From Aequorivita iocasae (lineage in GTDB: Bacteria; Bacteroidota; Bacteroidia; Flavobacteriales; Flavobacteriaceae), in the NCBI RefSeq assembly GCF_016757735.1, contig NZ_CP068439.1, positions 1,736,001 through 1,800,000 of the forward strand: a stretch of DNA of 64,000 nt, given 5' to 3'. The translations under genes were made by a program, and so were the position numbers. The notes below the pieces were generated by a model. The model saw only the letters and a list, made by a program, of their open reading frames with translations. It ran no database searches and was not told the origin of the DNA. Below, piece after piece: positions 1 through 64,000 of the stretch (positions are counted from its first letter, which is position 1; each line of letters starts with the position of its first letter).

Positions 1-302
1 TGTGTGTAGTTGAAGTTAAACCTATTGGTGTTTTCCATATGGCAGATGAGAAGGGACCAGATGAAAAAGTAATTTGCGTACCTGTTTCTGACCCAATCTG
101 GAGTCGTTTAAACGATTTAAGCGATATGAACCAGCACACCTTAAAAGAAATTGAACACTTTTTTCAAGTGTATAAAGATCTTGAAAAAAAACGTGTAGAT
201 GTTGGTGGTTGGGGTGACGCCGCTGAAGCTATTGAAATATACAACCTATGCGTAAAGCGTTATAAGGAAACGCCAGAGGTACAGGGGCATTTCAGTATAT
301 AA
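1..302 (+). CDS. ppa: Inorganic pyrophosphatase, C-terminal part (soluble, family I)
   Basis: The frame is open from base 3 and begins upstream of the window, so the 5' end is missing. It hydrolyses pyrophosphate to two phosphates in the cytoplasm, pulling biosynthetic reactions forward. The visible 100 residues show the family I core passing through VKPIGVFHMADEKGPDEK and a C-terminal helix region with KRVDVGGWGDAAEA, typical of bacterial and plant soluble pyrophosphatases. The ATG at 39 is an internal Met, not a start. The next gene is a membrane pyrophosphatase acting on the same substrate. Family assignment is secure; length and N-terminus cannot be judged. Confidence 0.93.
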   Translation, partial: CVVEVKPIGVFHMADEKGPDEKVICVPVSDPIWSRLNDLSDMNQHTLKEIEHFFQVYKDLEKKRVDVGGWGDAAEAIEIYNLCVKRYKETPEVQGHFSI

Positions 303-310
303 TTAAAATA

Positions 311-396
311 CATAAGACGCTAGGACGTAAGACCTAGGGCGGAAATAGTACGTATTCTTTGGTCGTATGCCATAGGTCTTATCGTCCTACGTCATT
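311..396. repeat. Heptad-word palindrome, empty, between ppa and hppA
   Basis: The left arm at 316-336 and the right arm at 373-393 are reverse complements over 21 bases apart from one single-base offset on each side (words such as GTAAGAC and TAGGACG, period about 7). The spacer is about 36 bases with no gene. The same word type recurs at 58490-58580. As RNA it would form a long hairpin just after ppa. Confidence 0.75.
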
Positions 397-402
397 TTCT
401 TG

Positions 403-433
403 TTTCGTATCCCAAACCATTTCCCTATTTTTG
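403..433 (+). promoter_or_regulatory. Candidate promoter of hppA
   Basis: TATTTTTG at 426-433 matches the Bacteroidota -7 consensus TAnnTTTG exactly. A weak -33 (TTTC at 403-406) lies 19 bases upstream. The hppA start codon is 38 bases downstream. Inference from consensus only. Confidence 0.5.
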
Positions 434-471
434 CAGTCGCAAATTTGAAACCAATCTAAATTAATTAAATA

Positions 472-2964
472 ATGGAACAGAACATTATATTTATTCCTAT
501 TGCACTTGCCGTACTAGGCCTTTTGTTTATGCTCGTTAAAATGAGTTGGGTGAAAAAGCAACCCGCTGGTAGCGACCGTATGCAGTTCATTTCAAAAAGT
601 ATCAAAGAAGGCGCCTTGGCATTTCTAAATGCAGAATATCGTCTGCTAGTTGTATTTGCAGTGATTGCCGCAGTACTATTGTTTGTGGTTTCCCAATTAG
701 TCCCATCCACCAGTTGGATGATTGTGCCCGCCTTTATATGTGGTGCTATCTTTTCTGCATTGGCCGGAAATATCGGAATGCGTATTGCAACAGATGCAAA
801 CGCACGTACAGCTGAAGCTGCAAAAACCAGCCTTCCGCAAGCCCTTAAAGTTTCCTTTGGCGGTGGTACCGTTATGGGTCTTGGTGTTGCAGGTCTTGCA
901 GTATTGGGATTGAGCTTGTTTTTCCTATTCTTTATCGGCCAATTTATTGGTACCGATCCTTTGAATTTTTATGATGAAATGACCATCGTTCTTGAAGCCC
1001 TTGCCGGTTTCTCCCTAGGAGCGGAGAGTATTGCCCTGTTTGCCCGTGTGGGTGGGGGTATTTACACAAAAGCTGCCGACGTGGGTGCTGACCTTGTAGG
1101 TAAGGTGGAAGCTGGGATTCCTGAGGATGATCCTCGTAACCCTGCAACCATTGCCGATAACGTAGGTGATAACGTAGGGGACGTAGCCGGTATGGGCGCT
1201 GACCTTTTCGGAAGTTATGTAGCTACTGTGCTTGCCGCAATGGTGTTGGGTAATTACGTAATTCGCGATATGTCTTTGGATATGCCGTTTACAGATGGTT
1301 TTAACAATATGGGGCCTATCCTTTTGCCTATTGTAATTGCAGGTGTAGGTATTCTTGCCTCAATAATAGGTACGTTTTTCGTGAGTATTAAAAACAACGA
1401 AGCAAAAGAATCCCAAGTTCAAAAGGCTTTGGATACTGGTAACTGGGCAGCGATTATCTTAACGCTTATCGCTAGCTGGTTCTTAATAGACTGGATGCTT
1501 CCAGAAACTATGAATATGAAATTTTTCGGCGAAGGCTATAAAACCATCGCTTCCATTAATGTGTTCTGGGCTGCCTGTATCGGTCTAGCTGTTGGGGCAC
1601 TTATTTCTTTCGTAACTGCATACTATACAAGTCTTGGTAAAAAACCAGTACTCGATATCGTAAAGAATTCTTCTACTGGAGCAGCTACCAATATTATTGC
1701 TGGTCTTGCAGTAGGAATGAAATCTACCTTTGCTTCTGTAATTCTTTTTGCAGCTGCAATTTACGGTTCGTACGAACTTGCAGGTTTCTACGGGGTTGCC
1801 TTGGCCGCTTCAGCAATGATGGCTACCACGGCTATGCAGCTTGCTATTGATGCTTTCGGACCTATAGCAGATAATGCAGGTGGGGTTGCTGAAATGAGCG
1901 AACTGGATCCACAAGTACGTGAGCGTACCGATGTATTGGATTCCGTTGGAAATACTACTGCAGCCGTTGGTAAAGGTTTCGCAATCGCTTCTGCTGCATT
2001 GACAGCTTTGGCTCTGTTTGCCGCATATGTAACCTTTACGGGTATTGACGGTATAAACATTTTCCGTGCAGATGTACTTGCAATGTTGTTTGTGGGTGGG
2101 ATGATTCCGGTGGTATTCTCTGCAATGGCAATGAAATCTGTGGGTAAGGCCGCTATGGAAATGGTTCAGGAAGTACGTCGCCAGTTCCGTGAAATTCCAG
2201 GTATTATGGAAGGTACCGGAACCCCGGAATATGCAAAATGTGTTGATATTTCTACAAAAGCTGCTTTGAAGGAAATGCTCCTTCCAGGTTTGCTTACTAT
2301 TATTACTCCAGTTATTATCGGTCTTGTATTTGGTGCCGAGCCGCTTGGAGGATATATGGCCGGAGTTTGTGTGAGTGGCGTAATGTGGGCTATTTTCCAA
2401 AATAATGCCGGCGGTGCTTGGGACAACGCTAAGAAGTCTTTTGAAGCAGGTGTAATGATTAATGGTGAAATGACCTATAAAGGAAGTGATGCTCACAAAG
2501 CTGCTGTAACTGGTGATACTGTGGGAGATCCGTTTAAGGATACTTCTGGACCTTCAATGAATATATTGATTAAGCTTACCTGTTTGGTTGGTTTGGTAAT
2601 TGCTCCAATCCTCGGAAACCACGGTAATGTGGAAATGGCTACTGAAACCTCTGCTGAAGAAGTATATTTTATTGATGCCGAAGGAAATAAAACCATTCTT
2701 ACCGAAAAGCAGGTTGAATACCTTGAAAATGGTGAAAGTAGCACTATTGAAGGTGGAGAAAACCTAAAAAACAAAACTGAAACTGTTGTTGAAATGTTAA
2801 AGAACGATAACAACGATCAAGTAACTGCCAACGTAACCATCATAAGAACAGTTGACGGTGTTGAAACTACCGAAACTAAAACTTTCACTGGTACCGAAGA
2901 AGAAGTTCGTGCCCAATTGAAAGATGTAGAGGGGATGAAAATCAAAATAAAGGATAAAGAATAA
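472..2964 (+). CDS. hppA: Membrane-bound ion-translocating pyrophosphatase (K+-dependent type)
   Basis: Couples pyrophosphate hydrolysis to pumping of H+ and/or Na+ across the inner membrane. The 830-residue protein has many membrane segments and the signature loop with DDPRNPATIADNVGDNVGD and AGMGADLFGSY. The segment GNTTAAVGKGFAI carries Ala where K+-independent enzymes have Lys, which from family knowledge predicts K+ dependence; whether H+ or Na+ is pumped cannot be read with confidence. After the last membrane segment near residue 720 there is a charged tail of about 110 residues rich in Glu, Thr and Lys, longer than in the basic family core; its role is unknown. A strong terminator follows. 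Start chosen at ATG 472, 39 bases after a consensus -7 box. Confidence 0.97.
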   Translation: MEQNIIFIPIALAVLGLLFMLVKMSWVKKQPAGSDRMQFISKSIKEGALAFLNAEYRLLVVFAVIAAVLLFVVSQLVPSTSWMIVPAFICGAIFSALAGNIGMRIATDANARTAEAAKTSLPQALKVSFGGGTVMGLGVAGLAVLGLSLFFLFFIGQFIGTDPLNFYDEMTIVLEALAGFSLGAESIALFARVGGGIYTKAADVGADLVGKVEAGIPEDDPRNPATIADNVGDNVGDVAGMGADLFGSYVATVLAAMVLGNYVIRDMSLDMPFTDGFNNMGPILLPIVIAGVGILASIIGTFFVSIKNNEAKESQVQKALDTGNWAAIILTLIASWFLIDWMLPETMNMKFFGEGYKTIASINVFWAACIGLAVGALISFVTAYYTSLGKKPVLDIVKNSSTGAATNIIAGLAVGMKSTFASVILFAAAIYGSYELAGFYGVALAASAMMATTAMQLAIDAFGPIADNAGGVAEMSELDPQVRERTDVLDSVGNTTAAVGKGFAIASAALTALALFAAYVTFTGIDGINIFRADVLAMLFVGGMIPVVFSAMAMKSVGKAAMEMVQEVRRQFREIPGIMEGTGTPEYAKCVDISTKAALKEMLLPGLLTIITPVIIGLVFGAEPLGGYMAGVCVSGVMWAIFQNNAGGAWDNAKKSFEAGVMINGEMTYKGSDAHKAAVTGDTVGDPFKDTSGPSMNILIKLTCLVGLVIAPILGNHGNVEMATETSAEEVYFIDAEGNKTILTEKQVEYLENGESSTIEGGENLKNKTETVVEMLKNDNNDQVTANVTIIRTVDGVETTETKTFTGTEEEVRAQLKDVEGMKIKIKDKE

Positions 2965-2972
2965 TTTCTTTT

Positions 2973-3018
2973 CTTAAATAAAAAAACCCTGCCTATAGGC
3001 GGGGTTTTTTTATTTAAG
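2973..3018. terminator. Intrinsic terminator after hppA
   Basis: A perfect inverted repeat with an 11-base loop: arms of 17 bases beginning CTTAAATAAAAAAACCC and the complementary GGGTTTTTTTATTTAAG, giving a GC-containing stem flanked by A and T tracts. It lies 9 bases after the hppA stop. Confidence 0.9.
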
Positions 3019-3041
3019 AAATTTACTATCTTGGTGCTGCT

Positions 3042-4307
3042 ATGAATTATCACGACATTGTTACTTTGGCTATTGCCTTTGGGCTGGGAATGCTCGTAGG
3101 GCTCCAGAGGCAGAAAAGCGACCACGAAATGGCCGGTGTGCGTACCTTTACCCTCATCTCGGTTATGGGGGTTATTTCGGCTTTTTTGGCCCGTGACTTT
3201 GATAATCCCTATCTACTTCCCGTTCTAGGAATGTGTATAACTGCCCTGTTAGTTACTGCGAATGTCATAAAACTCAACAAATTGAACGATACCGATGTCG
3301 GTCAAACCACTGAGGTAGCCGCCTTGCTTATGTTTGCCGTGGGCGCTTATTTGGTTATGGGTGATAGGATTGTGGCAGTTATAGTGGGAGGGTCTATGGC
3401 CATTCTGCTATACGTAAAGGAACGTCTCCACAATTTTATTGAAAACCTCAAGGAAAAAGACCTAGCTGCCATTATGACCTTTGCGGGGATTTCCTTGGTA
3501 ATTCTACCGCTCTTGCCCAATAAAACCTATGGACCCTTCGATGTGTTGAATCCACAAAATATTTGGCTAATGGTAACATTGATTGTAGGCATAAGCGTTG
3601 TGGGTTATTTCATATATAAATTTGTTGGCAAGAAGGTGGGTATTATTTCTAACGGAATTTTGGGTGGTCTTATTAGCAGCACTGCTACTACCGTAAGCTA
3701 TGCCCGAAAAACCAAGGATGCGGAAGCTATTAATAAAATGGCGGCATTTGTTATTACCGCTGCCTCTGCGGTTGCCTTGATAAGGGTTTTGGTTGAGGTA
3801 GGCGTGGTAATTCCAGAAAAATTGCCAGAAATAGTATTACCGCTTATAACGGTCTTTGTACTTATGGCGCTGCTGTGTGTTGGCTTGTTTTATATTATAT
3901 CCAAAAATGGCGGGAACGAAAAAATGCCCGAACCCAAAAATCCGGCGCAATTCAAAAGTGCCTTGATCTTTGGACTTTTATATGGCGGTATTTTATTGGC
4001 AGTGGCTTTTACGAAGGAGGAATTTGGAAATGAGGCACTATATGTAGTCGCAATTATCAGCGGGCTAACCGATGTGGACGCCATTACACTTTCCCTTTCA
4101 CAATTGATGAAAGGTGGTGGGCTTAATACTTCCACTGGTTGGCGTCTTATTTTACTTGCTACACTTTCCAATCTACTCTTTAAAGGAATTATGGCAGCCG
4201 TTCTTGGCACGCGTCAATTAGCCAAGTGGATTGGTATTTCTTTCGGGATAACCATCACGTTTGGATTATTGTTAATGTGGCTTTGGCCAGAAGCTTGGCA
4301 CCTATAA
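3042..4307 (+). CDS. MgtC/SapB family membrane protein with DUF4010 domain
   Basis: A 421-residue multi-pass inner-membrane protein. The N-terminal part (about residues 1-140) has the MgtC/SapB pattern, LAIAFGLGMLVGLQRQ followed by AGVRTFTLISVMG; the C-terminal part (about 160-421) matches the DUF4010 type with VGYFIYKFVGKKVGI and ISGLTDVDAITLSL. About a dozen hydrophobic segments are visible. The biochemical role of this family is unclear; MgtC relatives affect Mg2+ or phosphate homeostasis and ATP synthase, but that should not be transferred to this protein. It ends exactly where the next gene begins and is probably cotranscribed with it. Confidence 0.88.
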   Translation: MNYHDIVTLAIAFGLGMLVGLQRQKSDHEMAGVRTFTLISVMGVISAFLARDFDNPYLLPVLGMCITALLVTANVIKLNKLNDTDVGQTTEVAALLMFAVGAYLVMGDRIVAVIVGGSMAILLYVKERLHNFIENLKEKDLAAIMTFAGISLVILPLLPNKTYGPFDVLNPQNIWLMVTLIVGISVVGYFIYKFVGKKVGIISNGILGGLISSTATTVSYARKTKDAEAINKMAAFVITAASAVALIRVLVEVGVVIPEKLPEIVLPLITVFVLMALLCVGLFYIISKNGGNEKMPEPKNPAQFKSALIFGLLYGGILLAVAFTKEEFGNEALYVVAIISGLTDVDAITLSLSQLMKGGGLNTSTGWRLILLATLSNLLFKGIMAAVLGTRQLAKWIGISFGITITFGLLLMWLWPEAWHL

Positions 4308-4313
4308 TTGCGT

Positions 4314-5312
4314 ATGTTCAAAAAAGACCCGATTCAAATTGTTACCTTTCACAGTTACGGCACTGCGAGCCATCTGTATATAAAAGGCAGGGCAATACAG
4401 GATGAAGGTATCGATCTTTCCAAGACTGGCTTTTTCAATCTGCTTTGGAACAGTTGGAAACGTTTTGAAACCGATAAGGTAAAAAATGCCAAACTCATCC
4501 TTTCACTCGCAGATGGAAGGACACTGGAAACAGTTACAGATTCCCAGGGGTATTTTTTAATTGATGCAACTATTAAAAACTTACTTCCTTTAACGGATGC
4601 CGAAGGTTGGCTTCATTACTCTATTTCATTCGCAGAAGAAATTAAGGGAAGAAAAATTCAACAGAATAATAGTTTTAAAGGTGAAATCTTAATCCCTTCC
4701 CAAGAAGCAAAATTTGGTGTTATCAGTGATATTGACGATACCATTCTCCACACGGGGCTCACTTCATTTTTTAAATGGGCGGTGGTTAAAAACACTTTTT
4801 TTAAAAGAGCCGAAAAGCGAATTCCCTTGGAAGGGGCAGCAGCATTTTACCATCAATTACACGATGGAAAATCGGGAAGCGAGTGCAATCCGGTTTTCTA
4901 TGTAAGCCACAGCCCGTGGAATCTGTACCGTTATTTGGAAGTATTTCTTCAGAAGAACAATTTTCCGAAAGGCCCCATTTTGCTCCGTGATTTTGTAAAT
5001 CCCTTTGCCAAAAAGTACAAACCGGAAAAGCCGCAAAAACAAAAGGAAATTATAAACATCCTTAAAACGTATCCCAAATTGCCATTTGTATTGATAGGTG
5101 ACAGCGGCGAACACGACCCTGATATTTATATTGAAATTGCCGAAGCGCATCCAGAACGTATTCTGGCCATTTATTTGCGAAACGTTAATCACAAAAAGAA
5201 AATGCTTCGCGTAAAGGGTCTTTTTGAAAAGTATGAAACCGTGCCCGTACTATTGGTTGAAAACAGCAAAGCAGCCATTGCGCATGCTAGAGAATTTGGT
5301 TTTATTCAGTAA
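4314..5312 (+). CDS. App1-like phosphatidate phosphatase (DUF2183)
   Basis: Protein of 332 residues. The C-terminal half is the App1 catalytic domain of the HAD superfamily: FGVISDIDDTILHTG near residue 139 carries the DxDxT nucleophile motif, followed by VFYVSHSPWNLY and, later, VLIGDSGEHDPDIY, the metal-binding motif. In yeast, App1 dephosphorylates phosphatidate to diacylglycerol; bacterial substrates are not proven. The N-terminal 120 residues look like a beta-rich domain. A TTG at 4308 directly after the upstream stop is an alternative start; ATG 4314 is preferred. The last 11 bases overlap the end of convergent ppk1. Confidence 0.85.
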   Translation: MFKKDPIQIVTFHSYGTASHLYIKGRAIQDEGIDLSKTGFFNLLWNSWKRFETDKVKNAKLILSLADGRTLETVTDSQGYFLIDATIKNLLPLTDAEGWLHYSISFAEEIKGRKIQQNNSFKGEILIPSQEAKFGVISDIDDTILHTGLTSFFKWAVVKNTFFKRAEKRIPLEGAAAFYHQLHDGKSGSECNPVFYVSHSPWNLYRYLEVFLQKNNFPKGPILLRDFVNPFAKKYKPEKPQKQKEIINILKTYPKLPFVLIGDSGEHDPDIYIEIAEAHPERILAIYLRNVNHKKKMLRVKGLFEKYETVPVLLVENSKAAIAHAREFGFIQ

Positions 5313-7341
5313 GGCTTTTAAAGTAATCATAAATAGCAAGTTGCGACTGCACTTCATTTTCTGAATTTTTTACATATTCATTCTTTTGTTCGGCATCAAT
5401 AATTCGGGCTTTTACATTGTCGTTCAACTCTAAATTTATAATGTCCCGAATGGTCTTTTGATGGTCTTCATCCAGTATGGGCGTTACTACCTCAATGCGG
5501 TGGGTCAAGTTGCGGGTCATCCAATCTGCCGAACCAATGTAAACTTGTTCGTCGCCATCGTTTCCGAAAATATAGATTCTTCCGTGTTCCAGAAAACGGT
5601 CAACAATACTGGTAATGTAAATATTTTCACTCTGGCCTTCAATTCCAGAAACCAATGAACACATTCCGCGTATTAATAATCGCACTTCTACCCCTGCATT
5701 ACTGGCTTTGTACAGTTCTTTTATCATGCCCTCATCTTGTAGGCTGTTCATCTTTAAAATAATCAAGCCTTTTTTTCCCGAATTTGCAAGGGCAATTTCC
5801 TTTTCCACAAGTGCGGTAAACCTTTCCCGCGTTGTAAATGGCGAAACCAATAATTGTTTGGTTTTAGGTACAATCATGTCTCGTTCCAAGACCATGAATA
5901 CTTTTTTAAGGTCTTTGGTTATTTTCTTATGCGCGGTCATCAACCCAAAATCTGTGTAAAGGGTAGCGGTATTTTCGTTGAAATTGCCAGTGGCAATGTA
6001 GGCGTAGCGTTTGGTTTTTTCACCTACTTCCCTTTCCATATAGAGTATTTTGGAATGCACCTTTATATCTGGATAACTATATATAACACGGGCACCATTT
6101 TTTCTGAAAATTGCGCCCCATTTTAAATTGTTGTGTTCGTCAAAGCGCGCCTTCACTTCTATAAAAACCGTTACGTCCTTTCCGTTTTTGGCGGCTAGGG
6201 CAATGGCATCGTTCAAATCAGACTCGTCCGCGGCACGGTAAATGGTAATTTTTATGGTTTTAACTTGTGGATCATTTGCCGCTTCCTGCATTAGTTTGAT
6301 TACCGGTTTAAAACTTTGATATGGGTAATGCAGCAATTGATCTTTTTTATCGATTGCTTCAAACATAGAATCGCAGTTTGCCAAAACAGGATGGGGGAGC
6401 GGTGGGAGCTTTTCGTTGGATAGTTTCTTCTGTGTTGGGTTGGGAAACTGCATAAAATCCTTAAAGTTATGGTAGCGACCGCCCAAGACTACATCAGTAT
6501 GGTTTACATCTAAAGCTTTTTTCAATATTTCCCTAAAGTCTTCTGGCATTTCGGGATCTATTAATACCCGGGTAGCCTGCCCAGTATCACGCTTGGGAAG
6601 TGCTTCCTTTATTTTTTCCATCAAATTGCCGGAGAATTCATCTTCAATATAAAGTTCAGCATCACGGGAAATTTTAAGGGAATGGAATGCCGAATCCCTT
6701 TCTTCTGAAAACTCTTTTTGAAGGTTGTATTTGAGAATGTCATCAATAAAAGTGATATTAAACTCTTTATCGTTTTCCGAAGGAAATACAAAAAAACGTG
6801 GCTCTGTATCCGGAATTTCCACCATTAAAAATTTGTCTTCCGCGGTTTGGGCAGCCAAGTAAAGCCTTTCGTTTTTAACAAATACAGATTGCGTTTCCGT
6901 ACAGGGATTGCAACTTATTTCGGTAATCTGTTTAAGACTTTCCTCATAGTATTCGGTTGCAATTTTTTGTTGTTCTTCAGAAAAATCCTCGTGACGGATG
7001 ATGTGAATTCCCTCGGAAGCCAATTGCGGAATTATTTCTTCATTGAAAATTCTGCCGAATTCATTTTGTTGAATATCTACCTGCGCTTTGATTTCCTTTA
7101 AAACCTTATTGGGTTTGGTGATCAACTTTTTCCGAAGCGGTTTTTCAATGTTTTTTATTTGTCGGATGTCTGAAACCCGAACCCGGAAAAATTCATCCAG
7201 ATTGGATGAAAATATTGCCAAAAATTTGATGCGTTCGTAAAGCGGATTGCGCGCGTCTGCCGCTTCCTGTAAAACACGGTGATTAAAGCGAAGCCACGAA
7301 AGGTCGCGGTGGTAAAATTTATTGTTGTAGAGTGATGCCAT
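5302..7341 (-). CDS. ppk1: Polyphosphate kinase 1
   Basis: Polymerises the terminal phosphate of ATP into polyphosphate, reversibly. The 679 residues match the usual length near 680-700. Seen in order: an N-terminal helical domain (YHRDLSWLRFNHRVLQEA), a middle head domain, and two phospholipase-D-like C-terminal domains. The autophosphorylated His is in DIKVHSKILYM at about residue 428, and KNGARVIYSYP and YIGSADWMTRNL are typical of the family. Starts with ATG at 7341; its 3' end overlaps the convergent App1-like gene by 11 bases. It joins the pyrophosphatases in a phosphate-metabolism neighbourhood. Confidence 0.97.
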   Translation of the reverse strand: MASLYNNKFYHRDLSWLRFNHRVLQEAADARNPLYERIKFLAIFSSNLDEFFRVRVSDIRQIKNIEKPLRKKLITKPNKVLKEIKAQVDIQQNEFGRIFNEEIIPQLASEGIHIIRHEDFSEEQQKIATEYYEESLKQITEISCNPCTETQSVFVKNERLYLAAQTAEDKFLMVEIPDTEPRFFVFPSENDKEFNITFIDDILKYNLQKEFSEERDSAFHSLKISRDAELYIEDEFSGNLMEKIKEALPKRDTGQATRVLIDPEMPEDFREILKKALDVNHTDVVLGGRYHNFKDFMQFPNPTQKKLSNEKLPPLPHPVLANCDSMFEAIDKKDQLLHYPYQSFKPVIKLMQEAANDPQVKTIKITIYRAADESDLNDAIALAAKNGKDVTVFIEVKARFDEHNNLKWGAIFRKNGARVIYSYPDIKVHSKILYMEREVGEKTKRYAYIATGNFNENTATLYTDFGLMTAHKKITKDLKKVFMVLERDMIVPKTKQLLVSPFTTRERFTALVEKEIALANSGKKGLIILKMNSLQDEGMIKELYKASNAGVEVRLLIRGMCSLVSGIEGQSENIYITSIVDRFLEHGRIYIFGNDGDEQVYIGSADWMTRNLTHRIEVVTPILDEDHQKTIRDIINLELNDNVKARIIDAEQKNEYVKNSENEVQSQLAIYDYFKSLTE

Positions 7342-7400
7342 AGTATATATGGCAAAATAATGGTTTTACAGATAGGATACTGTAAGGGAAACGTTAAGGT

Positions 7401-8015
7401 TTAAAACAGCCCGTGAAGTTCCGCATCTATCTTGTTGATTACCTGGCCTAAATGCTCGGGGTCGTCCACAAAATTTATGTTATCCACATCAAAAATAATA
7501 AGGTTTCCTTTGTCATAATTATGAATCCACGCTTCGTAACGTTCGTTCAAGCGACTTAAATAGTCAATGCTAATAGAATTCTCATAATCGCGCCCACGCT
7601 TGTGTATTTGATTTACCAAATTCGGAATGCTGCTGCGTAAATAGATAAGGAGGTCTGGCCCTTCCGTAACACTTTCCATTAAATCGAAAAGCGAACGATA
7701 GTTTTCAAAATCGCGATTGGTCATCAAGCCCATGGCGTGTAGGTTTGGAGCAAAAATATAGGCATCTTCGTAAATAGTGCGATCTTGAATTACGTTCTTA
7801 CCTTTTTCACGAATTTCGAGAATTTGACGAAAGCGGCTGTTCAAAAAGTAGATTTGCAGGTTGAATGACCACCGCTCCATTTGGTTGTAAAAATCGTCCA
7901 AATAGGGGTTGTCTTCCACATCTTCATAATGGGCCTGCCATTTGTAATGTTTTGCCAATAAACGGGTAAGTGTGGTTTTTCCGGAACCTATATTTCCTGC
8001 AATTGCAACGTGCAT
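7401..8015 (-). CDS. Deoxynucleoside kinase
   Basis: Salvage enzyme that phosphorylates deoxynucleosides with a nucleoside triphosphate in the cytosol. The P-loop GNIGSGKT lies at residues 7-14; downstream are the YEDVEDNPYLDDFY segment and the lid-like region RGRDYENSI, both typical of the dNK/deoxyguanosine-deoxyadenosine kinase family. The length of 204 residues is usual. Base specificity cannot be read from the sequence. It lies 2 bases downstream of the exported protein gene at 8018-8818, so the two are probably one transcript. Confidence 0.92.
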   Translation of the reverse strand: MHVAIAGNIGSGKTTLTRLLAKHYKWQAHYEDVEDNPYLDDFYNQMERWSFNLQIYFLNSRFRQILEIREKGKNVIQDRTIYEDAYIFAPNLHAMGLMTNRDFENYRSLFDLMESVTEGPDLLIYLRSSIPNLVNQIHKRGRDYENSISIDYLSRLNERYEAWIHNYDKGNLIIFDVDNINFVDDPEHLGQVINKIDAELHGLF

Positions 8016-8017
8016 AG

Positions 8018-8818
8018 CTATTTTTTAGTTGGGGTGGTTAGTTTAAAAGTTTGCAAATTTTTGCCGTCATAAATATACAGGAAATCATTGGTAAGCTGCA
8101 AGTCCTTAATTGTTATTTCGGGTAATTTCAGCTGAACGGTTGTGTGGGTTATTGTTTCATTTCGTCTAGCAAAATCAGGGAGGTAATACAGTGAATTTTC
8201 TTTTAAAGCAATTAGGTTTTCATTCTGCTGAATAATTTTCTCGTAACCATCTGAAGGTATTTCATTGAGAATACTTCCATAGATATTGAAGGCGCGCAGT
8301 TTTTTTTCAGTCAGTGTAAAACAGTAATTAAAGTTGCTTGCCTGCGAAAGCAATTTTCCCGGAAAGGGTTGTGAAACTACGGTCTGCAATTTAGAGCCGT
8401 AATTATACATTTCCAATTGCTGCGTATCTACATTGAAAAGCCAAAGGCTGTTGTTTCCGGCATTGGTAGCTGTGCTTACGTTTAAAAACTGGGGCAGGTT
8501 GTTAAAATTGATGCGCTCTATTTCATTAAGTTTATTGTCCAGCATCACCACCGTGTTTGTATCTTGAAAAAAGGCAATTACTTTGAGTGGATTAATGATA
8601 TCTACTGAAGTTATTCGTCCCAACTGCAGATCATTAAAAAGAAAAAGGCCATCGGGACCTTGCTTGTGCAGTACACGGTCTTTAATAAAATAAGCGTTCT
8701 TGTAATTGTCAAAACCAATAAACCTATCGGCAACAAAAGGAACTTTGCTCTCAAGAGTAACGCTTTGGGCAATGCCAAGTTGGCAAAAGAGCAGAAAAAG
8801 AAAGACAAGCTGTTTCAT
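8018..8818 (-). CDS. Exported protein of unknown function
   Basis: A 266-residue protein with a clear signal peptide (MKQLVFLFLLFCQLGIAQS), so it is exported. The mature part shows repeated beta-strand-like stretches with regularly spaced Asn, Leu and Tyr, resembling a beta-propeller, but I recognise no named family. The frame is open upstream to 8863, but ATG 8818 begins the signal peptide directly and is preferred. Its stop lies 2 bases from the start of the deoxynucleoside kinase gene, implying cotranscription; the function of the pairing is unknown. Confidence 0.72.
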   Translation of the reverse strand: MKQLVFLFLLFCQLGIAQSVTLESKVPFVADRFIGFDNYKNAYFIKDRVLHKQGPDGLFLFNDLQLGRITSVDIINPLKVIAFFQDTNTVVMLDNKLNEIERINFNNLPQFLNVSTATNAGNNSLWLFNVDTQQLEMYNYGSKLQTVVSQPFPGKLLSQASNFNYCFTLTEKKLRAFNIYGSILNEIPSDGYEKIIQQNENLIALKENSLYYLPDFARRNETITHTTVQLKLPEITIKDLQLTNDFLYIYDGKNLQTFKLTTPTKK

Positions 8819-9021
8819 CTGTATTAGATATTTAAGAAATAGGAAGATGGAATGCCCCAACATACATCTTCGTTCGGGATTTACAATCTGTTAATGGCAT
8901 TTCATAAAGTTGGCAAGTTACAAAATGAAGGTTTTATTTAAACGGAAAATAATGTAACAGATTATAACTTGGTTCGTCTTAGTGGTAATGGACAGCAATT
9001 TGTTCAAACAAATTAAACTAA

Positions 9022-9055
9022 TTTTAAACATTTTAATCAAAGTGTCTTAACTTTG
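9022..9055 (+). promoter_or_regulatory. Promoter of the GLPGLI-protein gene
   Basis: TAACTTTG at 9048-9055 fits TAnnTTTG exactly; the -33 region around 9022-9028 is AT-rich without a clean TTTG. It lies 25 bases before ATG 9080. This box overlaps the alternative start at 9053, which argues against that start. Confidence 0.5.
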
Positions 9056-9079
9056 ACATTTACCATCAAAACCTTCTTT

Positions 9080-9952
9080 ATGATACGATATATTTTAATA
9101 GCTCTATTATTTTTCTCCTTTACCGCCAATGCCCAAAACATTAGCGGCCAAGCCTATTATGAATCTAAAACCACGGTAGATATGGATGCTCTTGGCGGAG
9201 GTAGTGAAATGAGCGAGGAGATGAAAAAAACCGTCGCCCAAATGATGAAAAGTGCTTTGGAGAAAACCTACATTTTAACTTTCAATAAAGAAGAATCAAT
9301 ATATAAAGAACAGGAAAAGCTGGATGCCGCATCTATGAATCCCGGATTTAAGATGATGATGAGCAGCTACACACCGGGTGCTCAGTATAAAAATCTTAAA
9401 ACAGGGCAGATTGTGGAAGAGAACGAATTTTTCGGAAAACAATTTTTAGTGACAGATTCCATTAAGCATTTAGATTGGCAAATAACCAAGGAGTCCAAAA
9501 CCATTGGGCAATACATCGCTTTTAAAGCCACGGCTGTTAAAAAAGTAGATCCCAATGATTACAGCATGGCGCGCCCAAAAAAGAAGGACGAAAAAGAAAA
9601 TGCTGAAGTAAAAAAAGATTCTACGCAACCACAAGACCCGATGGATATGATTGAAATTCCAGAGGAAATTGAAGTTACGGCTTGGTTTACCCCACAAATT
9701 CCCGTGAGCAACGGCCCCGGGGAATATGCCGGACTGCCCGGACTTATTTTGGAACTGAACGTTTATAGAACCACACTTTTATGTTCCAAAATAGTGATGA
9801 ACCCAAAAGAAGCTGAAAAAATTGAACCTCCCAAAAAAGGAAAAGAAGTAACCCGCGAGGAATATGTAAAAATCGTAAAAGAGAAAACAGACGAGCTTCG
9901 TGAAAACTTTCAAAATCGTGGGGGCAATGGACGTCGCGGTGGAGGATTTTAA
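9080..9952 (+). CDS. GLPGLI family protein
   Basis: A 290-residue exported protein with a signal peptide (MIRYILIALLFFSFTANAQ) and the diagnostic motif AGLPGLILELN near residue 220, which defines this Bacteroidota-specific family. Its molecular role is unknown; such genes usually sit beside a TonB-receptor-like outer-membrane protein, as here. The central part is Lys/Glu-rich and the tail ends in a Gly/Arg-rich NRGGNGRRGGGF. The longer start at 9053 lies inside the promoter -7 box, so ATG 9080 is used. The receptor gene starts 89 bases downstream, probably in the same transcript. Confidence 0.9.
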   Translation: MIRYILIALLFFSFTANAQNISGQAYYESKTTVDMDALGGGSEMSEEMKKTVAQMMKSALEKTYILTFNKEESIYKEQEKLDAASMNPGFKMMMSSYTPGAQYKNLKTGQIVEENEFFGKQFLVTDSIKHLDWQITKESKTIGQYIAFKATAVKKVDPNDYSMARPKKKDEKENAEVKKDSTQPQDPMDMIEIPEEIEVTAWFTPQIPVSNGPGEYAGLPGLILELNVYRTTLLCSKIVMNPKEAEKIEPPKKGKEVTREEYVKIVKEKTDELRENFQNRGGNGRRGGGF

Positions 9953-10040
9953 TTAGAAATGCCACTTTGTGCATTTAGTGAAAACTTCCGTTTTGTATGT
10001 TTAAACCATTCCCTTTCCCATTAAATCGAATGAAATTTCA

Positions 10041-12800
10041 ATGAATAAATTCATTACAATTTTTTATTTGCTTTTCTCCTTTTCACTTTCAGCCCAAAGC
10101 ATAAAAGTAAAAGGAACCATAAAAGACAGCATTGGGAATCCGCTGGAATTTGCCAATGTTATTGCGTCCATAAAATCTTCGGGAGCCACAGAATCCTACG
10201 GAATCACAAACTACCAAGGGCGTTATCAACTCGATCTTCCGAAAGGAAATACGTATATTTTAAGAACAAGCTTTCTGGGATATGAAACAAAGGAGCAAAC
10301 CGTTAATGTTACCGCTAATTCGGAAAATATTGATTTGGATTTCATTTTAAATCCACAGGAAAACCAATTGGACGATGTGGAAATTGTCTACGAAATGCCG
10401 GTAACCGTAAAAGGTGACACCATTGTTTACAATGCTGATAGTTTCACAAACGGAGATGAAAGAAAGCTGGGCGATGTAATGAAGAAACTTCCCGGTGTTG
10501 AGGTAAATGATGAAGGTGAAATTCAAGTAGAGGGCAAAACCGTGAGTAAAGTAATGGTAGAGGGAAAGGATTTTTTTGATGGCGATAGTAAACTTGCAAC
10601 AAAAAATATTCCCGCCGATGCCGTTGATAAAGTGGAGGTTTTAAGAAATTATAACGAAGTAGACCAAATGCGCGGCCTTGGCAACGATCGCGACAATGTG
10701 GCCATAAACATTAAACTGAAAGAAGGGAAGAAAAATTTTTGGTTTGGAGAAGTTACTGCCGGCGCAGGAATTGCCGATGAATACGGTGACGATAACGGAC
10801 GCTATTTGGTGCATCCGAAGCTCTTCTATTACAGCCCAAAATACAGTATAAACGTAATTACGGATTTCAACAATATTGGGGAGGTGCCGTTTACGTTTCG
10901 GGATTATTTCAACTTTACAGGTGGTTTTAAAAACTTCAATAAAGGCGGTGGAACCAGTTTTAGAATTAGCGATAGCGACCTCGGTTTTGCTGTTTCACAG
11001 AACGATCGTGCAAAAAGTATCGATGCAAAATTTGTTGCTGGAAATTTCAGTTATGCGGTAAACGACAAACTGGATATTAGCGGCTTTGGAATTTTGAGCG
11101 ACAACAAAACAAACATTGTAAACAATTCCATTCGGCAGTTTATTGAAGAAGGAATCACTGAAAACACCAGTACTAATAACGACCAACGCAACCAATTGGC
11201 GATGCTGAAATTGAGCAGTACCTATAAACCAAACACAAATTTTCAGTTGGATTACGACGCACTTATCAAAACTTCAAAGCAAACGGAGGACGACGCCACC
11301 ATTTCTATAGTGGGCGGTAATGAAAACGACATTGAAGAAGTGAAGGAAAACAAGCCTTTTTCCATCAATCAAACGGCAAATGCTTACTATACTTTAAACG
11401 ATAAAAACATTTTTGCAGCAGAAGTTCAGCATCTCTATCAAAACGAAGATCCGTTTTATCAAGCTGTGCAGGATTCCATTCCGTTTCGTGGCGTTTTTAC
11501 GCAAATAAATCCGTTGGATCCTTTTAATAGTGATGCTGATACTTTTGATCCTTTGGAACAAGCTGATCGATATAATGTGAATCAAAACAAAACGGTAAAT
11601 AGCAACAAGCTGGACGCAAAGGTAGATTATTACTATGTTCTCAACAATGTGTGCAATTTAAATTTTACGGTTGGAACTACCTATAGCCACCAAAAATTCA
11701 ATTCTTCAATTTTCCAGGTTTTGGATAATGCCAACCAAAATGATTTTACCGATAATGATTTCAATAATGATGTAACCTATACTTTTACCGATGCTTTTTT
11801 TGGACTTCATTATAAGTTGAAAAGCGGGAAATTTATCTTTAATCCGGGCGTTACGCTTCACAATTATAATCTGAAAAACGAGCAATTGGGCGCCACTTCC
11901 ACTCAAAACGATTGGAGGGTTCTGCCCGATGTGAATGTAGTTTTGGAATTGAAGAAAAGTGAAAATTTGCGTTTTAACTATGCAATCACTTCAGAATACA
12001 GCGATGTTAATAATTATGCCGAAGCCTACGTTTTCAATAATTACAACCGTCTATTCCGCGGAAATCGGGGACTGGAAAATTCGCTTTCGCACAGTTATAA
12101 TTTAACCTATTTCAGTTTTAATCTTTTCAACTACACCAACATCGGCGGAAATTTAAGTTATACCCGACGCATCGATGCAATCAAGACGGATACAGATTTG
12201 GTGGGAATAAGCCAAGTGAGCAGAGCCATTAATTTTGACAGCAATTTTCCCGACGAAACGTTTTCAGCTGTGGGACGGTTTAGCAAAACAATTAAGAAGG
12301 TACAGTTCAAGCTTGATGCGGCCGTTTTCTTGAGCAAGACTAACAATATCATTAACAGGGAAATCCGCGCAAGTGAAAGTTTTACGCAGAATTATAACGC
12401 CAGTGTCTTAAGTAATTTCAAGAGTTTTCCAAATTTTGAAGTGGGCTATCGCTTTATGAAAAATGATTACGACAACGGCGGTTCCACCCAGATATTTTTT
12501 ACAAATCGCCCCTATGCCAATGTAAATATTCGGTTTTTGAAAAACTTCAATCTTTTTGCGGAGTGGGATTATTACAATTATACGAATCAGGCCAAAACGA
12601 TAGAGAACAGCTACTCTTTCTTTAACGCAAATCTCTATTACCAAAACGGCGAAAGTCCGTGGGAATTTTCCGTGCAGGCAACAAATATTCTCGATACCGA
12701 ATCCATTAATAACGATAGTTTTAATGATCAATTCAACACAACTTCGCAGTATTTTGTGATGCCCCGTATTGTGATGTTCGTTATAAAATATGATTTGTAG
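10041..12800 (+). CDS. Outer-membrane beta-barrel receptor with carboxypeptidase-regulatory-like N-domain
   Basis: A 919-residue outer-membrane protein. After a signal peptide (MNKFITIFYLLFSFSLSAQS) comes a carboxypeptidase-regulatory-like beta domain (about residues 22-110: GTIKDSIGNPLEFANVIA), then a plug-like region (KKLPGVEVNDEGEIQVEGK) and a long beta-barrel with alternating aromatic strands. It resembles TonB-dependent receptors but belongs to the group usually annotated as outer membrane beta-barrel protein; no TonB box is obvious. The ligand is unknown. Pairing with the upstream GLPGLI gene is typical in flavobacteria, suggesting joint function at the cell surface. Confidence 0.9.
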   Translation: MNKFITIFYLLFSFSLSAQSIKVKGTIKDSIGNPLEFANVIASIKSSGATESYGITNYQGRYQLDLPKGNTYILRTSFLGYETKEQTVNVTANSENIDLDFILNPQENQLDDVEIVYEMPVTVKGDTIVYNADSFTNGDERKLGDVMKKLPGVEVNDEGEIQVEGKTVSKVMVEGKDFFDGDSKLATKNIPADAVDKVEVLRNYNEVDQMRGLGNDRDNVAINIKLKEGKKNFWFGEVTAGAGIADEYGDDNGRYLVHPKLFYYSPKYSINVITDFNNIGEVPFTFRDYFNFTGGFKNFNKGGGTSFRISDSDLGFAVSQNDRAKSIDAKFVAGNFSYAVNDKLDISGFGILSDNKTNIVNNSIRQFIEEGITENTSTNNDQRNQLAMLKLSSTYKPNTNFQLDYDALIKTSKQTEDDATISIVGGNENDIEEVKENKPFSINQTANAYYTLNDKNIFAAEVQHLYQNEDPFYQAVQDSIPFRGVFTQINPLDPFNSDADTFDPLEQADRYNVNQNKTVNSNKLDAKVDYYYVLNNVCNLNFTVGTTYSHQKFNSSIFQVLDNANQNDFTDNDFNNDVTYTFTDAFFGLHYKLKSGKFIFNPGVTLHNYNLKNEQLGATSTQNDWRVLPDVNVVLELKKSENLRFNYAITSEYSDVNNYAEAYVFNNYNRLFRGNRGLENSLSHSYNLTYFSFNLFNYTNIGGNLSYTRRIDAIKTDTDLVGISQVSRAINFDSNFPDETFSAVGRFSKTIKKVQFKLDAAVFLSKTNNIINREIRASESFTQNYNASVLSNFKSFPNFEVGYRFMKNDYDNGGSTQIFFTNRPYANVNIRFLKNFNLFAEWDYYNYTNQAKTIENSYSFFNANLYYQNGESPWEFSVQATNILDTESINNDSFNDQFNTTSQYFVMPRIVMFVIKYDL

Positions 12801-12881
12801 AATATAATATTCCGTTAAACTGGAAACCGCCACTGCTAACTGCAGCTCAAATTTCATATCTTTCCATAAAAAATTCTCGCT

Positions 12882-13496
12882 ATGCGAAATATCCTTCTCG
12901 GAATTGTAATCGCCTTTGTTATCGTCTTCGGTCTTCGTTATTGTGAAAACCGAAAAGACAATCGCGAACAATTGGAAGCCAACACGGCACTGATTCAAAA
13001 AGAACTGAAAAACGTGGGCAAGTTAATTGTTACTGAAGGGAGTTATGCGCAGGTTTTTAGTTATAGCGACAGCAAGGATTTGATGTACGGCCTATTCGAC
13101 GCGCGAAAAAGGGCATTGATTGTGGTCAATGCCAAGGCAACAATTGCCTATGATTTAAGTGAAGTGAAAACTGATATTGATGAAACTACAAAGACGGTGA
13201 CCATTACAAATATTCCCGAACCGGAGCTTTCCATAAATCCAAACATACAGTATTACGATGTTACACAAGATTACTTAAACCAGTTCACCGCAACAGATTA
13301 CAACAAAATAAAAAGCCGGGTTGAAAAGTCGCTACGAAAAAAGATTGAAGCTTCAGAATTGCGCACGAATGCCGAAAACAGGTTAATTTCTGAACTTCAG
13401 AAAATTTATATTCTCACCAACTCAATGGGGTGGACGCTTAAATACAATTCCACAATAGTCGAAAACGAAGCGGAGCTGCAAAAGCTGAAACTATAG
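12882..13496 (+). CDS. DUF4230 domain protein
   Basis: A 204-residue protein with one N-terminal membrane anchor (ILLGIVIAFVIVFGL, residues 4-18) and a DUF4230 domain: a beta-rich region with LIVTEGSYAQVFSY and KATIAYDLSEV, then a helical C-terminal part with LRTNAENRLISELQKI. Members are widespread and membrane-anchored; no function is established. The last 6 bases overlap the convergent nuclease gene. Confidence 0.8.
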   Translation: MRNILLGIVIAFVIVFGLRYCENRKDNREQLEANTALIQKELKNVGKLIVTEGSYAQVFSYSDSKDLMYGLFDARKRALIVVNAKATIAYDLSEVKTDIDETTKTVTITNIPEPELSINPNIQYYDVTQDYLNQFTATDYNKIKSRVEKSLRKKIEASELRTNAENRLISELQKIYILTNSMGWTLKYNSTIVENEAELQKLKL

Positions 13497-13817
13497 CATA
13501 TATTCCTTTGCATGCCCGTTCTGCACTAGCCATTGGTTCAAATCAACGCCGTCTATAATAATGTTTGCGAGATAGCGACCGTACTTTTCCTGCTTGTCCT
13601 TATAAGAGTTTATGGTAACCTCCTTATCCAGAATCATAGCCCGCACAATATCGCGAACCACTAATCCCTTTTCTCTTTCCTCTCCTCTAATTTCTGGAGT
13701 GTCTATTCCATAGAGTCGAAATTTCATTTGCTGAAAATGGTAAAACCCTAAATCTACCATCGCGGTAATGGTATCTCCATCATAAACGTCTATAACCTTT
13801 GCTTTGTATTGATACAT
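13491..13817 (-). CDS. Thermonuclease-family (SNase-like) protein
   Basis: A small 108-residue staphylococcal-nuclease-like OB-fold protein. The hallmarks are visible in order: DVYDGDTITA, RLYGIDTPE, then EKG and KYGRYLANI, covering the Ca2+-binding and catalytic Arg/Glu/Arg positions. Family enzymes cleave single-stranded DNA and RNA. No signal peptide or membrane segment is present, unlike many exported relatives, so it may act in the cytoplasm or leave by an unseen route. Its 3' end overlaps the DUF4230 gene by 6 bases. Confidence 0.85.
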   Translation of the reverse strand: MYQYKAKVIDVYDGDTITAMVDLGFYHFQQMKFRLYGIDTPEIRGEEREKGLVVRDIVRAMILDKEVTINSYKDKQEKYGRYLANIIIDGVDLNQWLVQNGHAKEYML

Positions 13818-13931
13818 AATTTCATTTTTTCGTTAGTTATTATAAAACTACAAAAAACTGAAATTCAACACTTTAAAATAATAAAGAAATTTTCTCGCTT
13901 CTTTCAGGAGGGTCGGGGAATATTATAGGGC

Positions 13932-14237
13932 TTATAATTTCTGGCTCAAACTAAACCATCCACCGCCGTTCATGGCCTCTATGCCGTTACTTTTTAGAAT
14001 TCCCGCCGCACTCGCACTGCGCATACCACTGGCACAGCAGGCAATTACGGGTTTATTCAATTTTTTTAATTCGCCAATTTTTGACGAAAGATGCTGTAGT
14101 GGAATGTTTTTAGACCCGGGAATGGCGCCGCTTTCATATTCGCCTTTGCTACGAACATCTACGATTATAGCGCCGCGGCTTTTAAAATCCTGTATTTTCT
14201 TTGTTTTGTTTCCGAATAAAAAATCAAATAGTCCCAT
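13932..14237 (-). CDS. Rhodanese-like protein
   Basis: A single rhodanese domain of 101 residues. GAIIVDVRSKGEYESGAIPGS and the active-site loop ACCASGMRSASAAG with the putative persulfide-forming Cys are visible. Such proteins move sulfane sulfur between thiols; the physiological partner is unknown. The N-terminus (MGLFDFLFGNKTKK) is short and mildly hydrophobic without being a clear signal peptide. It may be cotranscribed with the hydroxylase gene upstream, 35 bases away across a GTCGAAG-type repeat. Confidence 0.88.
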   Translation of the reverse strand: MGLFDFLFGNKTKKIQDFKSRGAIIVDVRSKGEYESGAIPGSKNIPLQHLSSKIGELKKLNKPVIACCASGMRSASAAGILKSNGIEAMNGGGWFSLSQKL

Positions 14238-14248
14238 ATAATATATTT

Positions 14249-14272
14249 TGTCACCCTGAGCTTGTCGAAGTG
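14249..14272. repeat. GTCGAAG-type dispersed repeat
   Basis: TGTCACCCTGAGCTTGTCGA, continuing to AAGTG, directly abuts the stop codon of the hydroxylase gene at 14273. Other copies of the family lie at 21339, 30929, 30988, 54394 and 59427. Confidence 0.7.
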
Positions 14273-16036
14273 TTAATTAATAATTTCTTTTGTTTCTAAA
14301 AGTGCCAATCCACCTTCAATCAAATGAGCAACTTTTGGTCGCGGTTGTTTCAAATTTAAAAGATGCTTTAAAACTTCTTCGGAAAAATTTGAATGAGATT
14401 GTGCGACCAATTCATAAATTTCCAGTGGAAGCAGCCAATCGGTTTGATGATTTTCTTTTAAAATTTTAAAGAATTGCTGAAGTTTTGTCGCGTCTATTTC
14501 TTCAGAATTACGAATTTCCCGAACCCCTTTGTAAAGGGAATTCAGTTCACTTTCCTTTTCAGAAAGTTGGGGTCTGATGGTTTCGCTGGTAGCATTGTGC
14601 GTCACTAAATTAAAAGAATGATAATCTGCAGCGCCCGCAAAGGCGGAAACAATTTCTTTGCCCACGGCCATATCGAAATCGCCCATTTCTGGAGAAAACA
14701 ACACTTCGTCTTTATATTTTACAGTGCAGTCCGTAAATTGAATGAGCATCAGTTCCCCGCGAAGGTTTCGAATTCCGGTGACGTTCAAACCTGCAACGGT
14801 TATTCCGCTTTCAAACTCGAAGGAAATCGGTTTTCCATCATAAAAATTATATGCCTGCAAATCGCGCGGCCCCATGTTTTCAATGGCTAGATTGATTCCC
14901 TTTAATTTCCCCAATGGCGAACGAAACCCTCTTTTATGCCGAACTATTCCGTGACCGATTACTTCTTTTTCACGGTATGAGAGTGCGGTCTCGCCTTCAG
15001 TTTCAAAATAGACAACTTCGTTATCGTCGTTTTTGATCATTCGTGAAAAGTGACCGCTAATTTGAAGTCCCGTGCTAATTTCAATCGTGCCGAGCTGTTT
15101 CGATTTTATAAGTTTTTTCAAGCCACGCCAACCGCCTTTCCGAACGGCCATGGTATTCGCAAACTCTTCCAAAACTTCCTGCAAATAGGCAAAATCTGGC
15201 GTTACGTAAAGTTGTGGCTGTGGTTTCGTAATGTCGAAATCTTGATAAGCCGCCTCAATAGAGTAGGGAATTTTCTTCACTTCTTCTTTCATGCACCAAA
15301 CGCTTTCGCCAATGGAAGATAGCAATCCTGCACCATAAATCTTTGGGTTTTCAACCGTGCCAACCATTCCGTATTCAACAGTCCACCAATGCAAATTTCG
15401 GATCAAGGATATTTCTGAAGGTTTTACTTTTTTGTTTTGAAGTTCCTCCACACGGGCTTCGGCCGCATTTATCAATTCCTGAGAGATACCTTCTGCTTCC
15501 TTTAAAATCGAAAGCTCACGAACAGCTTCATACATATCAATATCGTGCGCACTGGAAATTGCCTTTGCGCCCACTTCCCCAAAACGCCGCAGATATTCGG
15601 CATAATCGGGACTTGCAATAATGGGGGCATGGCCCGCGCCTTCGTGAATAATATCGGGGGCTGGAGTGTATTCTATGTTTTCCAGCTGGCGGATGTCGCT
15701 GGCAATTACAAGAACTTTATACCCCTGAAATTCCATAAAAGCATTGGGCGGAATAAATCCGTCAACAGCAACGGCAGCCCAACCTATTTCTTTCAAAATA
15801 CGATTCATCCCATACATCGATGGAATTTCATCTATGGAAATCCCGGTCTTTTTCAAACCCTCCACGTAACTTTCGTGTGCAACCTTGGCCAGATAATCCA
15901 CGTTTTTTCGCATTACATAGCGCCACACTGCTTGGTTTATGGGCGTGTATTGCTCATAATTCTGTGGTTTTATATATTGTTTTAAGTGTGGCGGTAACCG
16001 GTCCAGCAGGTCGTTGGTTTCAATCTTGCTTTCCAT
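14273..16036 (-). CDS. Aromatic amino acid hydroxylase (phenylalanine 4-monooxygenase-like)
   Basis: Probably hydroxylates phenylalanine to tyrosine using O2, Fe(II) and a pterin. The catalytic part lies in about the first 300 residues, with the iron-binding pair in HEGAGHAP (His near residues 130 and 135) and the following SPDYAEYLRRFGEVG. At 587 residues it is about twice the length of small bacterial enzymes; residues from about 320 to 587 form an extra C-terminal region without a domain I can name, seen in large Bacteroidota homologues. It is divergent from the TetR gene opening the paa cluster, linking two fates of phenylalanine. A TACTTTTG box on the minus strand (16041-16048) ends only 5 bases before the start codon, so the message may be nearly leaderless. 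Confidence 0.88.
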   Translation of the reverse strand: MESKIETNDLLDRLPPHLKQYIKPQNYEQYTPINQAVWRYVMRKNVDYLAKVAHESYVEGLKKTGISIDEIPSMYGMNRILKEIGWAAVAVDGFIPPNAFMEFQGYKVLVIASDIRQLENIEYTPAPDIIHEGAGHAPIIASPDYAEYLRRFGEVGAKAISSAHDIDMYEAVRELSILKEAEGISQELINAAEARVEELQNKKVKPSEISLIRNLHWWTVEYGMVGTVENPKIYGAGLLSSIGESVWCMKEEVKKIPYSIEAAYQDFDITKPQPQLYVTPDFAYLQEVLEEFANTMAVRKGGWRGLKKLIKSKQLGTIEISTGLQISGHFSRMIKNDDNEVVYFETEGETALSYREKEVIGHGIVRHKRGFRSPLGKLKGINLAIENMGPRDLQAYNFYDGKPISFEFESGITVAGLNVTGIRNLRGELMLIQFTDCTVKYKDEVLFSPEMGDFDMAVGKEIVSAFAGAADYHSFNLVTHNATSETIRPQLSEKESELNSLYKGVREIRNSEEIDATKLQQFFKILKENHQTDWLLPLEIYELVAQSHSNFSEEVLKHLLNLKQPRPKVAHLIEGGLALLETKEIIN

Positions 16037-16104
16037 AGTCCAAAAGTACTGTGTTTACTTTTAAAATTAATGGGAAACCTTAAAATTCCTATATTGCATC
16101 ATCT

Positions 16105-16674
16105 ATGAAAACAATCTCCCGAAAAGAGGAAATAATTGCGGTAGCCTCCCGTCTTTTTAAGGACAAAGGCTACAAAACTGTTTCTATGAGAGACATCGCA
16201 AAAGCAATGGACATAAAGGCTGCGAGTCTTTACAATCATATTAACAGGAAGCAGGAAATTCTTTCCGAAATCATTTTAAAGGTATCTGAAGAATTTACGG
16301 TAGGAATGAAAAAAGTGGTTTCGGAGGACATTACTGCAATTGATAAGGTTGAAAAGGTTATTGAAATGCACATTGATATTACGGTAAATCATTCCGAAGC
16401 ACTTGCGGCCTTGAACAACGATTGGATGCATTTGGAAAGTGAAGATTTAAAAGCTTTCGTGAAAATGCGGGAAGACTATGAAGAAAATTTCCGAAGCATT
16501 ATAAAACAAGGAATTGAAGCTGGAGAAATAAAGCCATATCATCCCGAAGTGATTCTATTCTCGATACTTTCCACATTGCGAACGCTGTATTTATGGTATC
16601 AAAAACGCGGAAAATTGGACGTGAATATTTTGAAAAAAGATATGGTTTCGGTGTTGATAAAGGGAATAATTTAA
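16105..16674 (+). CDS. TetR/AcrR family regulator, likely repressor of the paa cluster
   Basis: A 189-residue regulator with an N-terminal helix-turn-helix (about residues 8-50: VASRLFKDKGYKTVSMRDIA, then AASLYNHINRKQEIL) and a helical C-terminal ligand-binding domain with no close motif. Directly downstream, in the paaE promoter, lies a perfect inverted repeat of the kind TetR dimers bind (16713-16730). By analogy with PaaR-type TetR repressors it probably responds to phenylacetyl-CoA or a related CoA ester; ligand and target are inferred from position only. Confidence 0.85.
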   Translation: MKTISRKEEIIAVASRLFKDKGYKTVSMRDIAKAMDIKAASLYNHINRKQEILSEIILKVSEEFTVGMKKVVSEDITAIDKVEKVIEMHIDITVNHSEALAALNNDWMHLESEDLKAFVKMREDYEENFRSIIKQGIEAGEIKPYHPEVILFSILSTLRTLYLWYQKRGKLDVNILKKDMVSVLIKGII

Positions 16675-16701
16675 TAGGTATAGATTTGAAAATTACAGAG
16701 A

Positions 16702-16733
16702 TTTGCAATTCTAACTAACAAGCGTTAGTTTTG
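16702..16733 (+). promoter_or_regulatory. paaE promoter with TetR-type operator
   Basis: TTTG at 16702-16705 and TAGTTTTG at 16726-16733 form a consensus Bacteroidota promoter with a 20-base spacer. Inside it, AACTAAC-AAGC-GTTAGTT at 16713-16730 is a perfect 7-base inverted repeat with a 4-base centre that fills the spacer and overlaps the -7 box, so a bound dimer would block RNA polymerase. Confidence 0.72.
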
Positions 16734-16757
16734 TTAGCTTAATTCGACAAAAAACAG

Positions 16758-17831
16758 GTGGCAAAATTTCATAAAATAAAAGTAAAGGCCGTTTACAAAG
16801 AGACCGACGATTGCTCGGTGATCACTTTTGACGTGCCTTCAGATTTGGCTGAAAATTTCAATTTTAGACAAGGGCAACATTTAACCTTAAAAGCCGATAT
16901 TGACGGGGAAGATACTCGTAGGTCCTACAGTTTGTGTTCCAGCCCGATTGATAAGCAATGGCAGGTTGCCGTAAAAATGATTCCTGGGGGTAAATTTTCA
17001 ACTTTTGTAAATTCAAAATTGCAGGCTGGGGATACGTTGGAAATTATGGAGCCAAGCGGGATGTTTGGGGTGGAAATTGAAGCTGAAAAAGCCAAAAACT
17101 ATCTGTTTTTTGCCGCCGGAAGTGGGATTACTCCCTTGCTTTCAATGATAAAGACCCATTTGGCGCTTGAACCGAATTCCACTTGCAAGCTGTTTTATGT
17201 GAATAGAACGGCGAAATCCATTATCTTTAAAGAAGCTTTGGAGCAGCTTCGAAATGAATATTTCGGAAGACTGGAAATCTATTATTTCCTTACAAAGGAA
17301 CGTCGAGATATCGAGCTTTTCAACGGGCGTTTTGACGATGAAAAGATGAAAGTGCTGATTAAGAATTTCATCGATATTCCGGATACAAACGAAGTATTTT
17401 TGTGCGGTCCCGAAGAAATGGTTAGCTATGTGAGCAATTATTTGATTGATGCAGGTTTACCGAAGGAATTGATTCATTTTGAATTGTTCGTAACCGGATT
17501 GACCGAAGAAGATAAAAAACGCGCCGAACGTTTGTCGCAGCAAAATGTGGAAGGGGTGGAAGTGACCATTGTAGATGCAGGAAAAGAATTTCAATTCACA
17601 ATGACTAAAGATTTTGATAATATCCTCGATGCCGCTCTTGCTGCAGGTGCTGATTTGCCCTTTGCCTGCAAAGGTGGGGTTTGCAGCACTTGCAAATGCC
17701 AAATTTTGGAAGGCAGCGTAGAGATGAAAATAAATTATGCTTTGGAAGAAAAGGAAGTGGCGCAAAACTTTGTACTGAGTTGCCAAGCTGTGCCCACTTC
17801 GGAAAAAGTAAAAGTTGATTTTGATGTATAA
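16758..17831 (+). CDS. paaE: Phenylacetyl-CoA epoxidase, reductase subunit PaaE
   Basis: Transfers electrons from NAD(P)H through FAD and a 2Fe-2S centre to the PaaABC oxygenase that epoxidises phenylacetyl-CoA. The 357 residues show an FAD domain with RRSYSLCSSP, an NAD(P)-binding domain with FFAAGSGITPLLS and VFLCGPEEMV, and a C-terminal plant-type ferredoxin domain with CKGGVCSTCKC from about residue 303. The start is GTG at 16758; no ATG fits the N-terminus. First gene of the cluster, immediately after the promoter with the TetR-type palindrome. Confidence 0.96.
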   Translation: MAKFHKIKVKAVYKETDDCSVITFDVPSDLAENFNFRQGQHLTLKADIDGEDTRRSYSLCSSPIDKQWQVAVKMIPGGKFSTFVNSKLQAGDTLEIMEPSGMFGVEIEAEKAKNYLFFAAGSGITPLLSMIKTHLALEPNSTCKLFYVNRTAKSIIFKEALEQLRNEYFGRLEIYYFLTKERRDIELFNGRFDDEKMKVLIKNFIDIPDTNEVFLCGPEEMVSYVSNYLIDAGLPKELIHFELFVTGLTEEDKKRAERLSQQNVEGVEVTIVDAGKEFQFTMTKDFDNILDAALAAGADLPFACKGGVCSTCKCQILEGSVEMKINYALEEKEVAQNFVLSCQAVPTSEKVKVDFDV

Positions 17832-17833
17832 TT

Positions 17834-17872
17834 AGCTTATGGTATATAGCCTAAAGCTTAAAGCATATTAGT
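17834..17872. repeat. Heptad tandem between paaE and paaA
   Basis: Five words of 7 bases: AGCTTAT, GGTATAT, AGCCTAA, AGCTTAA, AGCATAT. They fill the gap between the paaE stop and the paaA start. Pairing between halves is weaker than at the other loci. Confidence 0.55.
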
Positions 17873-18829
17873 ATGACTGAAAAAGATATAAAAAATTTAG
17901 AGGAAATTTTCGAAGCCCGCATTGCGCGCGACGAAAAGATAGAGCCGAAGGATTGGATGCCTGAGAAATACAGGCAAACCCATATTCGGCAGATAAGCCA
18001 ACACGCGCATTCCGAAATCATTGGGATGCTTCCTGAAGGAAATTGGATTACCCGTGCCCCATCATTGCGCAGAAAGGCTGCATTACTTGCAAAAGTACAG
18101 GATGAAGCTGGTCACGGATTGTATCTGTATTCCGCCTGTGAAACCTTGGGTATTTCGCGGGATGAACTTTACGAGCAATTACATTCCGGCAAGGCGAAAT
18201 ATTCTTCCATATTCAACTACCCAACAATCACTTGGGCCGATATGGGCGCCATTGGTTGGCTGGTTGACGGTGCTGCTATTATAAACCAAGTGCCACTTTG
18301 CAATACTTCTTTTGGTCCCTACGCTCGTGCAATGGTTCGTGTGTGTAAGGAAGAAAGTTTCCACCAACGACAAGGTTATGAAATTATGCTTACCCTTTGC
18401 CGTGGCACCGAGGAGCAAAAAGCTATGGCGCAGGATGCCCTGAACCGTTGGTGGTGGCCAAGTTTGATGATGTTGGGCCCAACGGATGCGGAGTCGGTTC
18501 ATACAGAGCAATCCATGAAATGGAAACTGAAACGTAAAAGTAATGACGAACTTCGTCAGCAGTTTATAGACCAGACTGTACCTCAAGCTGATCTTTTGGG
18601 ACTTACAATTCCAGATCCAGACTTAAAATTTAATGAAGAAACCGGCCATTATGATTTCGGCGAAATTGATTGGGATGAATTTTGGCAAGTGGTGAAAGGC
18701 CACGGCCCGTGCAATAAAGAACGTATGAACGCCCGTATTAATGCTTGGGAAAATGGAGAATGGGTTCGTGATGCGGCAATGGCGTATGCTGAAAAGAATG
18801 AAAATAAAAAAGTAGCAAAAGCGAGTTGA
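17873..18829 (+). CDS. paaA: Phenylacetyl-CoA epoxidase, catalytic subunit PaaA
   Basis: Catalytic diiron subunit of the ring 1,2-epoxidase that converts phenylacetyl-CoA to the 1,2-epoxide. At 318 residues it has normal length. Motifs with metal-ligand Glu/His are visible: [20 protein letters not shown] near residue 80 and [15 protein letters not shown] near residue 160, in the ferritin-like fold. It works as a complex with PaaC (structural), PaaB and reductase PaaE. The gap to paaB, normally short, here holds a four-helix-bundle gene with flanking repeats. Confidence 0.97.
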
Positions 18830-18831
18830 TT

Positions 18832-18862
18832 TAGTATTTAGTAGTGAGTAATTAGTAATAAG
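18832..18862. repeat. Left heptad arm of four-helix element 1
   Basis: Words TAGTATT, TAGTAGT, GAGTAAT, TAGTAAT in tandem. Imperfectly complementary to the right arm at 19238-19268 (words CAATACA, CAATACT, AACTACT, CAATACT). The two arms enclose only the gene at 18875-19228. Confidence 0.8.
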
Positions 18863-18874
18863 AAACTTATAAAT

Positions 18875-19228
18875 ATGAATGTTTTAAATGATTTAAAAGT
18901 TTGGAAAAAGGCAATGGATATTGCGGTTGAAACTTATAAGTTATCTTCACAATTTCCTAAAGAGGAAAAATACGGACTTACAAGTCAAATAAGAAGAAGT
19001 GCTGTTTCTGTTCCGTCAAATATTGCTGAAGGTGCAGGAAGAAATTCTAAAGGTGAATTTAAAAATTTTATAGGTATTGCAAATGGATCGGCCTATGAGC
19101 TCTTTACTCAATTAATACTTTCCCATAAACTTAATTTAGTTTCAGAGACTTTGGTGGAACCAATACTCAAGGAAGTGATAGAAGTACAGAAAATGAATTA
19201 TTCATTAATTAAATCCTTAGAAAAATAA
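18875..19228 (+). CDS. Four-helix-bundle protein 1 (23S rRNA intervening-sequence type)
   Basis: A 117-residue, almost fully helical protein. LKVWKKAMDIAVETYKL, GLTSQIRRSAVSVPSNIAEG and the later FIGIANGSAYEL follow the pattern of the S23/IVS four-helix-bundle family, best known from intervening sequences in 23S rRNA genes and related to the Avd accessory proteins of diversity-generating retroelements. Biochemical function is not established; basic surfaces suggest nucleic-acid binding. It lies between paaA and paaB, in the same direction, enclosed by complementary heptad arms. The paa pathway has no known need for it, so it is best read as a guest gene. Most similar by eye to four-helix protein 4. 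Confidence 0.85.
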   Translation: MNVLNDLKVWKKAMDIAVETYKLSSQFPKEEKYGLTSQIRRSAVSVPSNIAEGAGRNSKGEFKNFIGIANGSAYELFTQLILSHKLNLVSETLVEPILKEVIEVQKMNYSLIKSLEK

Positions 19229-19237
19229 TGAAAAGCT

Positions 19238-19268
19238 CAATACACAATACTAACTACTCAATACTATA
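19238..19268. repeat. Right heptad arm of four-helix element 1
   Basis: Words CAATACA, CAATACT, AACTACT, CAATACT, then ATA; the reverse complement (AGTATTG, AGTAGTT type) matches the left arm at 18832-18862. It ends 3 bases before the paaB ATG. Confidence 0.8.
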
Positions 19269-19271
19269 ATT

Positions 19272-19556
19272 ATGAAGAAAAATTGGCCCCTATGGGAAAT
19301 ATTTGTCCGCAGTAAAAATGGCCTGGAGCACCGTCATTTTGGTAGTCTTCATGCGGCTGATGCAGAAATGGCACTGGAGAATGCACGTGATGTTTACACC
19401 CGCAGAAATGAGGGCGTGAGTATTTGGGTGGTAGAAAGTAAACATATTACTGCCTCAAATCCCGCAGATAACGGGGAATTGTTTGAACCCGCACAGGACA
19501 AAGTATATCGCCATCCCACTTTTTATGATTTGCCGGATGAGGTGAAACACATGTAG
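19272..19556 (+). CDS. paaB: Phenylacetyl-CoA epoxidase subunit PaaB
   Basis: Small subunit (94 residues) of the epoxidase, required for activity and thought to help connect the PaaAC core with the reductase. WPLWEIFVRSKNGLEHRHFGSLHA and ALENARDVYTRRNEGVSIWVV are diagnostic of the family. Start ATG 19272 follows a heptad arm of the upstream element. Confidence 0.96.
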   Translation: MKKNWPLWEIFVRSKNGLEHRHFGSLHAADAEMALENARDVYTRRNEGVSIWVVESKHITASNPADNGELFEPAQDKVYRHPTFYDLPDEVKHM

Positions 19557-19560
19557 TCAT

Positions 19561-19590
19561 GGCATTAGGGATTTGGCATTAGGAAATAGT
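19561..19590. repeat. Left heptad arm of four-helix element 2
   Basis: Words GGCATTA, GGGATTT, GGCATTA, GGAAATA. Complementary to the right arm at 19963-19990. It fills the gap between the paaB stop and the four-helix start. Confidence 0.85.
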
Positions 19591-19965
19591 ATGAAAAGTA
19601 ACTATCATTTTAAATTTGAAGGATTACAAGTTTATCAAAAAGCTATGGATTTCGGTGAGGTTATTAATACTTTAGTAATGAAATTTCCTAATCATGAACT
19701 ATATGCCCTTTCTTCACAGTTTAGAAGAGCTGCCGATTCAATTGCACTAAATATTTCAGAAGGATATCCAGGAAGTGATGCGCAATTTATCAAACATATT
19801 AACTATTCAATTTATAATTGTAATGAATGTGTCTCTTGTAGCACAAAAGCCAAAAGAAGGAACTACATTTCTCAGAAAGAAGACGAAGAAAACAGAATGT
19901 ACCTGTCTGAATTAACAAAAATGCTTTCATCGCTTAGAAAAAAAATTCAAGAACGAAACCAATAA
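19591..19965 (+). CDS. Four-helix-bundle protein 2
   Basis: A 124-residue helical protein of the IVS/S23 type: FEGLQVYQKAMDFGEVI, LSSQFRRAADSIALNISEG, then a Lys/Arg-rich helix ending SSLRKKIQERNQ. It shares its N-terminal pattern and the ADSIA-NISEG segment with four-helix protein 3, so these two form one subfamily. Two closely spaced Cys occur in NECVSCS. A TTG at 19573 would give a longer frame but lies within the heptad arm; ATG 19591 is chosen. The stop codon TAA lies inside the right heptad arm. Function unknown. Confidence 0.85.
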   Translation: MKSNYHFKFEGLQVYQKAMDFGEVINTLVMKFPNHELYALSSQFRRAADSIALNISEGYPGSDAQFIKHINYSIYNCNECVSCSTKAKRRNYISQKEDEENRMYLSELTKMLSSLRKKIQERNQ

Positions 19966-19990
19966 TTCCTAATCCCAAATGCCTAATTCC
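19963..19990. repeat. Right heptad arm of element 2, containing a stop and a start codon
   Basis: Words TAATTCC, TAATCCC, AAATGCC, TAATTCC. The arm holds the stop of four-helix gene 2 (19963-19965) and the ATG of paaC (19979-19981), so the first few PaaC residues (MPNS) are encoded by the element. Confidence 0.85.
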
Positions 19991-20734
19991 TTTATTTTTA
20001 ATTACATTCTCACAATAGCCGACAATTCCCTAATCCTCGCACAACGATTGGGCGAACTTTGCGGCCACGGACCAAGTTTGGAAACCGACATTGCGCTTAC
20101 AAATATTTCTTTGGATTTGCTCGGACAAACACGTAGTTACTATCAATACGCCGCAAAAATTTCCGGAGAAAATAAGACCGAGGACGATATCGCTTTCCTA
20201 AGAATTGAAAGGGAATATAACAATTGCTTGCTCGTGGAGCAGCCCAATACCCATTTTGGATATACTCTGGGGCGCCAATTTTTATTTGATGTCTATCACT
20301 TATTGTTGATGGAAAAATTGCAGCACAGTCCCGATGAAACCTTGGCTGCAATCGCCAAAAAAGGAATAAAGGAAGTTAGCTATCACAAACGTTTTTCATC
20401 GGATTGGGTGAAGCGTTTGGGCGATGGAACTGAGGAAAGTAAAGCAAAAATGCAGGAAGCAATTGATGATCTTTGGCGATTTACCGATGAACTTTTCTAT
20501 ATGACAGAAGCTGAAAAGCAGGCTGTAAAAGAAGGAATTGGCATTGATGTTTCAACTTTTAAAGAAAAATATTACGAGGAAGTTTCCGAAGTTTTAAAGG
20601 AAGCAACCCTAACAGTTCCCGAAAATAAATATTTTACCAAAGGCGGAAAAGAAGGAATCCACACAGAGCAAATGGGCTATTTGTTGGCAGATTTGCAATA
20701 TATGCAACGAACGTACCCGAATATGCAATGGTAA
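19979..20734 (+). CDS. paaC: Phenylacetyl-CoA epoxidase subunit PaaC
   Basis: Structural partner of PaaA (251 residues, usual length) with a ferritin-like fold in which metal ligands are not catalytic. LAQRLGELCGHGPSLETDIALTNISLDLLGQ-type sequence at the N-terminus, KLQHSPDETLAAIAKKG and a C-terminal HTEQMGYLLADLQYMQR are typical. The start codon falls in the right heptad arm of the preceding element; no other in-frame start precedes the conserved region, so the element supplies the N-terminal residues. Confidence 0.96.
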   Translation: MPNSFIFNYILTIADNSLILAQRLGELCGHGPSLETDIALTNISLDLLGQTRSYYQYAAKISGENKTEDDIAFLRIEREYNNCLLVEQPNTHFGYTLGRQFLFDVYHLLLMEKLQHSPDETLAAIAKKGIKEVSYHKRFSSDWVKRLGDGTEESKAKMQEAIDDLWRFTDELFYMTEAEKQAVKEGIGIDVSTFKEKYYEEVSEVLKEATLTVPENKYFTKGGKEGIHTEQMGYLLADLQYMQRTYPNMQW

Positions 20735-20743
20735 AAAATTAGT

Positions 20744-20822
20744 GATTGCTGATTTCTGATTTTTGATTGATGAAAGAATAAAACCTTCAAAAATCTGTAA
20801 TCAAAAATCGACAATCTTCAAT
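20744..20822. repeat. Heptad palindrome, empty, between paaC and paaD
   Basis: Left arm 20744-20771: GATTGCT, GATTTCT, GATTTTT, GATTGAT. Right arm 20788-20822: CAAAAAT, CTGTAAT, CAAAAAT, CGACAAT, CTTCAAT. The arms are complementary with a 16-base loop and no gene. The right arm ends 1 base before the paaD ATG. Confidence 0.85.
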
Positions 20823-20823
20823 A

Positions 20824-21330
20824 ATGATGACACTTACAGAAAAACCGAACATACAAGAAAATTTGATTCCAGTTCTGAAAACCGTTTCAGATCCAGAGAT
20901 TCCCGTGCTTTCTGTTTTGGATTTGGGTGTAATTCGCGAAGCGGTTGAAGAAAATGGAATTGTAAAAATTAAACTTACACCCACATATTCTGGATGCCCG
21001 GCAATGGACGTAATTGGCGATGATTTAAAAAAGGCTTTTTCGGAAATAGGGAAAAAAGCCGAGGTGGAATTAATTCTTTCCCCTGCCTGGTCAACAGATT
21101 GGATTTCAGAAGAAGGGCTTCAAAAAATGGAGAAATACGGTATTGCCCGACCGCTTTCTGAATCGCATGACAAAGACGTTTTACTTGGCGAAAAAAAACT
21201 GGTGAAATGTCCGCAATGCGGAAGCACAAATACCCATTTGGTCAGCCAATTTGGTTCCACGGCTTGCAAAGCGCTTTTTAAATGTGATGATTGCCAGGAA
21301 CCGTTCGATTACTTTAAATGTTTAAAATAA
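20824..21330 (+). CDS. paaD: PaaD, maturation factor of the phenylacetyl-CoA epoxidase
   Basis: A 168-residue MIP18/DUF59-type protein (VSDPEIPVLSVLDLGVIREA near the N-terminus, YSGCPAMDVIGDDL) followed by a Cys-rich C-terminal zinc-ribbon-like segment, CPQCGSTNTHLVSQFGSTAC, then KCDDCQEPFDYFKC. It is thought to assist metal or Fe-S centre assembly in the Paa epoxidase; the exact step is not proven. ATG 20824 follows the empty heptad palindrome; a second ATG is the next codon. Confidence 0.95.
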   Translation: MMTLTEKPNIQENLIPVLKTVSDPEIPVLSVLDLGVIREAVEENGIVKIKLTPTYSGCPAMDVIGDDLKKAFSEIGKKAEVELILSPAWSTDWISEEGLQKMEKYGIARPLSESHDKDVLLGEKKLVKCPQCGSTNTHLVSQFGSTACKALFKCDDCQEPFDYFKCLK

Positions 21331-21338
21331 TAACGAAA

Positions 21339-21369
21339 TGTCACCCTGAGCACAGTCGAAGGGTCTTTT
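21339..21369. repeat. GTCGAAG-type dispersed repeat between paaD and paaG
   Basis: Begins TGTCACCCTGAGCACAGTCG and ends AAGGGTCTTTT. It fills most of the 51-base gap between paaD and paaG. A copy of the family listed at 14249. Confidence 0.75.
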
Positions 21370-21381
21370 AAAATATAAAAT

Positions 21382-22164
21382 TTGAATAAAAGTATAACCA
21401 CCCAAATAGAAAATAAAGTAGCAACGCTAACACTAAACCGGCCGGAGGTTTTTAACAGCTTCAATCGCGAGATGGCGCTTCTGCTCCAAAATGAATTGGA
21501 TGCGTGTGAAAAAAATCCAGAAGTTCGCGCGATTGTTATCACAGGAAGTGGAAAAGCTTTCTGTGCGGGGCAGGATTTAAAGGAAGTCACATCGCCGGAA
21601 CTGAATCCCGGTTTCAAAAAAATTCTCGAAGAACATTACAATCCCATTATTCAAAGAATTCGAAATATTGAAAAACCGGTAATTGCCGCCGTAAATGGCG
21701 TTGCGGCAGGAGCAGGGGCAAATATTGCTTTAGCTTGCGATGTGGTTGTTTCTTCAGAAAACGCGAGTTTTATTCAAGCCTTCAGCAAAATTGGATTGGT
21801 TCCGGATAGCGCAGGAACCTTCTTTTTGCCACGGTTGATTGGGTTTCAAAAAGCATCGGCTTTAATGATGTTGGGCGATAAAGTCTCTGCGGCAGAAGCT
21901 GAAAAGTTGGGGATGGTTTATAAAGTGGTTTCTTCAGAAATTTTTTCGGAAGAAGTAAATAATATTGCGGATACACTTGCAAATATGCCAACAAAAGCAT
22001 TGGGATTAACGAAGCGTTTGTTGAACAATTCAATGCAGAATTCCTTGGAGGAACAATTGAATTTGGAAAGCAAACTCCAGATAGAATCTGCCCAAAGTGA
22101 GGACTATGCGGAAGGAGTTGATGCGTTTGTTAACAAAAGAAAACCAAATTTTAAAGGAAATTAA
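21382..22164 (+). CDS. paaG: Ring-1,2-epoxyphenylacetyl-CoA isomerase PaaG
   Basis: Crotonase-family isomerase of 260 residues that turns the ring epoxide into the seven-membered oxepin-CoA. SGKAFCAGQDLKEV and VNGVAAGAGANIALACD form the oxyanion-hole region, and VPDSAGTFFLPRLIG carries the Asp expected in PaaG. The start is TTG 21382, the only plausible start ahead of the conserved N-terminus. The stop TAA is followed immediately by the paaH ATG, indicating translational coupling. Confidence 0.92.
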   Translation: MNKSITTQIENKVATLTLNRPEVFNSFNREMALLLQNELDACEKNPEVRAIVITGSGKAFCAGQDLKEVTSPELNPGFKKILEEHYNPIIQRIRNIEKPVIAAVNGVAAGAGANIALACDVVVSSENASFIQAFSKIGLVPDSAGTFFLPRLIGFQKASALMMLGDKVSAAEAEKLGMVYKVVSSEIFSEEVNNIADTLANMPTKALGLTKRLLNNSMQNSLEEQLNLESKLQIESAQSEDYAEGVDAFVNKRKPNFKGN

Positions 22165-23355
22165 ATGATCAAAAACGTTGGGATTATTGGCGCAGGAACA
22201 ATGGGCAGCGGCATCGCGCAAGTGGCCGCAACCGCCGGATGTTCAGTAAAATTATACGATACCAAAACGGATGCGCTTGAAAAGGCCAGGACAGATCTCG
22301 TAAAAATAATGGATCGTTTGGTGGAAAAGGGAAAAATCATTCAGGAAGAAAAAGATCGTATTCAGAGTAACATTCAATATGTGAGTTCCTTAAAGGATTT
22401 ATCAAATTCTGATTTGACGATTGAAGCCATTGTAGAAAATCTCGATATAAAGAAAAACGTTTTTTCCACTTTGGAAAAATTTGTGGGCGCCGATTGTATT
22501 ATTGCGTCAAATACATCGTCGCTTTCTATTGCGTCCATAGCATCTTCGCTGCAAAAACCTGAGCGTTGCATCGGTATTCACTTTTTCAATCCCGCGCCTT
22601 TGATGAAATTGGTTGAGGTTATCCCTTCTATCCAAACTTCCGAAGAAACATTAAATATTTCAGTAAAGACAATTAAGGACTGGGGCAAAACCGTTGCTGT
22701 GGCAAAGGATACTCCGGGATTTATTGTAAATCGTGTTGCCCGTCCATTTTACGGTGAAGCACTTCGCATTTATGAGGAAGGAATCGCATCTGTTGCTGAA
22801 ATAGATTCCGCAATGAAAGAAATCGGTAATTTCAGGATGGGGCCTTTCGAATTGATGGATTTTATTGGTAACGATGTAAATTACACCGTTACCGAAACTG
22901 TTTTTGAGGCCTTTTATTACGATCCGCGCTACAAACCTTCATTTACCCAAAAGCGATTTGCGGAAGCAGGTTATTTGGGAAGAAAGAGTGGAAAGGGGTA
23001 TTATAATTATTCTGAAAATGGACAAATGTCAGTCGGAGCGCAATCAATCACTAATTCTGAAAATGAATTATCAAAAGAAGCTATTTTCGACAGAATCCTG
23101 ATAATGCTAATAAACGAAGCTGCCGACGCGCTTTTTTGGAACATCGCTTCGGCAGATGATATTGATAATGCAATGACCAAAGGTGTAAACTATCCGAAAG
23201 GATTGCTGGCTTGGGCCGATGAAAAGGGAATGGATTGGTGTGTTGATAAAATGGACGAACTTTACGAAAAATATCACGAAGATAGATATCGTTGTTCGCC
23301 CTTGTTGCGGAAAATGAAGGAAACAGGTAGTAGGTTTTTTAGCTATGAGCTATGA
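22165..23355 (+). CDS. paaH: 3-hydroxyacyl-CoA dehydrogenase PaaH
   Basis: Oxidises 3-hydroxyadipyl-CoA to 3-oxoadipyl-CoA with NAD+. The N-terminal Rossmann motif GIIGAGTMGSGIAQVAATAG, IHFFNPAPLMKLVEVI and VNRVARPFYGEALRI are typical; a second C-terminal 3HCDH domain follows the FRMGPFELMDFIG segment. At 396 residues it is shorter than the E. coli protein (about 475). The last codons, reading SYEL then stop, are formed by CTATGAG heptads of the following repeat, so the native C-terminus has probably been replaced or extended by the element. Confidence 0.93.
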   Translation: MIKNVGIIGAGTMGSGIAQVAATAGCSVKLYDTKTDALEKARTDLVKIMDRLVEKGKIIQEEKDRIQSNIQYVSSLKDLSNSDLTIEAIVENLDIKKNVFSTLEKFVGADCIIASNTSSLSIASIASSLQKPERCIGIHFFNPAPLMKLVEVIPSIQTSEETLNISVKTIKDWGKTVAVAKDTPGFIVNRVARPFYGEALRIYEEGIASVAEIDSAMKEIGNFRMGPFELMDFIGNDVNYTVTETVFEAFYYDPRYKPSFTQKRFAEAGYLGRKSGKGYYNYSENGQMSVGAQSITNSENELSKEAIFDRILIMLINEAADALFWNIASADDIDNAMTKGVNYPKGLLAWADEKGMDWCVDKMDELYEKYHEDRYRCSPLLRKMKETGSRFFSYEL

Positions 23356-23383
23356 GCTATGAGCTATGAGTTGTGAGTTATGG
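23341..23383. repeat. Left heptad arm of four-helix element 3
   Basis: Four exact CTATGAG words followed by TTGTGAG and TTATGG. It begins inside the 3' end of paaH. It pairs with the right arm (CTCAAGG words) with about one mismatch and one G-T pair per heptad. Confidence 0.85.
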
Positions 23384-23410
23384 TTGGATGAATTTATAAA
23401 ACATTGAAAT

Positions 23411-23782
23411 ATGTTTGAAAGTGAATACCATTTTAGTTTTGAAAATTTATTGGTTTATCAGAAAGCCATGGTTTTTGGTGAAGTAGTGGATAAATTAGTG
23501 GAATCATTTCCAAAAAAAGAAATGTATCGTTTATCTTCTCAGTTTTGTCGGGCTGCAGATTCAATCGCCGCGAATATTTCAGAAGGTTCTGGAAGTTCAG
23601 ACCCTAATTTTAATCGATATTTAAAAATGGCCTGGGATTCAAGCCACGAGTGTGTAACTTGGAATTCAAAAGCATATTTAAGAAAATATATTTCTCATGA
23701 AGAATTTGAAAACAATAGGAAATCTTTAACAGAATTAGGAAAAATGATTTCATCGCTAAGACGAAAATTAAATTCTAAATAA
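23411..23782 (+). CDS. Four-helix-bundle protein 3
   Basis: A 123-residue helical protein of the IVS/S23 type: FENLLVYQKAMVFGEVVDKL, LSSQFCRAADSIAANISEG, and a basic C-terminus SSLRRKLNSK. It is clearly closer to four-helix protein 2 than to proteins 1 and 4. It lies between paaH and the PaaI thioesterase, same strand, within complementary heptad arms. Function unknown; nucleic-acid binding is a reasonable guess from charge and family. Confidence 0.85.
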   Translation: MFESEYHFSFENLLVYQKAMVFGEVVDKLVESFPKKEMYRLSSQFCRAADSIAANISEGSGSSDPNFNRYLKMAWDSSHECVTWNSKAYLRKYISHEEFENNRKSLTELGKMISSLRRKLNSK

Positions 23783-23798
23783 AATAGGTAATCTTTAA

Positions 23799-23850
23799 CT
23801 CAAGGCTCAAGGCTCAAGGCTCAAGGCCCAAGACTCACAGCTCAAGGCTA
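23799..23850. repeat. Right heptad arm of four-helix element 3
   Basis: Four exact CTCAAGG words, then CCCAAGA, CTCACAG, CTCAAGG, CTA. Ends 4 bases before the paaI ATG. Confidence 0.85.
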
Positions 23851-23854
23851 AATT

Positions 23855-24265
23855 ATGAAGCAAGAACTAATTCCATATAAAATGCTCAGTCAGGATGCCT
23901 TCAGCCAATGGCTCGGCATCGAAATATTGGAAGTGGAAAAGGGAAGGTGCAAAGTTGCGATGACCGTTCGTAAAGAAATGCTGAACAGTATGAACAAAGC
24001 CCATGGGGGAATAAGTTACAGTTTGGCGGACACCGCTTTCGGTTTTGCCGCAAACACCCACGGAAAATACGCAGTTTCCATTGAAACTTCCATAAACCAT
24101 ATTGAAGCCTTGAATGAAGGCGATTATTTAACGGCTGAATCAGTGATTGAAAAAGTAGGAAATAAATTGGGTTTTAATGTCGTGGAAGTAAAAAGAGGCG
24201 AGGAATTGGTAGCTTTGTTTAAAGGAGTGGTATATAGAACTTCAAAAGATTGGGCTGAAAACTAA
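23855..24265 (+). CDS. paaI: PaaI hotdog thioesterase
   Basis: A 136-residue hotdog-fold acyl-CoA thioesterase that releases CoA from ring-hydroxylated or stalled phenylacetyl-CoA intermediates. MNKAHGGISYSLADTAFGFAAN is the catalytic helix region with the active-site Asp, and SIETSINHIEAL follows. The length matches E. coli PaaI (about 140). ATG 23855 comes directly after the heptad arm. Confidence 0.93.
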   Translation: MKQELIPYKMLSQDAFSQWLGIEILEVEKGRCKVAMTVRKEMLNSMNKAHGGISYSLADTAFGFAANTHGKYAVSIETSINHIEALNEGDYLTAESVIEKVGNKLGFNVVEVKRGEELVALFKGVVYRTSKDWAEN

Positions 24266-24283
24266 CAATTAATTTATAAGACT

Positions 24284-25141
24284 ATGAAATGGCAAGGCAG
24301 AAGACAAAGTGGCAACGTCGATGACCGACGTGGAATGAGCAAGGGCAAATTGGCGGCGGGCGGCGGAATAGTGGTGACGTTGGTGGTGCTTGCGCTTAAC
24401 TTTTTCGGTGGGGAAACGGCTCAACAGTTGGCGCCAATCGTGGAACAATTGGGCAATAGCCAATCCGTGCAGAATACCGAACAGCGCGAGCTAACTGCCG
24501 AGGAAAAGAAAATGGGCGATTTTATGGCCACCGTTCTGGCCGATACCGAGGATGTTTGGAGCGAGGTTTTTGCTGAAAATAATTTAGGTAATTACGAAAA
24601 GCCCACAATGGTGCTTTTTACCGACGCCGTGAGCACCGGCTGTGGAAATGCGAGTTCGGCCACGGGACCATTTTACTGTCCGGCGGACCACAAACTCTAT
24701 ATGGATTTGGCTTTTTTTGATGAGCTTCAAACCCGTTTTGGCGCTAAAGGTGGCGATTTCGCGATTGCTTATGTAACCGCTCATGAAATTGGGCATCACG
24801 TGCAGACGTTGCTCGGAACTTCGCAACAAGTCACCAAGCTACAGCAACAAAATAGGAGTGAAGCCAATAGGCTTTCAGTAGCATTGGAACTTCAGGCAGA
24901 TTTTTACGCAGGTGTTTTTGCCCATTATAACAAACAATATTTAGAAGAAGGCGATATAGATGAAGCCTTAAGTGCAGCAAATGCTGTTGGTGACGATGCC
25001 ATCCAAAAACGAATGCAGGGAAGTGTGCAGCCTGATAGTTTTACCCACGGAACTTCAGAACAACGAAAAAGATGGTTTATGAAAGGGTATAATACCGGAG
25101 ATATTCGGCAGGGAGATACCTTTTCGGAAATTTTAAATTAA
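24284..25141 (+). CDS. Neutral zinc metallopeptidase (YpfJ family)
   Basis: A 285-residue membrane-anchored zinc-dependent peptidase homologue: an N-terminal MKWQGRRQSGNVDDRRG typical of the family, one membrane segment (about residues 25-45), and a catalytic domain with HEIGHH near residue 167 as the HExxH site and LELQADFYAGV carrying the third ligand. Substrates are unknown. It is an unexpected member of a phenylacetate cluster, 18 bases after paaI and before paaJ, so it may be cotranscribed without sharing the pathway. Confidence 0.9.
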   Translation: MKWQGRRQSGNVDDRRGMSKGKLAAGGGIVVTLVVLALNFFGGETAQQLAPIVEQLGNSQSVQNTEQRELTAEEKKMGDFMATVLADTEDVWSEVFAENNLGNYEKPTMVLFTDAVSTGCGNASSATGPFYCPADHKLYMDLAFFDELQTRFGAKGGDFAIAYVTAHEIGHHVQTLLGTSQQVTKLQQQNRSEANRLSVALELQADFYAGVFAHYNKQYLEEGDIDEALSAANAVGDDAIQKRMQGSVQPDSFTHGTSEQRKRWFMKGYNTGDIRQGDTFSEILN

Positions 25142-25161
25142 TACAAAATAGCAACTAATTT

Positions 25162-25196
25162 ATTCCCCCTTTGAAGGGGGTTAGGGGGATGTTTTT
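25162..25196. repeat. CCCCCTTTGAAGGGGG dispersed repeat
   Basis: A short perfect hairpin (CCCCCTTTGAAGGGGG) followed by TTAGGGGGATGTTTTT. Near-identical copies lie at 40747-40780 and 59348-59379 and a diverged one at 43469-43510. The hairpin plus T run could weaken transcription into paaJ. Confidence 0.75.
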
Positions 25197-25221
25197 CCTC
25201 AGAATTGATTATATTAAAAAA

Positions 25222-26433
25222 ATGAAAGAAGCTTATATAGTAGACGGAATTAGAACACCAATAGGCAGTTATCAAGGAACGCTAAGCGCGGTAAGAACAG
25301 ACGATTTGGCCGCTTTGGTAATTGCCGAAATTGTAAAAAGAAACCCAAACATTCCCAAAGAAGCATACGATGATGTAATTCTAGGCTGCGCAAATCAAGC
25401 GGGGGAAGATAATAGAAATGTTGCGCGAATGGCTTCACTTTTGGCGGGTCTTCCAGTAACAGTTCCAGGCGAAACCGTAAACAGACTTTGCAGTAGCGGA
25501 CTTTCAGCAATAATTCACGCAAATCGGGCGATAAAAGCTGGCGACGGCGATTTGTTTATTTCCGGCGGGGTGGAGAATATGACGCGCGGACCCTACGTGG
25601 TCGCAAAACCATCTTCCGCTTTTGGAACCGATGCCAAAATGTACGATTCCAGTTTTGGGTGGCGTTTTGTAAATCCTAAAATGGCCGAAATGTATGGCAC
25701 GGATGGCATGGGAAATACTGCGGAAAATTTGGTCGAAAAGCACAACATTAATCGTGAAGACCAAGACATCTTTGCCTACCATTCACAAATGAAAGCTGCA
25801 AAAGCCCAGCAAAATGGACGTTTGGCGGAAGAAATAGTTCCGGTGGAAATTCCGCAGCGAAAAAAAGATCCAATAATTTTTAAGGACGATGAATTCATTC
25901 GTCCCGATACCACCAAAGAAGTTTTGGCAAAATTGCGACCCGCCTTCAAAAAAGATGGAAGCGTAACTGCAGGTAATTCTTCAGGTTTAAACGATGGCGC
26001 GGCGGCAACCATTATTGCTTCGGAAGATGCCGTAAAAAAATATAATTTGAAACCCATTGCAAGAATTGTAAGTTCCGCCGTTGTGGGGGTAGAGCCACGA
26101 ATTATGGGTATCGGTCCCGTTGAAGCTTCCAACAAAGCACTTGAAAAAGCAGGTTTGAAAATGGAAGATATGGACGTAATTGAATTAAATGAAGCCTTTG
26201 CTTCACAAGCATTGGCGTGCATCCGTGAGTGGGGATTGAAAGACGATGACCTGCGAATCAACCCAAATGGGGGTTCCATTGCAATCGGCCATCCGCTTGG
26301 AGTTACGGGAACTAGAATAGCTTATTCCGCAGCCTTGGAACTTCAACTTCAAAATAAAAAATATGCGCTAATCACAATGTGCGTGGGCGTTGGGCAAGGC
26401 TATGCCGCTATAATTGAAAATGTGAATATATAA
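25222..26433 (+). CDS. paaJ: Thiolase PaaJ
   Basis: Thiolytically cleaves 3-oxoadipyl-CoA (and the dehydrosuberyl-CoA intermediate) to acetyl-CoA and a shorter acyl-CoA. The nucleophile Cys is in NRLCSSGLSAI at residue 90; GGSIAIGHPLGVTG supplies the His and CVGVGQGYAA the second Cys. Length 403 residues is normal. The frame is open further upstream to a possible start at 25171 that runs through the dispersed repeat; ATG 25222 (MKEAYIVDGIRTPIGS) matches family N-termini. Confidence 0.95.
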   Translation: MKEAYIVDGIRTPIGSYQGTLSAVRTDDLAALVIAEIVKRNPNIPKEAYDDVILGCANQAGEDNRNVARMASLLAGLPVTVPGETVNRLCSSGLSAIIHANRAIKAGDGDLFISGGVENMTRGPYVVAKPSSAFGTDAKMYDSSFGWRFVNPKMAEMYGTDGMGNTAENLVEKHNINREDQDIFAYHSQMKAAKAQQNGRLAEEIVPVEIPQRKKDPIIFKDDEFIRPDTTKEVLAKLRPAFKKDGSVTAGNSSGLNDGAAATIIASEDAVKKYNLKPIARIVSSAVVGVEPRIMGIGPVEASNKALEKAGLKMEDMDVIELNEAFASQALACIREWGLKDDDLRINPNGGSIAIGHPLGVTGTRIAYSAALELQLQNKKYALITMCVGVGQGYAAIIENVNI

Positions 26434-26435
26434 GT

Positions 26436-28967
26436 ATGCAAAAAACACAACACTACATATTAGGAAATTGGGCCGAAGGCAAGGGCGAAGGCTCGCCAAT
26501 TCTCGATTCAGTTACGGGCGAACATTTTACAAGCGTAACCACCGAAGGACTCGATATTCCTGAAATCCTGCAATACGGTCGTGACAAAGGTGAAACCCTT
26601 CGGAAGATGACGTTTCAGGAGCGCGGATTGATGCTGAAGAAACTCGCGATGCATCTTACCAAGAAGAAACAGCAGTTTTATGAAATAAGTTATAGAACTG
26701 GTGCAACAAAAGTTGACAGTTGGATAGATATTGAAGGCGGTTTCGGCAATTTGTTTGCGAATGCTTCCCTTCGGAAATTATTTCCCAATCAGCCATATCA
26801 CGTGGAAGGCGATCCTATCGACCTTTCCCGCGGTGGCCGTTTTATGGCGCACCACATTATGGTGCCGCGCGAAGGCGTAGCCGTTCACATAAACGCGTTT
26901 AATTTTCCCGTTTGGGGAATGTTGGAAAAATGTGCTGTAAACTGGATGGCGGGTATGCCAGCCGTAGTTTTGCCCGCACCACAGACTGCTTATTTGGCCG
27001 AAGCGGTTGTAAAGGAAATCATCGCTTCTGGAATTTTGCCTGAAGGTTCTTTGCAACTCATTTCAGGAACCGCAAAAAATATTCTCGATACCGTGGAATC
27101 GCAGGATGTTGTTACGTTCACGGGTTCGGCGAGCACTGGGAAAATTCTGAAAAAACATCCACGGTTGATTGAAGAATCGGTTCCTTTTACGATGGAAGCT
27201 GATAGTCTCAATGCTTCTATTTTAGGCGAAGATGCCGTTCCCGGAACTCCGGAATTCGATCTGTTTATCAAAGAGGTTCGCAATGAAATGACCGTGAAAT
27301 GCGGACAAAAATGTACCGCAATTCGAAGAATAATCGTTCCAGAAAATTTGGTGGAAGATGTACAGATTGCCCTTGGAAAACAACTTGAAAAAGTAACCAT
27401 CGGCGATCCGCGTTTAAAAGAAGTGCGAATGGGTGCTTTAGTGAGTGATGCCCAGCGCAATACAGTTAAGGAACAAATTCAAAAAATAACACAAACTGCA
27501 AAAATAGTTTACGGCGACTTTGAGGATTTTGAAGTGATGGGAGCCGATTCAAAAAAGGGTGCTTATTTAAAACCCATTTTACTTCGCGAAGACAATCCGC
27601 TTCAAAATGAAGCAGCACATATTACCGAGGCTTTCGGGCCGGTGAGCACGATTATGCCCTATAAAAATTTGCAGGAAGCGATAAAACTTTCAAAAATGGG
27701 CAAAGGTTCCTTGGTAAGTTCCATTGTTACAAACGACGATAAAATTGCGAAGGAATATACCGTTTCCACAGCAACGCACCACGGAAGGATTTTAGTTTTA
27801 AATCGCGAAAGTGCCAAACAGAGCACGGGTCACGGTTCGCCATTGCCAAATTTAATCCACGGCGGCCCAGGTCGCGCAGGTGGCGGCGAGGAAATGGGCG
27901 GTGTTCGCGGCGTAAAACATTATTTGCAGCGTTGCGCTATTCAAGGTTCACCTTCAACATTGACGGAAATCACTGGAATTTATCAGCCAAAAGCTGATTA
28001 TAAAGAGGCTGAAAAGCATCCGTTTGCTTATCATTGGGAAGATATCGAGCCGGGAATGTCCATCAGAACACACAATCGCACGATTACGGATACCGATATT
28101 ATCAATTTTGCCAATCTCACTTGGGATCATTTTTACGCGCATACCGATATTACTTCGCTCGACGGAAGTATTTTTGAAAAGCGCACTGCCCACGGCTATT
28201 TCATTTTGGCTGCCGCTGCGGGACTTTTCGTTTACCCAAATAAAGGCCCGGTTGCCGCGAATTATGGTTTGGAGGAATGCAGGTTTCTTCGGCCCATTTA
28301 TCACAACGACACGGTTTATGTTCGGTTGACTTGCAAGCAAAAAATTGACCGCGAGCAAAAAGGGACTGAATTGCCTTCCGGTATCGTAAAATGGTACGTT
28401 GAGGTTTTTGATGCAAATATTGACGAAAGTTCTTCGGAAGAAGAAAAGCAGGGCGAATTGCTGGCCGTGGCAACCATTTTGACTATGGTTCAGAAAAAGC
28501 AGACGGTTTTCGAAGAAATGACTTCAGAAAAAATTCAGAAATATTTGAATAATCTTTCTGAAGATTCAAAACCGAAATGGGGCACGATGACACCCCAGCA
28601 AATGTTGGAACATTTGGAATATACCTACCGAATTGCTTCGGGAGAAATTCAGGATTTTGAAATTGCAACCCCCGAACAATACTTGGAAAAAGTTCATTCT
28701 ACCTTATACAATTACGAAAAAATGCCGCGCGAATACGATTTTCCGCTGGCCAAGGAATCAAAAATCACTGAAACTAAGCATCCCGATTTGGAGACGGCAA
28801 AAAAGAAATTGTTGGAGGCACGAGCAGATTATTTAAAATATTTCAAACAAAACCCGGATGCCAAAACCAAAAATGTGGTTTTTGGCGAATTGAACAAATT
28901 TGAATGGTATCTTTTGGAACGAAAGCATTTGAATCATCATTTTGAGCAATTCAATCTTTTAGACTAA
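26436..28967 (+). CDS. paaZ: Bifunctional PaaZ (aldehyde dehydrogenase and oxepin-CoA hydrolase) with extra C-terminal DUF1569-like domain
   Basis: Opens the oxepin-CoA ring with its C-terminal MaoC-like hydratase and oxidises the resulting aldehyde with its N-terminal ALDH domain. ALDH residues are Glu254 and Cys293 (KCGQKCTAIRR); hydratase residues are Asp564 and His569 (NLTWDHFYAHTD). Standard PaaZ is about 680 residues; this one is 843. Residues from about 690 form a further domain with WGTMTPQQMLEHLEYTYRIA and FGELNKFEWYLLERKHLNHH, the pattern of DUF1569 (DinB-like) proteins. This is a fusion without a known purpose. The gene starts 2 bases after paaJ. Confidence 0.95.
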   Translation: MQKTQHYILGNWAEGKGEGSPILDSVTGEHFTSVTTEGLDIPEILQYGRDKGETLRKMTFQERGLMLKKLAMHLTKKKQQFYEISYRTGATKVDSWIDIEGGFGNLFANASLRKLFPNQPYHVEGDPIDLSRGGRFMAHHIMVPREGVAVHINAFNFPVWGMLEKCAVNWMAGMPAVVLPAPQTAYLAEAVVKEIIASGILPEGSLQLISGTAKNILDTVESQDVVTFTGSASTGKILKKHPRLIEESVPFTMEADSLNASILGEDAVPGTPEFDLFIKEVRNEMTVKCGQKCTAIRRIIVPENLVEDVQIALGKQLEKVTIGDPRLKEVRMGALVSDAQRNTVKEQIQKITQTAKIVYGDFEDFEVMGADSKKGAYLKPILLREDNPLQNEAAHITEAFGPVSTIMPYKNLQEAIKLSKMGKGSLVSSIVTNDDKIAKEYTVSTATHHGRILVLNRESAKQSTGHGSPLPNLIHGGPGRAGGGEEMGGVRGVKHYLQRCAIQGSPSTLTEITGIYQPKADYKEAEKHPFAYHWEDIEPGMSIRTHNRTITDTDIINFANLTWDHFYAHTDITSLDGSIFEKRTAHGYFILAAAAGLFVYPNKGPVAANYGLEECRFLRPIYHNDTVYVRLTCKQKIDREQKGTELPSGIVKWYVEVFDANIDESSSEEEKQGELLAVATILTMVQKKQTVFEEMTSEKIQKYLNNLSEDSKPKWGTMTPQQMLEHLEYTYRIASGEIQDFEIATPEQYLEKVHSTLYNYEKMPREYDFPLAKESKITETKHPDLETAKKKLLEARADYLKYFKQNPDAKTKNVVFGELNKFEWYLLERKHLNHHFEQFNLLD

Positions 28968-28972
28968 TTGAA

Positions 28973-29028
28973 CCAAGAGCCAAGAAACAGGACAATATAA
29001 GTCTTGGTTCTTGATTCTTGATTCTTGA
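28973..29028. repeat. Heptad palindrome, empty, between paaZ and the second hydratase
   Basis: Left arm 28973-28993: CCAAGAG, CCAAGAA, ACAGGAC. Right arm 29001-29028: GTCTTGG, TTCTTGA three times. A 7-base loop. The same word family recurs at 32318-32378. Confidence 0.82.
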
Positions 29029-29038
29029 AACAATTTTT

Positions 29039-29791
29039 ATGAACAAACCCTACGTAAAACAAGAGATTAACAACAACATTGCAACCATAGAATTTTTCCA
29101 TCCGGCCCATAATAGTTTGCCGGGAGATTTGCTGGCAAAACTTGCAAAAACAATCACCGAAGCTGGAAATAATGACGAAGTAAAAGTGATTATTTTGAAA
29201 AGTGGAGGAGACCGTACTTTTTGCGCCGGCGCGAGTTTTAATGAGTTAATCAATATTAACGATGCCGAAACCGGAAAGGTTTTTTTCAGCGGATTTGCAA
29301 TCGTGATTAACGCAATGCGAAAATGCCCAAAATTCATTATTGGAAGAATTCAAGGAAAAACCGTGGGCGGCGGTGTTGGCGTGGCTTCAGCGACTGATTA
29401 TTGCATGGCTACGAAGTTTGCCGCAATCAAATTAAGCGAGTTGAATGTGGGAATCGGCCCATTTGTGGTTGGTCCCGCCGTTGAACGAAAACTTGGTTTG
29501 AGCGCGATGAGCCAAATAGCCATTGACGCAAATTCTTTTTACGAGGCAGAGTGGGCACGTCAAAAAGGCTTGTACAATCAGGTTTTTGATTCTTTGGAAG
29601 CATTGGACGAGGCCGTTCAAAAATTCGCTGAAAATCTTTGTAATTACAACCCCGAAGCAATGAAGGAGATGAAAAAAGTATTTTGGAGCGGGACGGAAGA
29701 TTGGGATAAACTTTTGGCGGAAAGAGCTGTGATTTCAGGGAGGTTGGTTCTTTCGGAATTTACCAAGGAGAAATTAAAAAGTTTTAGTTGA
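29039..29791 (+). CDS. Enoyl-CoA hydratase/isomerase family protein (PaaF-like position)
   Basis: Crotonase-fold protein of 250 residues; GDRTFCAGASFNELI and GKTVGGGVGVASATDYC are the substrate-loop motifs. In the paa pathway a second crotonase, PaaF, hydrates 2,3-dehydroadipyl-CoA, and this gene is the natural candidate, but the sequence differs enough from E. coli PaaF that I do not assign the symbol. ATG 29039 follows the heptad arm; an alternative start at 29018 lies within that arm. Confidence 0.85.
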   Translation: MNKPYVKQEINNNIATIEFFHPAHNSLPGDLLAKLAKTITEAGNNDEVKVIILKSGGDRTFCAGASFNELININDAETGKVFFSGFAIVINAMRKCPKFIIGRIQGKTVGGGVGVASATDYCMATKFAAIKLSELNVGIGPFVVGPAVERKLGLSAMSQIAIDANSFYEAEWARQKGLYNQVFDSLEALDEAVQKFAENLCNYNPEAMKEMKKVFWSGTEDWDKLLAERAVISGRLVLSEFTKEKLKSFS

Positions 29792-29797
29792 TTTTAT

Positions 29798-29896
29798 AAA
29801 AAGACAAAAAGACAAAAAGACAAAAAGACAAAAAGACAAAAAGACAAAAAGACGAAAAGACGAAAGGACAAAAGGACGAAAGGACAAAGGGACAGA
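29798..29896. repeat. Left arm of four-helix element 4 (octamer tandem)
   Basis: About a dozen tandem words AAAAAGAC, decaying to GAAAAGAC, GAAAGGAC, AAAAGGAC: period 8 rather than 7. Complementary to TTTTTGTC/TTTTTGTCA in the right arm. Uninterrupted A/G-rich strand. Confidence 0.8.
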
Positions 29897-29902
29897 AGTG
29901 AT

Positions 29903-30262
29903 ATGGCGTTAAAGCATAATTTTAGAAAATTGGCAATTTGGCAGGAAGCAAGAAAGCTTGTCAGTGAAACTTATATGATAACTTCAAAAGTTCCAAAATC
30001 TGAAATTTATGGACTTTCAAATCAGTTGCAACGATGCGCCGTTTCAATTGCCTCCAATATTGCAGAAGGTTCAGCAAGACATTCTGATAAACATTTTATT
30101 CAATATTTGGAAACGGCACTGGGATCGACTTTTGAGTGGGAAACACAGTTGATTTGTGCTAATGATTTAAAATATATTGATGATTTGTTATTTGATAGAA
30201 ATCTGCAAACAATCCAAAAATTGCAAGCAATGATATCAAATTTCAAAAACACATTAAACTAA
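29903..30262 (+). CDS. Four-helix-bundle protein 4
   Basis: A 119-residue helical protein of the IVS/S23 type: KLAIWQEARKLVSETYMITS, GLSNQLQRCAVSIASNIAEG and FIQYLETALGSTFEWETQL. It groups with four-helix protein 1 by eye (VSIASNIAEG against VSVPSNIAEG). It lies between the second hydratase and paaY, same direction, enclosed by octamer-word arms. Function unknown. Confidence 0.86.
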   Translation: MALKHNFRKLAIWQEARKLVSETYMITSKVPKSEIYGLSNQLQRCAVSIASNIAEGSARHSDKHFIQYLETALGSTFEWETQLICANDLKYIDDLLFDRNLQTIQKLQAMISNFKNTLN

Positions 30263-30263
30263 A

Positions 30264-30301
30264 TATCCTTTAATCCTTTTTGTCAATTTATCTTTTTGTC
30301 A
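30264..30301. repeat. Right arm of four-helix element 4
   Basis: ATCCTTTAATCCTTTTTGTC followed by AATTTATCTTTTTGTCA, imperfectly complementary to the AAAAAGAC tract at 29798-29896. Confidence 0.72.
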
Positions 30302-30315
30302 TATAATTTAATAGA

Positions 30316-30915
30316 ATGATTTACAGTTTCAAAGGCCATATTCCAGTAATTCACGAAAGCAGTTTCGTTCATCCTTTGGCGGCGGTAACAGGTAATGTGA
30401 TTATTGGAAAAAACTGCTATATCGGTCCCGGTGCGGCAATTCGCGGCGATTGGGGTGAAATCATTTTGGAGGATGGCGTGAATGTGCAGGAAAACTGTAC
30501 CGTACATATGTTTCCGGGGAAAAGTATTGTGCTGAAAGAAAGTGCTCACGTGGGCCACGGCGCGATCATTCACGGAGCGAATTTGGGCAGAAATTGCCTA
30601 ATCGGGATGAACAGCGTAATAATGGATGATGCCGAAATTGGCGATGAATGCATCGTTGGCGCAATGAGCTTTGTAAAAGCGGAAGAGAAATTTCCAAACC
30701 GAAAATTGATTGTTGGCAATCCAGCAAAAGCGATAAAGGATATTTCAGATGAAATGATTGCTTGGAAAACTGCCGGAACGAAATTGTATCAGCAATTGCC
30801 AACGGATTGTCACGAAAGTTTGAGAGAAGTGGAGCCGTTGCGGGAAATTCCAAAGAATAGACCGATTCAAGAAGATTTTTATAAAACTTTGGAAGAATTT
30901 AGAGCAAAGAACTAA
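30316..30915 (+). CDS. paaY: PaaY hexapeptide-repeat thioesterase (gamma-carbonic-anhydrase-like)
   Basis: A 199-residue left-handed beta-helix protein built from hexapeptide repeats (GNVIIGKNCYIGPGAAIRGD, VHMFPGKSIVL, AHVGHGAIIHGA, CLIGMNSVIMDDAEIG). His residues of the gamma-class metal site are present. In paa clusters PaaY is a CoA thioesterase clearing dead-end ring-hydroxylated intermediates. Position and length support this role. Confidence 0.92.
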   Translation: MIYSFKGHIPVIHESSFVHPLAAVTGNVIIGKNCYIGPGAAIRGDWGEIILEDGVNVQENCTVHMFPGKSIVLKESAHVGHGAIIHGANLGRNCLIGMNSVIMDDAEIGDECIVGAMSFVKAEEKFPNRKLIVGNPAKAIKDISDEMIAWKTAGTKLYQQLPTDCHESLREVEPLREIPKNRPIQEDFYKTLEEFRAKN

Positions 30916-30928
30916 GAATAAAGATTGA

Positions 30929-31015
30929 TGTCTCCCGAGCGCAGTCGAGGGGTCATTTGAAAGATATATTTTGATTAGTACACAAAAGCACTTCGACTGC
31001 GCTCAGTGTGACATT
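30929..31015. repeat. GTCGAAG-type inverted repeat pair
   Basis: Left copy 30929-30955 (TGTCTCCCGAGCGCAGTCGA...) and right copy 30988-31015 in opposite orientation (GCACTTCGACTGCGCTCAGT...). Together they form a hairpin with GAGCGCAGTCGA stems between paaY and the E2 gene. Confidence 0.78.
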
Positions 31016-31023
31016 TATACAAA

Positions 31024-32310
31024 ATGCAAAAAACAGAATTCAAAATGCCCAAAATGGGCGAAAGTATAACAGAAGGAACGATTATCAATTGGTTGGTAAA
31101 CGAAGGCGATTCATTTGAGGAAGGTGATATTCTTTTGGAAGTTGCCACTGATAAAGTGGATAATGAAGTGTCCGCGCCGGCTTCCGGAAAAATGCTTGAG
31201 CATAAATTTAAAGCAAAGGATGTGGTGCCCGTTGGGGAAGTAATCGCAATTTTAGAGCTTTCCGGGGAAAAAGGAATTTCAAAATCTATCGGCAAAACTT
31301 CAGAAAAAAAAGTTTCCAAAACCGAAACTCCTGAAAAACCAAAAGCGCAAAAACAACTTTCGAGGCCAGCATCCTTTAAAGTAAACGAAAACGTTTTTAT
31401 TTCACCTTTGGTAGATGCAATTGCACGTAAACATCACATTTCATACGAAGAACTTGCCCGAATTCCCGGAACAGGAAAAGAGGGCCGTTTACGAAAAAGC
31501 GATGTTTCAAATTATTTGGAAAGTGGGCGTCCATTTCAGTTTGCACAGGCGGTATCTGAATCTTCGGGATTTCAGATTCCCGATTTAAAATTCGATAAAG
31601 GAACAGGCAAAATCGTGGAAATGGACCGTATGCGGCAAATGATTGCAGACCATATGGTTTTCAGCAAGCATACTTCGCCGCACGTAACGGCTTACGTAGA
31701 GGCAGACTTGACCGAAATGGTTAATTGGCGAAATAAAAATAAAGAAGCTTTTCAGAAAAAATACAATGAAAAACTTACGTTCACACCGCTATTTATAGAA
31801 TGTGTAGCGCAAGCGATTACAGATTTCCCAATGATAAATTCCACATTAGACGGAAAAAATATCATTGTAAAAGAAGAAATAAATATCGGGATGGCAACGG
31901 CGCTCCCTTCGGGAAATTTGATAGTTCCCGTGGTAAAAAATGCTAATAAAAAGAATTTGAAAGAATTAGCTGAAACCACAAACGAACTTGTTGTAAAAGC
32001 ACGTGACAATAAGTTGAAAGGTGATGACACAAAAGGAAGCACATTTACAATAAGTAACGTTGGAACCTTCGGAAGTTTGATGGGAACACCTATAATAAAT
32101 CAGCCCGAAGCCGCAATTCTCGCAACTGGAATAATAAAAAAACGCGCTGAAGTAATGGAGCGAAAAGAAGGCGATACTATTGAAATCAGACAAATGATGT
32201 ACCTATCCCTTTCTTTCGATCATCGTATTGTTGATGGGTATTTGGCGGGTTCTTTCTTAAGAAGAATTGCCGATTATATGGAAAAATTTGATACTGGAAG
32301 AAAAATATAA
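31024..32310 (+). CDS. 2-oxoacid dehydrogenase E2 (dihydrolipoamide acyltransferase)
   Basis: Core acyltransferase of a 2-oxoacid dehydrogenase complex, 428 residues with one lipoyl domain (about residues 1-80, lipoylated Lys in EVATDKVDNEV), a peripheral-subunit-binding domain near residues 120-155, and a catalytic domain ending with SFDHRIVDG. The paired fused E1 suggests a branched-chain-type complex; the sequence does not fix the acyl group. No E3 is in the window. It continues the paa cluster in the same direction after a dispersed repeat. Confidence 0.92.
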   Translation: MQKTEFKMPKMGESITEGTIINWLVNEGDSFEEGDILLEVATDKVDNEVSAPASGKMLEHKFKAKDVVPVGEVIAILELSGEKGISKSIGKTSEKKVSKTETPEKPKAQKQLSRPASFKVNENVFISPLVDAIARKHHISYEELARIPGTGKEGRLRKSDVSNYLESGRPFQFAQAVSESSGFQIPDLKFDKGTGKIVEMDRMRQMIADHMVFSKHTSPHVTAYVEADLTEMVNWRNKNKEAFQKKYNEKLTFTPLFIECVAQAITDFPMINSTLDGKNIIVKEEINIGMATALPSGNLIVPVVKNANKKNLKELAETTNELVVKARDNKLKGDDTKGSTFTISNVGTFGSLMGTPIINQPEAAILATGIIKKRAEVMERKEGDTIEIRQMMYLSLSFDHRIVDGYLAGSFLRRIADYMEKFDTGRKI

Positions 32311-32317
32311 AATTTTA

Positions 32318-32378
32318 GAATCAAGAGCCAAGAAGCAAGACGGATAAATCTTGGTTCTTGATTCTTGACTCTTGTTTC
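32318..32378. repeat. Heptad palindrome, empty, between E2 and E1 genes
   Basis: Left arm 32318-32341: GAATCAA, GAGCCAA, GAAGCAA, GAC. Right arm 32349-32378: TCTTGG, TTCTTGA twice, CTCTTGT, TTC. A 7-base loop. Same word family as 28973-29028. Confidence 0.83.
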
Positions 32379-32388
32379 ACAAAACAAA

Positions 32389-34467
32389 ATGTCAAAAAAA
32401 ATCGATAATAATATTTTAAAAAAAGCCTTCAAAAATCTAGTAACCGCAAAAGCGATGACCGAGATTTATGAGGAAAATTTTAAAGTAGTTTCAAAATATG
32501 TTCACGCAACTTCTCGTGGGCATGAAGTAATTCAGACAGCAGTGGGAATGCAGCTTTTGCCACAGGACTATGTATATCCGTATTATCGCGATGATTCCAT
32601 TTTGCTATCCATCGGGATGAAACCTTATGAATTGATGTTACAGGTTTTGGCAAAAAAGGACGATCCCTTTTCCGGAGGAAGAACCTATTATTCGCACCCT
32701 AGTTTGAAGGACGCTGACAAACCTAAAATCCCACACCAAAGTTCAGCTACTGGAATGCAGGCAATTCCGGCGACTGGCGCGGCGATGGGTTTTTGGTATA
32801 AAGAATCTTTTAATTCAGAATTTAAGAATGAAACTTCGGCACAGAATTCAGAATTGCCCATCGTGATTTGTTCGTTAGGTGATGCCTCGGTAACCGAAGG
32901 GGAAATTGCCGAAGCTTTTCAAATGGCAGCTTTGAAGCAATTGCCAATTTTATATTTAGTGCAGGATAACGGTTGGGATATTTCAGCAAACGCTGCCGAA
33001 ACCCGCGCACAGAACGCTTTTGAATATGCAAAAGGTTTTCACGGTTTGGAAGCTATTTCAATTGATGGAACCGATTTCGAGGAAAGCTACAACACCATTC
33101 AAGAGGTAATTTCAAAAATAAGGAAAGAACGTCGTCCGTTTTTGGTGCACGCCAAAGTTCCGCTTTTGAACCATCATACTTCCGGGGTTCGCATGGAGTT
33201 TTATAGGGATGATCTGGATGAAGCTAAAAGTCGGGATCCGTATCCAAAAATGAAGAAATTATTACTGGAAAATGGTTTTTCTGAAAAAGATTTAAATGAG
33301 ATTGAGACTTCCGCCTACGCGGAAGTGACAAAAGCCCTTGAAAAAGCACTGAAAGCTGAAGATCCAAAGCCGGAAGATTTATTTACACACGATTTTGCAC
33401 CAACGGAAATTACTGAAGAAGTTGGCGAGCGTTCCCCAAAAGGCGGTGAAAAAGTGGTAATGGTAGATTGCGCCCTTTTTGCCATTGAGGAATTGATGGC
33501 AAAACACAAAGAGTGTCTACTTTATGGACAGGATGTGGGCGGACGCTTGGGCGGCGTGTTTCGCGAAGCGGCGACTTTGGCCCAGAAATTTGGGGACAAT
33601 CGCGTTTTTAATACGCCAATTCAAGAGGCGTTTATTGTGGGAAGTACTGTTGGAATGAGTGCGGTTGGGCTGAAACCCATTGTGGAGGTTCAATTTGCCG
33701 ATTATATTTGGCCCGGGCTGAACCAACTTTTTACTGAAGTTTCCCGAAGCTGTTATCTTTCCAATGGAAAATGGCCGGTTTCAATGATTTTACGTGTGCC
33801 GATTGGAGCCTACGGGAGCGGTGGACCGTATCATTCATCTTCCGTGGAAAGTGTGGTTACAAACATTCGCGGATTGAAAATTGCCTACCCGAGCAACGGT
33901 GCAGATTTAAAAGGATTGCTAAAAGCAGCATATTACGATCCAAATCCGGTGGTGATTTTTGAGCACAAAGGTTTGTATTGGAGCAAAGTGAAAGGAACCA
34001 AAGGCGCAACTTCGCTGATGCCGGCTGAAGATTACATCTTACCATTCGGAAAAGCCTGGGTCTTGCAGGAAATTTGGAAACAGGAAGATGAGGAAACCCT
34101 TTCAATTATTACGTATGGAATGGGCGTGCATTGGGCGATGAACGCTTCCGAGGAATTGGGAATGCAGGATAAAATTGAAGTTGTTGACCTTCGGACGCTG
34201 CACCCTTTGGATTATGAAACGGTTTTCAAAAGTGTAAAAAAATGCGGAAAATGTTTGGTTGTAACGGAAGAACCTTCAGAAAATGGCTTCAGCAGAGGGA
34301 TTCAGGGTAAGATTCAAGAAGAATGTTTTCAGCAATTGGATGCACCGGTGATGTTGATTGGTTCTGAAAATATGCCGGCAATCCCGCTAAATTCCACTTT
34401 GGAGGAAACAATGATTCCTTCTACAGAAAAAGTAAAGAAAAAGATTTTAGAAGTTTTGAACTATTGA
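32389..34467 (+). CDS. 2-oxoacid dehydrogenase E1, fused alpha and beta subunits
   Basis: Thiamine-diphosphate enzyme of 692 residues that decarboxylates a 2-oxoacid and transfers the acyl group to E2. The alpha half (to about residue 345) has PHQSSATGMQAIPATGAAMG and ICSLGDASVTEGEIAEAFQM; the beta half (from about 360) has LLYGQDVGGRLGGVFREA, FNTPIQEAFIVGSTVG and VTEEPSENGFSRGI. This fusion is common in Bacteroidota. A loop in the alpha half (NSEFKNETSAQNSE, bases 32811-32857) and the linker (ETSAYAEVTKA, 33303-33330) contain repeat-like DNA. ATG 32389 is preferred to a start at 32365 within the repeat arm. Confidence 0.93.
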   Translation: MSKKIDNNILKKAFKNLVTAKAMTEIYEENFKVVSKYVHATSRGHEVIQTAVGMQLLPQDYVYPYYRDDSILLSIGMKPYELMLQVLAKKDDPFSGGRTYYSHPSLKDADKPKIPHQSSATGMQAIPATGAAMGFWYKESFNSEFKNETSAQNSELPIVICSLGDASVTEGEIAEAFQMAALKQLPILYLVQDNGWDISANAAETRAQNAFEYAKGFHGLEAISIDGTDFEESYNTIQEVISKIRKERRPFLVHAKVPLLNHHTSGVRMEFYRDDLDEAKSRDPYPKMKKLLLENGFSEKDLNEIETSAYAEVTKALEKALKAEDPKPEDLFTHDFAPTEITEEVGERSPKGGEKVVMVDCALFAIEELMAKHKECLLYGQDVGGRLGGVFREAATLAQKFGDNRVFNTPIQEAFIVGSTVGMSAVGLKPIVEVQFADYIWPGLNQLFTEVSRSCYLSNGKWPVSMILRVPIGAYGSGGPYHSSSVESVVTNIRGLKIAYPSNGADLKGLLKAAYYDPNPVVIFEHKGLYWSKVKGTKGATSLMPAEDYILPFGKAWVLQEIWKQEDEETLSIITYGMGVHWAMNASEELGMQDKIEVVDLRTLHPLDYETVFKSVKKCGKCLVVTEEPSENGFSRGIQGKIQEECFQQLDAPVMLIGSENMPAIPLNSTLEETMIPSTEKVKKKILEVLNY

Positions 34468-34613
34468 TTTTCCGTATCTTTTGTTTGTAAAATTTAACCC
34501 TAGTAAATCAGACTTTATTATAAATTGTAAAAACGATCTGGCCCTAATCTATCGTCGAACCTACAATAAGGATATTGCTCTCAATATAAAAAATAATTCA
34601 AAATCAAACTGAC

Positions 34614-36215
34614 ATGAAAACACTTATTACAATTTCTTGTTTTTTAACAATGTTTGTTGCCACTGCCCAGTGGACTACAGATACGGATGCCAATACGCTG
34701 GTTGCAGAATCTGGCGAACTCGATGTTCAGGCGCGCGGAACATCTGACGGACAGACCTATGTGGTATATTGGAAAAACGTTGGAGCACCGACCAATATTG
34801 AACTTAGAATGCAGGTTATGGATGCAGATGGCAACCGAAAGTTTGGCGAGGATGGATTGCTTGTAAGCGATCAACTATCAATGAGCACATTTACGGTTAT
34901 TATGAATACTGTTGTTGATGCCGATAATAATTTATATATAGGAGTTACTGGAACTACAGATTTTTCGGCCCATGCTTTTAAAATGGATAGTGACGGAAAC
35001 CACCTTTGGGGTGCTAACGGTATTAATTTAGGAACTGGAGTACCGGTGACCATATTGCCATTATCTTCTGGAGATGCCATTATTTCTTGGCATGATTCCG
35101 GTGAGGCAGTGATGCAAAAATACGATTCCGGCGGAAATGCAGTTTGGCCTGGCACTAAAACAATTGGGTCTGGAAATACAACGGCTGCCAATTTATTTGA
35201 ACTCTCCAATAATGATTTTGTAGTGGTTTATCATTCCATTTTAAGCGGAATAAATTCATTTTTATATGCTCAACGATACGATTCCGATGGGAATCCGGTT
35301 TGGTCAAATGCTGTTCAAATTGCAGATGGAGCTACTGCCTTTAACCGCGCTTATACAGGTGTACAGGATGGAGATGTGGTTTATATGGGCTATTTTTCTT
35401 CTACCGGTACCCGTTTTGATTCTTATTTACAGCGAATAAACCCGGATGGATCACTTCCCTGGGGAATTAATGGTTCAGATTTCGATATAAATCAAACCGA
35501 TTATGAAATGGAAACTGAAATTGCTTTTCAGCCAGGGTCACAGTATGTGTGGTCTATTTCTACCTATCGCAATGCTACCCAAAGTGAGCGTGGGGAATAC
35601 GTACAGAAATTTGATAAAGATTCCGGAGCGCGTGAATTCACAGATAATGCAAAGGTTTTATTTCCTTTGGGAAATGATAAGTCACATCAAGGGTCACTTC
35701 GGCTAAGAGATGGCAGTCCTCTTTTCTTGATGGAAGAAGGAGAAAACAATGGAGCTACGCCAACCACTCTGAACGTGGTTTATCTGGATGAAAATGGAAA
35801 CTTTGCCTGGCCGGAAGAAACAAGGCCGGTCGCCACCTTTGCGGCCGCTAAGAGCAGGGTGAATTTCACTGAAGAAGGCAATATGCAAAATGTGGCTGTT
35901 TTTGTTGAGGACAAAGGCAACGGAAAAGAAATTTACGCACAAAACGTAGTTGATGAGACTGCTGAAATTGAAGATTTTTCAAATGTTTCCGTCTTTTTCA
36001 AAAACCCCGTGGAAGATGAAATGGTTTTGAAAAGTAATTCAGATATTGCAGAAATTAAAATATTTAATATTCGGGGGCAACAGTTATTTGGCAAAAAATA
36101 TAAAGGTGAAAACGAAATAAAAATCAACACACAAAAGTGGAATACTGGAATTTATTTTATGAACATTTCTACGAATAAAGGAGGCGTAAAGAGAATGAAA
36201 ATAATTAAAAAATAA
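34614..36215 (+). CDS. Secreted protein with type IX C-terminal sorting domain
   Basis: A 533-residue protein with a signal peptide (MKTLITISCFLTMFVATAQ) and a C-terminal sorting domain of the type A kind from about residue 460 (PVEDEMVLKSNSDI, IKIFNIRGQQLF, WNTGIYFMNISTN, ending VKRMKIIKK), so it should be exported by the type IX system and anchored or released at the cell surface. The middle contains repeated units with D-x-DGN and W (for example MQKYDSGGNAVWPG and AQRYDSDGNPVWSN), suggesting a beta-propeller. Target and activity unknown. A bidirectional terminator follows. Confidence 0.85.
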   Translation: MKTLITISCFLTMFVATAQWTTDTDANTLVAESGELDVQARGTSDGQTYVVYWKNVGAPTNIELRMQVMDADGNRKFGEDGLLVSDQLSMSTFTVIMNTVVDADNNLYIGVTGTTDFSAHAFKMDSDGNHLWGANGINLGTGVPVTILPLSSGDAIISWHDSGEAVMQKYDSGGNAVWPGTKTIGSGNTTAANLFELSNNDFVVVYHSILSGINSFLYAQRYDSDGNPVWSNAVQIADGATAFNRAYTGVQDGDVVYMGYFSSTGTRFDSYLQRINPDGSLPWGINGSDFDINQTDYEMETEIAFQPGSQYVWSISTYRNATQSERGEYVQKFDKDSGAREFTDNAKVLFPLGNDKSHQGSLRLRDGSPLFLMEEGENNGATPTTLNVVYLDENGNFAWPEETRPVATFAAAKSRVNFTEEGNMQNVAVFVEDKGNGKEIYAQNVVDETAEIEDFSNVSVFFKNPVEDEMVLKSNSDIAEIKIFNIRGQQLFGKKYKGENEIKINTQKWNTGIYFMNISTNKGGVKRMKIIKK

Positions 36216-36233
36216 GGCATATATGCTTATTTG

Positions 36234-36268
36234 AAAAAAGTCTTTCTGTTCTATGGGAAGACTTTTTT
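36234..36268. terminator. Bidirectional terminator between convergent genes
   Basis: Stem AAAAAAGTCTTTC / GGAAGACTTTTTT with a 9-base loop, A tract on one side and T tract on the other, so it can serve both the T9SS cargo gene and the membrane protein gene converging from the right. Confidence 0.87.
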
Positions 36269-36812
36269 ATCCTTCCTCTTTATCTTTATTATCTTCATGA
36301 AAAACAAGGGGATGATCTTTTTCACCCAGCCCAACGATTTTTATCATATTGATAACAGTGTTATAAAGCATTAAAATAACCGAAACCATACCACCGCTGA
36401 GCAATGAGGAAAGAAACAGCGTTGCCCAATAAATGGTTGAATACCAAGAGGTAGGTAGCTCCTCTGATTCCGTAATGGGAATATTAAAAATCTGGAAAAG
36501 TATAATGGCTATAATAAAAAGTATGGTATCTAACTTAGCAATAGTCATTACTTGTGTATAATGGGCTTGCTTTAATTTTGATTTGGATCCTGAACTTATT
36601 CCCAAAAGAGTTAACAAAAGTGCCAAAATAGTTGCAGAAGCCAACACAATGGTGTTGCAGAGCATGTTTATTCCAGGTAATGAAGAAGTAATCAATTTTT
36701 TTGCTTCATATCCTGAAATATTTCCCAAAAGAAAAACTCCGGTTCCGGTGATAATTGCAGCAATTAATCCGCCATATAATGATCGCTGGTTGTATTTTGA
36801 AAGTTTTATCAT
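36267..36812 (-). CDS. Uncharacterised four-segment membrane protein
   Basis: A 181-residue protein with four predicted membrane helices (about residues 17-35, 52-74, 93-112, 128-155), short loops, and a charged tail ending KDKEEG. I recognise no family motif. It lies on the minus strand alone between two terminators, so it is its own unit. No function is offered. Confidence 0.7.
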   Translation of the reverse strand: MIKLSKYNQRSLYGGLIAAIITGTGVFLLGNISGYEAKKLITSSLPGINMLCNTIVLASATILALLLTLLGISSGSKSKLKQAHYTQVMTIAKLDTILFIIAIILFQIFNIPITESEELPTSWYSTIYWATLFLSSLLSGGMVSVILMLYNTVINMIKIVGLGEKDHPLVFHEDNKDKEEG

Positions 36813-36880
36813 TTTCTTTCTTGGTTATTTTTTACGTTACTGCCCTTCTGAAAGAGTCCAAAAAATTATTTATAAAGATA

Positions 36881-36920
36881 AAAAAAAGGCTTTTATACAT
36901 TTGCATAAAAGCCTTTTTAA
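36881..36920. terminator. Terminator between DUF4136 gene and membrane protein gene
   Basis: Stem AAAAAGGCTTTTAT / ATAAAAGCCTTTTT with an 8-base loop, flanked by A and T tracts. On the minus strand it lies just after the DUF4136 gene. Confidence 0.87.
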
Positions 36921-36922
36921 AA

Positions 36923-37462
36923 TTATTTCTTCAACGTTCCTGGCGGATATTCTGCTAAAATTTTCATTACAATTTCACGAATACGTTCTTCTTTTCGTTC
37001 CATATCACTGGTAACCAAATCTGCGCTGCCCATACCTTGCCAAACCAAATTATTGGTTTTAGCGTCAATTAGGTCAATGTAAAGTGTGCCTTCGGTAGAA
37101 CGGGAAACGTGGCTTCCGCCGTAATAGCCACCATAATACCAAGGATTCCAGCCCCAGCCATAGCCAAAATTATTATTGTAAACATCTACACGCTCACGCT
37201 CTTTGGTGAAAATGCTAACGAGTAAATCTGGAGTGGTAGATTTTGACATTCCTTTTACGGTAAGATTTTCTTCAATGGCTCGAAGAATACGTTTTTTATC
37301 GAGGTCGCTGATCTGGGCTTTGTCAATTCCAGGCTTAAAAAAAGCGAAGGAGTTGTACTGATTAAAATTTACTTCTTTGTCAAAATCCGTTGCCACACGA
37401 ACAGTGGAGCAGGATGCGAAAACAAAAAGAAACAACAGCGGTAAAAATTTAAGTGCTTTCAT
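36923..37462 (-). CDS. DUF4136 lipoprotein
   Basis: A 179-residue lipoprotein: signal peptide with lipobox ending VFASC, then DFDKEVNFNQYNSFAFFKPG and a DUF4136 core ending VWQGMGSADL. An aromatic Gly/Tyr/Trp-rich insert (FGYGWGWNPWYYGGYYGG) is typical of many flavobacterial members. Function unknown; cell-envelope location is expected. It starts 13 bases downstream of the urocanate hydratase stop, so both may share a transcript. Confidence 0.87.
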   Translation of the reverse strand: MKALKFLPLLFLFVFASCSTVRVATDFDKEVNFNQYNSFAFFKPGIDKAQISDLDKKRILRAIEENLTVKGMSKSTTPDLLVSIFTKERERVDVYNNNFGYGWGWNPWYYGGYYGGSHVSRSTEGTLYIDLIDAKTNNLVWQGMGSADLVTSDMERKEERIREIVMKILAEYPPGTLKK

Positions 37463-37474
37463 AAGATTAATTTT

Positions 37475-39457
37475 TTATTTGAATAATTTATCATCAACGA
37501 AATTTGGAAGCGTAACCTTTAATTGCGGATTATTTTGCATTGCTCGTTTTATTGCGAAAACAGCTTCATTATTCCGTGACCAACTGCGTCTGGCTATTCC
37601 GTTATTTACATCCCAAAACAGCATATTTTCAAGTCGCCGTTGCGCATCTGTACTACCATCAAGAACCATTCCGAAACCGCCGTTTATTACTTCGCCCCAA
37701 CCTACACCACCACCGTTGTGGATACTCACCCAAGTTGCCCCGCGGAAGCTATCGCCGATTACATTTTGGATGGCCATATCGGCCGTAAACCTGCTTCCGT
37801 CGTATATGTTAGAAGTTTCGCGATACGGCGAATCGGTCCCCGAAACATCGTGATGGTCACGCCCCAAAACCACTGGACCAATTTTTCCATCGGAAATTGC
37901 TTTGTTGAAAGCCGAAGCAATCTGCACACGCCCGTCAGAATCTGCATATAGGATACGCGCCTGCGATCCGACCACCAATTTGTTTTCCTGCGCGCCTTTA
38001 ATCCAAGTGATGTTATCCTGCATTTGTTGCTGGATTTCCTTTGGCGAATTTTTCATCAATGCCTCCAAAACCTCACAAGCTATTTCATCAGTTTTTTGTA
38101 GATCTTCAGGTTTTCCCGAAGCGCATACCCAACGGAACGGTCCAAAACCGTAATCGAAACACATGGGGCCCATAATATCTTGCACATAAGATGGATATTT
38201 GAATTCCTTATTTTTTTCTTCGGAAACTACGTCGGCACCTGCGCGAGAGGCTTCCAAAAGGAATGCATTTCCATAGTCGAAGAAATACGTGCCTTTTGCA
38301 GTGTGCTTATTAATAGCTTCCACTTGGCGGCGCAAACTTTTTTGTACTTCCTTTTTGAAATTTTCAGGATTATTGGCCATCATTTCGTTGGCTTCCTCAT
38401 ACGTCAAACCAACGGGATAATATCCTCCCGCCCACGGATTGTGAAGCGAGGTTTGATCACTTCCCAAATCGATATAAATGTTTTCCTCGGCAAATTTTTC
38501 CCAGACTTCCACCACATTTCCGTCGTAAGCTATCGAAACGGTTTCCTTATTCGCCAATGCTTCTTTTACGCGTTGTGAAAGTGCATCCAAATCTGAAATC
38601 ACTTCATCTACCCAACCTTGGCTGTGTCTGGTTTCAGTTGCTTTTTTATTCACTTCGGCGCAGACCGTAACACAGCCTGCAATATTCCCGGCTTTGGGTT
38701 GCGCGCCGCTCATTCCGCCAAGACCGGAAGTTACGAACAAACCGCCCTTTAGCTCTTTTTTAATTTTTCTGAAACCGTTCAAAACCGTAATCGTGGTGCC
38801 GTGTACAATTCCCTGTGGGCCGATGTACATATAGCTTCCCGCGGTCATTTGACCGTATTGGGTTACGCCAAGCGCATTGAATTTTTCCCAATCGTCAGGT
38901 TTTGAATAATTCGGAATCATCATTCCATTTGTAACCACCACTCGGGGCGCGTCTTTATGTGAAGGAAACAAACCCATTGGATGCCCTGAATAAACTGCCA
39001 AAGTCTGCTCGTCGGTCATTTCCGAAAGGTATTTCATCACCAAAAGATACTGCGCCCAGTTTTGAAATACCGCGCCATTCCCTCCGTAAGTAATCAGCTC
39101 ATGTGGATGTTGCGCCACGGCATAATCCAAATTGTTTTGAATCATTAGCATAATCGCCTTTGCCTGCTCACATTTTCCGGGATATTCCTCAATTGGTCGT
39201 GCGTACATTTTATAATCGGGACGAAAACGGTACATATAAATGCGCCCGTATTTTTCCAGCTCCTCGCGAAATTCGGGTAGAAGCGTGGCGTGGTGTTTTG
39301 GCTCAAAATAGCGAAGGGCGTTGCGCAGGGCAAGTTCCTTTTCTTCCTTTGAAAGAATTTCCTTCCGCTTTGGCGCGTGGTTTATGGATGGATCGTAAGA
39401 TTTCTTTTCAGGTAAAACTGATGGAATGCCTTGTTGAATTTGTTCTTTAAAAGTCAT
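37475..39457 (-). CDS. hutU: Urocanate hydratase
   Basis: Second step of histidine degradation: adds water to urocanate to give 4-imidazolone-5-propionate, using tightly bound NAD+ as electrophile. The 660 residues match the longer urocanase type. YGGNGAVFQNWAQYLLVMKY, TSGLGGMSGAQPKAG and the C-terminal HNGGGVGWGEVINGG are family signatures. No hutH, hutI or hutG is in the window, so the rest of the pathway must lie elsewhere. Confidence 0.96.
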   Translation of the reverse strand: MTFKEQIQQGIPSVLPEKKSYDPSINHAPKRKEILSKEEKELALRNALRYFEPKHHATLLPEFREELEKYGRIYMYRFRPDYKMYARPIEEYPGKCEQAKAIMLMIQNNLDYAVAQHPHELITYGGNGAVFQNWAQYLLVMKYLSEMTDEQTLAVYSGHPMGLFPSHKDAPRVVVTNGMMIPNYSKPDDWEKFNALGVTQYGQMTAGSYMYIGPQGIVHGTTITVLNGFRKIKKELKGGLFVTSGLGGMSGAQPKAGNIAGCVTVCAEVNKKATETRHSQGWVDEVISDLDALSQRVKEALANKETVSIAYDGNVVEVWEKFAEENIYIDLGSDQTSLHNPWAGGYYPVGLTYEEANEMMANNPENFKKEVQKSLRRQVEAINKHTAKGTYFFDYGNAFLLEASRAGADVVSEEKNKEFKYPSYVQDIMGPMCFDYGFGPFRWVCASGKPEDLQKTDEIACEVLEALMKNSPKEIQQQMQDNITWIKGAQENKLVVGSQARILYADSDGRVQIASAFNKAISDGKIGPVVLGRDHHDVSGTDSPYRETSNIYDGSRFTADMAIQNVIGDSFRGATWVSIHNGGGVGWGEVINGGFGMVLDGSTDAQRRLENMLFWDVNNGIARRSWSRNNEAVFAIKRAMQNNPQLKVTLPNFVDDKLFK

Positions 39458-39472
39458 TTTCTAAAAATATTT

Positions 39473-39643
39473 TTATTGATGCTTCCCAGTTTTCTTATTG
39501 AACCCATATGGACAATGACGGCAGCCACTTTCGCAGCAATATCCGCGTTTTAAGTGGTACTGTTCCGTAAAACACTTGTAGCCTTCGGGCGTAAGGTAAT
39601 AATCGCCTTCTTCGAGCTCTATTTTTTTCTTTGGAAAAAGCAT
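39473..39643 (-). CDS. Small Cys-rich DUF5522 protein
   Basis: A 56-residue frame, MLFPKKKIELEEGDYYLTPE to HCPYGFNKKTGKHQ, on the minus strand directly upstream of hutU. Five Cys, four of them in GYCCESGCRHC, suggest a metal or Fe-S site. It matches the DUF5522 family of tiny proteins common in Bacteroidota, often with PYGF near the end. Function unknown. Stop TAA at 39473, start ATG at 39643. Confidence 0.82.
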   Translation of the reverse strand: MLFPKKKIELEEGDYYLTPEGYKCFTEQYHLKRGYCCESGCRHCPYGFNKKTGKHQ

Positions 39644-39696
39644 GTCACAAAAGTAAGGATTTCAAGGCTGAAAGTTTTAAAATTGAACCAAATCCA

Positions 39697-39724
39697 TTGT
39701 TTCGGGATTTAAGCCTTAAATTTG
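39697..39724 (+). promoter_or_regulatory. Promoter of era
   Basis: TAAATTTG at 39717-39724 fits TAnnTTTG; TTG at 39697-39699 lies 17 bases upstream. The era ATG is 20 bases downstream. Confidence 0.55.
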
Positions 39725-39743
39725 CAATATCAATTCCAAAGAA

Positions 39744-40631
39744 ATGACAAAACACAAGGCCGGATTCGTAAATATTATTGGAAACCCAAACGTGGGCAAA
39801 AGCACGTTGATGAACGCTTTTGTGGGTGAACGGCTTTCCATTATTACTTCCAAGGCGCAGACCACGCGCCACCGAATTTTGGGAATTGTGAACGGCGATG
39901 ACTTTCAAGTGCTTTTGAGCGATACACCCGGAATCATAAAACCTGCCTACCAACTGCAGGAAAGTATGATGGATTTTGTGAAATCTGCCTTTGAGGATGC
40001 CGATATTCTGCTGTATTTGGTGGAATTGGGCGAAAAGGAGCTGAAAGATGAGGCGTTTTTCAACAAAATAACAAATTCAAAAATTCCAGTTTTATTGCTG
40101 ATAAATAAAATTGACAAAGGCAACGAGGAGCTGCTTTCCGAAGCCTTAAAGCTTTGGCAGGAAAAAGTTCCTAATGCTGAAATTTTTGCGATTTCTGCGC
40201 TACAAAATTTTGGGGTTCCCGAAGTTTTTAATCGAATTATTGAATTGCTTCCCGAATCGCCGCCCTTTTATCCAAAAGACCAACTCACCGATAAGCCCGA
40301 ACGATTTTTCGTAAACGAAGCCATTCGCGAAAAAATATTGATGCACTACAAAAAGGAGATTCCCTATTCCGTTGAAATTGATACCGAGGAATTTTTTGAG
40401 GACGAAAATATCATCCGAATCCGCAGTATAATTATGGTGGAGCGCGAAACGCAAAAAGGGATTATCATCGGTCACAAAGGTTCAGCTTTAAAGCGCGTGG
40501 GCACTGAAGCCCGAAAGGATTTGGAGAAATTCTTTGGAAAGCAAATTCATTTGGAACTTTATGTGAAGGTGAATAAAGATTGGAGAAGTAACGAAAAGCA
40601 GCTACGGCGATTTGGGTACAACCAGAAATAA
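39744..40631 (+). CDS. era: GTPase Era
   Basis: Essential GTPase that assists 30S ribosome assembly by binding 16S rRNA. G1 motif GNPNVGKS at residues 13-20, G3 DTPG in LLSDTPGIIK, G4 NKID in LLINKIDKG; a C-terminal KH domain with IIGHKGSALKRVGTEAR. Length 295 is standard. A heptad-rich element follows the stop. Confidence 0.97.
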   Translation: MTKHKAGFVNIIGNPNVGKSTLMNAFVGERLSIITSKAQTTRHRILGIVNGDDFQVLLSDTPGIIKPAYQLQESMMDFVKSAFEDADILLYLVELGEKELKDEAFFNKITNSKIPVLLLINKIDKGNEELLSEALKLWQEKVPNAEIFAISALQNFGVPEVFNRIIELLPESPPFYPKDQLTDKPERFFVNEAIREKILMHYKKEIPYSVEIDTEEFFEDENIIRIRSIIMVERETQKGIIIGHKGSALKRVGTEARKDLEKFFGKQIHLELYVKVNKDWRSNEKQLRRFGYNQK

Positions 40632-40808
40632 ATTCCAAATTTCAAGCACCAAATTCCAAATAAATCTCAAATTCCGAATAAATTCCAAAATCCAAGACTT
40701 GCAATTCGGTGAATAAAAGAGTCCCGGCTCTCATTTAGGGAGGGCGATTCACCCTTTGAAGGGGGTTAGGGGGATGTTTTGGAATTTGGAATTTGAAATT
40801 TGGAATTT
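40631..40808. repeat. Heptad palindrome enclosing a CCCCCTT-type repeat, after era
   Basis: Left arm 40631-40697 with words ATTCCAA, ATTTCAA, GCACCAA, ATTCCAA and relatives. Right arm 40779-40808: TTGGAAT twice, TTGAAAT, TTGGAAT. Between them sits a copy of the CCCTTTGAAGGGGG repeat (40747-40780) and about 50 unassigned bases. The right arm encodes the C-terminus of the convergent gene. Confidence 0.83.
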
Positions 40809-41293
40809 TCAACAATCTCATTCATAAAATCATACAGTTCGCGCATTCCGGGTTTTCCTTTTTTCTTTCCCATGGCTCCGGCGAAATACAGTAAAATCCA
40901 AGCCAATACCAAAACAACTGCAATAATGATTTGAATGGTTATCGGGTTTCCCAAATTGTAATTGGAGTACAACCAAGTCAAATCTACCATAAATAGAATT
41001 CCAACCGCAACATGCAGAAACATAAACATGGTCCACACAGTTGGATTTGGCCCGAAAAAACCGTTGAGGGAACAGGAGTTTTCATCTTTTTCCGTTATTT
41101 CCAAATGCAGTTGCGGCGACCAAAAGTGCTGTTCCCTTTTCGGTAATTTTATAAAAATATGATCGTCCACGCAGGAAATTATAAATCTATTTTGTATTTC
41201 TTTAACTTCCGAAAATTTCATAACCAATTGTGAACAAGGTTCTTCAAGTTCCATTTGGAAACGTGGACGCAATACAATTTCATTGGAAAGCAT
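40766..41293 (-). CDS. Uncharacterised protein with two membrane segments
   Basis: A 175-residue protein. The N-terminal 100 residues are soluble and beta-rich (RFQMELEEPCSQLVMKFSEV); two membrane helices follow (VWTMFMFLHVAVGILFMVDL and a second near residues 120-142), then a basic KKKGKPGMRELYDFMNEIVE. I recognise no family function. The last residues, NSKFQIPNSKTSP, are encoded by heptad words and the CCCCCTT repeat, so the natural end is probably just after the MNEIVE region. Confidence 0.7.
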   Translation of the reverse strand: MLSNEIVLRPRFQMELEEPCSQLVMKFSEVKEIQNRFIISCVDDHIFIKLPKREQHFWSPQLHLEITEKDENSCSLNGFFGPNPTVWTMFMFLHVAVGILFMVDLTWLYSNYNLGNPITIQIIIAVVLVLAWILLYFAGAMGKKKGKPGMRELYDFMNEIVENSKFQIPNSKTSP

Positions 41294-41351
41294 TCTTTAA
41301 TTATTTATTTTTAAAGCCGTTAAAATAGTATTTTTTCTGCCAACTAAAAGC

Positions 41352-41359
41352 TATTTTTG
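41352..41359 (+). promoter_or_regulatory. -7 box of der promoter
   Basis: TATTTTTG fits TAnnTTTG exactly; a T-rich stretch lies at the -33 position (about 41331). The TTG at 41357 lies inside this box and so cannot be the start of der. Confidence 0.55.
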
Positions 41360-41377
41360 CACCCTAAAATTAAGATT

Positions 41378-42682
41378 ATGAGCATTGTTGCCGTCGTAGG
41401 AAGACCAAATGTGGGAAAATCCACTTTTTTCAATAGATTGATTCAGCGTAGGGAAGCCATTGTGGATGCTGTGAGCGGCGTTACGCGTGACCGCCATTAC
41501 GGAAAAAGTGACTGGAACGGAAAGGAATTTTCGTTAATTGACACTGGAGGTTATGTAAAGGGAAGCGACGATATTTTTGAAGCTGAAATAGACAAACAAG
41601 TGGAACTAGCTATTGATGAAGCAGATGCCATAATCTTTATGGTTGACGTGGAAAGCGGCGTTACCGGAATGGACCAAGAGGTAGCGAAACTGCTTCGCCG
41701 TTCAAAAAAACCCATCTTTTTGGCCATCAATAAAGTGGATGCTGCTTCAAGAGTTAATGATGCTTTGGAGTTTTATTCACTTGGTTTTGAAAACCAATAC
41801 AATCTTTCAAGTATAAACGGAAGTGGAACTGGTGAATTGCTCGATGATTTGGTGAAGGCATTGCCGGATAGGGAAGAGCCGGATGATAGCGAGTTACCAC
41901 GTTTTGCAGTTGTGGGTCGTCCGAACGCGGGAAAATCTTCTTTCATCAATGCGTTGATTGGCAAGGACAGATATATTGTTACCGATATTGCGGGAACTAC
42001 GCGTGATAGTATTGATACAAAGTATGACCGTTTCGGGTTTGAGTTCATTTTGGTTGATACTGCCGGAATCCGCAAAAAAAGCAAGGTAAAGGAAGATCTC
42101 GAATTTTATTCCGTAATGCGAAGCGTCCGTGCTATAGAACACTGCGATGTTATCATCCTTATTTTTGATGCTACCCGGGGTTTTGACGGACAGGTGGAGA
42201 ACATTTTTTGGCTGGCACAACGCAATAATAAAGGAATTGTGATACTTGCCAATAAGTGGGATTTGGTGGAAGACAAAGAAAGCAGTAGTGTTAAGGATTA
42301 TGAAAAATACATCCGTCAGCAAATTGAGCCTTTTGTGGACGTGCCCATTGTTTTTGTTTCCGTACTTACAAAGCAACGTATTTATAAAGCCATTGAAACA
42401 GCGGTACAGGTTTACCAAAACCGAAGCAAAAAAGTTAAGACCAGTGAGCTGAACGAAGTAATGCTCCCTATTATCCAAGCATATCCGCCGCCGGCTTACA
42501 AAGCGAAATATGTAAAAATAAAATTCTGTACGCAGTTGCCAACTCCGTATCCAAGTTTTGCGTTTTTCTGTAATCTTCCGCAGTATGTGAAAGATCCGTA
42601 TAAGCGTTTTATTGAGAATAAACTAAGGGAAAACTTCGATTTTTCGGGAGTTCCTATTACGGTTTATTTTAGGAAGAAGTAA
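41378..42682 (+). CDS. der: GTPase Der (EngA)
   Basis: Double-GTPase needed for 50S ribosome maturation, 434 residues. Two G domains are visible: [12 protein letters not shown] at the start with DTGGYV, and [14 protein letters not shown] near residue 180 with DTAGIRKK; a C-terminal KH-like domain follows ([18 protein letters not shown]). ATG 41378 is chosen; the TTG at 41357 lies in the promoter -7 box. Confidence 0.97.
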
Positions 42683-42707
42683 AGGCAATAGTCGGTTAGT
42701 TATTCAA

Positions 42708-43451
42708 CTACTTACCTGCTTTTAAAAAAATGTCCCAAGTAGCAAGTTGGGTTACGTCCAGTTTTTTCCAAAGATTATCTAGTTCTTTTTCAATTTGTAT
42801 TATTGGATCAGTCCTATTTTTGTCTTTGTATCTTTGGGTAGCAGACCAGCTAATGAGTAACCCTTTTAAATCTTCCAATGTTATTTCTTTTTGAAATTTA
42901 AAGGAAGGCGTTTCTATTTCGTTGAAGGGGAAGGGAATGGTTTTATATTCTTCAGCAACAAGTTGACTTTCCTTTTGCCAAAATTCACCAACAATGTTGT
43001 CGTGAAAATGAAGAATTAATTTATCTATTTCTGAAGATACTCTTGGCAAACTGTAAGTCCAAACAGCAATAATTCCTTCCGGTTTCAAAACACGTTTTAC
43101 TTCAGAATAAAATTTTTCGAAATTAAACCAATGAAGTGCTTGGGCCACTGTTATTAAGTCGACAGAATTATTCGCTAAGCTACAACTTTCAGCTTTTTCA
43201 ACTTTATAAGTAATTTTTGGATGTGATTGTGCATTTGAAATTTGTTGCCCACTCGGATCGGTGGCATAAACTTTTTCAAAATAATTGGCCAAACCTATAG
43301 CCGATTGTCCGTTGCCAGTACCACAATCCCAAGCTAAATCGTAATTTTTGGTTAGAGTGCTCAAATAGTCAAATAATTCTTTGGGATAGGAGGGCCTGTA
43401 CTTTTGGTAAGCAGTAGATTGTTTTGAAAAATTATCTTTAAATTTTTCCAT
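42708..43451 (-). CDS. Class I SAM-dependent methyltransferase
   Basis: A 247-residue methyltransferase. Motif I is DLAWDCGTGNGQSAIGLA near residue 40, followed by the acidic YATDPSGQQIS and post-motif VDLITVAQALHWFNFEKFY, placing it in the methyltransferase-11/25 group. Substrate is not predictable. It is the last gene of a minus-strand run; the CCCCTCC-type repeat at 43469-43510 separates it from the preceding gene. Confidence 0.85.
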   Translation of the reverse strand: MEKFKDNFSKQSTAYQKYRPSYPKELFDYLSTLTKNYDLAWDCGTGNGQSAIGLANYFEKVYATDPSGQQISNAQSHPKITYKVEKAESCSLANNSVDLITVAQALHWFNFEKFYSEVKRVLKPEGIIAVWTYSLPRVSSEIDKLILHFHDNIVGEFWQKESQLVAEEYKTIPFPFNEIETPSFKFQKEITLEDLKGLLISWSATQRYKDKNRTDPIIQIEKELDNLWKKLDVTQLATWDIFLKAGK

Positions 43452-43468
43452 GTTCTTTATTTTTTGAA

Positions 43469-43510
43469 CTCCCTCCCTTTGAAAGGAGGGTTGGAAAGGG
43501 ATGTGTTTTT
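43469..43510. repeat. Diverged CCCTCC-type dispersed repeat
   Basis: CCCTCCCTTTGAAAGGAGGG hairpin followed by TTGGAAAGGGATGTGTTTTT, a relative of the 25162 repeat. It touches the stop codon of the TPM protein gene at 43509. Confidence 0.65.
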
Positions 43511-44264
43511 ACCAACCACCGCTAGCTCCGCCACCACCGAAACCGCCACCACCGAAACCGCCGCCAAAGCCGCCACCGCCACCGAAACTTCCGCCACCGC
43601 CGAAGCTTCCGCCGCCACCGCCAAAACCACCACGACCAAGGCTACTCAGCACAATAATGTCCAGCAAGCTTCCGCCGCCTCCACCTTTACCGCCGCGCCC
43701 TCCTTTTCGCATAAGCGCAATAATGATAATGATAAAGATGAATATGATGAAAAAAGGGATGGGTGTTCCGTCCTTTTTTCCGAAATCGCGGTCTTCTTTG
43801 AATTCGCCTTTCAATGCTGCAAAAATGGCATCACTTCCTTTATCAAGACCTTCGTAATAATTTTCTGCTTTAAATTCAGGAATCATAATTCGGTTTATGA
43901 TGCGTTCGGCCATTAAATCGGTGATTCGGTATTCAATGCCGTAACCCGTGTTTATATCAACTTTGCGGTCTTCTTTTGCAAGCGTGATTACAATTCCATT
44001 GTCTTCGCCATCTTGGCCAATGCCCCATTTTTGGCCCCATTCTGCACCGAGCATGGAAATGTCTTCGCCGTTTGTAGAGCCGATAATAATACAAACAATT
44101 TGTGTGGAAGTAGAATCGGCATAACGAATCAACTTATTTTCCAATGCAGTTTTTTGTGAAGGTGTAAGCAGGTTTATATAATCGTAAAGTGAAGTTTGCT
44201 TTTCGGGCTTTGGCGGAATTTCATATTGGGCCGAAACATTTTTAGGGAAAATAAAAATTCCCAA
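43509..44264 (-). CDS. TPM-domain membrane protein with Gly-rich tail
   Basis: An envelope protein with a TPM (YgcG-like) domain, about residues 20-150 (LTPSQKTALENKLIRYADST, QDGEDNGIVITLAKEDRKV, IRYGIEY-like NTGYGIEYRITD), one membrane helix (FFIIFIFIIIIIALM), then about 60 residues of GGGGSF/GGGGF repeats ending SGGW. The domain's activity is debated. The start is uncertain: TTG 44264 is the first usual start codon, but the hydrophobic signal-like stretch extends upstream to about 44313 without ATG or GTG, so a rare start is possible. Confidence 0.82.
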   Translation of the reverse strand: MGIFIFPKNVSAQYEIPPKPEKQTSLYDYINLLTPSQKTALENKLIRYADSTSTQIVCIIIGSTNGEDISMLGAEWGQKWGIGQDGEDNGIVITLAKEDRKVDINTGYGIEYRITDLMAERIINRIMIPEFKAENYYEGLDKGSDAIFAALKGEFKEDRDFGKKDGTPIPFFIIFIFIIIIIALMRKGGRGGKGGGGGSLLDIIVLSSLGRGGFGGGGGSFGGGGSFGGGGGFGGGFGGGGFGGGGASGGW

Positions 44265-44375
44265 AAATGAAAATAAAATACAATATTTAGATAGAAAGTT
44301 GATGAGTTTATAGGTTTAAAAAGTTTAAAATTGGAGCCATTAAAAGTATCTCTATTCCCTTTGGGAGCAGGTGCT

Positions 44376-44837
44376 TTACCCTACCGAAATATCGTTTGAT
44401 AATTCATTTTTATCATCCTTTTGATAAGGGAAATGTTTTTTCAATTGTTCGCCAGCTTTTAAGATACCTTCTACCAAACCTTGTTTCATATCGCCATTTT
44501 TAAAATGATTGATAATGATGTCTTTAGTGCTTTCCCAAAAATTCTGGCCCACAATGTCGTTTATGCCTTTGTCGCCCATAATTACAAGCGTTCTATCCTG
44601 TACAGCAACATATATAAGCACGCCATTGCCTTCCTTGGTGTTGTCCATATTCAGCATATCAAATACTTCCGCGGCACGGTCAAAGGCGTCAATGTGCTCG
44701 TTTGGCTCTTCAGCAGAGGTGGAAGTGGGTTCCAAATGTACCCGTATTTCGCCCGAGGTGTTTTTTTCGGCAATGCGAATGGCTTCAATTATTGCGGCTT
44801 CTTCTTCAGAAGTAAGAAAATCTTCAACTTTAGACAT
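44376..44837 (-). CDS. TPM-domain protein
   Basis: A 153-residue cytosolic or periplasmic-face TPM-domain protein without signal peptide: FLTSEEEAAIIEAIRIAEKN, TSGEIRVHLEP, GNGVLIYVAVQDRTLVIMGD and VGQNFWESTKD. It is the short partner of the Gly-rich TPM protein; LemA plus one or two TPM genes is a frequent arrangement. Its ATG shares one base with the LemA stop (TAATG), implying translational coupling. Confidence 0.87.
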   Translation of the reverse strand: MSKVEDFLTSEEEAAIIEAIRIAEKNTSGEIRVHLEPTSTSAEEPNEHIDAFDRAAEVFDMLNMDNTKEGNGVLIYVAVQDRTLVIMGDKGINDIVGQNFWESTKDIIINHFKNGDMKQGLVEGILKAGEQLKKHFPYQKDDKNELSNDISVG

Positions 44838-45448
44838 TACTCTTTATCATTTCCTAAGTCATCAAAATTCACTTTTGGCGCATTTTCGCTGCCGGCATCA
44901 GCTTTGAAGTATGCTTTTTCGTGGAAGCCCAACATACCTGCAAATATTTTTGTTGGGAATTGATTTATTTCAGTGTTGAACATTCGCGCATCTTCATTAA
45001 ACCTGTTTCGCTCCACGTTTATACGGTTTTCGGTGCGTTCCAGTTCGTTTATCAATTCCTTAAAGTTTTCATTCGCTTTTAAATCAGGATACCTTTCAAA
45101 AACAGCTAACAATCTTGAAAGTGCAGAGGTTACACCTGCCTGTGCTTCTTGATATTGTGCCAGTTTTTCCGGGGTAATGTTTGAAGGATCGATGTTTATG
45201 GATGTAGCTTTACTTCTGGCTTCTGTAACGGCAACCAACGTTTCCTGTTCAAATTCGGCATAGCCTTTTGCTGTGCTTACAATATTTGGTATGAGGTCAG
45301 CGCGGCGTTGATAGGAGCTTTCCACATTTGCCCATTGTGCAGTGGCTTTTTCGTCCAAAACGACCAATTTGTTATTGAGACTGGCCAAATAGCCTCCAAT
45401 AATTAAAATTAGGCCTAAAATAATAATGATGGGTAACCATTTTTTCAT
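44837..45448 (-). CDS. LemA family protein
   Basis: A 203-residue protein with one N-terminal membrane helix (WLPIIIILGLILIIGGYL) and a helical LemA domain: NKLVVLDEKATAQWANVESS, YQRRADLIPNIVSTAKGYAEFE and RNRFNEDARMFNTEINQFP. Function is unknown; the protein is thought to expose its helical bundle outside the membrane. Cotranscribed with the two TPM genes downstream. Confidence 0.93.
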   Translation of the reverse strand: MKKWLPIIIILGLILIIGGYLASLNNKLVVLDEKATAQWANVESSYQRRADLIPNIVSTAKGYAEFEQETLVAVTEARSKATSINIDPSNITPEKLAQYQEAQAGVTSALSRLLAVFERYPDLKANENFKELINELERTENRINVERNRFNEDARMFNTEINQFPTKIFAGMLGFHEKAYFKADAGSENAPKVNFDDLGNDKE

Positions 45449-45461
45449 GATGATGGTGAAT

Positions 45462-45791
45462 TTAGAGTTGTTCTTTGATTTTTAAAAGTTCTGCTTTTAC
45501 CGATTCCAGTTTTCGAATAATCTCAAACTGGTCCAGTGTTTTTTGTTTGTTTTCCTTTAAATGTATTTTAGCGCCTTCCAACGTAAAACCGCGTTCTTTT
45601 ACTAAATGATAAATAAGCTCTAGGTTTTTTATGTCTTGGGGGGTAAACTTTCGGTTGCCCTTGGCATTTTTTTTTGGTTTTAGCACATCAAATTCCTTCT
45701 CCCAAAAACGTATAAGCGATGTATTCACTCCGAAAGCATCGGCTACTTCGCCAATATTGTAATATAATCTTTCGGGTAGGTCTATGTGCAT
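45462..45791 (-). CDS. MerR family transcriptional regulator
   Basis: A 109-residue regulator with the MerR winged-helix domain: YYNIGEVADAFGVNTSLIRF, WEKEFDVLKPKKNAKGNRKF and a following helical region to QL. There is no sensor domain beyond a short coiled coil, typical of the small flavobacterial members found beside the M23 peptidase gene. Target unknown. Heptad-like ATGAGTT words lie between its start and the M23 gene. Confidence 0.9.
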   Translation of the reverse strand: MHIDLPERLYYNIGEVADAFGVNTSLIRFWEKEFDVLKPKKNAKGNRKFTPQDIKNLELIYHLVKERGFTLEGAKIHLKENKQKTLDQFEIIRKLESVKAELLKIKEQL

Positions 45792-45796
45792 TAATT

Positions 45797-45844
45797 TTAG
45801 TTATGAGTTATGAGTTTTCTTTTCTTTGGAATTTAGAATTTTAG
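45797..45844. repeat. Short heptad tract between M23 peptidase and MerR genes
   Basis: TTAGTTATGAGTTATGAGTT and, after a short spacer, TTTGGAATTTAGAATTTTAG. Period-7 words, no clear inverted partner; ends in the stop codon of the M23 gene. Confidence 0.5.
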
Positions 45845-46818
45845 TCTAAAGATTGGTTTTCTTCTTGAGATTTTCTCAAAATTTCAGCAAATTCTTCCGA
45901 AGTCAAACTTCCATAGTAAAAATTAATCGGGTTAATGCGTTCGCCATCTTTAAATACTTCGTAATGACAATGAGGCGCCTCGCTTCTTCCAGTACTTCCT
46001 ACAAAACCTATAATGTCGCCGCGCTGTACCTTTTGTCCTGGACGAACATTGTATTTGTAAAGGTGCGCATAGAGACTTTCATACCCATATCCGTGATCTA
46101 TCACCACGTGGTTTCCATAGCCCGTGGCAGTATTGTCAGCACGTGTAACTTTGCCGTCTCCGGTGGCATATACGGGTGTTCCTCGCGGAGCGGTAAAATC
46201 CATTCCGTAATGAAACTTTCTCGCTTTTGTAAATGGATCTGTACGGTAACCGTAGCCAGAAGCCATTCGTGTAAGGTCTTCGTTTTTTACAGGCTGAATG
46301 GCAGGAATGGCGGCCAATAGTTTTTCCTTTTCTTCTGCAAGTCTTACTATTTCGTCTAATGATTTGGACTGTACAACAATCTGTTTCGTCAAAATATCCA
46401 AATTGCGGGTTGTGTTTATGATTAATTTTGAATTATTAAATCCTTCTAAATCCTTGTAACGGTTTATACCTCCAAAACCCGCTTTACGCTGCTCCTCCGG
46501 AATTGGATTTGATTCAAAATATACACGATACAGATTGTTGTCCCTATCCTCAACTTCAGCAAGTACTGCCTGTGCTTGCTCTATTTTTTTGTTTAAAAGT
46601 TCAAATTGAAGCTGCATATTGTTCAGCTCACGCTGTAGCGCCAACTCCTTGGGGGTTTGAACTGATGGTAGGTTTATATAGACTAAAAGCAGCAAAAAAC
46701 CACTTAGAAACATACCCAACAGACTCAGAACGAAAATCTTTAGTTTTCGGCCTTTTTTCTTTTCTATTTTTCGGTACGAAAGCGTTTCGCTATCGTAGTA
46801 ATATTTAACCTTAGACAT
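45841..46818 (-). CDS. M23 family metallopeptidase
   Basis: A 325-residue cell-wall-type endopeptidase: cytosolic N-terminus, membrane helix (about residues 27-48), coiled coil near residues 60-100, and a C-terminal LytM/M23 domain with FHYGMDFTAPRGTPVYA, YGNHVVIDHGYGY and APHCHYEVF (HxxxD and HxH zinc ligands). It likely trims peptidoglycan cross-links. Divergent from alaS; TATATTTG on the minus strand (46881-46888) may be its -7 box. Confidence 0.93.
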   Translation of the reverse strand: MSKVKYYYDSETLSYRKIEKKKGRKLKIFVLSLLGMFLSGFLLLLVYINLPSVQTPKELALQRELNNMQLQFELLNKKIEQAQAVLAEVEDRDNNLYRVYFESNPIPEEQRKAGFGGINRYKDLEGFNNSKLIINTTRNLDILTKQIVVQSKSLDEIVRLAEEKEKLLAAIPAIQPVKNEDLTRMASGYGYRTDPFTKARKFHYGMDFTAPRGTPVYATGDGKVTRADNTATGYGNHVVIDHGYGYESLYAHLYKYNVRPGQKVQRGDIIGFVGSTGRSEAPHCHYEVFKDGERINPINFYYGSLTSEEFAEILRKSQEENQSLD

Positions 46819-46833
46819 GCGTTAAAAAATTGC

Positions 46834-46841
46834 TATTTTTG
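46834..46841 (+). promoter_or_regulatory. -7 box of alaS promoter
   Basis: TATTTTTG fits TAnnTTTG on the plus strand, about 100 bases before the alaS start; no clear -33 is visible. A minus-strand TATATTTG at 46881-46888 faces the M23 gene. Confidence 0.42.
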
Positions 46842-46941
46842 CGCGTTGCTTATTCGCGCGAAGTAAAGGTAACGTTTTTACAAATATAGAAATTGTTTGC
46901 CACTGCGCCCAACCCTTAATTTTAGCATAATTTTATAAGAA

Positions 46942-49554
46942 ATGAACTCGAAGGAAACCCGTTCCAAATTTTTAGAATTTTTCAAGTCCAAACAGCACCT
47001 CATTGTTCCATCTGCGCCAATGGTTGTAAAAAACGATCCAACGCTGATGTTTACCAATAGCGGGATGGCTCCGTTCAAGGAATATTTCCTTGGAAACGGA
47101 AAACCAAAAAGCAACCGCATTGCCGATACACAGAAATGTCTGCGCGTAAGCGGTAAGCACAACGATTTGGAAGAGGTGGGAATGGATACCTACCACCACA
47201 CAATGTTTGAAATGCTGGGCAACTGGAGTTTTGGCGATTATTTTAAAAAAGAAGCTATCGAATGGGCGTGGGAGCTTTTGACCGAAGTTTATAAAATTGA
47301 TAAGGAAATTCTATACGTGACCATTTTTGAAGGCGATGAAAGTGAAGGTTTGGAGCGCGATACCGAAGCCTACAATTTTTGGAAACAATTTGTTCCCGAA
47401 GACCGAATTTTAAACGGAAATAAGAAGGATAATTTTTGGGAAATGGGCGATCAAGGTCCGTGCGGTCCCTGTAGCGAAATACACGTGGATATTCGCTCTG
47501 CGGAAGAAAAAGCAAAAATTCCCGGAAAGGATTTGGTGAACAACGACCATCCACAAGTGGTTGAAATCTGGAACTTAGTTTTTATGCAATTCAACCGAAA
47601 AGCAAACGGCAGTCTTGAAAAATTGCCCGCACAGCACGTAGATACGGGTATGGGCTTTGAAAGGTTGTGTATGGTGTTGCAGGGTAAACAAAGCAACTAT
47701 GACACCGATGTTTTTATGCCACTGATTCGCGAAATAGAAACAATTACAGATTCTAAATACGGAAAAAACGAAAAGAAAGACATCGCAACCCGTGTTATTG
47801 CAGACCACGTTCGCGCGGTTGCATTTTCAATTGCAGATGGACAACTTCCGAGCAATACGGGAGCGGGTTACGTGATCCGAAGAATTTTAAGAAGGGCAAT
47901 CCGCTACGGATTTACGTTTTTGGACAAAAAAGAACCTTTCATTTATAAATTGATTGACACATTAAGCGCGCAAATGGGCGATGCTTTCCCAGAATTGATT
48001 AATGAAAAGAACCTGATCACAAACGTAATTCGTGAAGAAGAACAATCGTTTTTGCGTACCCTTGATCAAGGTTTGGTTTTGCTTGAAAATGTTATTGAAA
48101 CTGCTGATTCAAAGGAAATTTCAGGCAAAAAAGCATTTGAACTTTACGATACTTTCGGTTTTCCGATAGATTTAACGGCCTTGATTCTTCGCGAACGCGG
48201 TTATTCACTAAACGAAAAAGAATTTGACGCTGAACTTCAGCAACAAAAAGATCGTTCCCGCGCCGCAACAAAAGTGGAAACTGGTGATTGGGTAGTTTTG
48301 GAGAAAGATGACGTGGAGGAATTTGTGGGCTACGATACCTTGGAAACACAGGTGCGGATTACAAAATATCGCAAAGTGGAAAGTAAAAAGGAAGGCGAAA
48401 TGTACCAATTGGTTTTCAACCTAACGCCTTTTTATCCCGAAGGTGGAGGCCAAGTGGGCGATAAAGGGTATTTGGAAGCTGCCGATGGTGGGGTAACTTA
48501 TATTTTGGATACCAAAAAAGAGAACAATTTAATAATCCATTTCACAAAAACACTTCCGCGAAATGTTGAAACTACTTTTAAAGCGGTGGTTGATGAAAAA
48601 CAACGAAACCGAACTGCATCAAACCACACCGCAACGCACTTGCTGCACCAAGGATTGCGAAATATTCTTGGCGAGCACGTTGCGCAAAAGGGAAGTATGG
48701 TCCACAGCCGGAATCTGCGTTTTGATTTTTCGCATTTTGCAAAAGTTAGCGATGAGGAATTGAAACAGGTTGAAGATTTTGTAAATGCAAGAATCCGCGA
48801 GGGAATTGCGTTGGAAGAAAGACGAAATATCCCGTACCAACAAGCTATTGACGAAGGTGCCATAGCACTTTTCGGTGAAAAATATGGCGATAGTGTGCGT
48901 GCAATAAAATTTGGAAAGTCGATGGAACTTTGCGGAGGTACACACGTGCCGAATACAAATGATATTTGGCATTTTATAATTACTTCCGAAGGGGCGGTTG
49001 CATCTGGAATTAGAAGGATTGAAGCAATTACTGGCGATGCTGCAAAACAATATTTTATTGATAGGAGTGAATCATTCGCATTGCTTCAAAAAGCGTTGAA
49101 CAATGCACAAGATCCTGTGAAAGCTGTGGAAAGTTTACAGGAAGAAAATAGCAATTTGCAAAAACAAATTCAGCAATTGTTAAAGGATAAAGCGAAGAAT
49201 CTAAAAGGCGAATTAAAAGCTGAAATTGCGCAAATAAACGGTGTGAATTTCCTTGCAAAAAAAATTGATTTGGATGCTGGCGGAATGAAGGATTTGGCTT
49301 TTGAAATGGGCGGCGAAACTGAAAATCTGTTTTTGGTTTTTGGTGCCGAACACGACGGAAAAGCGTTGTTGGCTTGCTATATTTCAAAGGAATTGGCTAC
49401 TGGAAAAAAGCTGGATGCCGGAAAAATCGTCCGCGAACTTGGGAAATGTATCCAAGGCGGCGGAGGCGGACAACCCTTCTTTGCCACGGCTGGCGGAAAA
49501 AATCCTGCAGGGATTGAAGAAGCTCTGGAAAAAGCAAAGGATTTTTTGAAATAA
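46942..49554 (+). CDS. alaS: Alanyl-tRNA synthetase
   Basis: Charges tRNA-Ala. The 870 residues show the class II catalytic domain ([28 protein letters not shown]), the editing domain with [16 protein letters not shown] and CGGTHVPNT zinc motifs, and a C-terminal oligomerisation/DHHA1 region with [13 protein letters not shown]. Normal length. The next gene starts 1 base after the stop. Confidence 0.98.
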
Positions 49555-49555
49555 T

Positions 49556-50518
49556 TTGAAATTACAAACCGAAATACCATTAAAACCCGAAGAAAATCAA
49601 ATAGATTATTCATCGAAGATTCTTTTATTGGGAAGTTGTTTTTCGGAAAATATTGGAGGGAAGTTTGATTATTACAAATTCCAAAATCTGCAGAATCCTT
49701 TTGGAGTAATCTTCAATCCTGTTTCCAATGAAAAATTCATTGTTCGCGCAATTGATAACGTTTCTTTTTCCGAAGAGGATATTTTTCAGCACAACGAAGT
49801 TTGGAAATGTTTTGAAAGCCATTCCGAGCTTTCCGCTTTGGATAAAAACGAATTTTTAGAAAATCTTAATTCAGCGCTACAAAAACTTCGCGAAGCACTT
49901 TTTTCTTCAACCCATATTATTTTCACATTTGGAACTGCGTGGGTTTACAGGGAAATAGAAAGGAACGAAATAGTGGCCAATTGCCATAAACTTCCACAGA
50001 AAAATTTTACGAAAGAGTTACTTTCAATCGAGGAAATTTCAGAAAGTCTACAAAACATTTACAGTAAAATTTCAGAAATAAATCCGGAAGCAACGATAAT
50101 AAATACCGTTTCTCCAGTGCGTCATATTAAAGATGGTTTCGCGGAAAACTCCCTTAGTAAAGCACATTTACTTTCTGCAATCCACAACTTCAAAAATCAG
50201 CAATCAAAAACCAGCAATCAACATTCCCATTATTTTCCTTCTTTTGAAATTATGATGGACGAGCTGCGCGATTATCGTTTTTATGCCGAAGATATGCTTC
50301 ACCCAAACAAAACGGCCATAGAAATCATTTGGCAAAAATTTTCAAAGGTTTGGATTTCTTCAGAAACAGAAACGCTTCAAAAAGAAATTGCCTCCATTCA
50401 AAATGGTTTAAAACATAGACCTTTGAACCCGGAAAGCACTGAACATCTTCAATTTTCGGAAAAGCTGCAACAGAAAATTTCTTCAGTTAAGAAACAATTT
50501 CCGCACATAAACTTTTAA
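49556..50518 (+). CDS. GSCFA domain protein
   Basis: A 320-residue SGNH-hydrolase-like protein of the GSCFA family, named for the motif seen here as LLGSCFSENIGGKF near residue 22; HIIFTFGTAWVYRE and NTVSPVRHIKDGF follow. Enzymatic role unknown, perhaps an esterase or acyl transferase. Start is TTG 49556, one base after the alaS stop, with no ATG before the conserved region. Residues about 212-224 (NFKNQQSKTSNQ) are encoded by in-frame CAAAAAT/CAGCAAT heptads. Confidence 0.88.
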   Translation: MKLQTEIPLKPEENQIDYSSKILLLGSCFSENIGGKFDYYKFQNLQNPFGVIFNPVSNEKFIVRAIDNVSFSEEDIFQHNEVWKCFESHSELSALDKNEFLENLNSALQKLREALFSSTHIIFTFGTAWVYREIERNEIVANCHKLPQKNFTKELLSIEEISESLQNIYSKISEINPEATIINTVSPVRHIKDGFAENSLSKAHLLSAIHNFKNQQSKTSNQHSHYFPSFEIMMDELRDYRFYAEDMLHPNKTAIEIIWQKFSKVWISSETETLQKEIASIQNGLKHRPLNPESTEHLQFSEKLQQKISSVKKQFPHINF

Positions 50519-50524
50519 TTCTGG

Positions 50525-50552
50525 ATTCATAATTCCGCATTCATAATTGTAT
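50525..50552. repeat. Heptad tract before the lipoprotein gene
   Basis: Words ATTCATA, ATTCCGC, ATTCATA, ATTGTAT. Directly followed by the AATTGCCCTAT palindrome at 50554-50571. Confidence 0.55.
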
Positions 50553-50553
50553 A

Positions 50554-50571
50554 ATACGTCAATTGCCCTAT
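50554..50571. promoter_or_regulatory. GGCA-NN-TGCC operator copy 1 (weak)
   Basis: ATACGTCAATTGCCCTAT, a diverged match to the palindrome ATAAGGCA-NN-TGCCYTAT found at 51318, 51486 and 53591. It lies 82 bases before the surface lipoprotein gene. Confidence 0.5.
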
Positions 50572-50652
50572 TGTAAAAACTTTCGGTTTGGGTCAATTTT
50601 GCTTCAACAATAATCACGTATTCGCATAAAGCGGAATATTAAACCAAACATT

Positions 50653-51180
50653 ATGAAAACATTTAAAAAATCTATTTTAGTATTAATGGCAATTGTTGCC
50701 GTAAGTTTAACTTCTTGTAAAAAAGACGACGATGGCGGCGATGACCCACAAGGTGGTTCAGGGACTTTTACCGCAAAAGTTGATGGAAACAACTTTTCAG
50801 GAATGCAAGGAACAGTAGTTGCGAGAGTAACAAACTCTGGTGCTGGACAGGCGATTGCCATTAGTGGTGGAACTGAACAGTCTGAAAACCTACAAATTAT
50901 TCTCACAAGTTTTGACGGTGAGGGTAGCTACGATTTGAATTTTGTTAATATAGGCACCTATAGTTATTTGCCAGATCCAAGTAATCCAGATCCTAATACA
51001 GTAGTTGTTTATTCAACTGTTGGAACCGGACAAGGAAACAATGGTACGATAAACATTTCCAGTTACGACGGAAATACAATTAAGGGTACGTTTAATTTTA
51101 CTGGTTATAATTTGAACAACACCAGCGAGAGTGTTTCAGTAACCGATGGACAGTTTAATATTGAAGTGACCAATCAGTAA
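50653..51180 (+). CDS. Surface lipoprotein, DUF6252-like
   Basis: A 175-residue lipoprotein. The signal peptide ends with VSLTSC; the residues after the Cys (KKDDDGGDD) fit the Bacteroidota lipoprotein export signal, so it is probably surface-exposed. The rest is beta-rich (FTAKVDGNNFSGMQGTVVAR, NGTINISSYDGNTIKGTFNF), the pattern of DUF6252. Ligand or role unknown. A terminator follows at 51224. A relative of the palindrome linked to the downstream two-component genes lies upstream. Confidence 0.83.
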   Translation: MKTFKKSILVLMAIVAVSLTSCKKDDDGGDDPQGGSGTFTAKVDGNNFSGMQGTVVARVTNSGAGQAIAISGGTEQSENLQIILTSFDGEGSYDLNFVNIGTYSYLPDPSNPDPNTVVVYSTVGTGQGNNGTINISSYDGNTIKGTFNFTGYNLNNTSESVSVTDGQFNIEVTNQ

Positions 51181-51223
51181 TAAATTTTTGAAGGAAATCT
51201 CTATGTTGAGGTTTTTACGTGGG

Positions 51224-51261
51224 CCGGGGGCAGAACGCAAGTTTTTCCTCCGGTTTTTTTT
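51224..51261 (+). terminator. Terminator after the lipoprotein gene
   Basis: CCGGGGG at 51224-51230 pairs with CCTCCGG at 51247-51253 (one G-T pair) followed by eight T. It lies 44 bases after the stop. Confidence 0.75.
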
Positions 51262-51317
51262 ACAGGTTGAGAAATTTAATTATTTCCTAAAGTTTTATGG
51301 ACAATGTGCTTTCGGAA

Positions 51318-51335
51318 ATAAGGCAACTGCCTTAT
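51318..51335. promoter_or_regulatory. GGCA-NN-TGCC operator copy 2 (perfect palindrome)
   Basis: ATAAGGCA-AC-TGCCTTAT: two perfectly complementary 8-base arms. Copies at 51486-51503 and 53591-53608 share 7 of 8 pairs. Probable site of a dimeric regulator, likely the LuxR-type response regulator encoded at 53668. Confidence 0.62.
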
Positions 51336-51436
51336 TGCTTTTGCCTTTTAGTAAAGGCATCTTTGTATAAGAAGTTTAAAATGATCTACTAACCAGATTA
51401 TTTTCACGCTGAGGGCGAAGTGAGGAGCGCCTAAAG

Positions 51437-51475
51437 TAATAAAAACCCCATGTTCAACTATGGGGTTTATTATTT
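51437..51475. terminator. Terminator in the 51.2-51.55 kb gap
   Basis: AATAAAAACCCCAT / ATGGGGTTTATTATT hairpin with A and T flanks. The gap from 51180 to 51554 otherwise holds two operator-like palindromes and an earlier terminator; I see no gene in it. Confidence 0.82.
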
Positions 51476-51485
51476 TACAAAACAA

Positions 51486-51503
51486 ATAAGGCAGATGCCC
51501 TAT
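51486..51503. promoter_or_regulatory. GGCA-NN-TGCC operator copy 3
   Basis: ATAAGGCA-GA-TGCCCTAT, 7 of 8 base pairs. It lies 51 bases before the small membrane protein gene that leads the two-component unit. Confidence 0.62.
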
Positions 51504-51553
51504 GGGTAAAAACAAAAAAGAAATATATATTTAAGGTTTATAACCAGTTACTT

Positions 51554-51796
51554 ATGATGTTGCAGCTAATCTTCACAATAGTACTACTCTTCTCAATTTT
51601 GGGAATGCTGATTTGGGCGTATATGGAAAATAGGGCACTCGGCAGAGCCCATGCGCAAAGCATTTCTGAGTTGGAAAGTGCAATATCCATAAATTATGGG
51701 CAGGTAAACTTTAGAAAACAGCATCTCAACAACTATCAATTTATGCAGTACAATTTACACGAGGCTCTGGTGGTTCAATCTGAAATAAAATTATAG
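51554..51796 (+). CDS. Small membrane-anchored protein upstream of the sensor kinase
   Basis: An 80-residue protein with one N-terminal membrane helix (LQLIFTIVLLFSILGMLIWAY) and a short helical tail (SISELESAISINYGQVNFRK). No family recognised. It is separated from the histidine kinase gene by only 3 bases and lies just after a copy of the shared palindrome, so it is probably expressed with the kinase. It could be an accessory or sensing subunit, which is inference from position. Confidence 0.6.
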   Translation: MMLQLIFTIVLLFSILGMLIWAYMENRALGRAHAQSISELESAISINYGQVNFRKQHLNNYQFMQYNLHEALVVQSEIKL

Positions 51797-51799
51797 TTT

Positions 51800-53572
51800 A
51801 TGTTTAGGTTTTTACTGTTTCTTCCGGTGCTAATGAATTTCACCGCCACGTATTCACAGAGCAAGAAAACAATTGATTCCATAAATACACTTTATGTCCA
51901 AGGGCTCAATATTCCACAAGATTCCATTGTTGCACTTTTTCAACAAAACCTAAAAGATGCCGAGAAAATTTCCTATGAATTAGGAATGGCAGGCGCACAT
52001 TCACAACTGAGTTTGGTGTATGCCTACCAAGGAAAATATGAGGAAAGCACCAAAAGTTCCATTGAAGGGATAAAGATTTATGAAAAACTAAACCAACTGG
52101 ACCGAGTTGCTGATTATTATGCCGAAATGGGCTATAGCATGAAGTACCGTGATATGGAAAAGGCACTTTACTACATGCAAAAAGGAAAGGCCATTGCTGA
52201 AGCCAATAATTTTGAGAATGAACTAAAGGATATTTATAACAACTACGGCGTTTTGAAAGAAATAAATAAAGAGCTGGATAGCGCTCTTTTCTATTTTGAA
52301 AAAGGCTTACAAATAAAACTGAAGCTCAACGACACCATAGGCATACCCTATAGTTGGAGTAATTTGGCCGGCGTGTATGGCTTGCAGGAAAATTTTTCAA
52401 AATCGAGGGAATATTTCAGCAAATCCCTTCAGCAACGATTGCAATGGGCAGATTCATTGGGCATTGCTGAAAATTATACACAGTTGGGTGAAGTTTTTGT
52501 TGCAGAGCAAAAATGGCGCAACGCAATTCCGCTAGTACATAAATCTTTACCTATTTCAAAAAAGAAACAGTATCAAAATCTCACACAGTATAACTACAAG
52601 CTGCTTTCAGATATTTATAAAAAATTAAAAAATACAGATTCGGCTTTGTATTATTTTGAACAATATGCTGCGATAAAAGATAGTGTACACGGACTGAAGG
52701 TGCAGGAGCGAATCGCGGCCTTAAACGTGGAATTTGAAACAGAAAAAAAACAAAACGAAATACTGCAACAGCGTGCCCAGCTTGCCGAAAAGGATTTGGA
52801 GGTACGTCGTAAAAACACTTTTATTTTTGGGAGCCTCGGGCTGGCATTGATTCTTGGCCTGCTCGGCTATTTGCTTTACAATCAGCAAAAACTTAGAAAC
52901 CGTCAGCTTCAAAAAGAAGGTGAATTGAAAACCGCTTTGGCAAAAATTGAGACACAAAATAAACTGCAGGAGCAACGTTTACGAATATCCCGTGATCTTC
53001 ACGACAATATTGGCGCACAGCTTACTTTTATCATTTCCAGCATTGATAATTTAAAATTTGGCTTTACGGATATAAGTGAAAAATTAGGCAGCAAACTCAG
53101 TAATATCAGCAGTTTCACACAGCAAACTATTTATGAGCTGCGCGATACCATTTGGGCGATGAATAAGGAAAATATAACCTTTGAAGATCTTCAGGCTCGT
53201 ATCGCCAACTTTATAGAGCACGCAAAAAACGCCTCAGAAAAGACTGATTTTTCGTTTAATATAGAAGGAAATATTGATGAAGCACATGTTTTTTCTTCCG
53301 TAGTGGGAATGAATATTTACAGAATTATTCAAGAGGCTGTTAACAATGCCTTGAAATATGCTTCTGCAGATGAAATTGAAGTTAATATATCTGAAAAGGA
53401 GGCCAAATATAATATTGAAATTACTGATGATGGAATTGGGTTTGACCAGGATAATACTGAGCTCGGCAATGGATTAAATAATATGAAAAAACGTGCTAGG
53501 GAAGTTGGAGGCACGCTTCAAATTAAATCCTCAAAAAAGGGAACTTCAGTTTTGCTGAAGGTACCGAAATGA
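51800..53572 (+). CDS. TPR-containing sensor histidine kinase (HisKA_3 type)
   Basis: A 590-residue kinase: signal peptide, periplasmic tetratricopeptide repeats (about residues 40-290, for example ALYYMQKGKAIAEANNFE and SALYYFEKGLQIKLKLNDT), a membrane helix near residues 339-357, a coiled coil, then a HisKA_3 phosphoacceptor domain with RISRDLHDNIGAQL (His401) and an ATPase domain with NNALKYASA and GNGLNNMKKRAREVGG. It would phosphorylate the response regulator 95 bases downstream. The signal is unknown. Confidence 0.94.
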   Translation: MFRFLLFLPVLMNFTATYSQSKKTIDSINTLYVQGLNIPQDSIVALFQQNLKDAEKISYELGMAGAHSQLSLVYAYQGKYEESTKSSIEGIKIYEKLNQLDRVADYYAEMGYSMKYRDMEKALYYMQKGKAIAEANNFENELKDIYNNYGVLKEINKELDSALFYFEKGLQIKLKLNDTIGIPYSWSNLAGVYGLQENFSKSREYFSKSLQQRLQWADSLGIAENYTQLGEVFVAEQKWRNAIPLVHKSLPISKKKQYQNLTQYNYKLLSDIYKKLKNTDSALYYFEQYAAIKDSVHGLKVQERIAALNVEFETEKKQNEILQQRAQLAEKDLEVRRKNTFIFGSLGLALILGLLGYLLYNQQKLRNRQLQKEGELKTALAKIETQNKLQEQRLRISRDLHDNIGAQLTFIISSIDNLKFGFTDISEKLGSKLSNISSFTQQTIYELRDTIWAMNKENITFEDLQARIANFIEHAKNASEKTDFSFNIEGNIDEAHVFSSVVGMNIYRIIQEAVNNALKYASADEIEVNISEKEAKYNIEITDDGIGFDQDNTELGNGLNNMKKRAREVGGTLQIKSSKKGTSVLLKVPK

Positions 53573-53590
53573 TTCAAAAAAAATAAACTA

Positions 53591-53608
53591 ATAAGGCAAT
53601 TGCCCTAT
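53591..53608. promoter_or_regulatory. GGCA-NN-TGCC operator copy 4, before the response regulator
   Basis: ATAAGGCA-AT-TGCCCTAT, with GGCAATTGCC forming a perfect core palindrome. It lies 60 bases before the response regulator start, which suggests autoregulation. Confidence 0.62.
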
Positions 53609-53667
53609 TTTTTTGATTATTCTTAAAAGGTATTTTTAGTATCTTTAAAACAACTAACCCGCAAAAG

Positions 53668-54315
53668 ATGCTTAAAGTTGCAATAGTTGACGACAACACT
53701 TTTCTTATAAATGCCGTGAAGGAAAAACTCTCTTTTTTTGATGATGTTTCCGTGAAGCACACTTCCATGAACGGCACCGAATTACTAACAAAATTGGAAG
53801 AAAACCACAACCTAGATTTAATTTTGATGGATATTGAAATGCCCGTGCTGAGCGGTATTGAAACCACTCAAATCGTAAAGCAGAAATACCCACACATAAA
53901 AATAATCATGCTCACGGCTTTTGATAACGATGAGCATATTTTCAATGCAATAAAGGCTGGCGCTGATGGATATTTGCTTAAGGAAATCAATCCAAAGGAT
54001 TTATACGAGGGCATAAAGGAAACCTTAAACGGCGGGGCTGCAATGAATCCCTCCATCGCAATGAAAACCTTAAAATTGCTCCGAAACCCGATAGATATAC
54101 AAAATCCTCGCGACCAAGAAGAAATATCACTTTCCACACGCGAGGTGGAGGTTTTGGAACAACTCAGCAAAGGTTTGAGCTATACAGTTATTGCTGATCA
54201 TCTTTTCCTTTCGCCCAGCACCGTGCGCAAACACATTGAAAATATCTACAAAAAACTGCAGGTACATAGCAAGATAGAAGCTGTTCAAAAGGCTAAAAAC
54301 CATAATATCATTTAA
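53668..54315 (+). CDS. LuxR/NarL-type response regulator
   Basis: A 215-residue regulator: receiver domain with VAIVDDNTFLINAVKEKL at the start and phospho-acceptor Asp55 in LILMDIEMPVLSG, conserved LTAFDN and LLKEINP; a C-terminal helix-turn-helix of the LuxR type (LSTREVEVLEQLSKGLSYTV, then LSPSTVRKHIENIYKKL). It pairs with the kinase upstream. It is the likely binder of the GGCA-NN-TGCC palindrome found before its own gene and the two upstream units. Confidence 0.95.
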   Translation: MLKVAIVDDNTFLINAVKEKLSFFDDVSVKHTSMNGTELLTKLEENHNLDLILMDIEMPVLSGIETTQIVKQKYPHIKIIMLTAFDNDEHIFNAIKAGADGYLLKEINPKDLYEGIKETLNGGAAMNPSIAMKTLKLLRNPIDIQNPRDQEEISLSTREVEVLEQLSKGLSYTVIADHLFLSPSTVRKHIENIYKKLQVHSKIEAVQKAKNHNII

Positions 54316-54320
54316 AGCAC

Positions 54321-54389
54321 CAACAAATAAATCCCAAATTCCAAATAGTAACTTTTGGGATCTGGGATTTGTATTTTGGAATTTATTTA
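54321..54389. repeat. Heptad palindrome between convergent response regulator and metK
   Basis: Left 54321-54348: CAACAAA, TAAATCC, CAAATTC, CAAATAG. Right 54355-54389: TTGGGAT, CTGGGAT, TTGTATT, TTGGAAT, TTATTTA. Small loop. It may act as terminator for both genes; a GTCGAAG-type copy (54394-54418) lies beside it. Confidence 0.78.
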
Positions 54390-54393
54390 ATAT

Positions 54394-54418
54394 TGTCAGT
54401 TCGAGCGCAGTCGAGAAT
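54394..54418. repeat. GTCGAAG-type dispersed repeat at the metK 3' end
   Basis: TGTCAGTTCGAGCGCAGTCG, continuing AGAAT, abuts the metK stop codon. Confidence 0.68.
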
Positions 54419-55674
54419 TATTTAAGTTGAAAAGCTTCCTTCACCTTATCAACATAATCTAACTTTTCCCAAGTAAAAAGTTCCACTTCCTTTGTAATCT
54501 GTCCATTGTAGGGGCTTTCAAAAGTCTTGGTAATAACTTGTGGTTCTCTTCCCATATGCCCGTAAGAAGCGGTTTCGGAATAAATTGGGTTTCTCAATTT
54601 CAACCTTTTTTCAATAGCAGCAGGACGCATATTGAAAATTTCTGAAATCTTTTTTGCGATTTCGCCGTCAGACAAATTAACATTTTTAGAATTGTATGTA
54701 TTCACCAAAATTGAAGTTGGTTCCACAACGCCAATTGCGTAAGAAACCTGCACTAAAACTTCATCTGCAACACCGGCTGCAACAAGGTTTTTCGCAATAT
54801 GCCGTGCAGCATAGGCCGCACTTCTATCCACTTTACTCGGGTCTTTTCCGCTGAAAGCGCCGCCGCCGTGGGCTCCTTTTCCGCCGTAAGTGTCTACTAT
54901 AATTTTTCTGCCAGTTAAACCGGTATCGCCGTGGGGCCCACCAATTACAAATTTTCCAGTTGGATTTATGTGATAAACAATATCGTCATTGTACAGTTTC
55001 TGAACATATTCCGGCAAAAGCTTCTTTACTCTCGGAATTAAAATCTCAACTATATCTTTTTTTATTTTTTTCAACATTGGCTCGTCTTCATCAAACTCGT
55101 CGTGCTGTGTGGAAACAACAATTGCCACGATTTTCTGCGGAATATTATCGTCGCTGTATTCAATGGTAACCTGACTTTTTGAGTCTGGGCGCAAATATTT
55201 TATTTCAGAATTTTCACGGCGAAGGGCAGCCAATTCAATCAAAATTTTATGTGAAATATCCAACGCCAACGGCATATAGTTTTCAGTTTCCTTTGTGGCG
55301 TAACCAAACATCATTCCTTGGTCGCCAGCACCCTGTTCTTCCTTGTTTTCACGATCCACACCCTGATTGATGTCCTGGGATTGTTCGTGAATTAACGAAA
55401 TAACACCGCAAGAGTCCCCACTGAATTTATATTCGCCCTTTGTGTAACCAATTTTATTAATTACATCACGCGCAATATTTTGAACGTCAAGGTAGGTATT
55501 GCTCTTCACTTCGCCCGCCAAAACGACCTGTCCGGTTGTTACTAAAGTCTCGCAAGCAACTTTACTTTCAGGGTCGAATGCTAAAAAGTTATCCAAAAGC
55601 GCATCGCTTATTTGATCCGCAACTTTGTCTGGGTGTCCTTCGGAAACACTTTCCGAAGTAAATAAATAGGCCAT
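54418..55674 (-). CDS. metK: S-adenosylmethionine synthetase
   Basis: Makes SAM from methionine and ATP. The 418 residues carry [20 protein letters not shown] at the N-terminus, [12 protein letters not shown] and [20 protein letters not shown], all family signatures. The gene is preceded on its own strand by a SAM-II-like riboswitch and diverges from a SAM-I-controlled methionine operon, so its expression should fall when SAM is high. Confidence 0.98.
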
Positions 55675-55735
55675 AAAATGGTTTTAAAATTTATATTTTT
55701 CAGAAGATTTGACGAATGCCGACGAGGAAGTTTTC

Positions 55736-55785
55736 ACTGCCTTTAGCATTTTTTATTGAGGTTGCAATCAGTCAAATCTTTCCTC
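55736..55785 (-). ncRNA. SAM-II-like riboswitch in the metK leader
   Basis: Read on the minus strand: P1 GAGG pairs with CCUC; the loop holds GAUUUG and UUGCAACC, and downstream comes an A-rich joint, GCUAAAG, then CAGU, which can pair with ACUG in the loop as the pseudoknot. These match the conserved SAM-II elements in order and spacing. The aptamer begins about 15 bases after a TACTTTTG -7 box and about 60 bases before the metK start. A 10-base complement to the core lies downstream at 55704-55713. Confidence 0.78.
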
Positions 55786-55800
55786 TTAATTTGTCTTGGG

Positions 55801-55829
55801 CAAAAGTAAAAAAATTAAATGAACCGCAA
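55801..55829 (-). promoter_or_regulatory. Promoter of metK
   Basis: On the minus strand TACTTTTG (55801-55808) with TTG 18 bases upstream (55827-55829). It places transcription start just upstream of the SAM-II-like aptamer. Confidence 0.62.
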
Positions 55830-55856
55830 TTTTATTTAAAGTTTTTTGGCGAAATA

Positions 55857-55889
55857 TTTGGTTATTAAATTTTTCTGACGCTATATTTG
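55857..55889 (+). promoter_or_regulatory. Promoter of the trans-sulfuration operon
   Basis: TTTG at 55857-55860, 21 bases, TATATTTG at 55882-55889. Transcription would start about 25 bases before the SAM-I aptamer. Confidence 0.65.
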
Positions 55890-55919
55890 CGCTCACAAAG
55901 TTCAAAACTTTATTGAAAT

Positions 55920-56033
55920 GTTATCAAGAAAGGCCGAGGGAATAGACCCTATGACGCCTTAGCAACCCTTTCTCCGGAAAGAAGGTGCTACATTCTACAA
56001 CAATTTTGAATTTCAAAATTGGCGATAGATAAC
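55920..56033 (+). ncRNA. SAM-I riboswitch before the trans-sulfuration operon
   Basis: P1 GUUAUC / GAUAAC closes a four-way junction with the conserved UCAAGAAAGGCCGAGGGAAU, UAGACCCU, GACGCCUUAGCAACC and AGGUGCUA segments of the S-box. The P4 region AATTTTGAATTTCAAAATT forms a hairpin. It is followed by a terminator at 56041-56075, so SAM binding should stop transcription. Confidence 0.95.
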
Positions 56034-56040
56034 GACAAGA

Positions 56041-56075
56041 CAATTTCTTTTCTGAAATTGCTTTTCATTTTTTTC
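56041..56075 (+). terminator. Riboswitch-controlled terminator
   Basis: CAATTTC / GAAATTG stem with 6-base loop followed by a T-rich run to about 56079. Position directly after the SAM-I aptamer fits an attenuator. Confidence 0.75.
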
Positions 56076-56162
56076 TTTTTAACATTTTTCTATTGAAGTA
56101 CGTCACAAGGCGCATTTTGACTTTTGGTTTAATCTATTTATTAACTCAAAAAAATTAGAAAA

Positions 56163-57332
56163 ATGAGTGCAACAAAAATTATCCATTCCATTCCAAGTGA
56201 TCCGTTAACGGGAGCTATTTCCGTCCCGGTTTACCAAACATCAACCTTTATCCAGGAAGCGCCGGGCATCAACAAAGGTTTTGATTACGCCCGAAGCAAC
56301 AACCCAACCCGTAAAGTGCTGGAAGATGTGGTTGCCCAACTTGAAAACGGCCATTCCGGTTTTGCCTTCGCAACAGGATTGGCTGCCATTGATTCAGTTT
56401 TAAAATTGCTTTCAGCAGGTGATGAAATAGTTGCGGTTGATGATATCTACGGTGGTGCGTACCGACTTTTCACTCACGTTTATGAAAAACTGGGTATAAA
56501 AGTAAATTATGTTGATGCCACTGAAGTTGAAAATGTAGCGAACGCCGTTTCAATAAAAACCAAACTTGTTTGGATTGAATCACCAACGAATCCAACTTTG
56601 AAGATTTCAGATATTGAAGCTATTTCGAAAGTAGCTAAAAGTGTAAATGCACTTTTAGTTGTGGACAATACTTTCGCTTCCCCAATTGCCCAAAAACCGA
56701 TTGATTTGGGTGCTGACATTGTTATTCACAGCGGCACAAAATACATCGGTGGCCATTCCGATTTAGTGGCGGGATTGGTAGTAACAAAAACTGCAGAGCT
56801 TTCCGAAAAAATAAAATTCATCCAAAATGCTTCGGGTGGAATTTTAGGTCCGTGGGATTGTTTTTTGACCATTCGCGGAATTGAAACCTTGGACATTCGC
56901 TATAAAAAACAATGCGAAAATGCTTTCAAAGTAGCCCTATTTTTGGAAAGTCAGGATGCGGTTTCAAAAGTGCATTATCCAGGTTTGAAAACCCACAAGA
57001 ATCACGAAATCGCCAAAAAGCAACAAAACGGTTTGTTTGGCGGAATCGTTTCCTTCAGCTTAAAAAATGACACGCAGGAAGCAGCCGTAAAATTCGTGAC
57101 CAATACGGAATATTTTAAACTTGCAGAAAGTCTTGGCGGTGTTAAAAGTTTGCTTTGCCATCCCGCACAAATGACGCACGCTTCCATTCCGCGTGAAATC
57201 CGTTTGAATGCAGGAATCAACGATTCGCTAATCCGCCTTTCTTGTGGAATTGAAGATGCGGAAGATTTGATAAACGATCTTTCGGAGGCCTTCAAAACCA
57301 TTGAAAATTCAAAAGAAATTCTAACCTATTAA
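56163..57332 (+). CDS. Trans-sulfuration PLP enzyme (cystathionine gamma-synthase/lyase type)
   Basis: Cys/Met-metabolism PLP enzyme of 389 residues: PVYQTSTFIQEAPG, YARSNNPTRKVLEDVVAQLE, FATGLAAIDSVLKLL, VVDNTFASPIAQKP and IHSGTKYIGGHSD with the PLP Lys near residue 194. At this length it resembles cystathionine gamma-synthase or gamma-lyase more than the longer O-acetylhomoserine sulfhydrylases; the exact reaction is not certain. SAM-I control and the next gene, homoserine dehydrogenase, support a role in methionine synthesis. Confidence 0.92.
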   Translation: MSATKIIHSIPSDPLTGAISVPVYQTSTFIQEAPGINKGFDYARSNNPTRKVLEDVVAQLENGHSGFAFATGLAAIDSVLKLLSAGDEIVAVDDIYGGAYRLFTHVYEKLGIKVNYVDATEVENVANAVSIKTKLVWIESPTNPTLKISDIEAISKVAKSVNALLVVDNTFASPIAQKPIDLGADIVIHSGTKYIGGHSDLVAGLVVTKTAELSEKIKFIQNASGGILGPWDCFLTIRGIETLDIRYKKQCENAFKVALFLESQDAVSKVHYPGLKTHKNHEIAKKQQNGLFGGIVSFSLKNDTQEAAVKFVTNTEYFKLAESLGGVKSLLCHPAQMTHASIPREIRLNAGINDSLIRLSCGIEDAEDLINDLSEAFKTIENSKEILTY

Positions 57333-57343
57333 ACCGAAAAAAG

Positions 57344-58486
57344 ATGAGTGCAGCAACAATAGAACTTCCTTTGGAACAATTGATAAATCTAGAAAAGATT
57401 AAAAAGAAAAAAATAAACATCGCCATTTTCGGACACGGAAATGTAGGCAGCCATTTAGTAAACCAAATCATTTCTTCGAAAGAGGAAATCTCTCGAAGAC
57501 GCGATTTGGAGCTGAATATTTTCGCAATCGCAAATTCAAAAACCCTATTGCTCCAGCAAAATGGATTAACCAAAAATTGGATTCAAGAAAAAACAGTATC
57601 GGGAAAGGAATATACTCCCGAAGAAGTGATTTCCTTCGCAAAGAAAAATAATCTACAAAATCTGATTTTAGTTGATAATACGGCTGATTCGGGCTTTGTT
57701 CAAAATTATTTAGCCTTTGTTGAAAATGGTTTCCATTTGGTTTCCTCAAATAAAATTGCAAATACGTTGGATTTGAATTTTTACAAAGAACTTCGCCAAA
57801 AGTTGATTTCAAAAAAACGGCAATATCTTTATGAAACTAATGTTGGAGCAGGGCTTCCGTTGATTGATACGATTAAATTATTGCATCTTTCAGGTGAAAA
57901 TATCACGCGAATCCGTGGCGTGTTTTCGGGTTCGTTGAGCTATATTTTCAATACATTTTCGGAAGAGGATAGAACGTTTAGTTCGGTTTTAAAATCTGCA
58001 ATCAACAAAGAATTTACAGAGCCTGACCCTCGCGAGGACCTTTGTGGCAATGACGTTGGTCGGAAATTGCTTATCTTGGCTCGTGAATTGGATTTACACA
58101 ACGAATTTGCAGATATTTCTATTCAAAACCTAATTCCAAAGGATTTGCGAAAGGTTTCAAAAGAAGAGTTTTTGGAGCGATTGAACGAATTGGACATTCC
58201 CTTTCAAATCAAAAAGAAGAATCAATCGAAAGATTCCGTTTTTCGTTATGTTGCCGATTTGCACGGTGATTTATCAAAGGAAACGGGCGCGCTTTTGGAT
58301 GTGAGTTTGGTGTCGGTTTCCAAAAATAGTATGCTGGGAGCACTTAAAGGTAGCGACTCGATTTTTGAAATTTACACCGAAAGTTACGGTGATAATCCAA
58401 TTGTGATTCAAGGTGCTGGAGCAGGGGCAGCGGTTACTGCGAGAGGCGTTTTTGGAGATATTTTGAGGATTAGTGATAAAGATTAA
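57344..58486 (+). CDS. Homoserine dehydrogenase
   Basis: Reduces aspartate semialdehyde to homoserine, precursor of methionine and threonine. The 380 residues have a Rossmann motif NIAIFGHGNVGSHLVNQI near residue 25, the catalytic region YETNVGAGLPLIDTIK and VFSGSLSYIFNTFSE, and EPDPREDLCGNDVGRKLLIL. No aspartokinase or ACT domain is fused, unlike the ThrA type. It follows the trans-sulfuration gene by 11 bases and shares its riboswitch. Confidence 0.94.
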   Translation: MSAATIELPLEQLINLEKIKKKKINIAIFGHGNVGSHLVNQIISSKEEISRRRDLELNIFAIANSKTLLLQQNGLTKNWIQEKTVSGKEYTPEEVISFAKKNNLQNLILVDNTADSGFVQNYLAFVENGFHLVSSNKIANTLDLNFYKELRQKLISKKRQYLYETNVGAGLPLIDTIKLLHLSGENITRIRGVFSGSLSYIFNTFSEEDRTFSSVLKSAINKEFTEPDPREDLCGNDVGRKLLILARELDLHNEFADISIQNLIPKDLRKVSKEEFLERLNELDIPFQIKKKNQSKDSVFRYVADLHGDLSKETGALLDVSLVSVSKNSMLGALKGSDSIFEIYTESYGDNPIVIQGAGAGAAVTARGVFGDILRISDKD

Positions 58487-58489
58487 AAA

Positions 58490-58580
58490 AGACACAAGAC
58501 TTAAGACCGCTGCGCTGTAAGACATAAGACAGAAAAAGCTTTTAATAATTTTAGTCCTACGTCTTACCGTCTTAAGTCAT
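58490..58580. repeat. Heptad palindrome before the OsmC gene
   Basis: Left 58490-58531 (ACAAGAC, TTAAGAC, CGCTGCG, GTAAGAC-type words) and right 58553-58580 (GTCCTAC, GTCTTAC, CGTCTTA, AGTCATT). Same word family as 311-396. Confidence 0.75.
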
Positions 58581-58611
58581 TCATCATTAAACGATAAACA
58601 AAATATAGCAT

Positions 58612-59034
58612 ATGAAAGTTTCACTAAACAGAATCAACGACAACTATCTTTTTGAAGCAAAGGGCGCTTCAGGCGTACCCGTTTTAATCGACAATAAAAC
58701 AGACGAGCCCTCAAAAGGCGCAAGCCCGATGGAACTTTTGTTGATGGGTGTTGGGGGTTGCAATGCAATAGATATTGTAATGATTTTAAAGAAACAGCGG
58801 CAGGAAATCACTTCCTATAAAATAGAGGTGGAAGGTCAACGTAAGGAAGTGCGCGATGCAAAACCGTTTGAAGCAATTCACATAAAACTGTATTTGGAAG
58901 GCAAAATTGATGAGGCAAAAGCCGTTCGTGCTGCACAACTTAGTTTTGAGAAGTACTGTTCGGTTTCCATCACGCTGGAAGCTTCGGTGAAAATTACGTA
59001 TAGCATTGTGCTTAATGGGAAAGCGATTAAATGA
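58612..59034 (+). CDS. OsmC family protein
   Basis: A 140-residue OsmC/Ohr-type protein that probably reduces organic or other peroxides with two Cys. LLLMGVGGCNAIDIVMIL holds the first Cys on its helix and FEKYCSVSITLE the second; SPMELLLMGVG and IHIKLYLEG are typical. Not known to be part of methionine synthesis. Confidence 0.9.
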   Translation: MKVSLNRINDNYLFEAKGASGVPVLIDNKTDEPSKGASPMELLLMGVGGCNAIDIVMILKKQRQEITSYKIEVEGQRKEVRDAKPFEAIHIKLYLEGKIDEAKAVRAAQLSFEKYCSVSITLEASVKITYSIVLNGKAIK

Positions 59035-59036
59035 CG

Positions 59037-59110
59037 GAAAGTAAGAAAGGACGAAAGGATAAAAAGAAAAAAAGACGAAATGACAAAAGATAAATTCCTT
59101 TTCGTCCTTT
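59037..59110. repeat. Purine-rich tandem with short complementary arm
   Basis: GAAAGGACGAAAGGATAAAA and related words on the left and AAATTCCTTTTCGTCCTTT on the right; octamer-like period as at 29798-29896. The gap 59034-59547 also holds a promoter, a SAM-I riboswitch and dispersed repeats; no gene is seen. Confidence 0.65.
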
Positions 59111-59144
59111 AGCGAAGCGGACTTGGGTCACTTCCAAAACTAAT

Positions 59145-59175
59145 TTTGTATTGTAAACTTTATAATGTTACTTTG
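59145..59175 (+). promoter_or_regulatory. Promoter of the metH operon
   Basis: TTTG at 59145-59148, 19 bases, TTACTTTG at 59168-59175 (7 of 8 matches to TAnnTTTG). It lies 26 bases before the SAM-I aptamer. Confidence 0.55.
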
Positions 59176-59200
59176 TATCAGTTCATATTCATAGTTAAAA

Positions 59201-59304
59201 GTTATCAAGAAAGGCCGAGGGAATAGACCCTTTGACGCCTTAGCAACCCTTTCGCCAGAATGAAGGTGCTACATTCTACTTCTGTTTTTGCAGAGATAGA
59301 TAAC
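59201..59304 (+). ncRNA. SAM-I riboswitch before metH
   Basis: P1 GUUAUC / GAUAAC with the same core as the copy at 55920: UCAAGAAAGGCCGAGGGAAU, AGACCCU, GACGCCUUAGCAACC, AGGUGCUACAUUCUAC. Downstream, CCTTTTCTTGATA at 59326-59338 is complementary to the aptamer 5' strand and is followed by a seven-T run, a possible alternative hairpin. Confidence 0.95.
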
Positions 59305-59325
59305 ACAAAACAGGTTTTTCCTTCA

Positions 59326-59345
59326 CCTTTTCTTGATATTTTTTT
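59326..59345 (+). terminator. Possible terminator arm downstream of the metH riboswitch
   Basis: CCTTTTCTTGATA followed by T7. Its complement is the 5' strand of the aptamer (59202-59214) rather than an adjacent sequence, so the hairpin would compete with the ligand-bound fold. Confidence 0.5.
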
Positions 59346-59347
59346 GG

Positions 59348-59379
59348 TTCCCCCTTCGAAGGGGGTTAGGGGGATGTTT
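59348..59379. repeat. CCCCCTTCGAAGGGGG dispersed repeat in the metH leader
   Basis: CCCCCTTCGAAGGGGG hairpin followed by TTAGGGGGATGTTT. A near-identical copy of that at 25162. Confidence 0.75.
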
Positions 59380-59426
59380 ATGGCGTGCCCCTTCGGGTCG
59401 GGCTTTCCACTGCAATCTTTTTAGTT

Positions 59427-59505
59427 TGTCACCTTGAGCGCAGTCGAAAGGTCGCTGATAAATTAAAAAGGATAGAGTTTATCCTGAGCGGAGACGAAGG
59501 GCTAC
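59427..59505. repeat. Two GTCGAAG-type dispersed repeats in the metH leader
   Basis: First copy 59427-59456 (TGTCACCTTGAGCGCAGTCG...), second, diverged copy 59478-59505 (TTTATCCTGAGCGGAGACGA...), same orientation. Confidence 0.65.
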
Positions 59506-59546
59506 AATCCCTCACGCAAATTTGAACTTCAATTAAAAATCAGGAA

Positions 59547-60560
59547 ATGAATAAAATACAACAAGCACTTCAAAACCGAATCCTAATCCTCGACGGCGCA
59601 ATGGGCACGATGCTGCAGCGCTACAAATTTTCGGAAGAAGATTTTCGTGGCGAACGTTTCAAAAATTACCATAAATCGGTGCAAGGGAATAATGACTTGC
59701 TTTCCATCACACAACCACAAGCCATTGCTGAAATCCATTCAAAATATTTTGCAGCCGGCGCCGATATTGTGGAAACCAATACCTTTTCCAGCACTACCAT
59801 CGCAATGGTCGATTACGATATGCAGGATTTGGTGTATGAATTAAATTACGAATCCGCTAAAATCGCAAAAAAAGTCGCTGAGGATTTCACCGAAAAGGAA
59901 CCGAACAAACCACGTTTCGTAGCGGGAGCCATAGGCCCGACAAACAAAACGGCAAGTATGAGCCCAGTTGTTAATGATCCCGGTTTTCGCGCCATTTCTT
60001 TTGAGGAATTGCGCGTTGCTTACAAACAGCAGGCCGAAGCCTTGATTGATGGCGGTGTGGATTTGCTTTTAGTTGAAACCATTTTTGATACATTGAATGC
60101 AAAAGCAGCTCTTTTCGCAATCGATGAAATAAAAGAAGAACGAAATCTCGACATCCCAATAATGATAAGTGGAACTATTACCGATGCTTCCGGGCGCACG
60201 CTTTCCGGCCAAACGGCAGAGGCGTTCTTGATTTCAATTTCGCATATTCCCCTGTTGAGCGTAGGTTTCAACTGTGCCTTGGGCGCCAAACAGCTCACGC
60301 CCCATCTTGAAGTGATTGCAAACCGCACCAAGCTTGCCGTGAGCGCCTATCCAAATGCAGGCTTGCCAAACGCATTCGGGGAATACGATGAAAGTCCGAA
60401 GCAAATGGCGGAGCAGGTGAAGGAATATTTGGACAAACAATTGGTAAACATCATAGGCGGTTGTTGCGGCACCACGCCAGAACACATAAAAGCCATTGCC
60501 GAAATCGCTTCGCAATACAAACCACGACCTGTTTTTAAATCTGAAAACCTTACTGTATGA
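59547..60560 (+). CDS. metH: Homocysteine S-methyltransferase half of split methionine synthase
   Basis: The N-terminal, homocysteine-binding module of cobalamin-dependent methionine synthase, encoded here as its own 337-residue protein: ILDGAMGTMLQRYKFSEEDF, ADIVETNTFSSTTIAMVDYD, SVGFNCALGAKQLTPHL and NIIGGCCGTTPEHI with the zinc-binding Cys pair and the upstream Cys. The folate, cobalamin and activation modules are in the gene at 61582. The last 4 bases overlap the dehydratase gene (ATGA). Confidence 0.93.
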   Translation: MNKIQQALQNRILILDGAMGTMLQRYKFSEEDFRGERFKNYHKSVQGNNDLLSITQPQAIAEIHSKYFAAGADIVETNTFSSTTIAMVDYDMQDLVYELNYESAKIAKKVAEDFTEKEPNKPRFVAGAIGPTNKTASMSPVVNDPGFRAISFEELRVAYKQQAEALIDGGVDLLLVETIFDTLNAKAALFAIDEIKEERNLDIPIMISGTITDASGRTLSGQTAEAFLISISHIPLLSVGFNCALGAKQLTPHLEVIANRTKLAVSAYPNAGLPNAFGEYDESPKQMAEQVKEYLDKQLVNIIGGCCGTTPEHIKAIAEIASQYKPRPVFKSENLTV

Positions 60561-61498
60561 TACCCACAAAACAAGAAGTCGAAGCAGCTGGCGCGCGAGT
60601 AAAACCATACGTTCACAACACGCCCGTTTTGAAATCTTCCTATATAAATGAACTTTCCGGCGCGGAAGTTTTCTTTAAATGTGAGAATTTCCAAAAGATG
60701 GGAGCTTTCAAAATGCGGGGCGCGACCAATGCAATTCTTCAGCTTTCCGAAGCGCAGAAAAAGGCTGGAGTTGTAACGCATTCCTCCGGAAATTTTGCAC
60801 AGGCACTCTCATTGGCAGCGAAAAATCTTGGCGTGAAAGCCTACATCGTGATGCCCGAAAATGCACCACAAGTAAAAAAAGAAGCGGTTAAAGGTTACGG
60901 CGGAATTATCACAGAATCCGAATCAACCCCAATTGCGCGTGAAACTGAGGCTGAACGGATTCAGAAAGAAACGGGTGCAACATTTATCCATCCTTCAAAC
61001 GATAGAAATGTAATTCTTGGAAACGCAACTTCCGCCGCGGAATTGCTTCACTCACACCTCGATTTGGATTATGTTTTCACACCCGTTGGCGGTGGCGGAT
61101 TGATTGCCGGAACATCACTTTCGGTTAATTATTTTGGAAAAAATTGCAAAACAATCGGCGGCGAACCGTTTGAGGTTGACGACGCTTTTCGAAGTTTAAA
61201 AAGCGGGAAAATAGAATTCAACGAAAACACAAATACAATCGCCGACGGACTTAAAACCTTTCTGGGCGATGTCAATTTCCCCATAATAAAGGAATTCGTT
61301 TCAGAAATAATATGCGTTGAAGAAACCGAAATCATTTCAGCAATGAAACTCATTTGGGAACGGATGAAAATTATTGTCGAACCTAGTAGCGCTGTAGCTT
61401 TTGCAGCTTTGCTCCGGGAAAAAGAACGCTTTAAAAATAGAAAAATAGGAATTATCATTTCTGGCGGAAATGTGGATTTAAAAAATCTGCCATTTTAA
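60557..61498 (+). CDS. PLP-dependent threonine/serine dehydratase or racemase
   Basis: A 313-residue fold-type II PLP enzyme: the Lys in MGAFKMRGATNAILQL (residue 52), SSGNFAQALSLAA, and a phosphate-binding glycine loop GGGGLIAGTSL. It lacks the C-terminal regulatory domain of biosynthetic threonine deaminase, so it resembles short threonine dehydratases or serine racemases. It lies between the two halves of split MetH with ATGA coupling to the first half, an unexpected position. Confidence 0.9.
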   Translation: MIPTKQEVEAAGARVKPYVHNTPVLKSSYINELSGAEVFFKCENFQKMGAFKMRGATNAILQLSEAQKKAGVVTHSSGNFAQALSLAAKNLGVKAYIVMPENAPQVKKEAVKGYGGIITESESTPIARETEAERIQKETGATFIHPSNDRNVILGNATSAAELLHSHLDLDYVFTPVGGGGLIAGTSLSVNYFGKNCKTIGGEPFEVDDAFRSLKSGKIEFNENTNTIADGLKTFLGDVNFPIIKEFVSEIICVEETEIISAMKLIWERMKIIVEPSSAVAFAALLREKERFKNRKIGIIISGGNVDLKNLPF

Positions 61499-61499
61499 T

Positions 61500-61571
61500 C
61501 TCTGTGCCCTCAGTGCTCTCTGTGCCTCCGTGGTGAAAAAATAAAACACAAAGACACAGAGGACGCAAAGG
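61500..61571. repeat. Nonamer-word palindrome before the large metH half
   Basis: Left CTCTGTGCC, CTCAGTGCT, CTCTGTGCC, TCCGTGGTG (61500-61535); right AACACAAAG, ACACAGAGG, ACGCAAAGG (61545-61571). Period 9, complementary, 9-base loop. Confidence 0.78.
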
Positions 61572-61581
61572 ATAATAAAAA

Positions 61582-64000
61582 ATGAAAACAGAAAATAAAA
61601 AATACCTAAAACTTAGCGGTCTCGAGCCTCTTATAATCACTCCCGAAAGCAATTTCATAAACGTGGGGGAACGCACTAATGTGGCAGGTTCAAAGAAATT
61701 CCTTCGATTGATTAAAGAAGGTGATTTTGAGGAAGCGCTTTCCGTTGCCCGCGAACAAGTGGAAAACGGCGCGCAGATCATCGACGTGAATATGGACGAT
61801 GGTTTGATCGATGGCAAAGAGGCAATGGTGAAATTCTTAAACCTTGTTGTCGCAGAGCCCGATATTTCACGCGTTCCAATAATGATTGACAGCAGTAAGT
61901 GGGAAATTATTGAAGCCGGTTTACAGGTGGTACAAGGCAAATGTGTGGTGAATTCCATCAGTTTAAAAGAAGGCGAAGCAGAATTTATCCATCACGCAAA
62001 ACTCATAAAACGCTACGGTGCCGCGGTAATCGTAATGGCTTTTGATGAAGTGGGCCAAGCTGACAATTACGAAAGAAGAATTGAAATCGCCAAACGCTCC
62101 TATGATATTTTGGTGAATCAGGTAAAATTCGCTCCCGAAGACATCATTTTCGATTTGAATATTTTCCCCGTGGCAACGGGAATGGATGAGCACAGAAAAA
62201 ACGCTGTAGATTTTATCGAGGCTACGCGCTGGGTTCGCGAAAATCTGCCACACGTGAGTGTGAGTGGTGGCGTGAGCAATGTTTCCTTTAGTTTCCGTGG
62301 GAATGATCCCGTTCGGGAGGCGATGCATTCCGTGTTTTTGTACCACGCCATTAAAGCGGGAATGAACATTGGGATTGTAAATCCGGCGATGTTGGAGGTG
62401 TACGATAACATTCCGAAAGATTTATTGGAACGCGTGGAGGACGTAATGCTCAACCGTCGCGATGATGCTACGGAACGTTTACTCGATTTTGCCGAAACCG
62501 TAAAAGGAACGGCAAAGGAAAGTAAAATCGATTTGTCATGGCGGGAAGAACCGTTGCAAGACCGTATTACGAGAGCGTTGGTAAAAGGAATTGATGAATT
62601 TATTTTAGAAGATATCGAGGAAGCGCGTCAAAGCGTGTCAAAACCCATTGAAGTCATCGAGGGTCATTTAATGACTGGAATGAATGTGGTTGGCGACCTT
62701 TTCGGAAGCGGAAAAATGTTTTTGCCACAAGTGGTGAAATCTGCGCGAGTAATGAAAAAAGCAGTAGCGTACTTGCTTCCATACATCGAAGAAGAAAAAC
62801 TTAAAAACCCACAAATTGGAGATTCCAAAAATGCAGGGAAAGTGTTGATGGCCACTGTTAAGGGCGACGTTCATGACATTGGGAAAAATATTGTAGGCGT
62901 TGTTTTGGCCTGCAACAATTATGAAATTATCGATTTAGGCGTTATGGTTCCACCTGAAAAAATAATAGCAACGGCGAAGGAAGAAAATGTGGATGCAATT
63001 GGCTTGAGCGGTTTGATAACACCGTCATTGGACGAAATGGTCTTTTTGGCCAAGGAAATGCAACGCCAAAATTTCAAAGTACCTCTTTTAATTGGCGGGG
63101 CTACAACAAGCAAAGCGCACACGGCGGTTAAAATAGACCCCGAATACGAATGTGCTGTGGTGCATATAAACGATGCTTCCCGGGCGGTAACCGTTGTAGG
63201 CGATTTGTTAAAAAAGGAAAGTTCGGTTTCATATAAAGAAAACTTGAAAAAAGAATACGATAATTTCCGAAAGGATTTTCTGAAAAGACAAAGAGTAAAA
63301 ACCTATATATCAATTGAAGAAGCTCGAAAAAATAAGTTTCAAATTAATTGGAAAACTTCGGAAATTAAAAAGCCGAACCAATTGGGCGTGCAGATTTTGA
63401 AGGATTTTGATTTGAATATTTTGAAAGATTATATCGATTGGACACCCTTTTTCCGAAGTTGGGAGCTGCACGGAAGGTTTCCAAATATTTTGAAGGATGA
63501 AATTGTAGGCAAACAAGCAACCGAATTATTTGCTGATGCACAAAAAATGCTCGATAAAATAATTTCAGAGAAACTCTTGGAAGCACGCGCCGTTTTTGGA
63601 ATTTTTGAGGCGAATACTGTAAATGATGATGATATAACAATTCAAAATTCAGAATTCAGAATTCAAAATTATTTTTTCCGAACGCTACGCCAACAATCAC
63701 AAAAAGCCGCTGGAAAACCGAATCTTGCCTTAGCCGATTTTATTGCGCCAAAGGAAACAGGAATTCAGGATTATATTGGTTGTTTCTGTGTAAGTACTGG
63801 TTTTGGTACTGCTGAATTGGCTTCAAAATATGAGAAAGAGCACGACGATTACAATGCCATAATGGTAAAAGCTTTGGCAGACCGTTTGGCAGAGGCTTTT
63901 GCGGAATTTCTTCACAAAAAAGTGCGGACAGAATTTTGGGGTTACGCTTCCGAAGAAAATCTTTCCAATGAAGATTTAATTTCAGAAAAATACAAAGGAA
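61582..64000 (+). CDS. metH: Methionine synthase, folate/cobalamin/activation part (runs off the window)
   Basis: Transfers the methyl group from methyltetrahydrofolate via cobalamin to homocysteine. The open frame from ATG 61582 has no stop before the window end, 806 codons so far. Pterin-binding domain: [19 protein letters not shown]. Cobalamin module: helical cap, then [15 protein letters not shown] with the cobalt-ligand His431, and [14 protein letters not shown]-binding activation domain: [19 protein letters not shown], then [20 protein letters not shown] and RTEFWGYA. In that domain a variable loop (residues about 686-696) is encoded by AATTCAA/AATTCAG heptads. The homocysteine module is the gene at 59547. 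Confidence 0.95.

Follow-up and report, generated by a model that had tools for sequence, protein, structure and literature searches.

S23 four-helix-bundle genes flanked by arms of heptad words lie repeatedly between operon genes in Aequorivita and other Bacteroidota

Four S23 elements in a paa operon

S23 genes with arms made of heptad words are found repeatedly between operon genes, and this observation is both real and general. The elements that they form probably resemble the intervening sequences (IVS) of 23S rRNA, living in this case in the mRNA of protein-coding operons. The window analysed, which is a stretch of 64,000 nt of Aequorivita iocasae (assembly GCF_016757735.1, contig NZ_CP068439.1, forward strand, positions 1,736,001-1,800,000), contains four such elements, s1 to s4, all of them located between paa protein genes and not inside 23S rRNA. 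In each of them the S23 gene is the sole called gene, and all four genes are on the + strand, as is the paa operon. Their proteins score above the cut-off for TIGR02436 ("four helix bundle protein"), and the whole unit (left arm, S23 gene and right arm) measures ca. 420-525 bp. A search of Rfam between window positions 16000 and 33000 rendered no match at gathering.

In the paaA/paaB gap, the s1 gene (18875-19228 of the window; PF05635 (S23), E-value 3e-40; TIGR02436, 9.2e-39; 2GSC chain E, 2.4e-20) lies between a left arm of TTAGTAT/TTAGTAG/TGAGTAA words (18831-18862) and a right arm of CAATACT words (19236-19265), all arm words being given for the + strand. The s2 gene in the paaB/paaC gap (19591-19965; PF05635, 2.3e-25) has a left arm of GGCATTA words (19561-19589) and a right arm at 19966-19990, the final 12 nt of which are the opening codons of paaC; the N-terminus of PaaC at this point differs in most relatives. 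The ATG at 19591 was taken as the start of s2, the ORF listing having a TTG upstream at 19573 and the PF05635 query starting from 19603. The s1 and s2 arrays are too degenerate for TRF, and their words, which are legible by direct reading, are supported by cis complementarity and by the predicted fold. In the paaH/paaI gap, the s3 gene (23411-23782; PF05635, 1.1e-27) is preceded by CTATGAG words (23341-23383; TRF, 23341-23382, 7 bp) and followed by CTCAAGG words (23799-23849; TRF, 7 bp), and the two arms pair with each other in the MFE fold (z -3.16). The left arm of s3 includes the end of paaH, whose last codons and stop (23353-23355) are themselves words. Finally, the s4 gene in the paaF-like/paaY gap (29903-30262; PF05635, 7e-35) is preceded by 11.4 copies of the 8-base word AAAAAGAC (29798-29888; TRF) and followed by a right arm (30264-30301) that was assigned by cis complementarity and fold and in which the periodicity is loose (lag-8 match, 0.52).

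The sequence-only reading of this DNA had described an S23-type gene between mutually pairing arms of 7-base (once 8-base) words at these four gaps, with every gene pointing along the operon, and the PF05635/TIGR02436, TRF and fold results agree with it. Its further claim of one layout throughout needs correction in the loosely periodic right arm of s4 and in the arms that enter the paaH and paaC coding sequences. Against arm pairs from S23 genes with <35% protein identity, scores equal to or above that of the own pair were found in 3/154 cases for s1, 3/376 for s2, 6/316 for s3 and 1/166 for s4. The predicted RNA fold has 40, 46, 51 and 29 pairs, respectively, between the 90-bp flanks.

Arm complementarity across S23 genes

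Tblastn searches with the four window proteins overlooked many divergent S23 genes lying in gaps of 420-460 bp, and an HMM of our own was used instead. After removal of hits with incomplete 90-bp flanks or N, of duplicates and of partial hits, 296 hits rendered 220 genes (146 from Aequorivita and 74 from other Bacteroidota); the arm test on this set supersedes a first run on 121 genes. Since most non-paa loci were picked for their high TIGR02436 rank, the sample is tilted to intact genes. Complementarity of the arms exceeded the 99th percentile of mismatched arms for 109 of the 220 genes (ca. 2 expected), many of the counted pairs not being independent, and for 25 of 52 when one gene per protein cluster was taken. 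At least 18 flank-to-flank pairs were predicted in 155/220 folds, versus 55/220 when the right flank was replaced by an unrelated one. The layout proposed from the paa operon thus recurs in other genomes.

That the arms are chance tandem repeats in AT-rich gaps has a practically negligible probability. Some excess at lag 7 does exist in control gaps (match of 0.330, most other lags giving ca. 0.29), but the match at S23 flanks is 0.40, complementarity in cis is far above that of mismatched arms, and a 235-kb sample of the same genome has 28 lag-7 arrays, 23 of them intergenic, versus 0-1 in each of five Markov shuffles of intergenic sequence.

In 24/220 cases the flanks share a word above the 99th percentile in direct orientation only, an arrangement that gives no stem. 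Neither kind of sharing reached that level for 87 of the 220 genes, although a strong lag-7 array still flanks 39 of them on one or both sides. Among 143 pairs of complementary arrays at most 1.2 kb apart, drawn from loci mostly selected for S23, 90 enclose an S23 gene and 8 an S23 fragment, while 32 are close hairpins, 6 have no called ORF and 7 surround an ORF of 259-305 aa. By eye, these last ORFs look like ordinary host genes. No compensatory change was observed in homologous arms (among 139 pairs, own pairing was better in 53, equal in 15 and worse in 71), so that selection of the stem as RNA is not proved. An "own minus cross" figure at 35-80% identity was discarded as a measure of compensation, as it is dominated by pairs with unrelated arms.

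Gene-less hairpins and the arms as possible landing pads

Heptad hairpins without a gene, to which no strand was assigned, are also present in the window: in the paaC/paaD gap (20739-20818; GATTNNN words), in the paaZ/paaF gap (28968-29029; CCAAGAG/TCTTGAT words) and after the E2 gene (32317-32376; same word family as the preceding one). An S23-bearing version of the GATTNNN family is found at paaG/paaH in three other loci (L020, L028 and L029). In the 235-kb sample, which contains the window and is not random, lag-7 arrays with no S23 gene were counted in 17/150 gaps, whereas the S23 genes are four, all in the window.

This numerical excess would be expected if the hairpins were resident intergenic repeats, comparable to the heptanucleotide repeats of cyanobacteria, into which S23 genes drop, the arms being a landing pad. 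The same-direction arrays around some S23 genes (as in copy L280, and in the 24 direct-only cases) point the same way, as does the finding that 9/18 solo arrays fit S23 arms better than word-permuted controls do. We nevertheless regard the landing pad as unlikely, because genes at one site with <40% protein identity share no words (arm similarity above the 99th percentile in 0/98 pairs), whereas related genes at different sites (70-90% identity) do (28/72), and because an empty relative at one site, L041, has no heptad whatsoever. The arms go with the gene, not with the site. The words are therefore lineage-specific, and not locus-specific as they had appeared from the four paa loci.

Filled, solo and empty sites

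Homologous gaps in relatives are empty, carry a solo hairpin or are filled, in line with the variation predicted from the sequence. At one site with flanks 95-96% identical, L041 is empty, L039 has a solo hairpin and L040 a full element, the full and solo forms being connected via two direct copies of an arm. A further empty/full pair is L068/L073, and L036 retains only the left arm of the element of L034, the remainder being gone between ATTGAAA repeats. No target-site duplication is visible in L040/L041 or L073/L068, the only two clean pairs. Near-identical copies at different sites are absent from the sample (highest identity, 87%), and no recent move was therefore caught. Some of the filled/empty variation resembles the outcome of interspecies recombination of operon alleles; the host tree with the gap states has weak nodes, and no inference was drawn from it. 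There is, in sum, an excess of complementary arms in other genomes, and the gaps vary between filled and empty, two points on which the sequence-only reading could have failed.

Orientation and selection

The S23 gene runs with the operon in 199 of the 205 codirectional gaps and against it in 6, and among broken copies 10 have the same direction, 1 is mixed and none is opposite. The median dN/dS of S23 genes was 0.077 (132 usable of 159 ortholog pairs of 70-99.5% identity, from the ten largest site groups), which indicates, at the level of sequence, that these genes are under purifying selection. This value is close to those of paaH (0.066) and paaC (0.043), obtained on pair sets that differ from that of S23.

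This closeness of values could mean that S23 gene and stem are a cis module useful to the host, setting processing or gene dosage and being kept by selection instead of spreading. The presence of copies in 28/28 genomes of the genus and the occupation of the same gaps by other subfamilies in relatives (11/26 multiply occupied Aequorivita sites) would fit such a module. Close relatives, however, have empty gaps of 0-1 bp (3/21 at paaA/paaB, 7/20 at paaH/paaI), the host sites span unrelated pathways, plasmid genes and cas operons, and 34/148 genomes of the phylum have no copy at E <= 0.001. A host module seems to us improbable, about as much so as the landing pad.

How the elements might act and move

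The unit is placed between a stop codon and the following start in the sense direction and should, because of this placement, be co-transcribed with the operon. The arms could fold the transcript into a long predicted stem with the S23 gene in its loop. The S23 protein, a solved relative of which is a pentamer of four-helix bundles, may bind this stem, and RNase III might cut it by analogy with rRNA IVS, in which case the insertion would be nearly harmless to the neighbouring genes. Loss of element sequence between word repeats is seen in the sequences compared. As regards movement, we tentatively prefer a DNA route, with strand switching at the repeated words in the course of replication or recombination, to reverse transcription.

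The RNA-level spread initially proposed is not favoured. It would take the form of a retro-element, the excised RNA being reverse transcribed and re-inserted and S23 acting like Avd of the diversity-generating retroelements. The strong sense bias, broken copies included, would suit it, and Avd (NF033474, PF22296) is a distantly related four-helix bundle, yet its similarity is weak, with scores far below the cut-offs (at most 25.5 of 80 bits, obtained with NF033474). Moreover, no RVT_1 match was found at E <= 0.001 in the host genome, nor in 19/28 genomes of the genus, host included, and one copy on a Nostoc plasmid, whose arms are near-perfect, is antisense to both neighbours. On these grounds a retro-element appears very improbable. 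The Nostoc copy belongs to a sample of 17 cyanobacterial plasmid regions, hand-picked from the match list of 27 matching records, in which 3/14 copies run against both neighbours, a count that also weighs against the IVS-like reading; gene ends in the unannotated regions L292 and L293 were placed by hand.

Relation to known systems

The parallel with rRNA IVS is closer than originally drawn. As described for Coxiella burnetii, the 23S rRNA IVS has 428-444 nt, a 28-bp stem and an S23 ORF in the sense direction, preceded by tandem GACAGAT heptamers, two or three depending on the strain; RNase III cleavage has been shown for rRNA IVS (PMC4990558). A single sense S23 ORF, complementary terminal arms with a long stem (predicted in our case), tandem heptamers and a sporadic distribution are thus common to both, whereas the IVS lie inside 23S rRNA, usually in helix 9, 25 or 45, and the paa-type elements between protein genes. 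That account argues that in Coxiella the S23 protein is undergoing decay and is unlikely to be produced, in contrast to the purifying selection indicated here, and considers the function and origin of IVS, and the role of the protein, to be unclear (PMC4990558).

Heptamer repeats of the word TAACTGA have been described in Beggiatoaceae, cyanobacteria and Bacteroidetes, Aequorivita sublithincola being named (PMC4679880). They are likewise tandem, mostly intergenic and from the same phyla, but consist of a single fixed word in direct orientation, mostly upstream of starts, and are read as a possible translational signal; the part of that article available to us draws no link to S23 genes (PMC4679880). 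Genes for 23S_rRNA_IVP in cas loci have been listed among CRISPR-Cas-associated functions, again an S23 gene within an operon (PMC3936711); the copies L280, L288 and L289 carry heptads or octads like other copies.

Among conventional transposons, solo LTRs and MITEs stand in a comparable relation to gene-bearing copies. As with them, many gene-less forms exist per gene-bearing one, and full and solo forms are tied by exchange between repeats. The elements described here differ in having neither transposase nor fixed terminal sequence, the arms varying between subfamilies and being common to relatives only; at the two clean empty sites no clear target duplication is visible.

Heptanucleotide repeats have also been reported in cyanobacteria. 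One mobile class free of nuclease and reverse transcriptase, a gene for an S23 pentamer in a stem of renewed heptad words, may conceivably underlie these repeats, the rRNA IVS and, in Bacteroidota, the heptad hairpins of intergenic regions, and would spread through operons by switching strands at the words that it carries; we offer this as a speculative proposal. If true, relatives of the IVS, a puzzle of ribosomal RNA for decades, would exist by the dozen in operons of free-living bacteria, and the filled, solo and empty sites of close relatives would make IVS questions testable in ordinary strains. Some of the heptad repeats of Bacteroidota and cyanobacteria could also have originated from such elements, which could likewise account for the four-helix-bundle genes that annotations place among the components of operons or cas loci. 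With regard to viruses, the s1 protein as single query had no match at E 1e-3 in 50,697 phage records, and 20 viral contigs encode a relative.

Pairing word arrays around S23 genes

In four gaps of the paa operon, S23 genes (TIGR02436/PF05635, four-helix-bundle type) were found between word arrays that pair, at 18875-19228 (paaA/paaB), 19591-19965 (paaB/paaC), 23411-23782 (paaH/paaI) and 29903-30262 (paaF/paaY), and the layout of a gene enclosed by complementary arms, described by the sequence-only reading, was seen in all four. The paaH/paaI transcript has a predicted fold of -131 kcal/mol (z -3.16, 100 shuffles), in which the left arm pairs mainly as six-base blocks with one unpaired base between blocks. 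The arms extend into coding sequence: words make up the codons for SYEL, where PaaH ends, and for MPN, where PaaC begins. In the wider set, arrays overlapped the upstream coding end by at least 6 nt in 30 of 64 cases and the downstream gene start, by the same measure, in 17 of 68. At 19979-19990 of the window, and at paaI of L019, L026 and L029 (L-numbers denote loci compared from other genomes or plasmids), element words encode the start regions of PaaC (MPN...) and PaaI, so that the N-termini of these enzymes are specific to the lineage.

The host's PaaC has its best match, at 93%, in Aequorivita, and this was adopted as the genus. A profile search of the host genome (3.35 Mb in a single contig, 64 kb of which are the window) rendered 17 TIGR02436/PF05635 matches. 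All 28 genomes of the genus carry 5 to 21, at least one is present in 114 of the 148 genomes sampled across the phylum, and none in 14 well-known control genomes. The test set comprised 220 distinct full-length S23 genes with 90 bp taken on each side; 146 came from Aequorivita and 74 from other Bacteroidota. It showed the excess of period-7 complementary arms that had been expected around these genes: the lag-7 match fraction was 0.40 in both flanks versus 0.33 in 1,224 control gaps, lags 3-5 and 9-11 giving about 0.29, and mean upstream-downstream complementarity was 16.7 in cis versus 9.4 for mismatched arms, that is, arms from genes with protein identity below 35%. Complementarity lay above the 99th percentile of mismatched arms for 109 of the 220 genes, and for 25 of 52 when each protein cluster contributed one gene; at least 18 flank-to-flank pairs were predicted in 155/220 folds, versus 55/220 with an unrelated right flank. 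Since flank sharing above the 99th percentile was inverted only in 105 genes, direct only in 24, of both types in 4 and of neither in 87 (39 of which still have one or both flanks with a strong lag-7 array), inverted stems are the most frequent state and not a universal one.

L100 and L104, compared with L101, L102 and L106, have by eye a common downstream gene. Some of these five relatives have a GTTGATGG-like left arm and others one that resembles its reverse complement, CCATCAAC, so that arms can change from inverted to direct. A gap named by eye as cysD/cysN-like, which further loci also represent, holds direct word arrays in L115, L163, L176 and L230 and inverted ones in L103.

Arms follow the gene lineage

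If the heptads were residents of the gap, common words would be predicted for different S23 genes at one site. Among 98 same-site pairs with protein identity below 40%, arm similarity exceeded the 95th percentile in 5 and the 99th in none, which argues against resident heptads. Arms moving with the gene would predict common words in related genes at different sites, and this was borne out: the 99th percentile was exceeded by 28 of 72 different-site pairs with 70-90% protein identity and 22 of 117 with 60-70%, and by 63 of 6,357 pairs with 40-60%, all of them counts of pairs that are non-independent inside a subfamily. Judged by these similarities, the arms belong to the element, and the words, previously regarded as locus-specific, are instead specific to the lineage. 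The paa operon has four different words because its other three S23 genes are only 30-35% identical to the first.

Filled, solo and empty sites

Comparison of the window with the Aequorivita-like paa loci L018-L037, 21 loci in all, revealed both filled and empty versions of the same gaps. In paaA/paaB, 8 loci have an S23 gene (with a broken frame in L032), 7 a gene-less heptad hairpin recognized by eye, 3 a 1-bp gap and 3 other sequence. An S23 gene, of two subfamilies, occupies paaB/paaC in 9/21 loci; paaH/paaI is filled in 6/20 and of 0 bp in 7/20, and paaF/paaY is filled in 7 of the 10 loci where it was seen. At least two subfamilies (split at 60% identity) were found at 11 of the 26 Aequorivita sites with at least two collected elements. 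In paaF/paaY of L023 and L030 the filled/empty difference is accompanied by differing PaaF ends, and part of such differences looks like allele recombination.

Three Flavobacteriaceae with flanks 95-96% identical offer the cleanest comparison, at paaI/paaJ: L041 is empty (GGGAATAATGAAAG, the stop overlapping the start), L039 has a solo hairpin, and L040 is full, with an arm copy 5' of the gene and an arm copy plus hairpin 3' of it. From their sequences, the solo and full forms are linked through exchange of one direct arm copy with the other. Target duplication was evident neither at L041/L040 nor at L068/L073, a second clean empty/full pair. L036 retains only the left arm of the L034 element, the remainder having gone between ATTGAAA repeats. 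Because of this loss and the L039/L040 exchange, solo hairpins may be deletion products of gene-bearing elements; the reverse order, with the solo hairpin preceding the gene-bearing form, may also apply. In 235 kb of the host genome (the window plus nine stretches; 21 kb intergenic), 23 of 28 lag-7 arrays were intergenic and 17 of 150 gaps held an array without an S23 gene; for 9 of 18 solo arrays the match to S23 arms surpassed that of controls with permuted words (at 0.1).

In L133 and L155 the flanks on both sides of the S23 gene resemble, by eye, coding sequence of a single gene, as if the gene had been inserted inside a coding region.

Orientation and selection

The remark that the S23 genes point along the operon could be generalized, since in codirectional gaps 199 are oriented with their neighbours and 6 against. 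Only 12 of 217 S23 genes lie in non-codirectional gaps, versus 551 of 2,630 other neighbouring genes, and broken copies are in the same orientation in 10 cases, mixed in 1 and opposite in 0. This bias fits elements that depend on transcripts reading through from the operon, or that enter the gap in sense orientation. An exception is the S23 gene of Nostoc pNe_5, antisense between ribonucleotide reductase genes and with near-perfect GGGAGTA arms. Median S23 dN/dS was 0.077 (132 usable of 159 ortholog pairs), the choice of pairs at 70-99.5% identity lowering dN; values for paaA, paaB, paaC and paaH in L018-L033 were 0.022, 0.014, 0.043 and 0.066.

Relation to rRNA intervening sequences

As far as their sequence can tell, the paa elements have the parts of a 23S rRNA intervening sequence (IVS), but their location differs and they are thus not members of the rRNA IVS. 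The S23p relative 2GSC, described in the literature as a pentamer of four-helix bundles, matches at E 2.4e-20. The median pI of the 220 proteins, 8.6, is compatible with nucleic-acid binding without proving it. In 139 pairs with arms still recognizable as homologous, pairing with the own partner beat pairing with a swapped one in 53, equalled it in 15 and fell below it in 71, and so was no better overall. The stems may therefore be established as an element forms or moves and then decay gradually, rather than being kept by base-by-base selection. Near-identical copies at different sites were absent from the sample, the highest identity being 87%, so we infer movement from history rather than having caught it in the act. 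No RVT_1 match was found anywhere in the host genome, and no transposase gene within the four window elements. With regard to possible carriage by phages, a search of phage records gave no match to the protein of s1, first of the window copies, and a relative is encoded on 20 viral contigs. We found no description of S23 genes with heptad arms in operons in the open PMC literature, outside which most subscription and bioRxiv papers lie.

Plasmid copies

Seventeen regions were read from 27 plasmid records with a match (14 cyanobacterial, one each from Riemerella, Azospirillum and Gemmatirosa). As an uncontrolled raw count, 14 of the 17 have a lag-7 array (at least 15 of 21) in one or both flanks and two more a lag-8 array; the flanks of L278 had neither. 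Above the mismatched 95th percentile, 7 of the 17 had inverted arms and 2 direct sharing. Three of the 14 cyanobacterial copies are oriented against both neighbours. Three cyanobacterial S23 genes (L280, L288, L289) lie among cas genes with heptad or octad flanks, each being probably a gap element and not a cas component.

Other occupants of the gaps

A GIY-YIG-like gene is found in paaB/paaC of L019 and L035 (the latter a weak TIGR01453 match) and in paaY/E2 of L033, in two cases beside a AATTCCCGCG-AGGCGGGAATC hairpin, which also occurs without the gene in paaC/paaD of L026, L028 and L031; gene and hairpin look like a second, unrelated gap element. REP-like hairpins (GTCACCCTGAGCGCAGTCGAAGGGT variants), at 30915-31023 of the window and in paaB/paaC of L022, L023, L030, L032 and L033, occupy several gaps also used by S23 elements. 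The paaJ/paaZ gap of L025 and L035, two species, holds a two-gene unit with a likeness, by eye, to an antitoxin and a PemK/MazF-type toxin.
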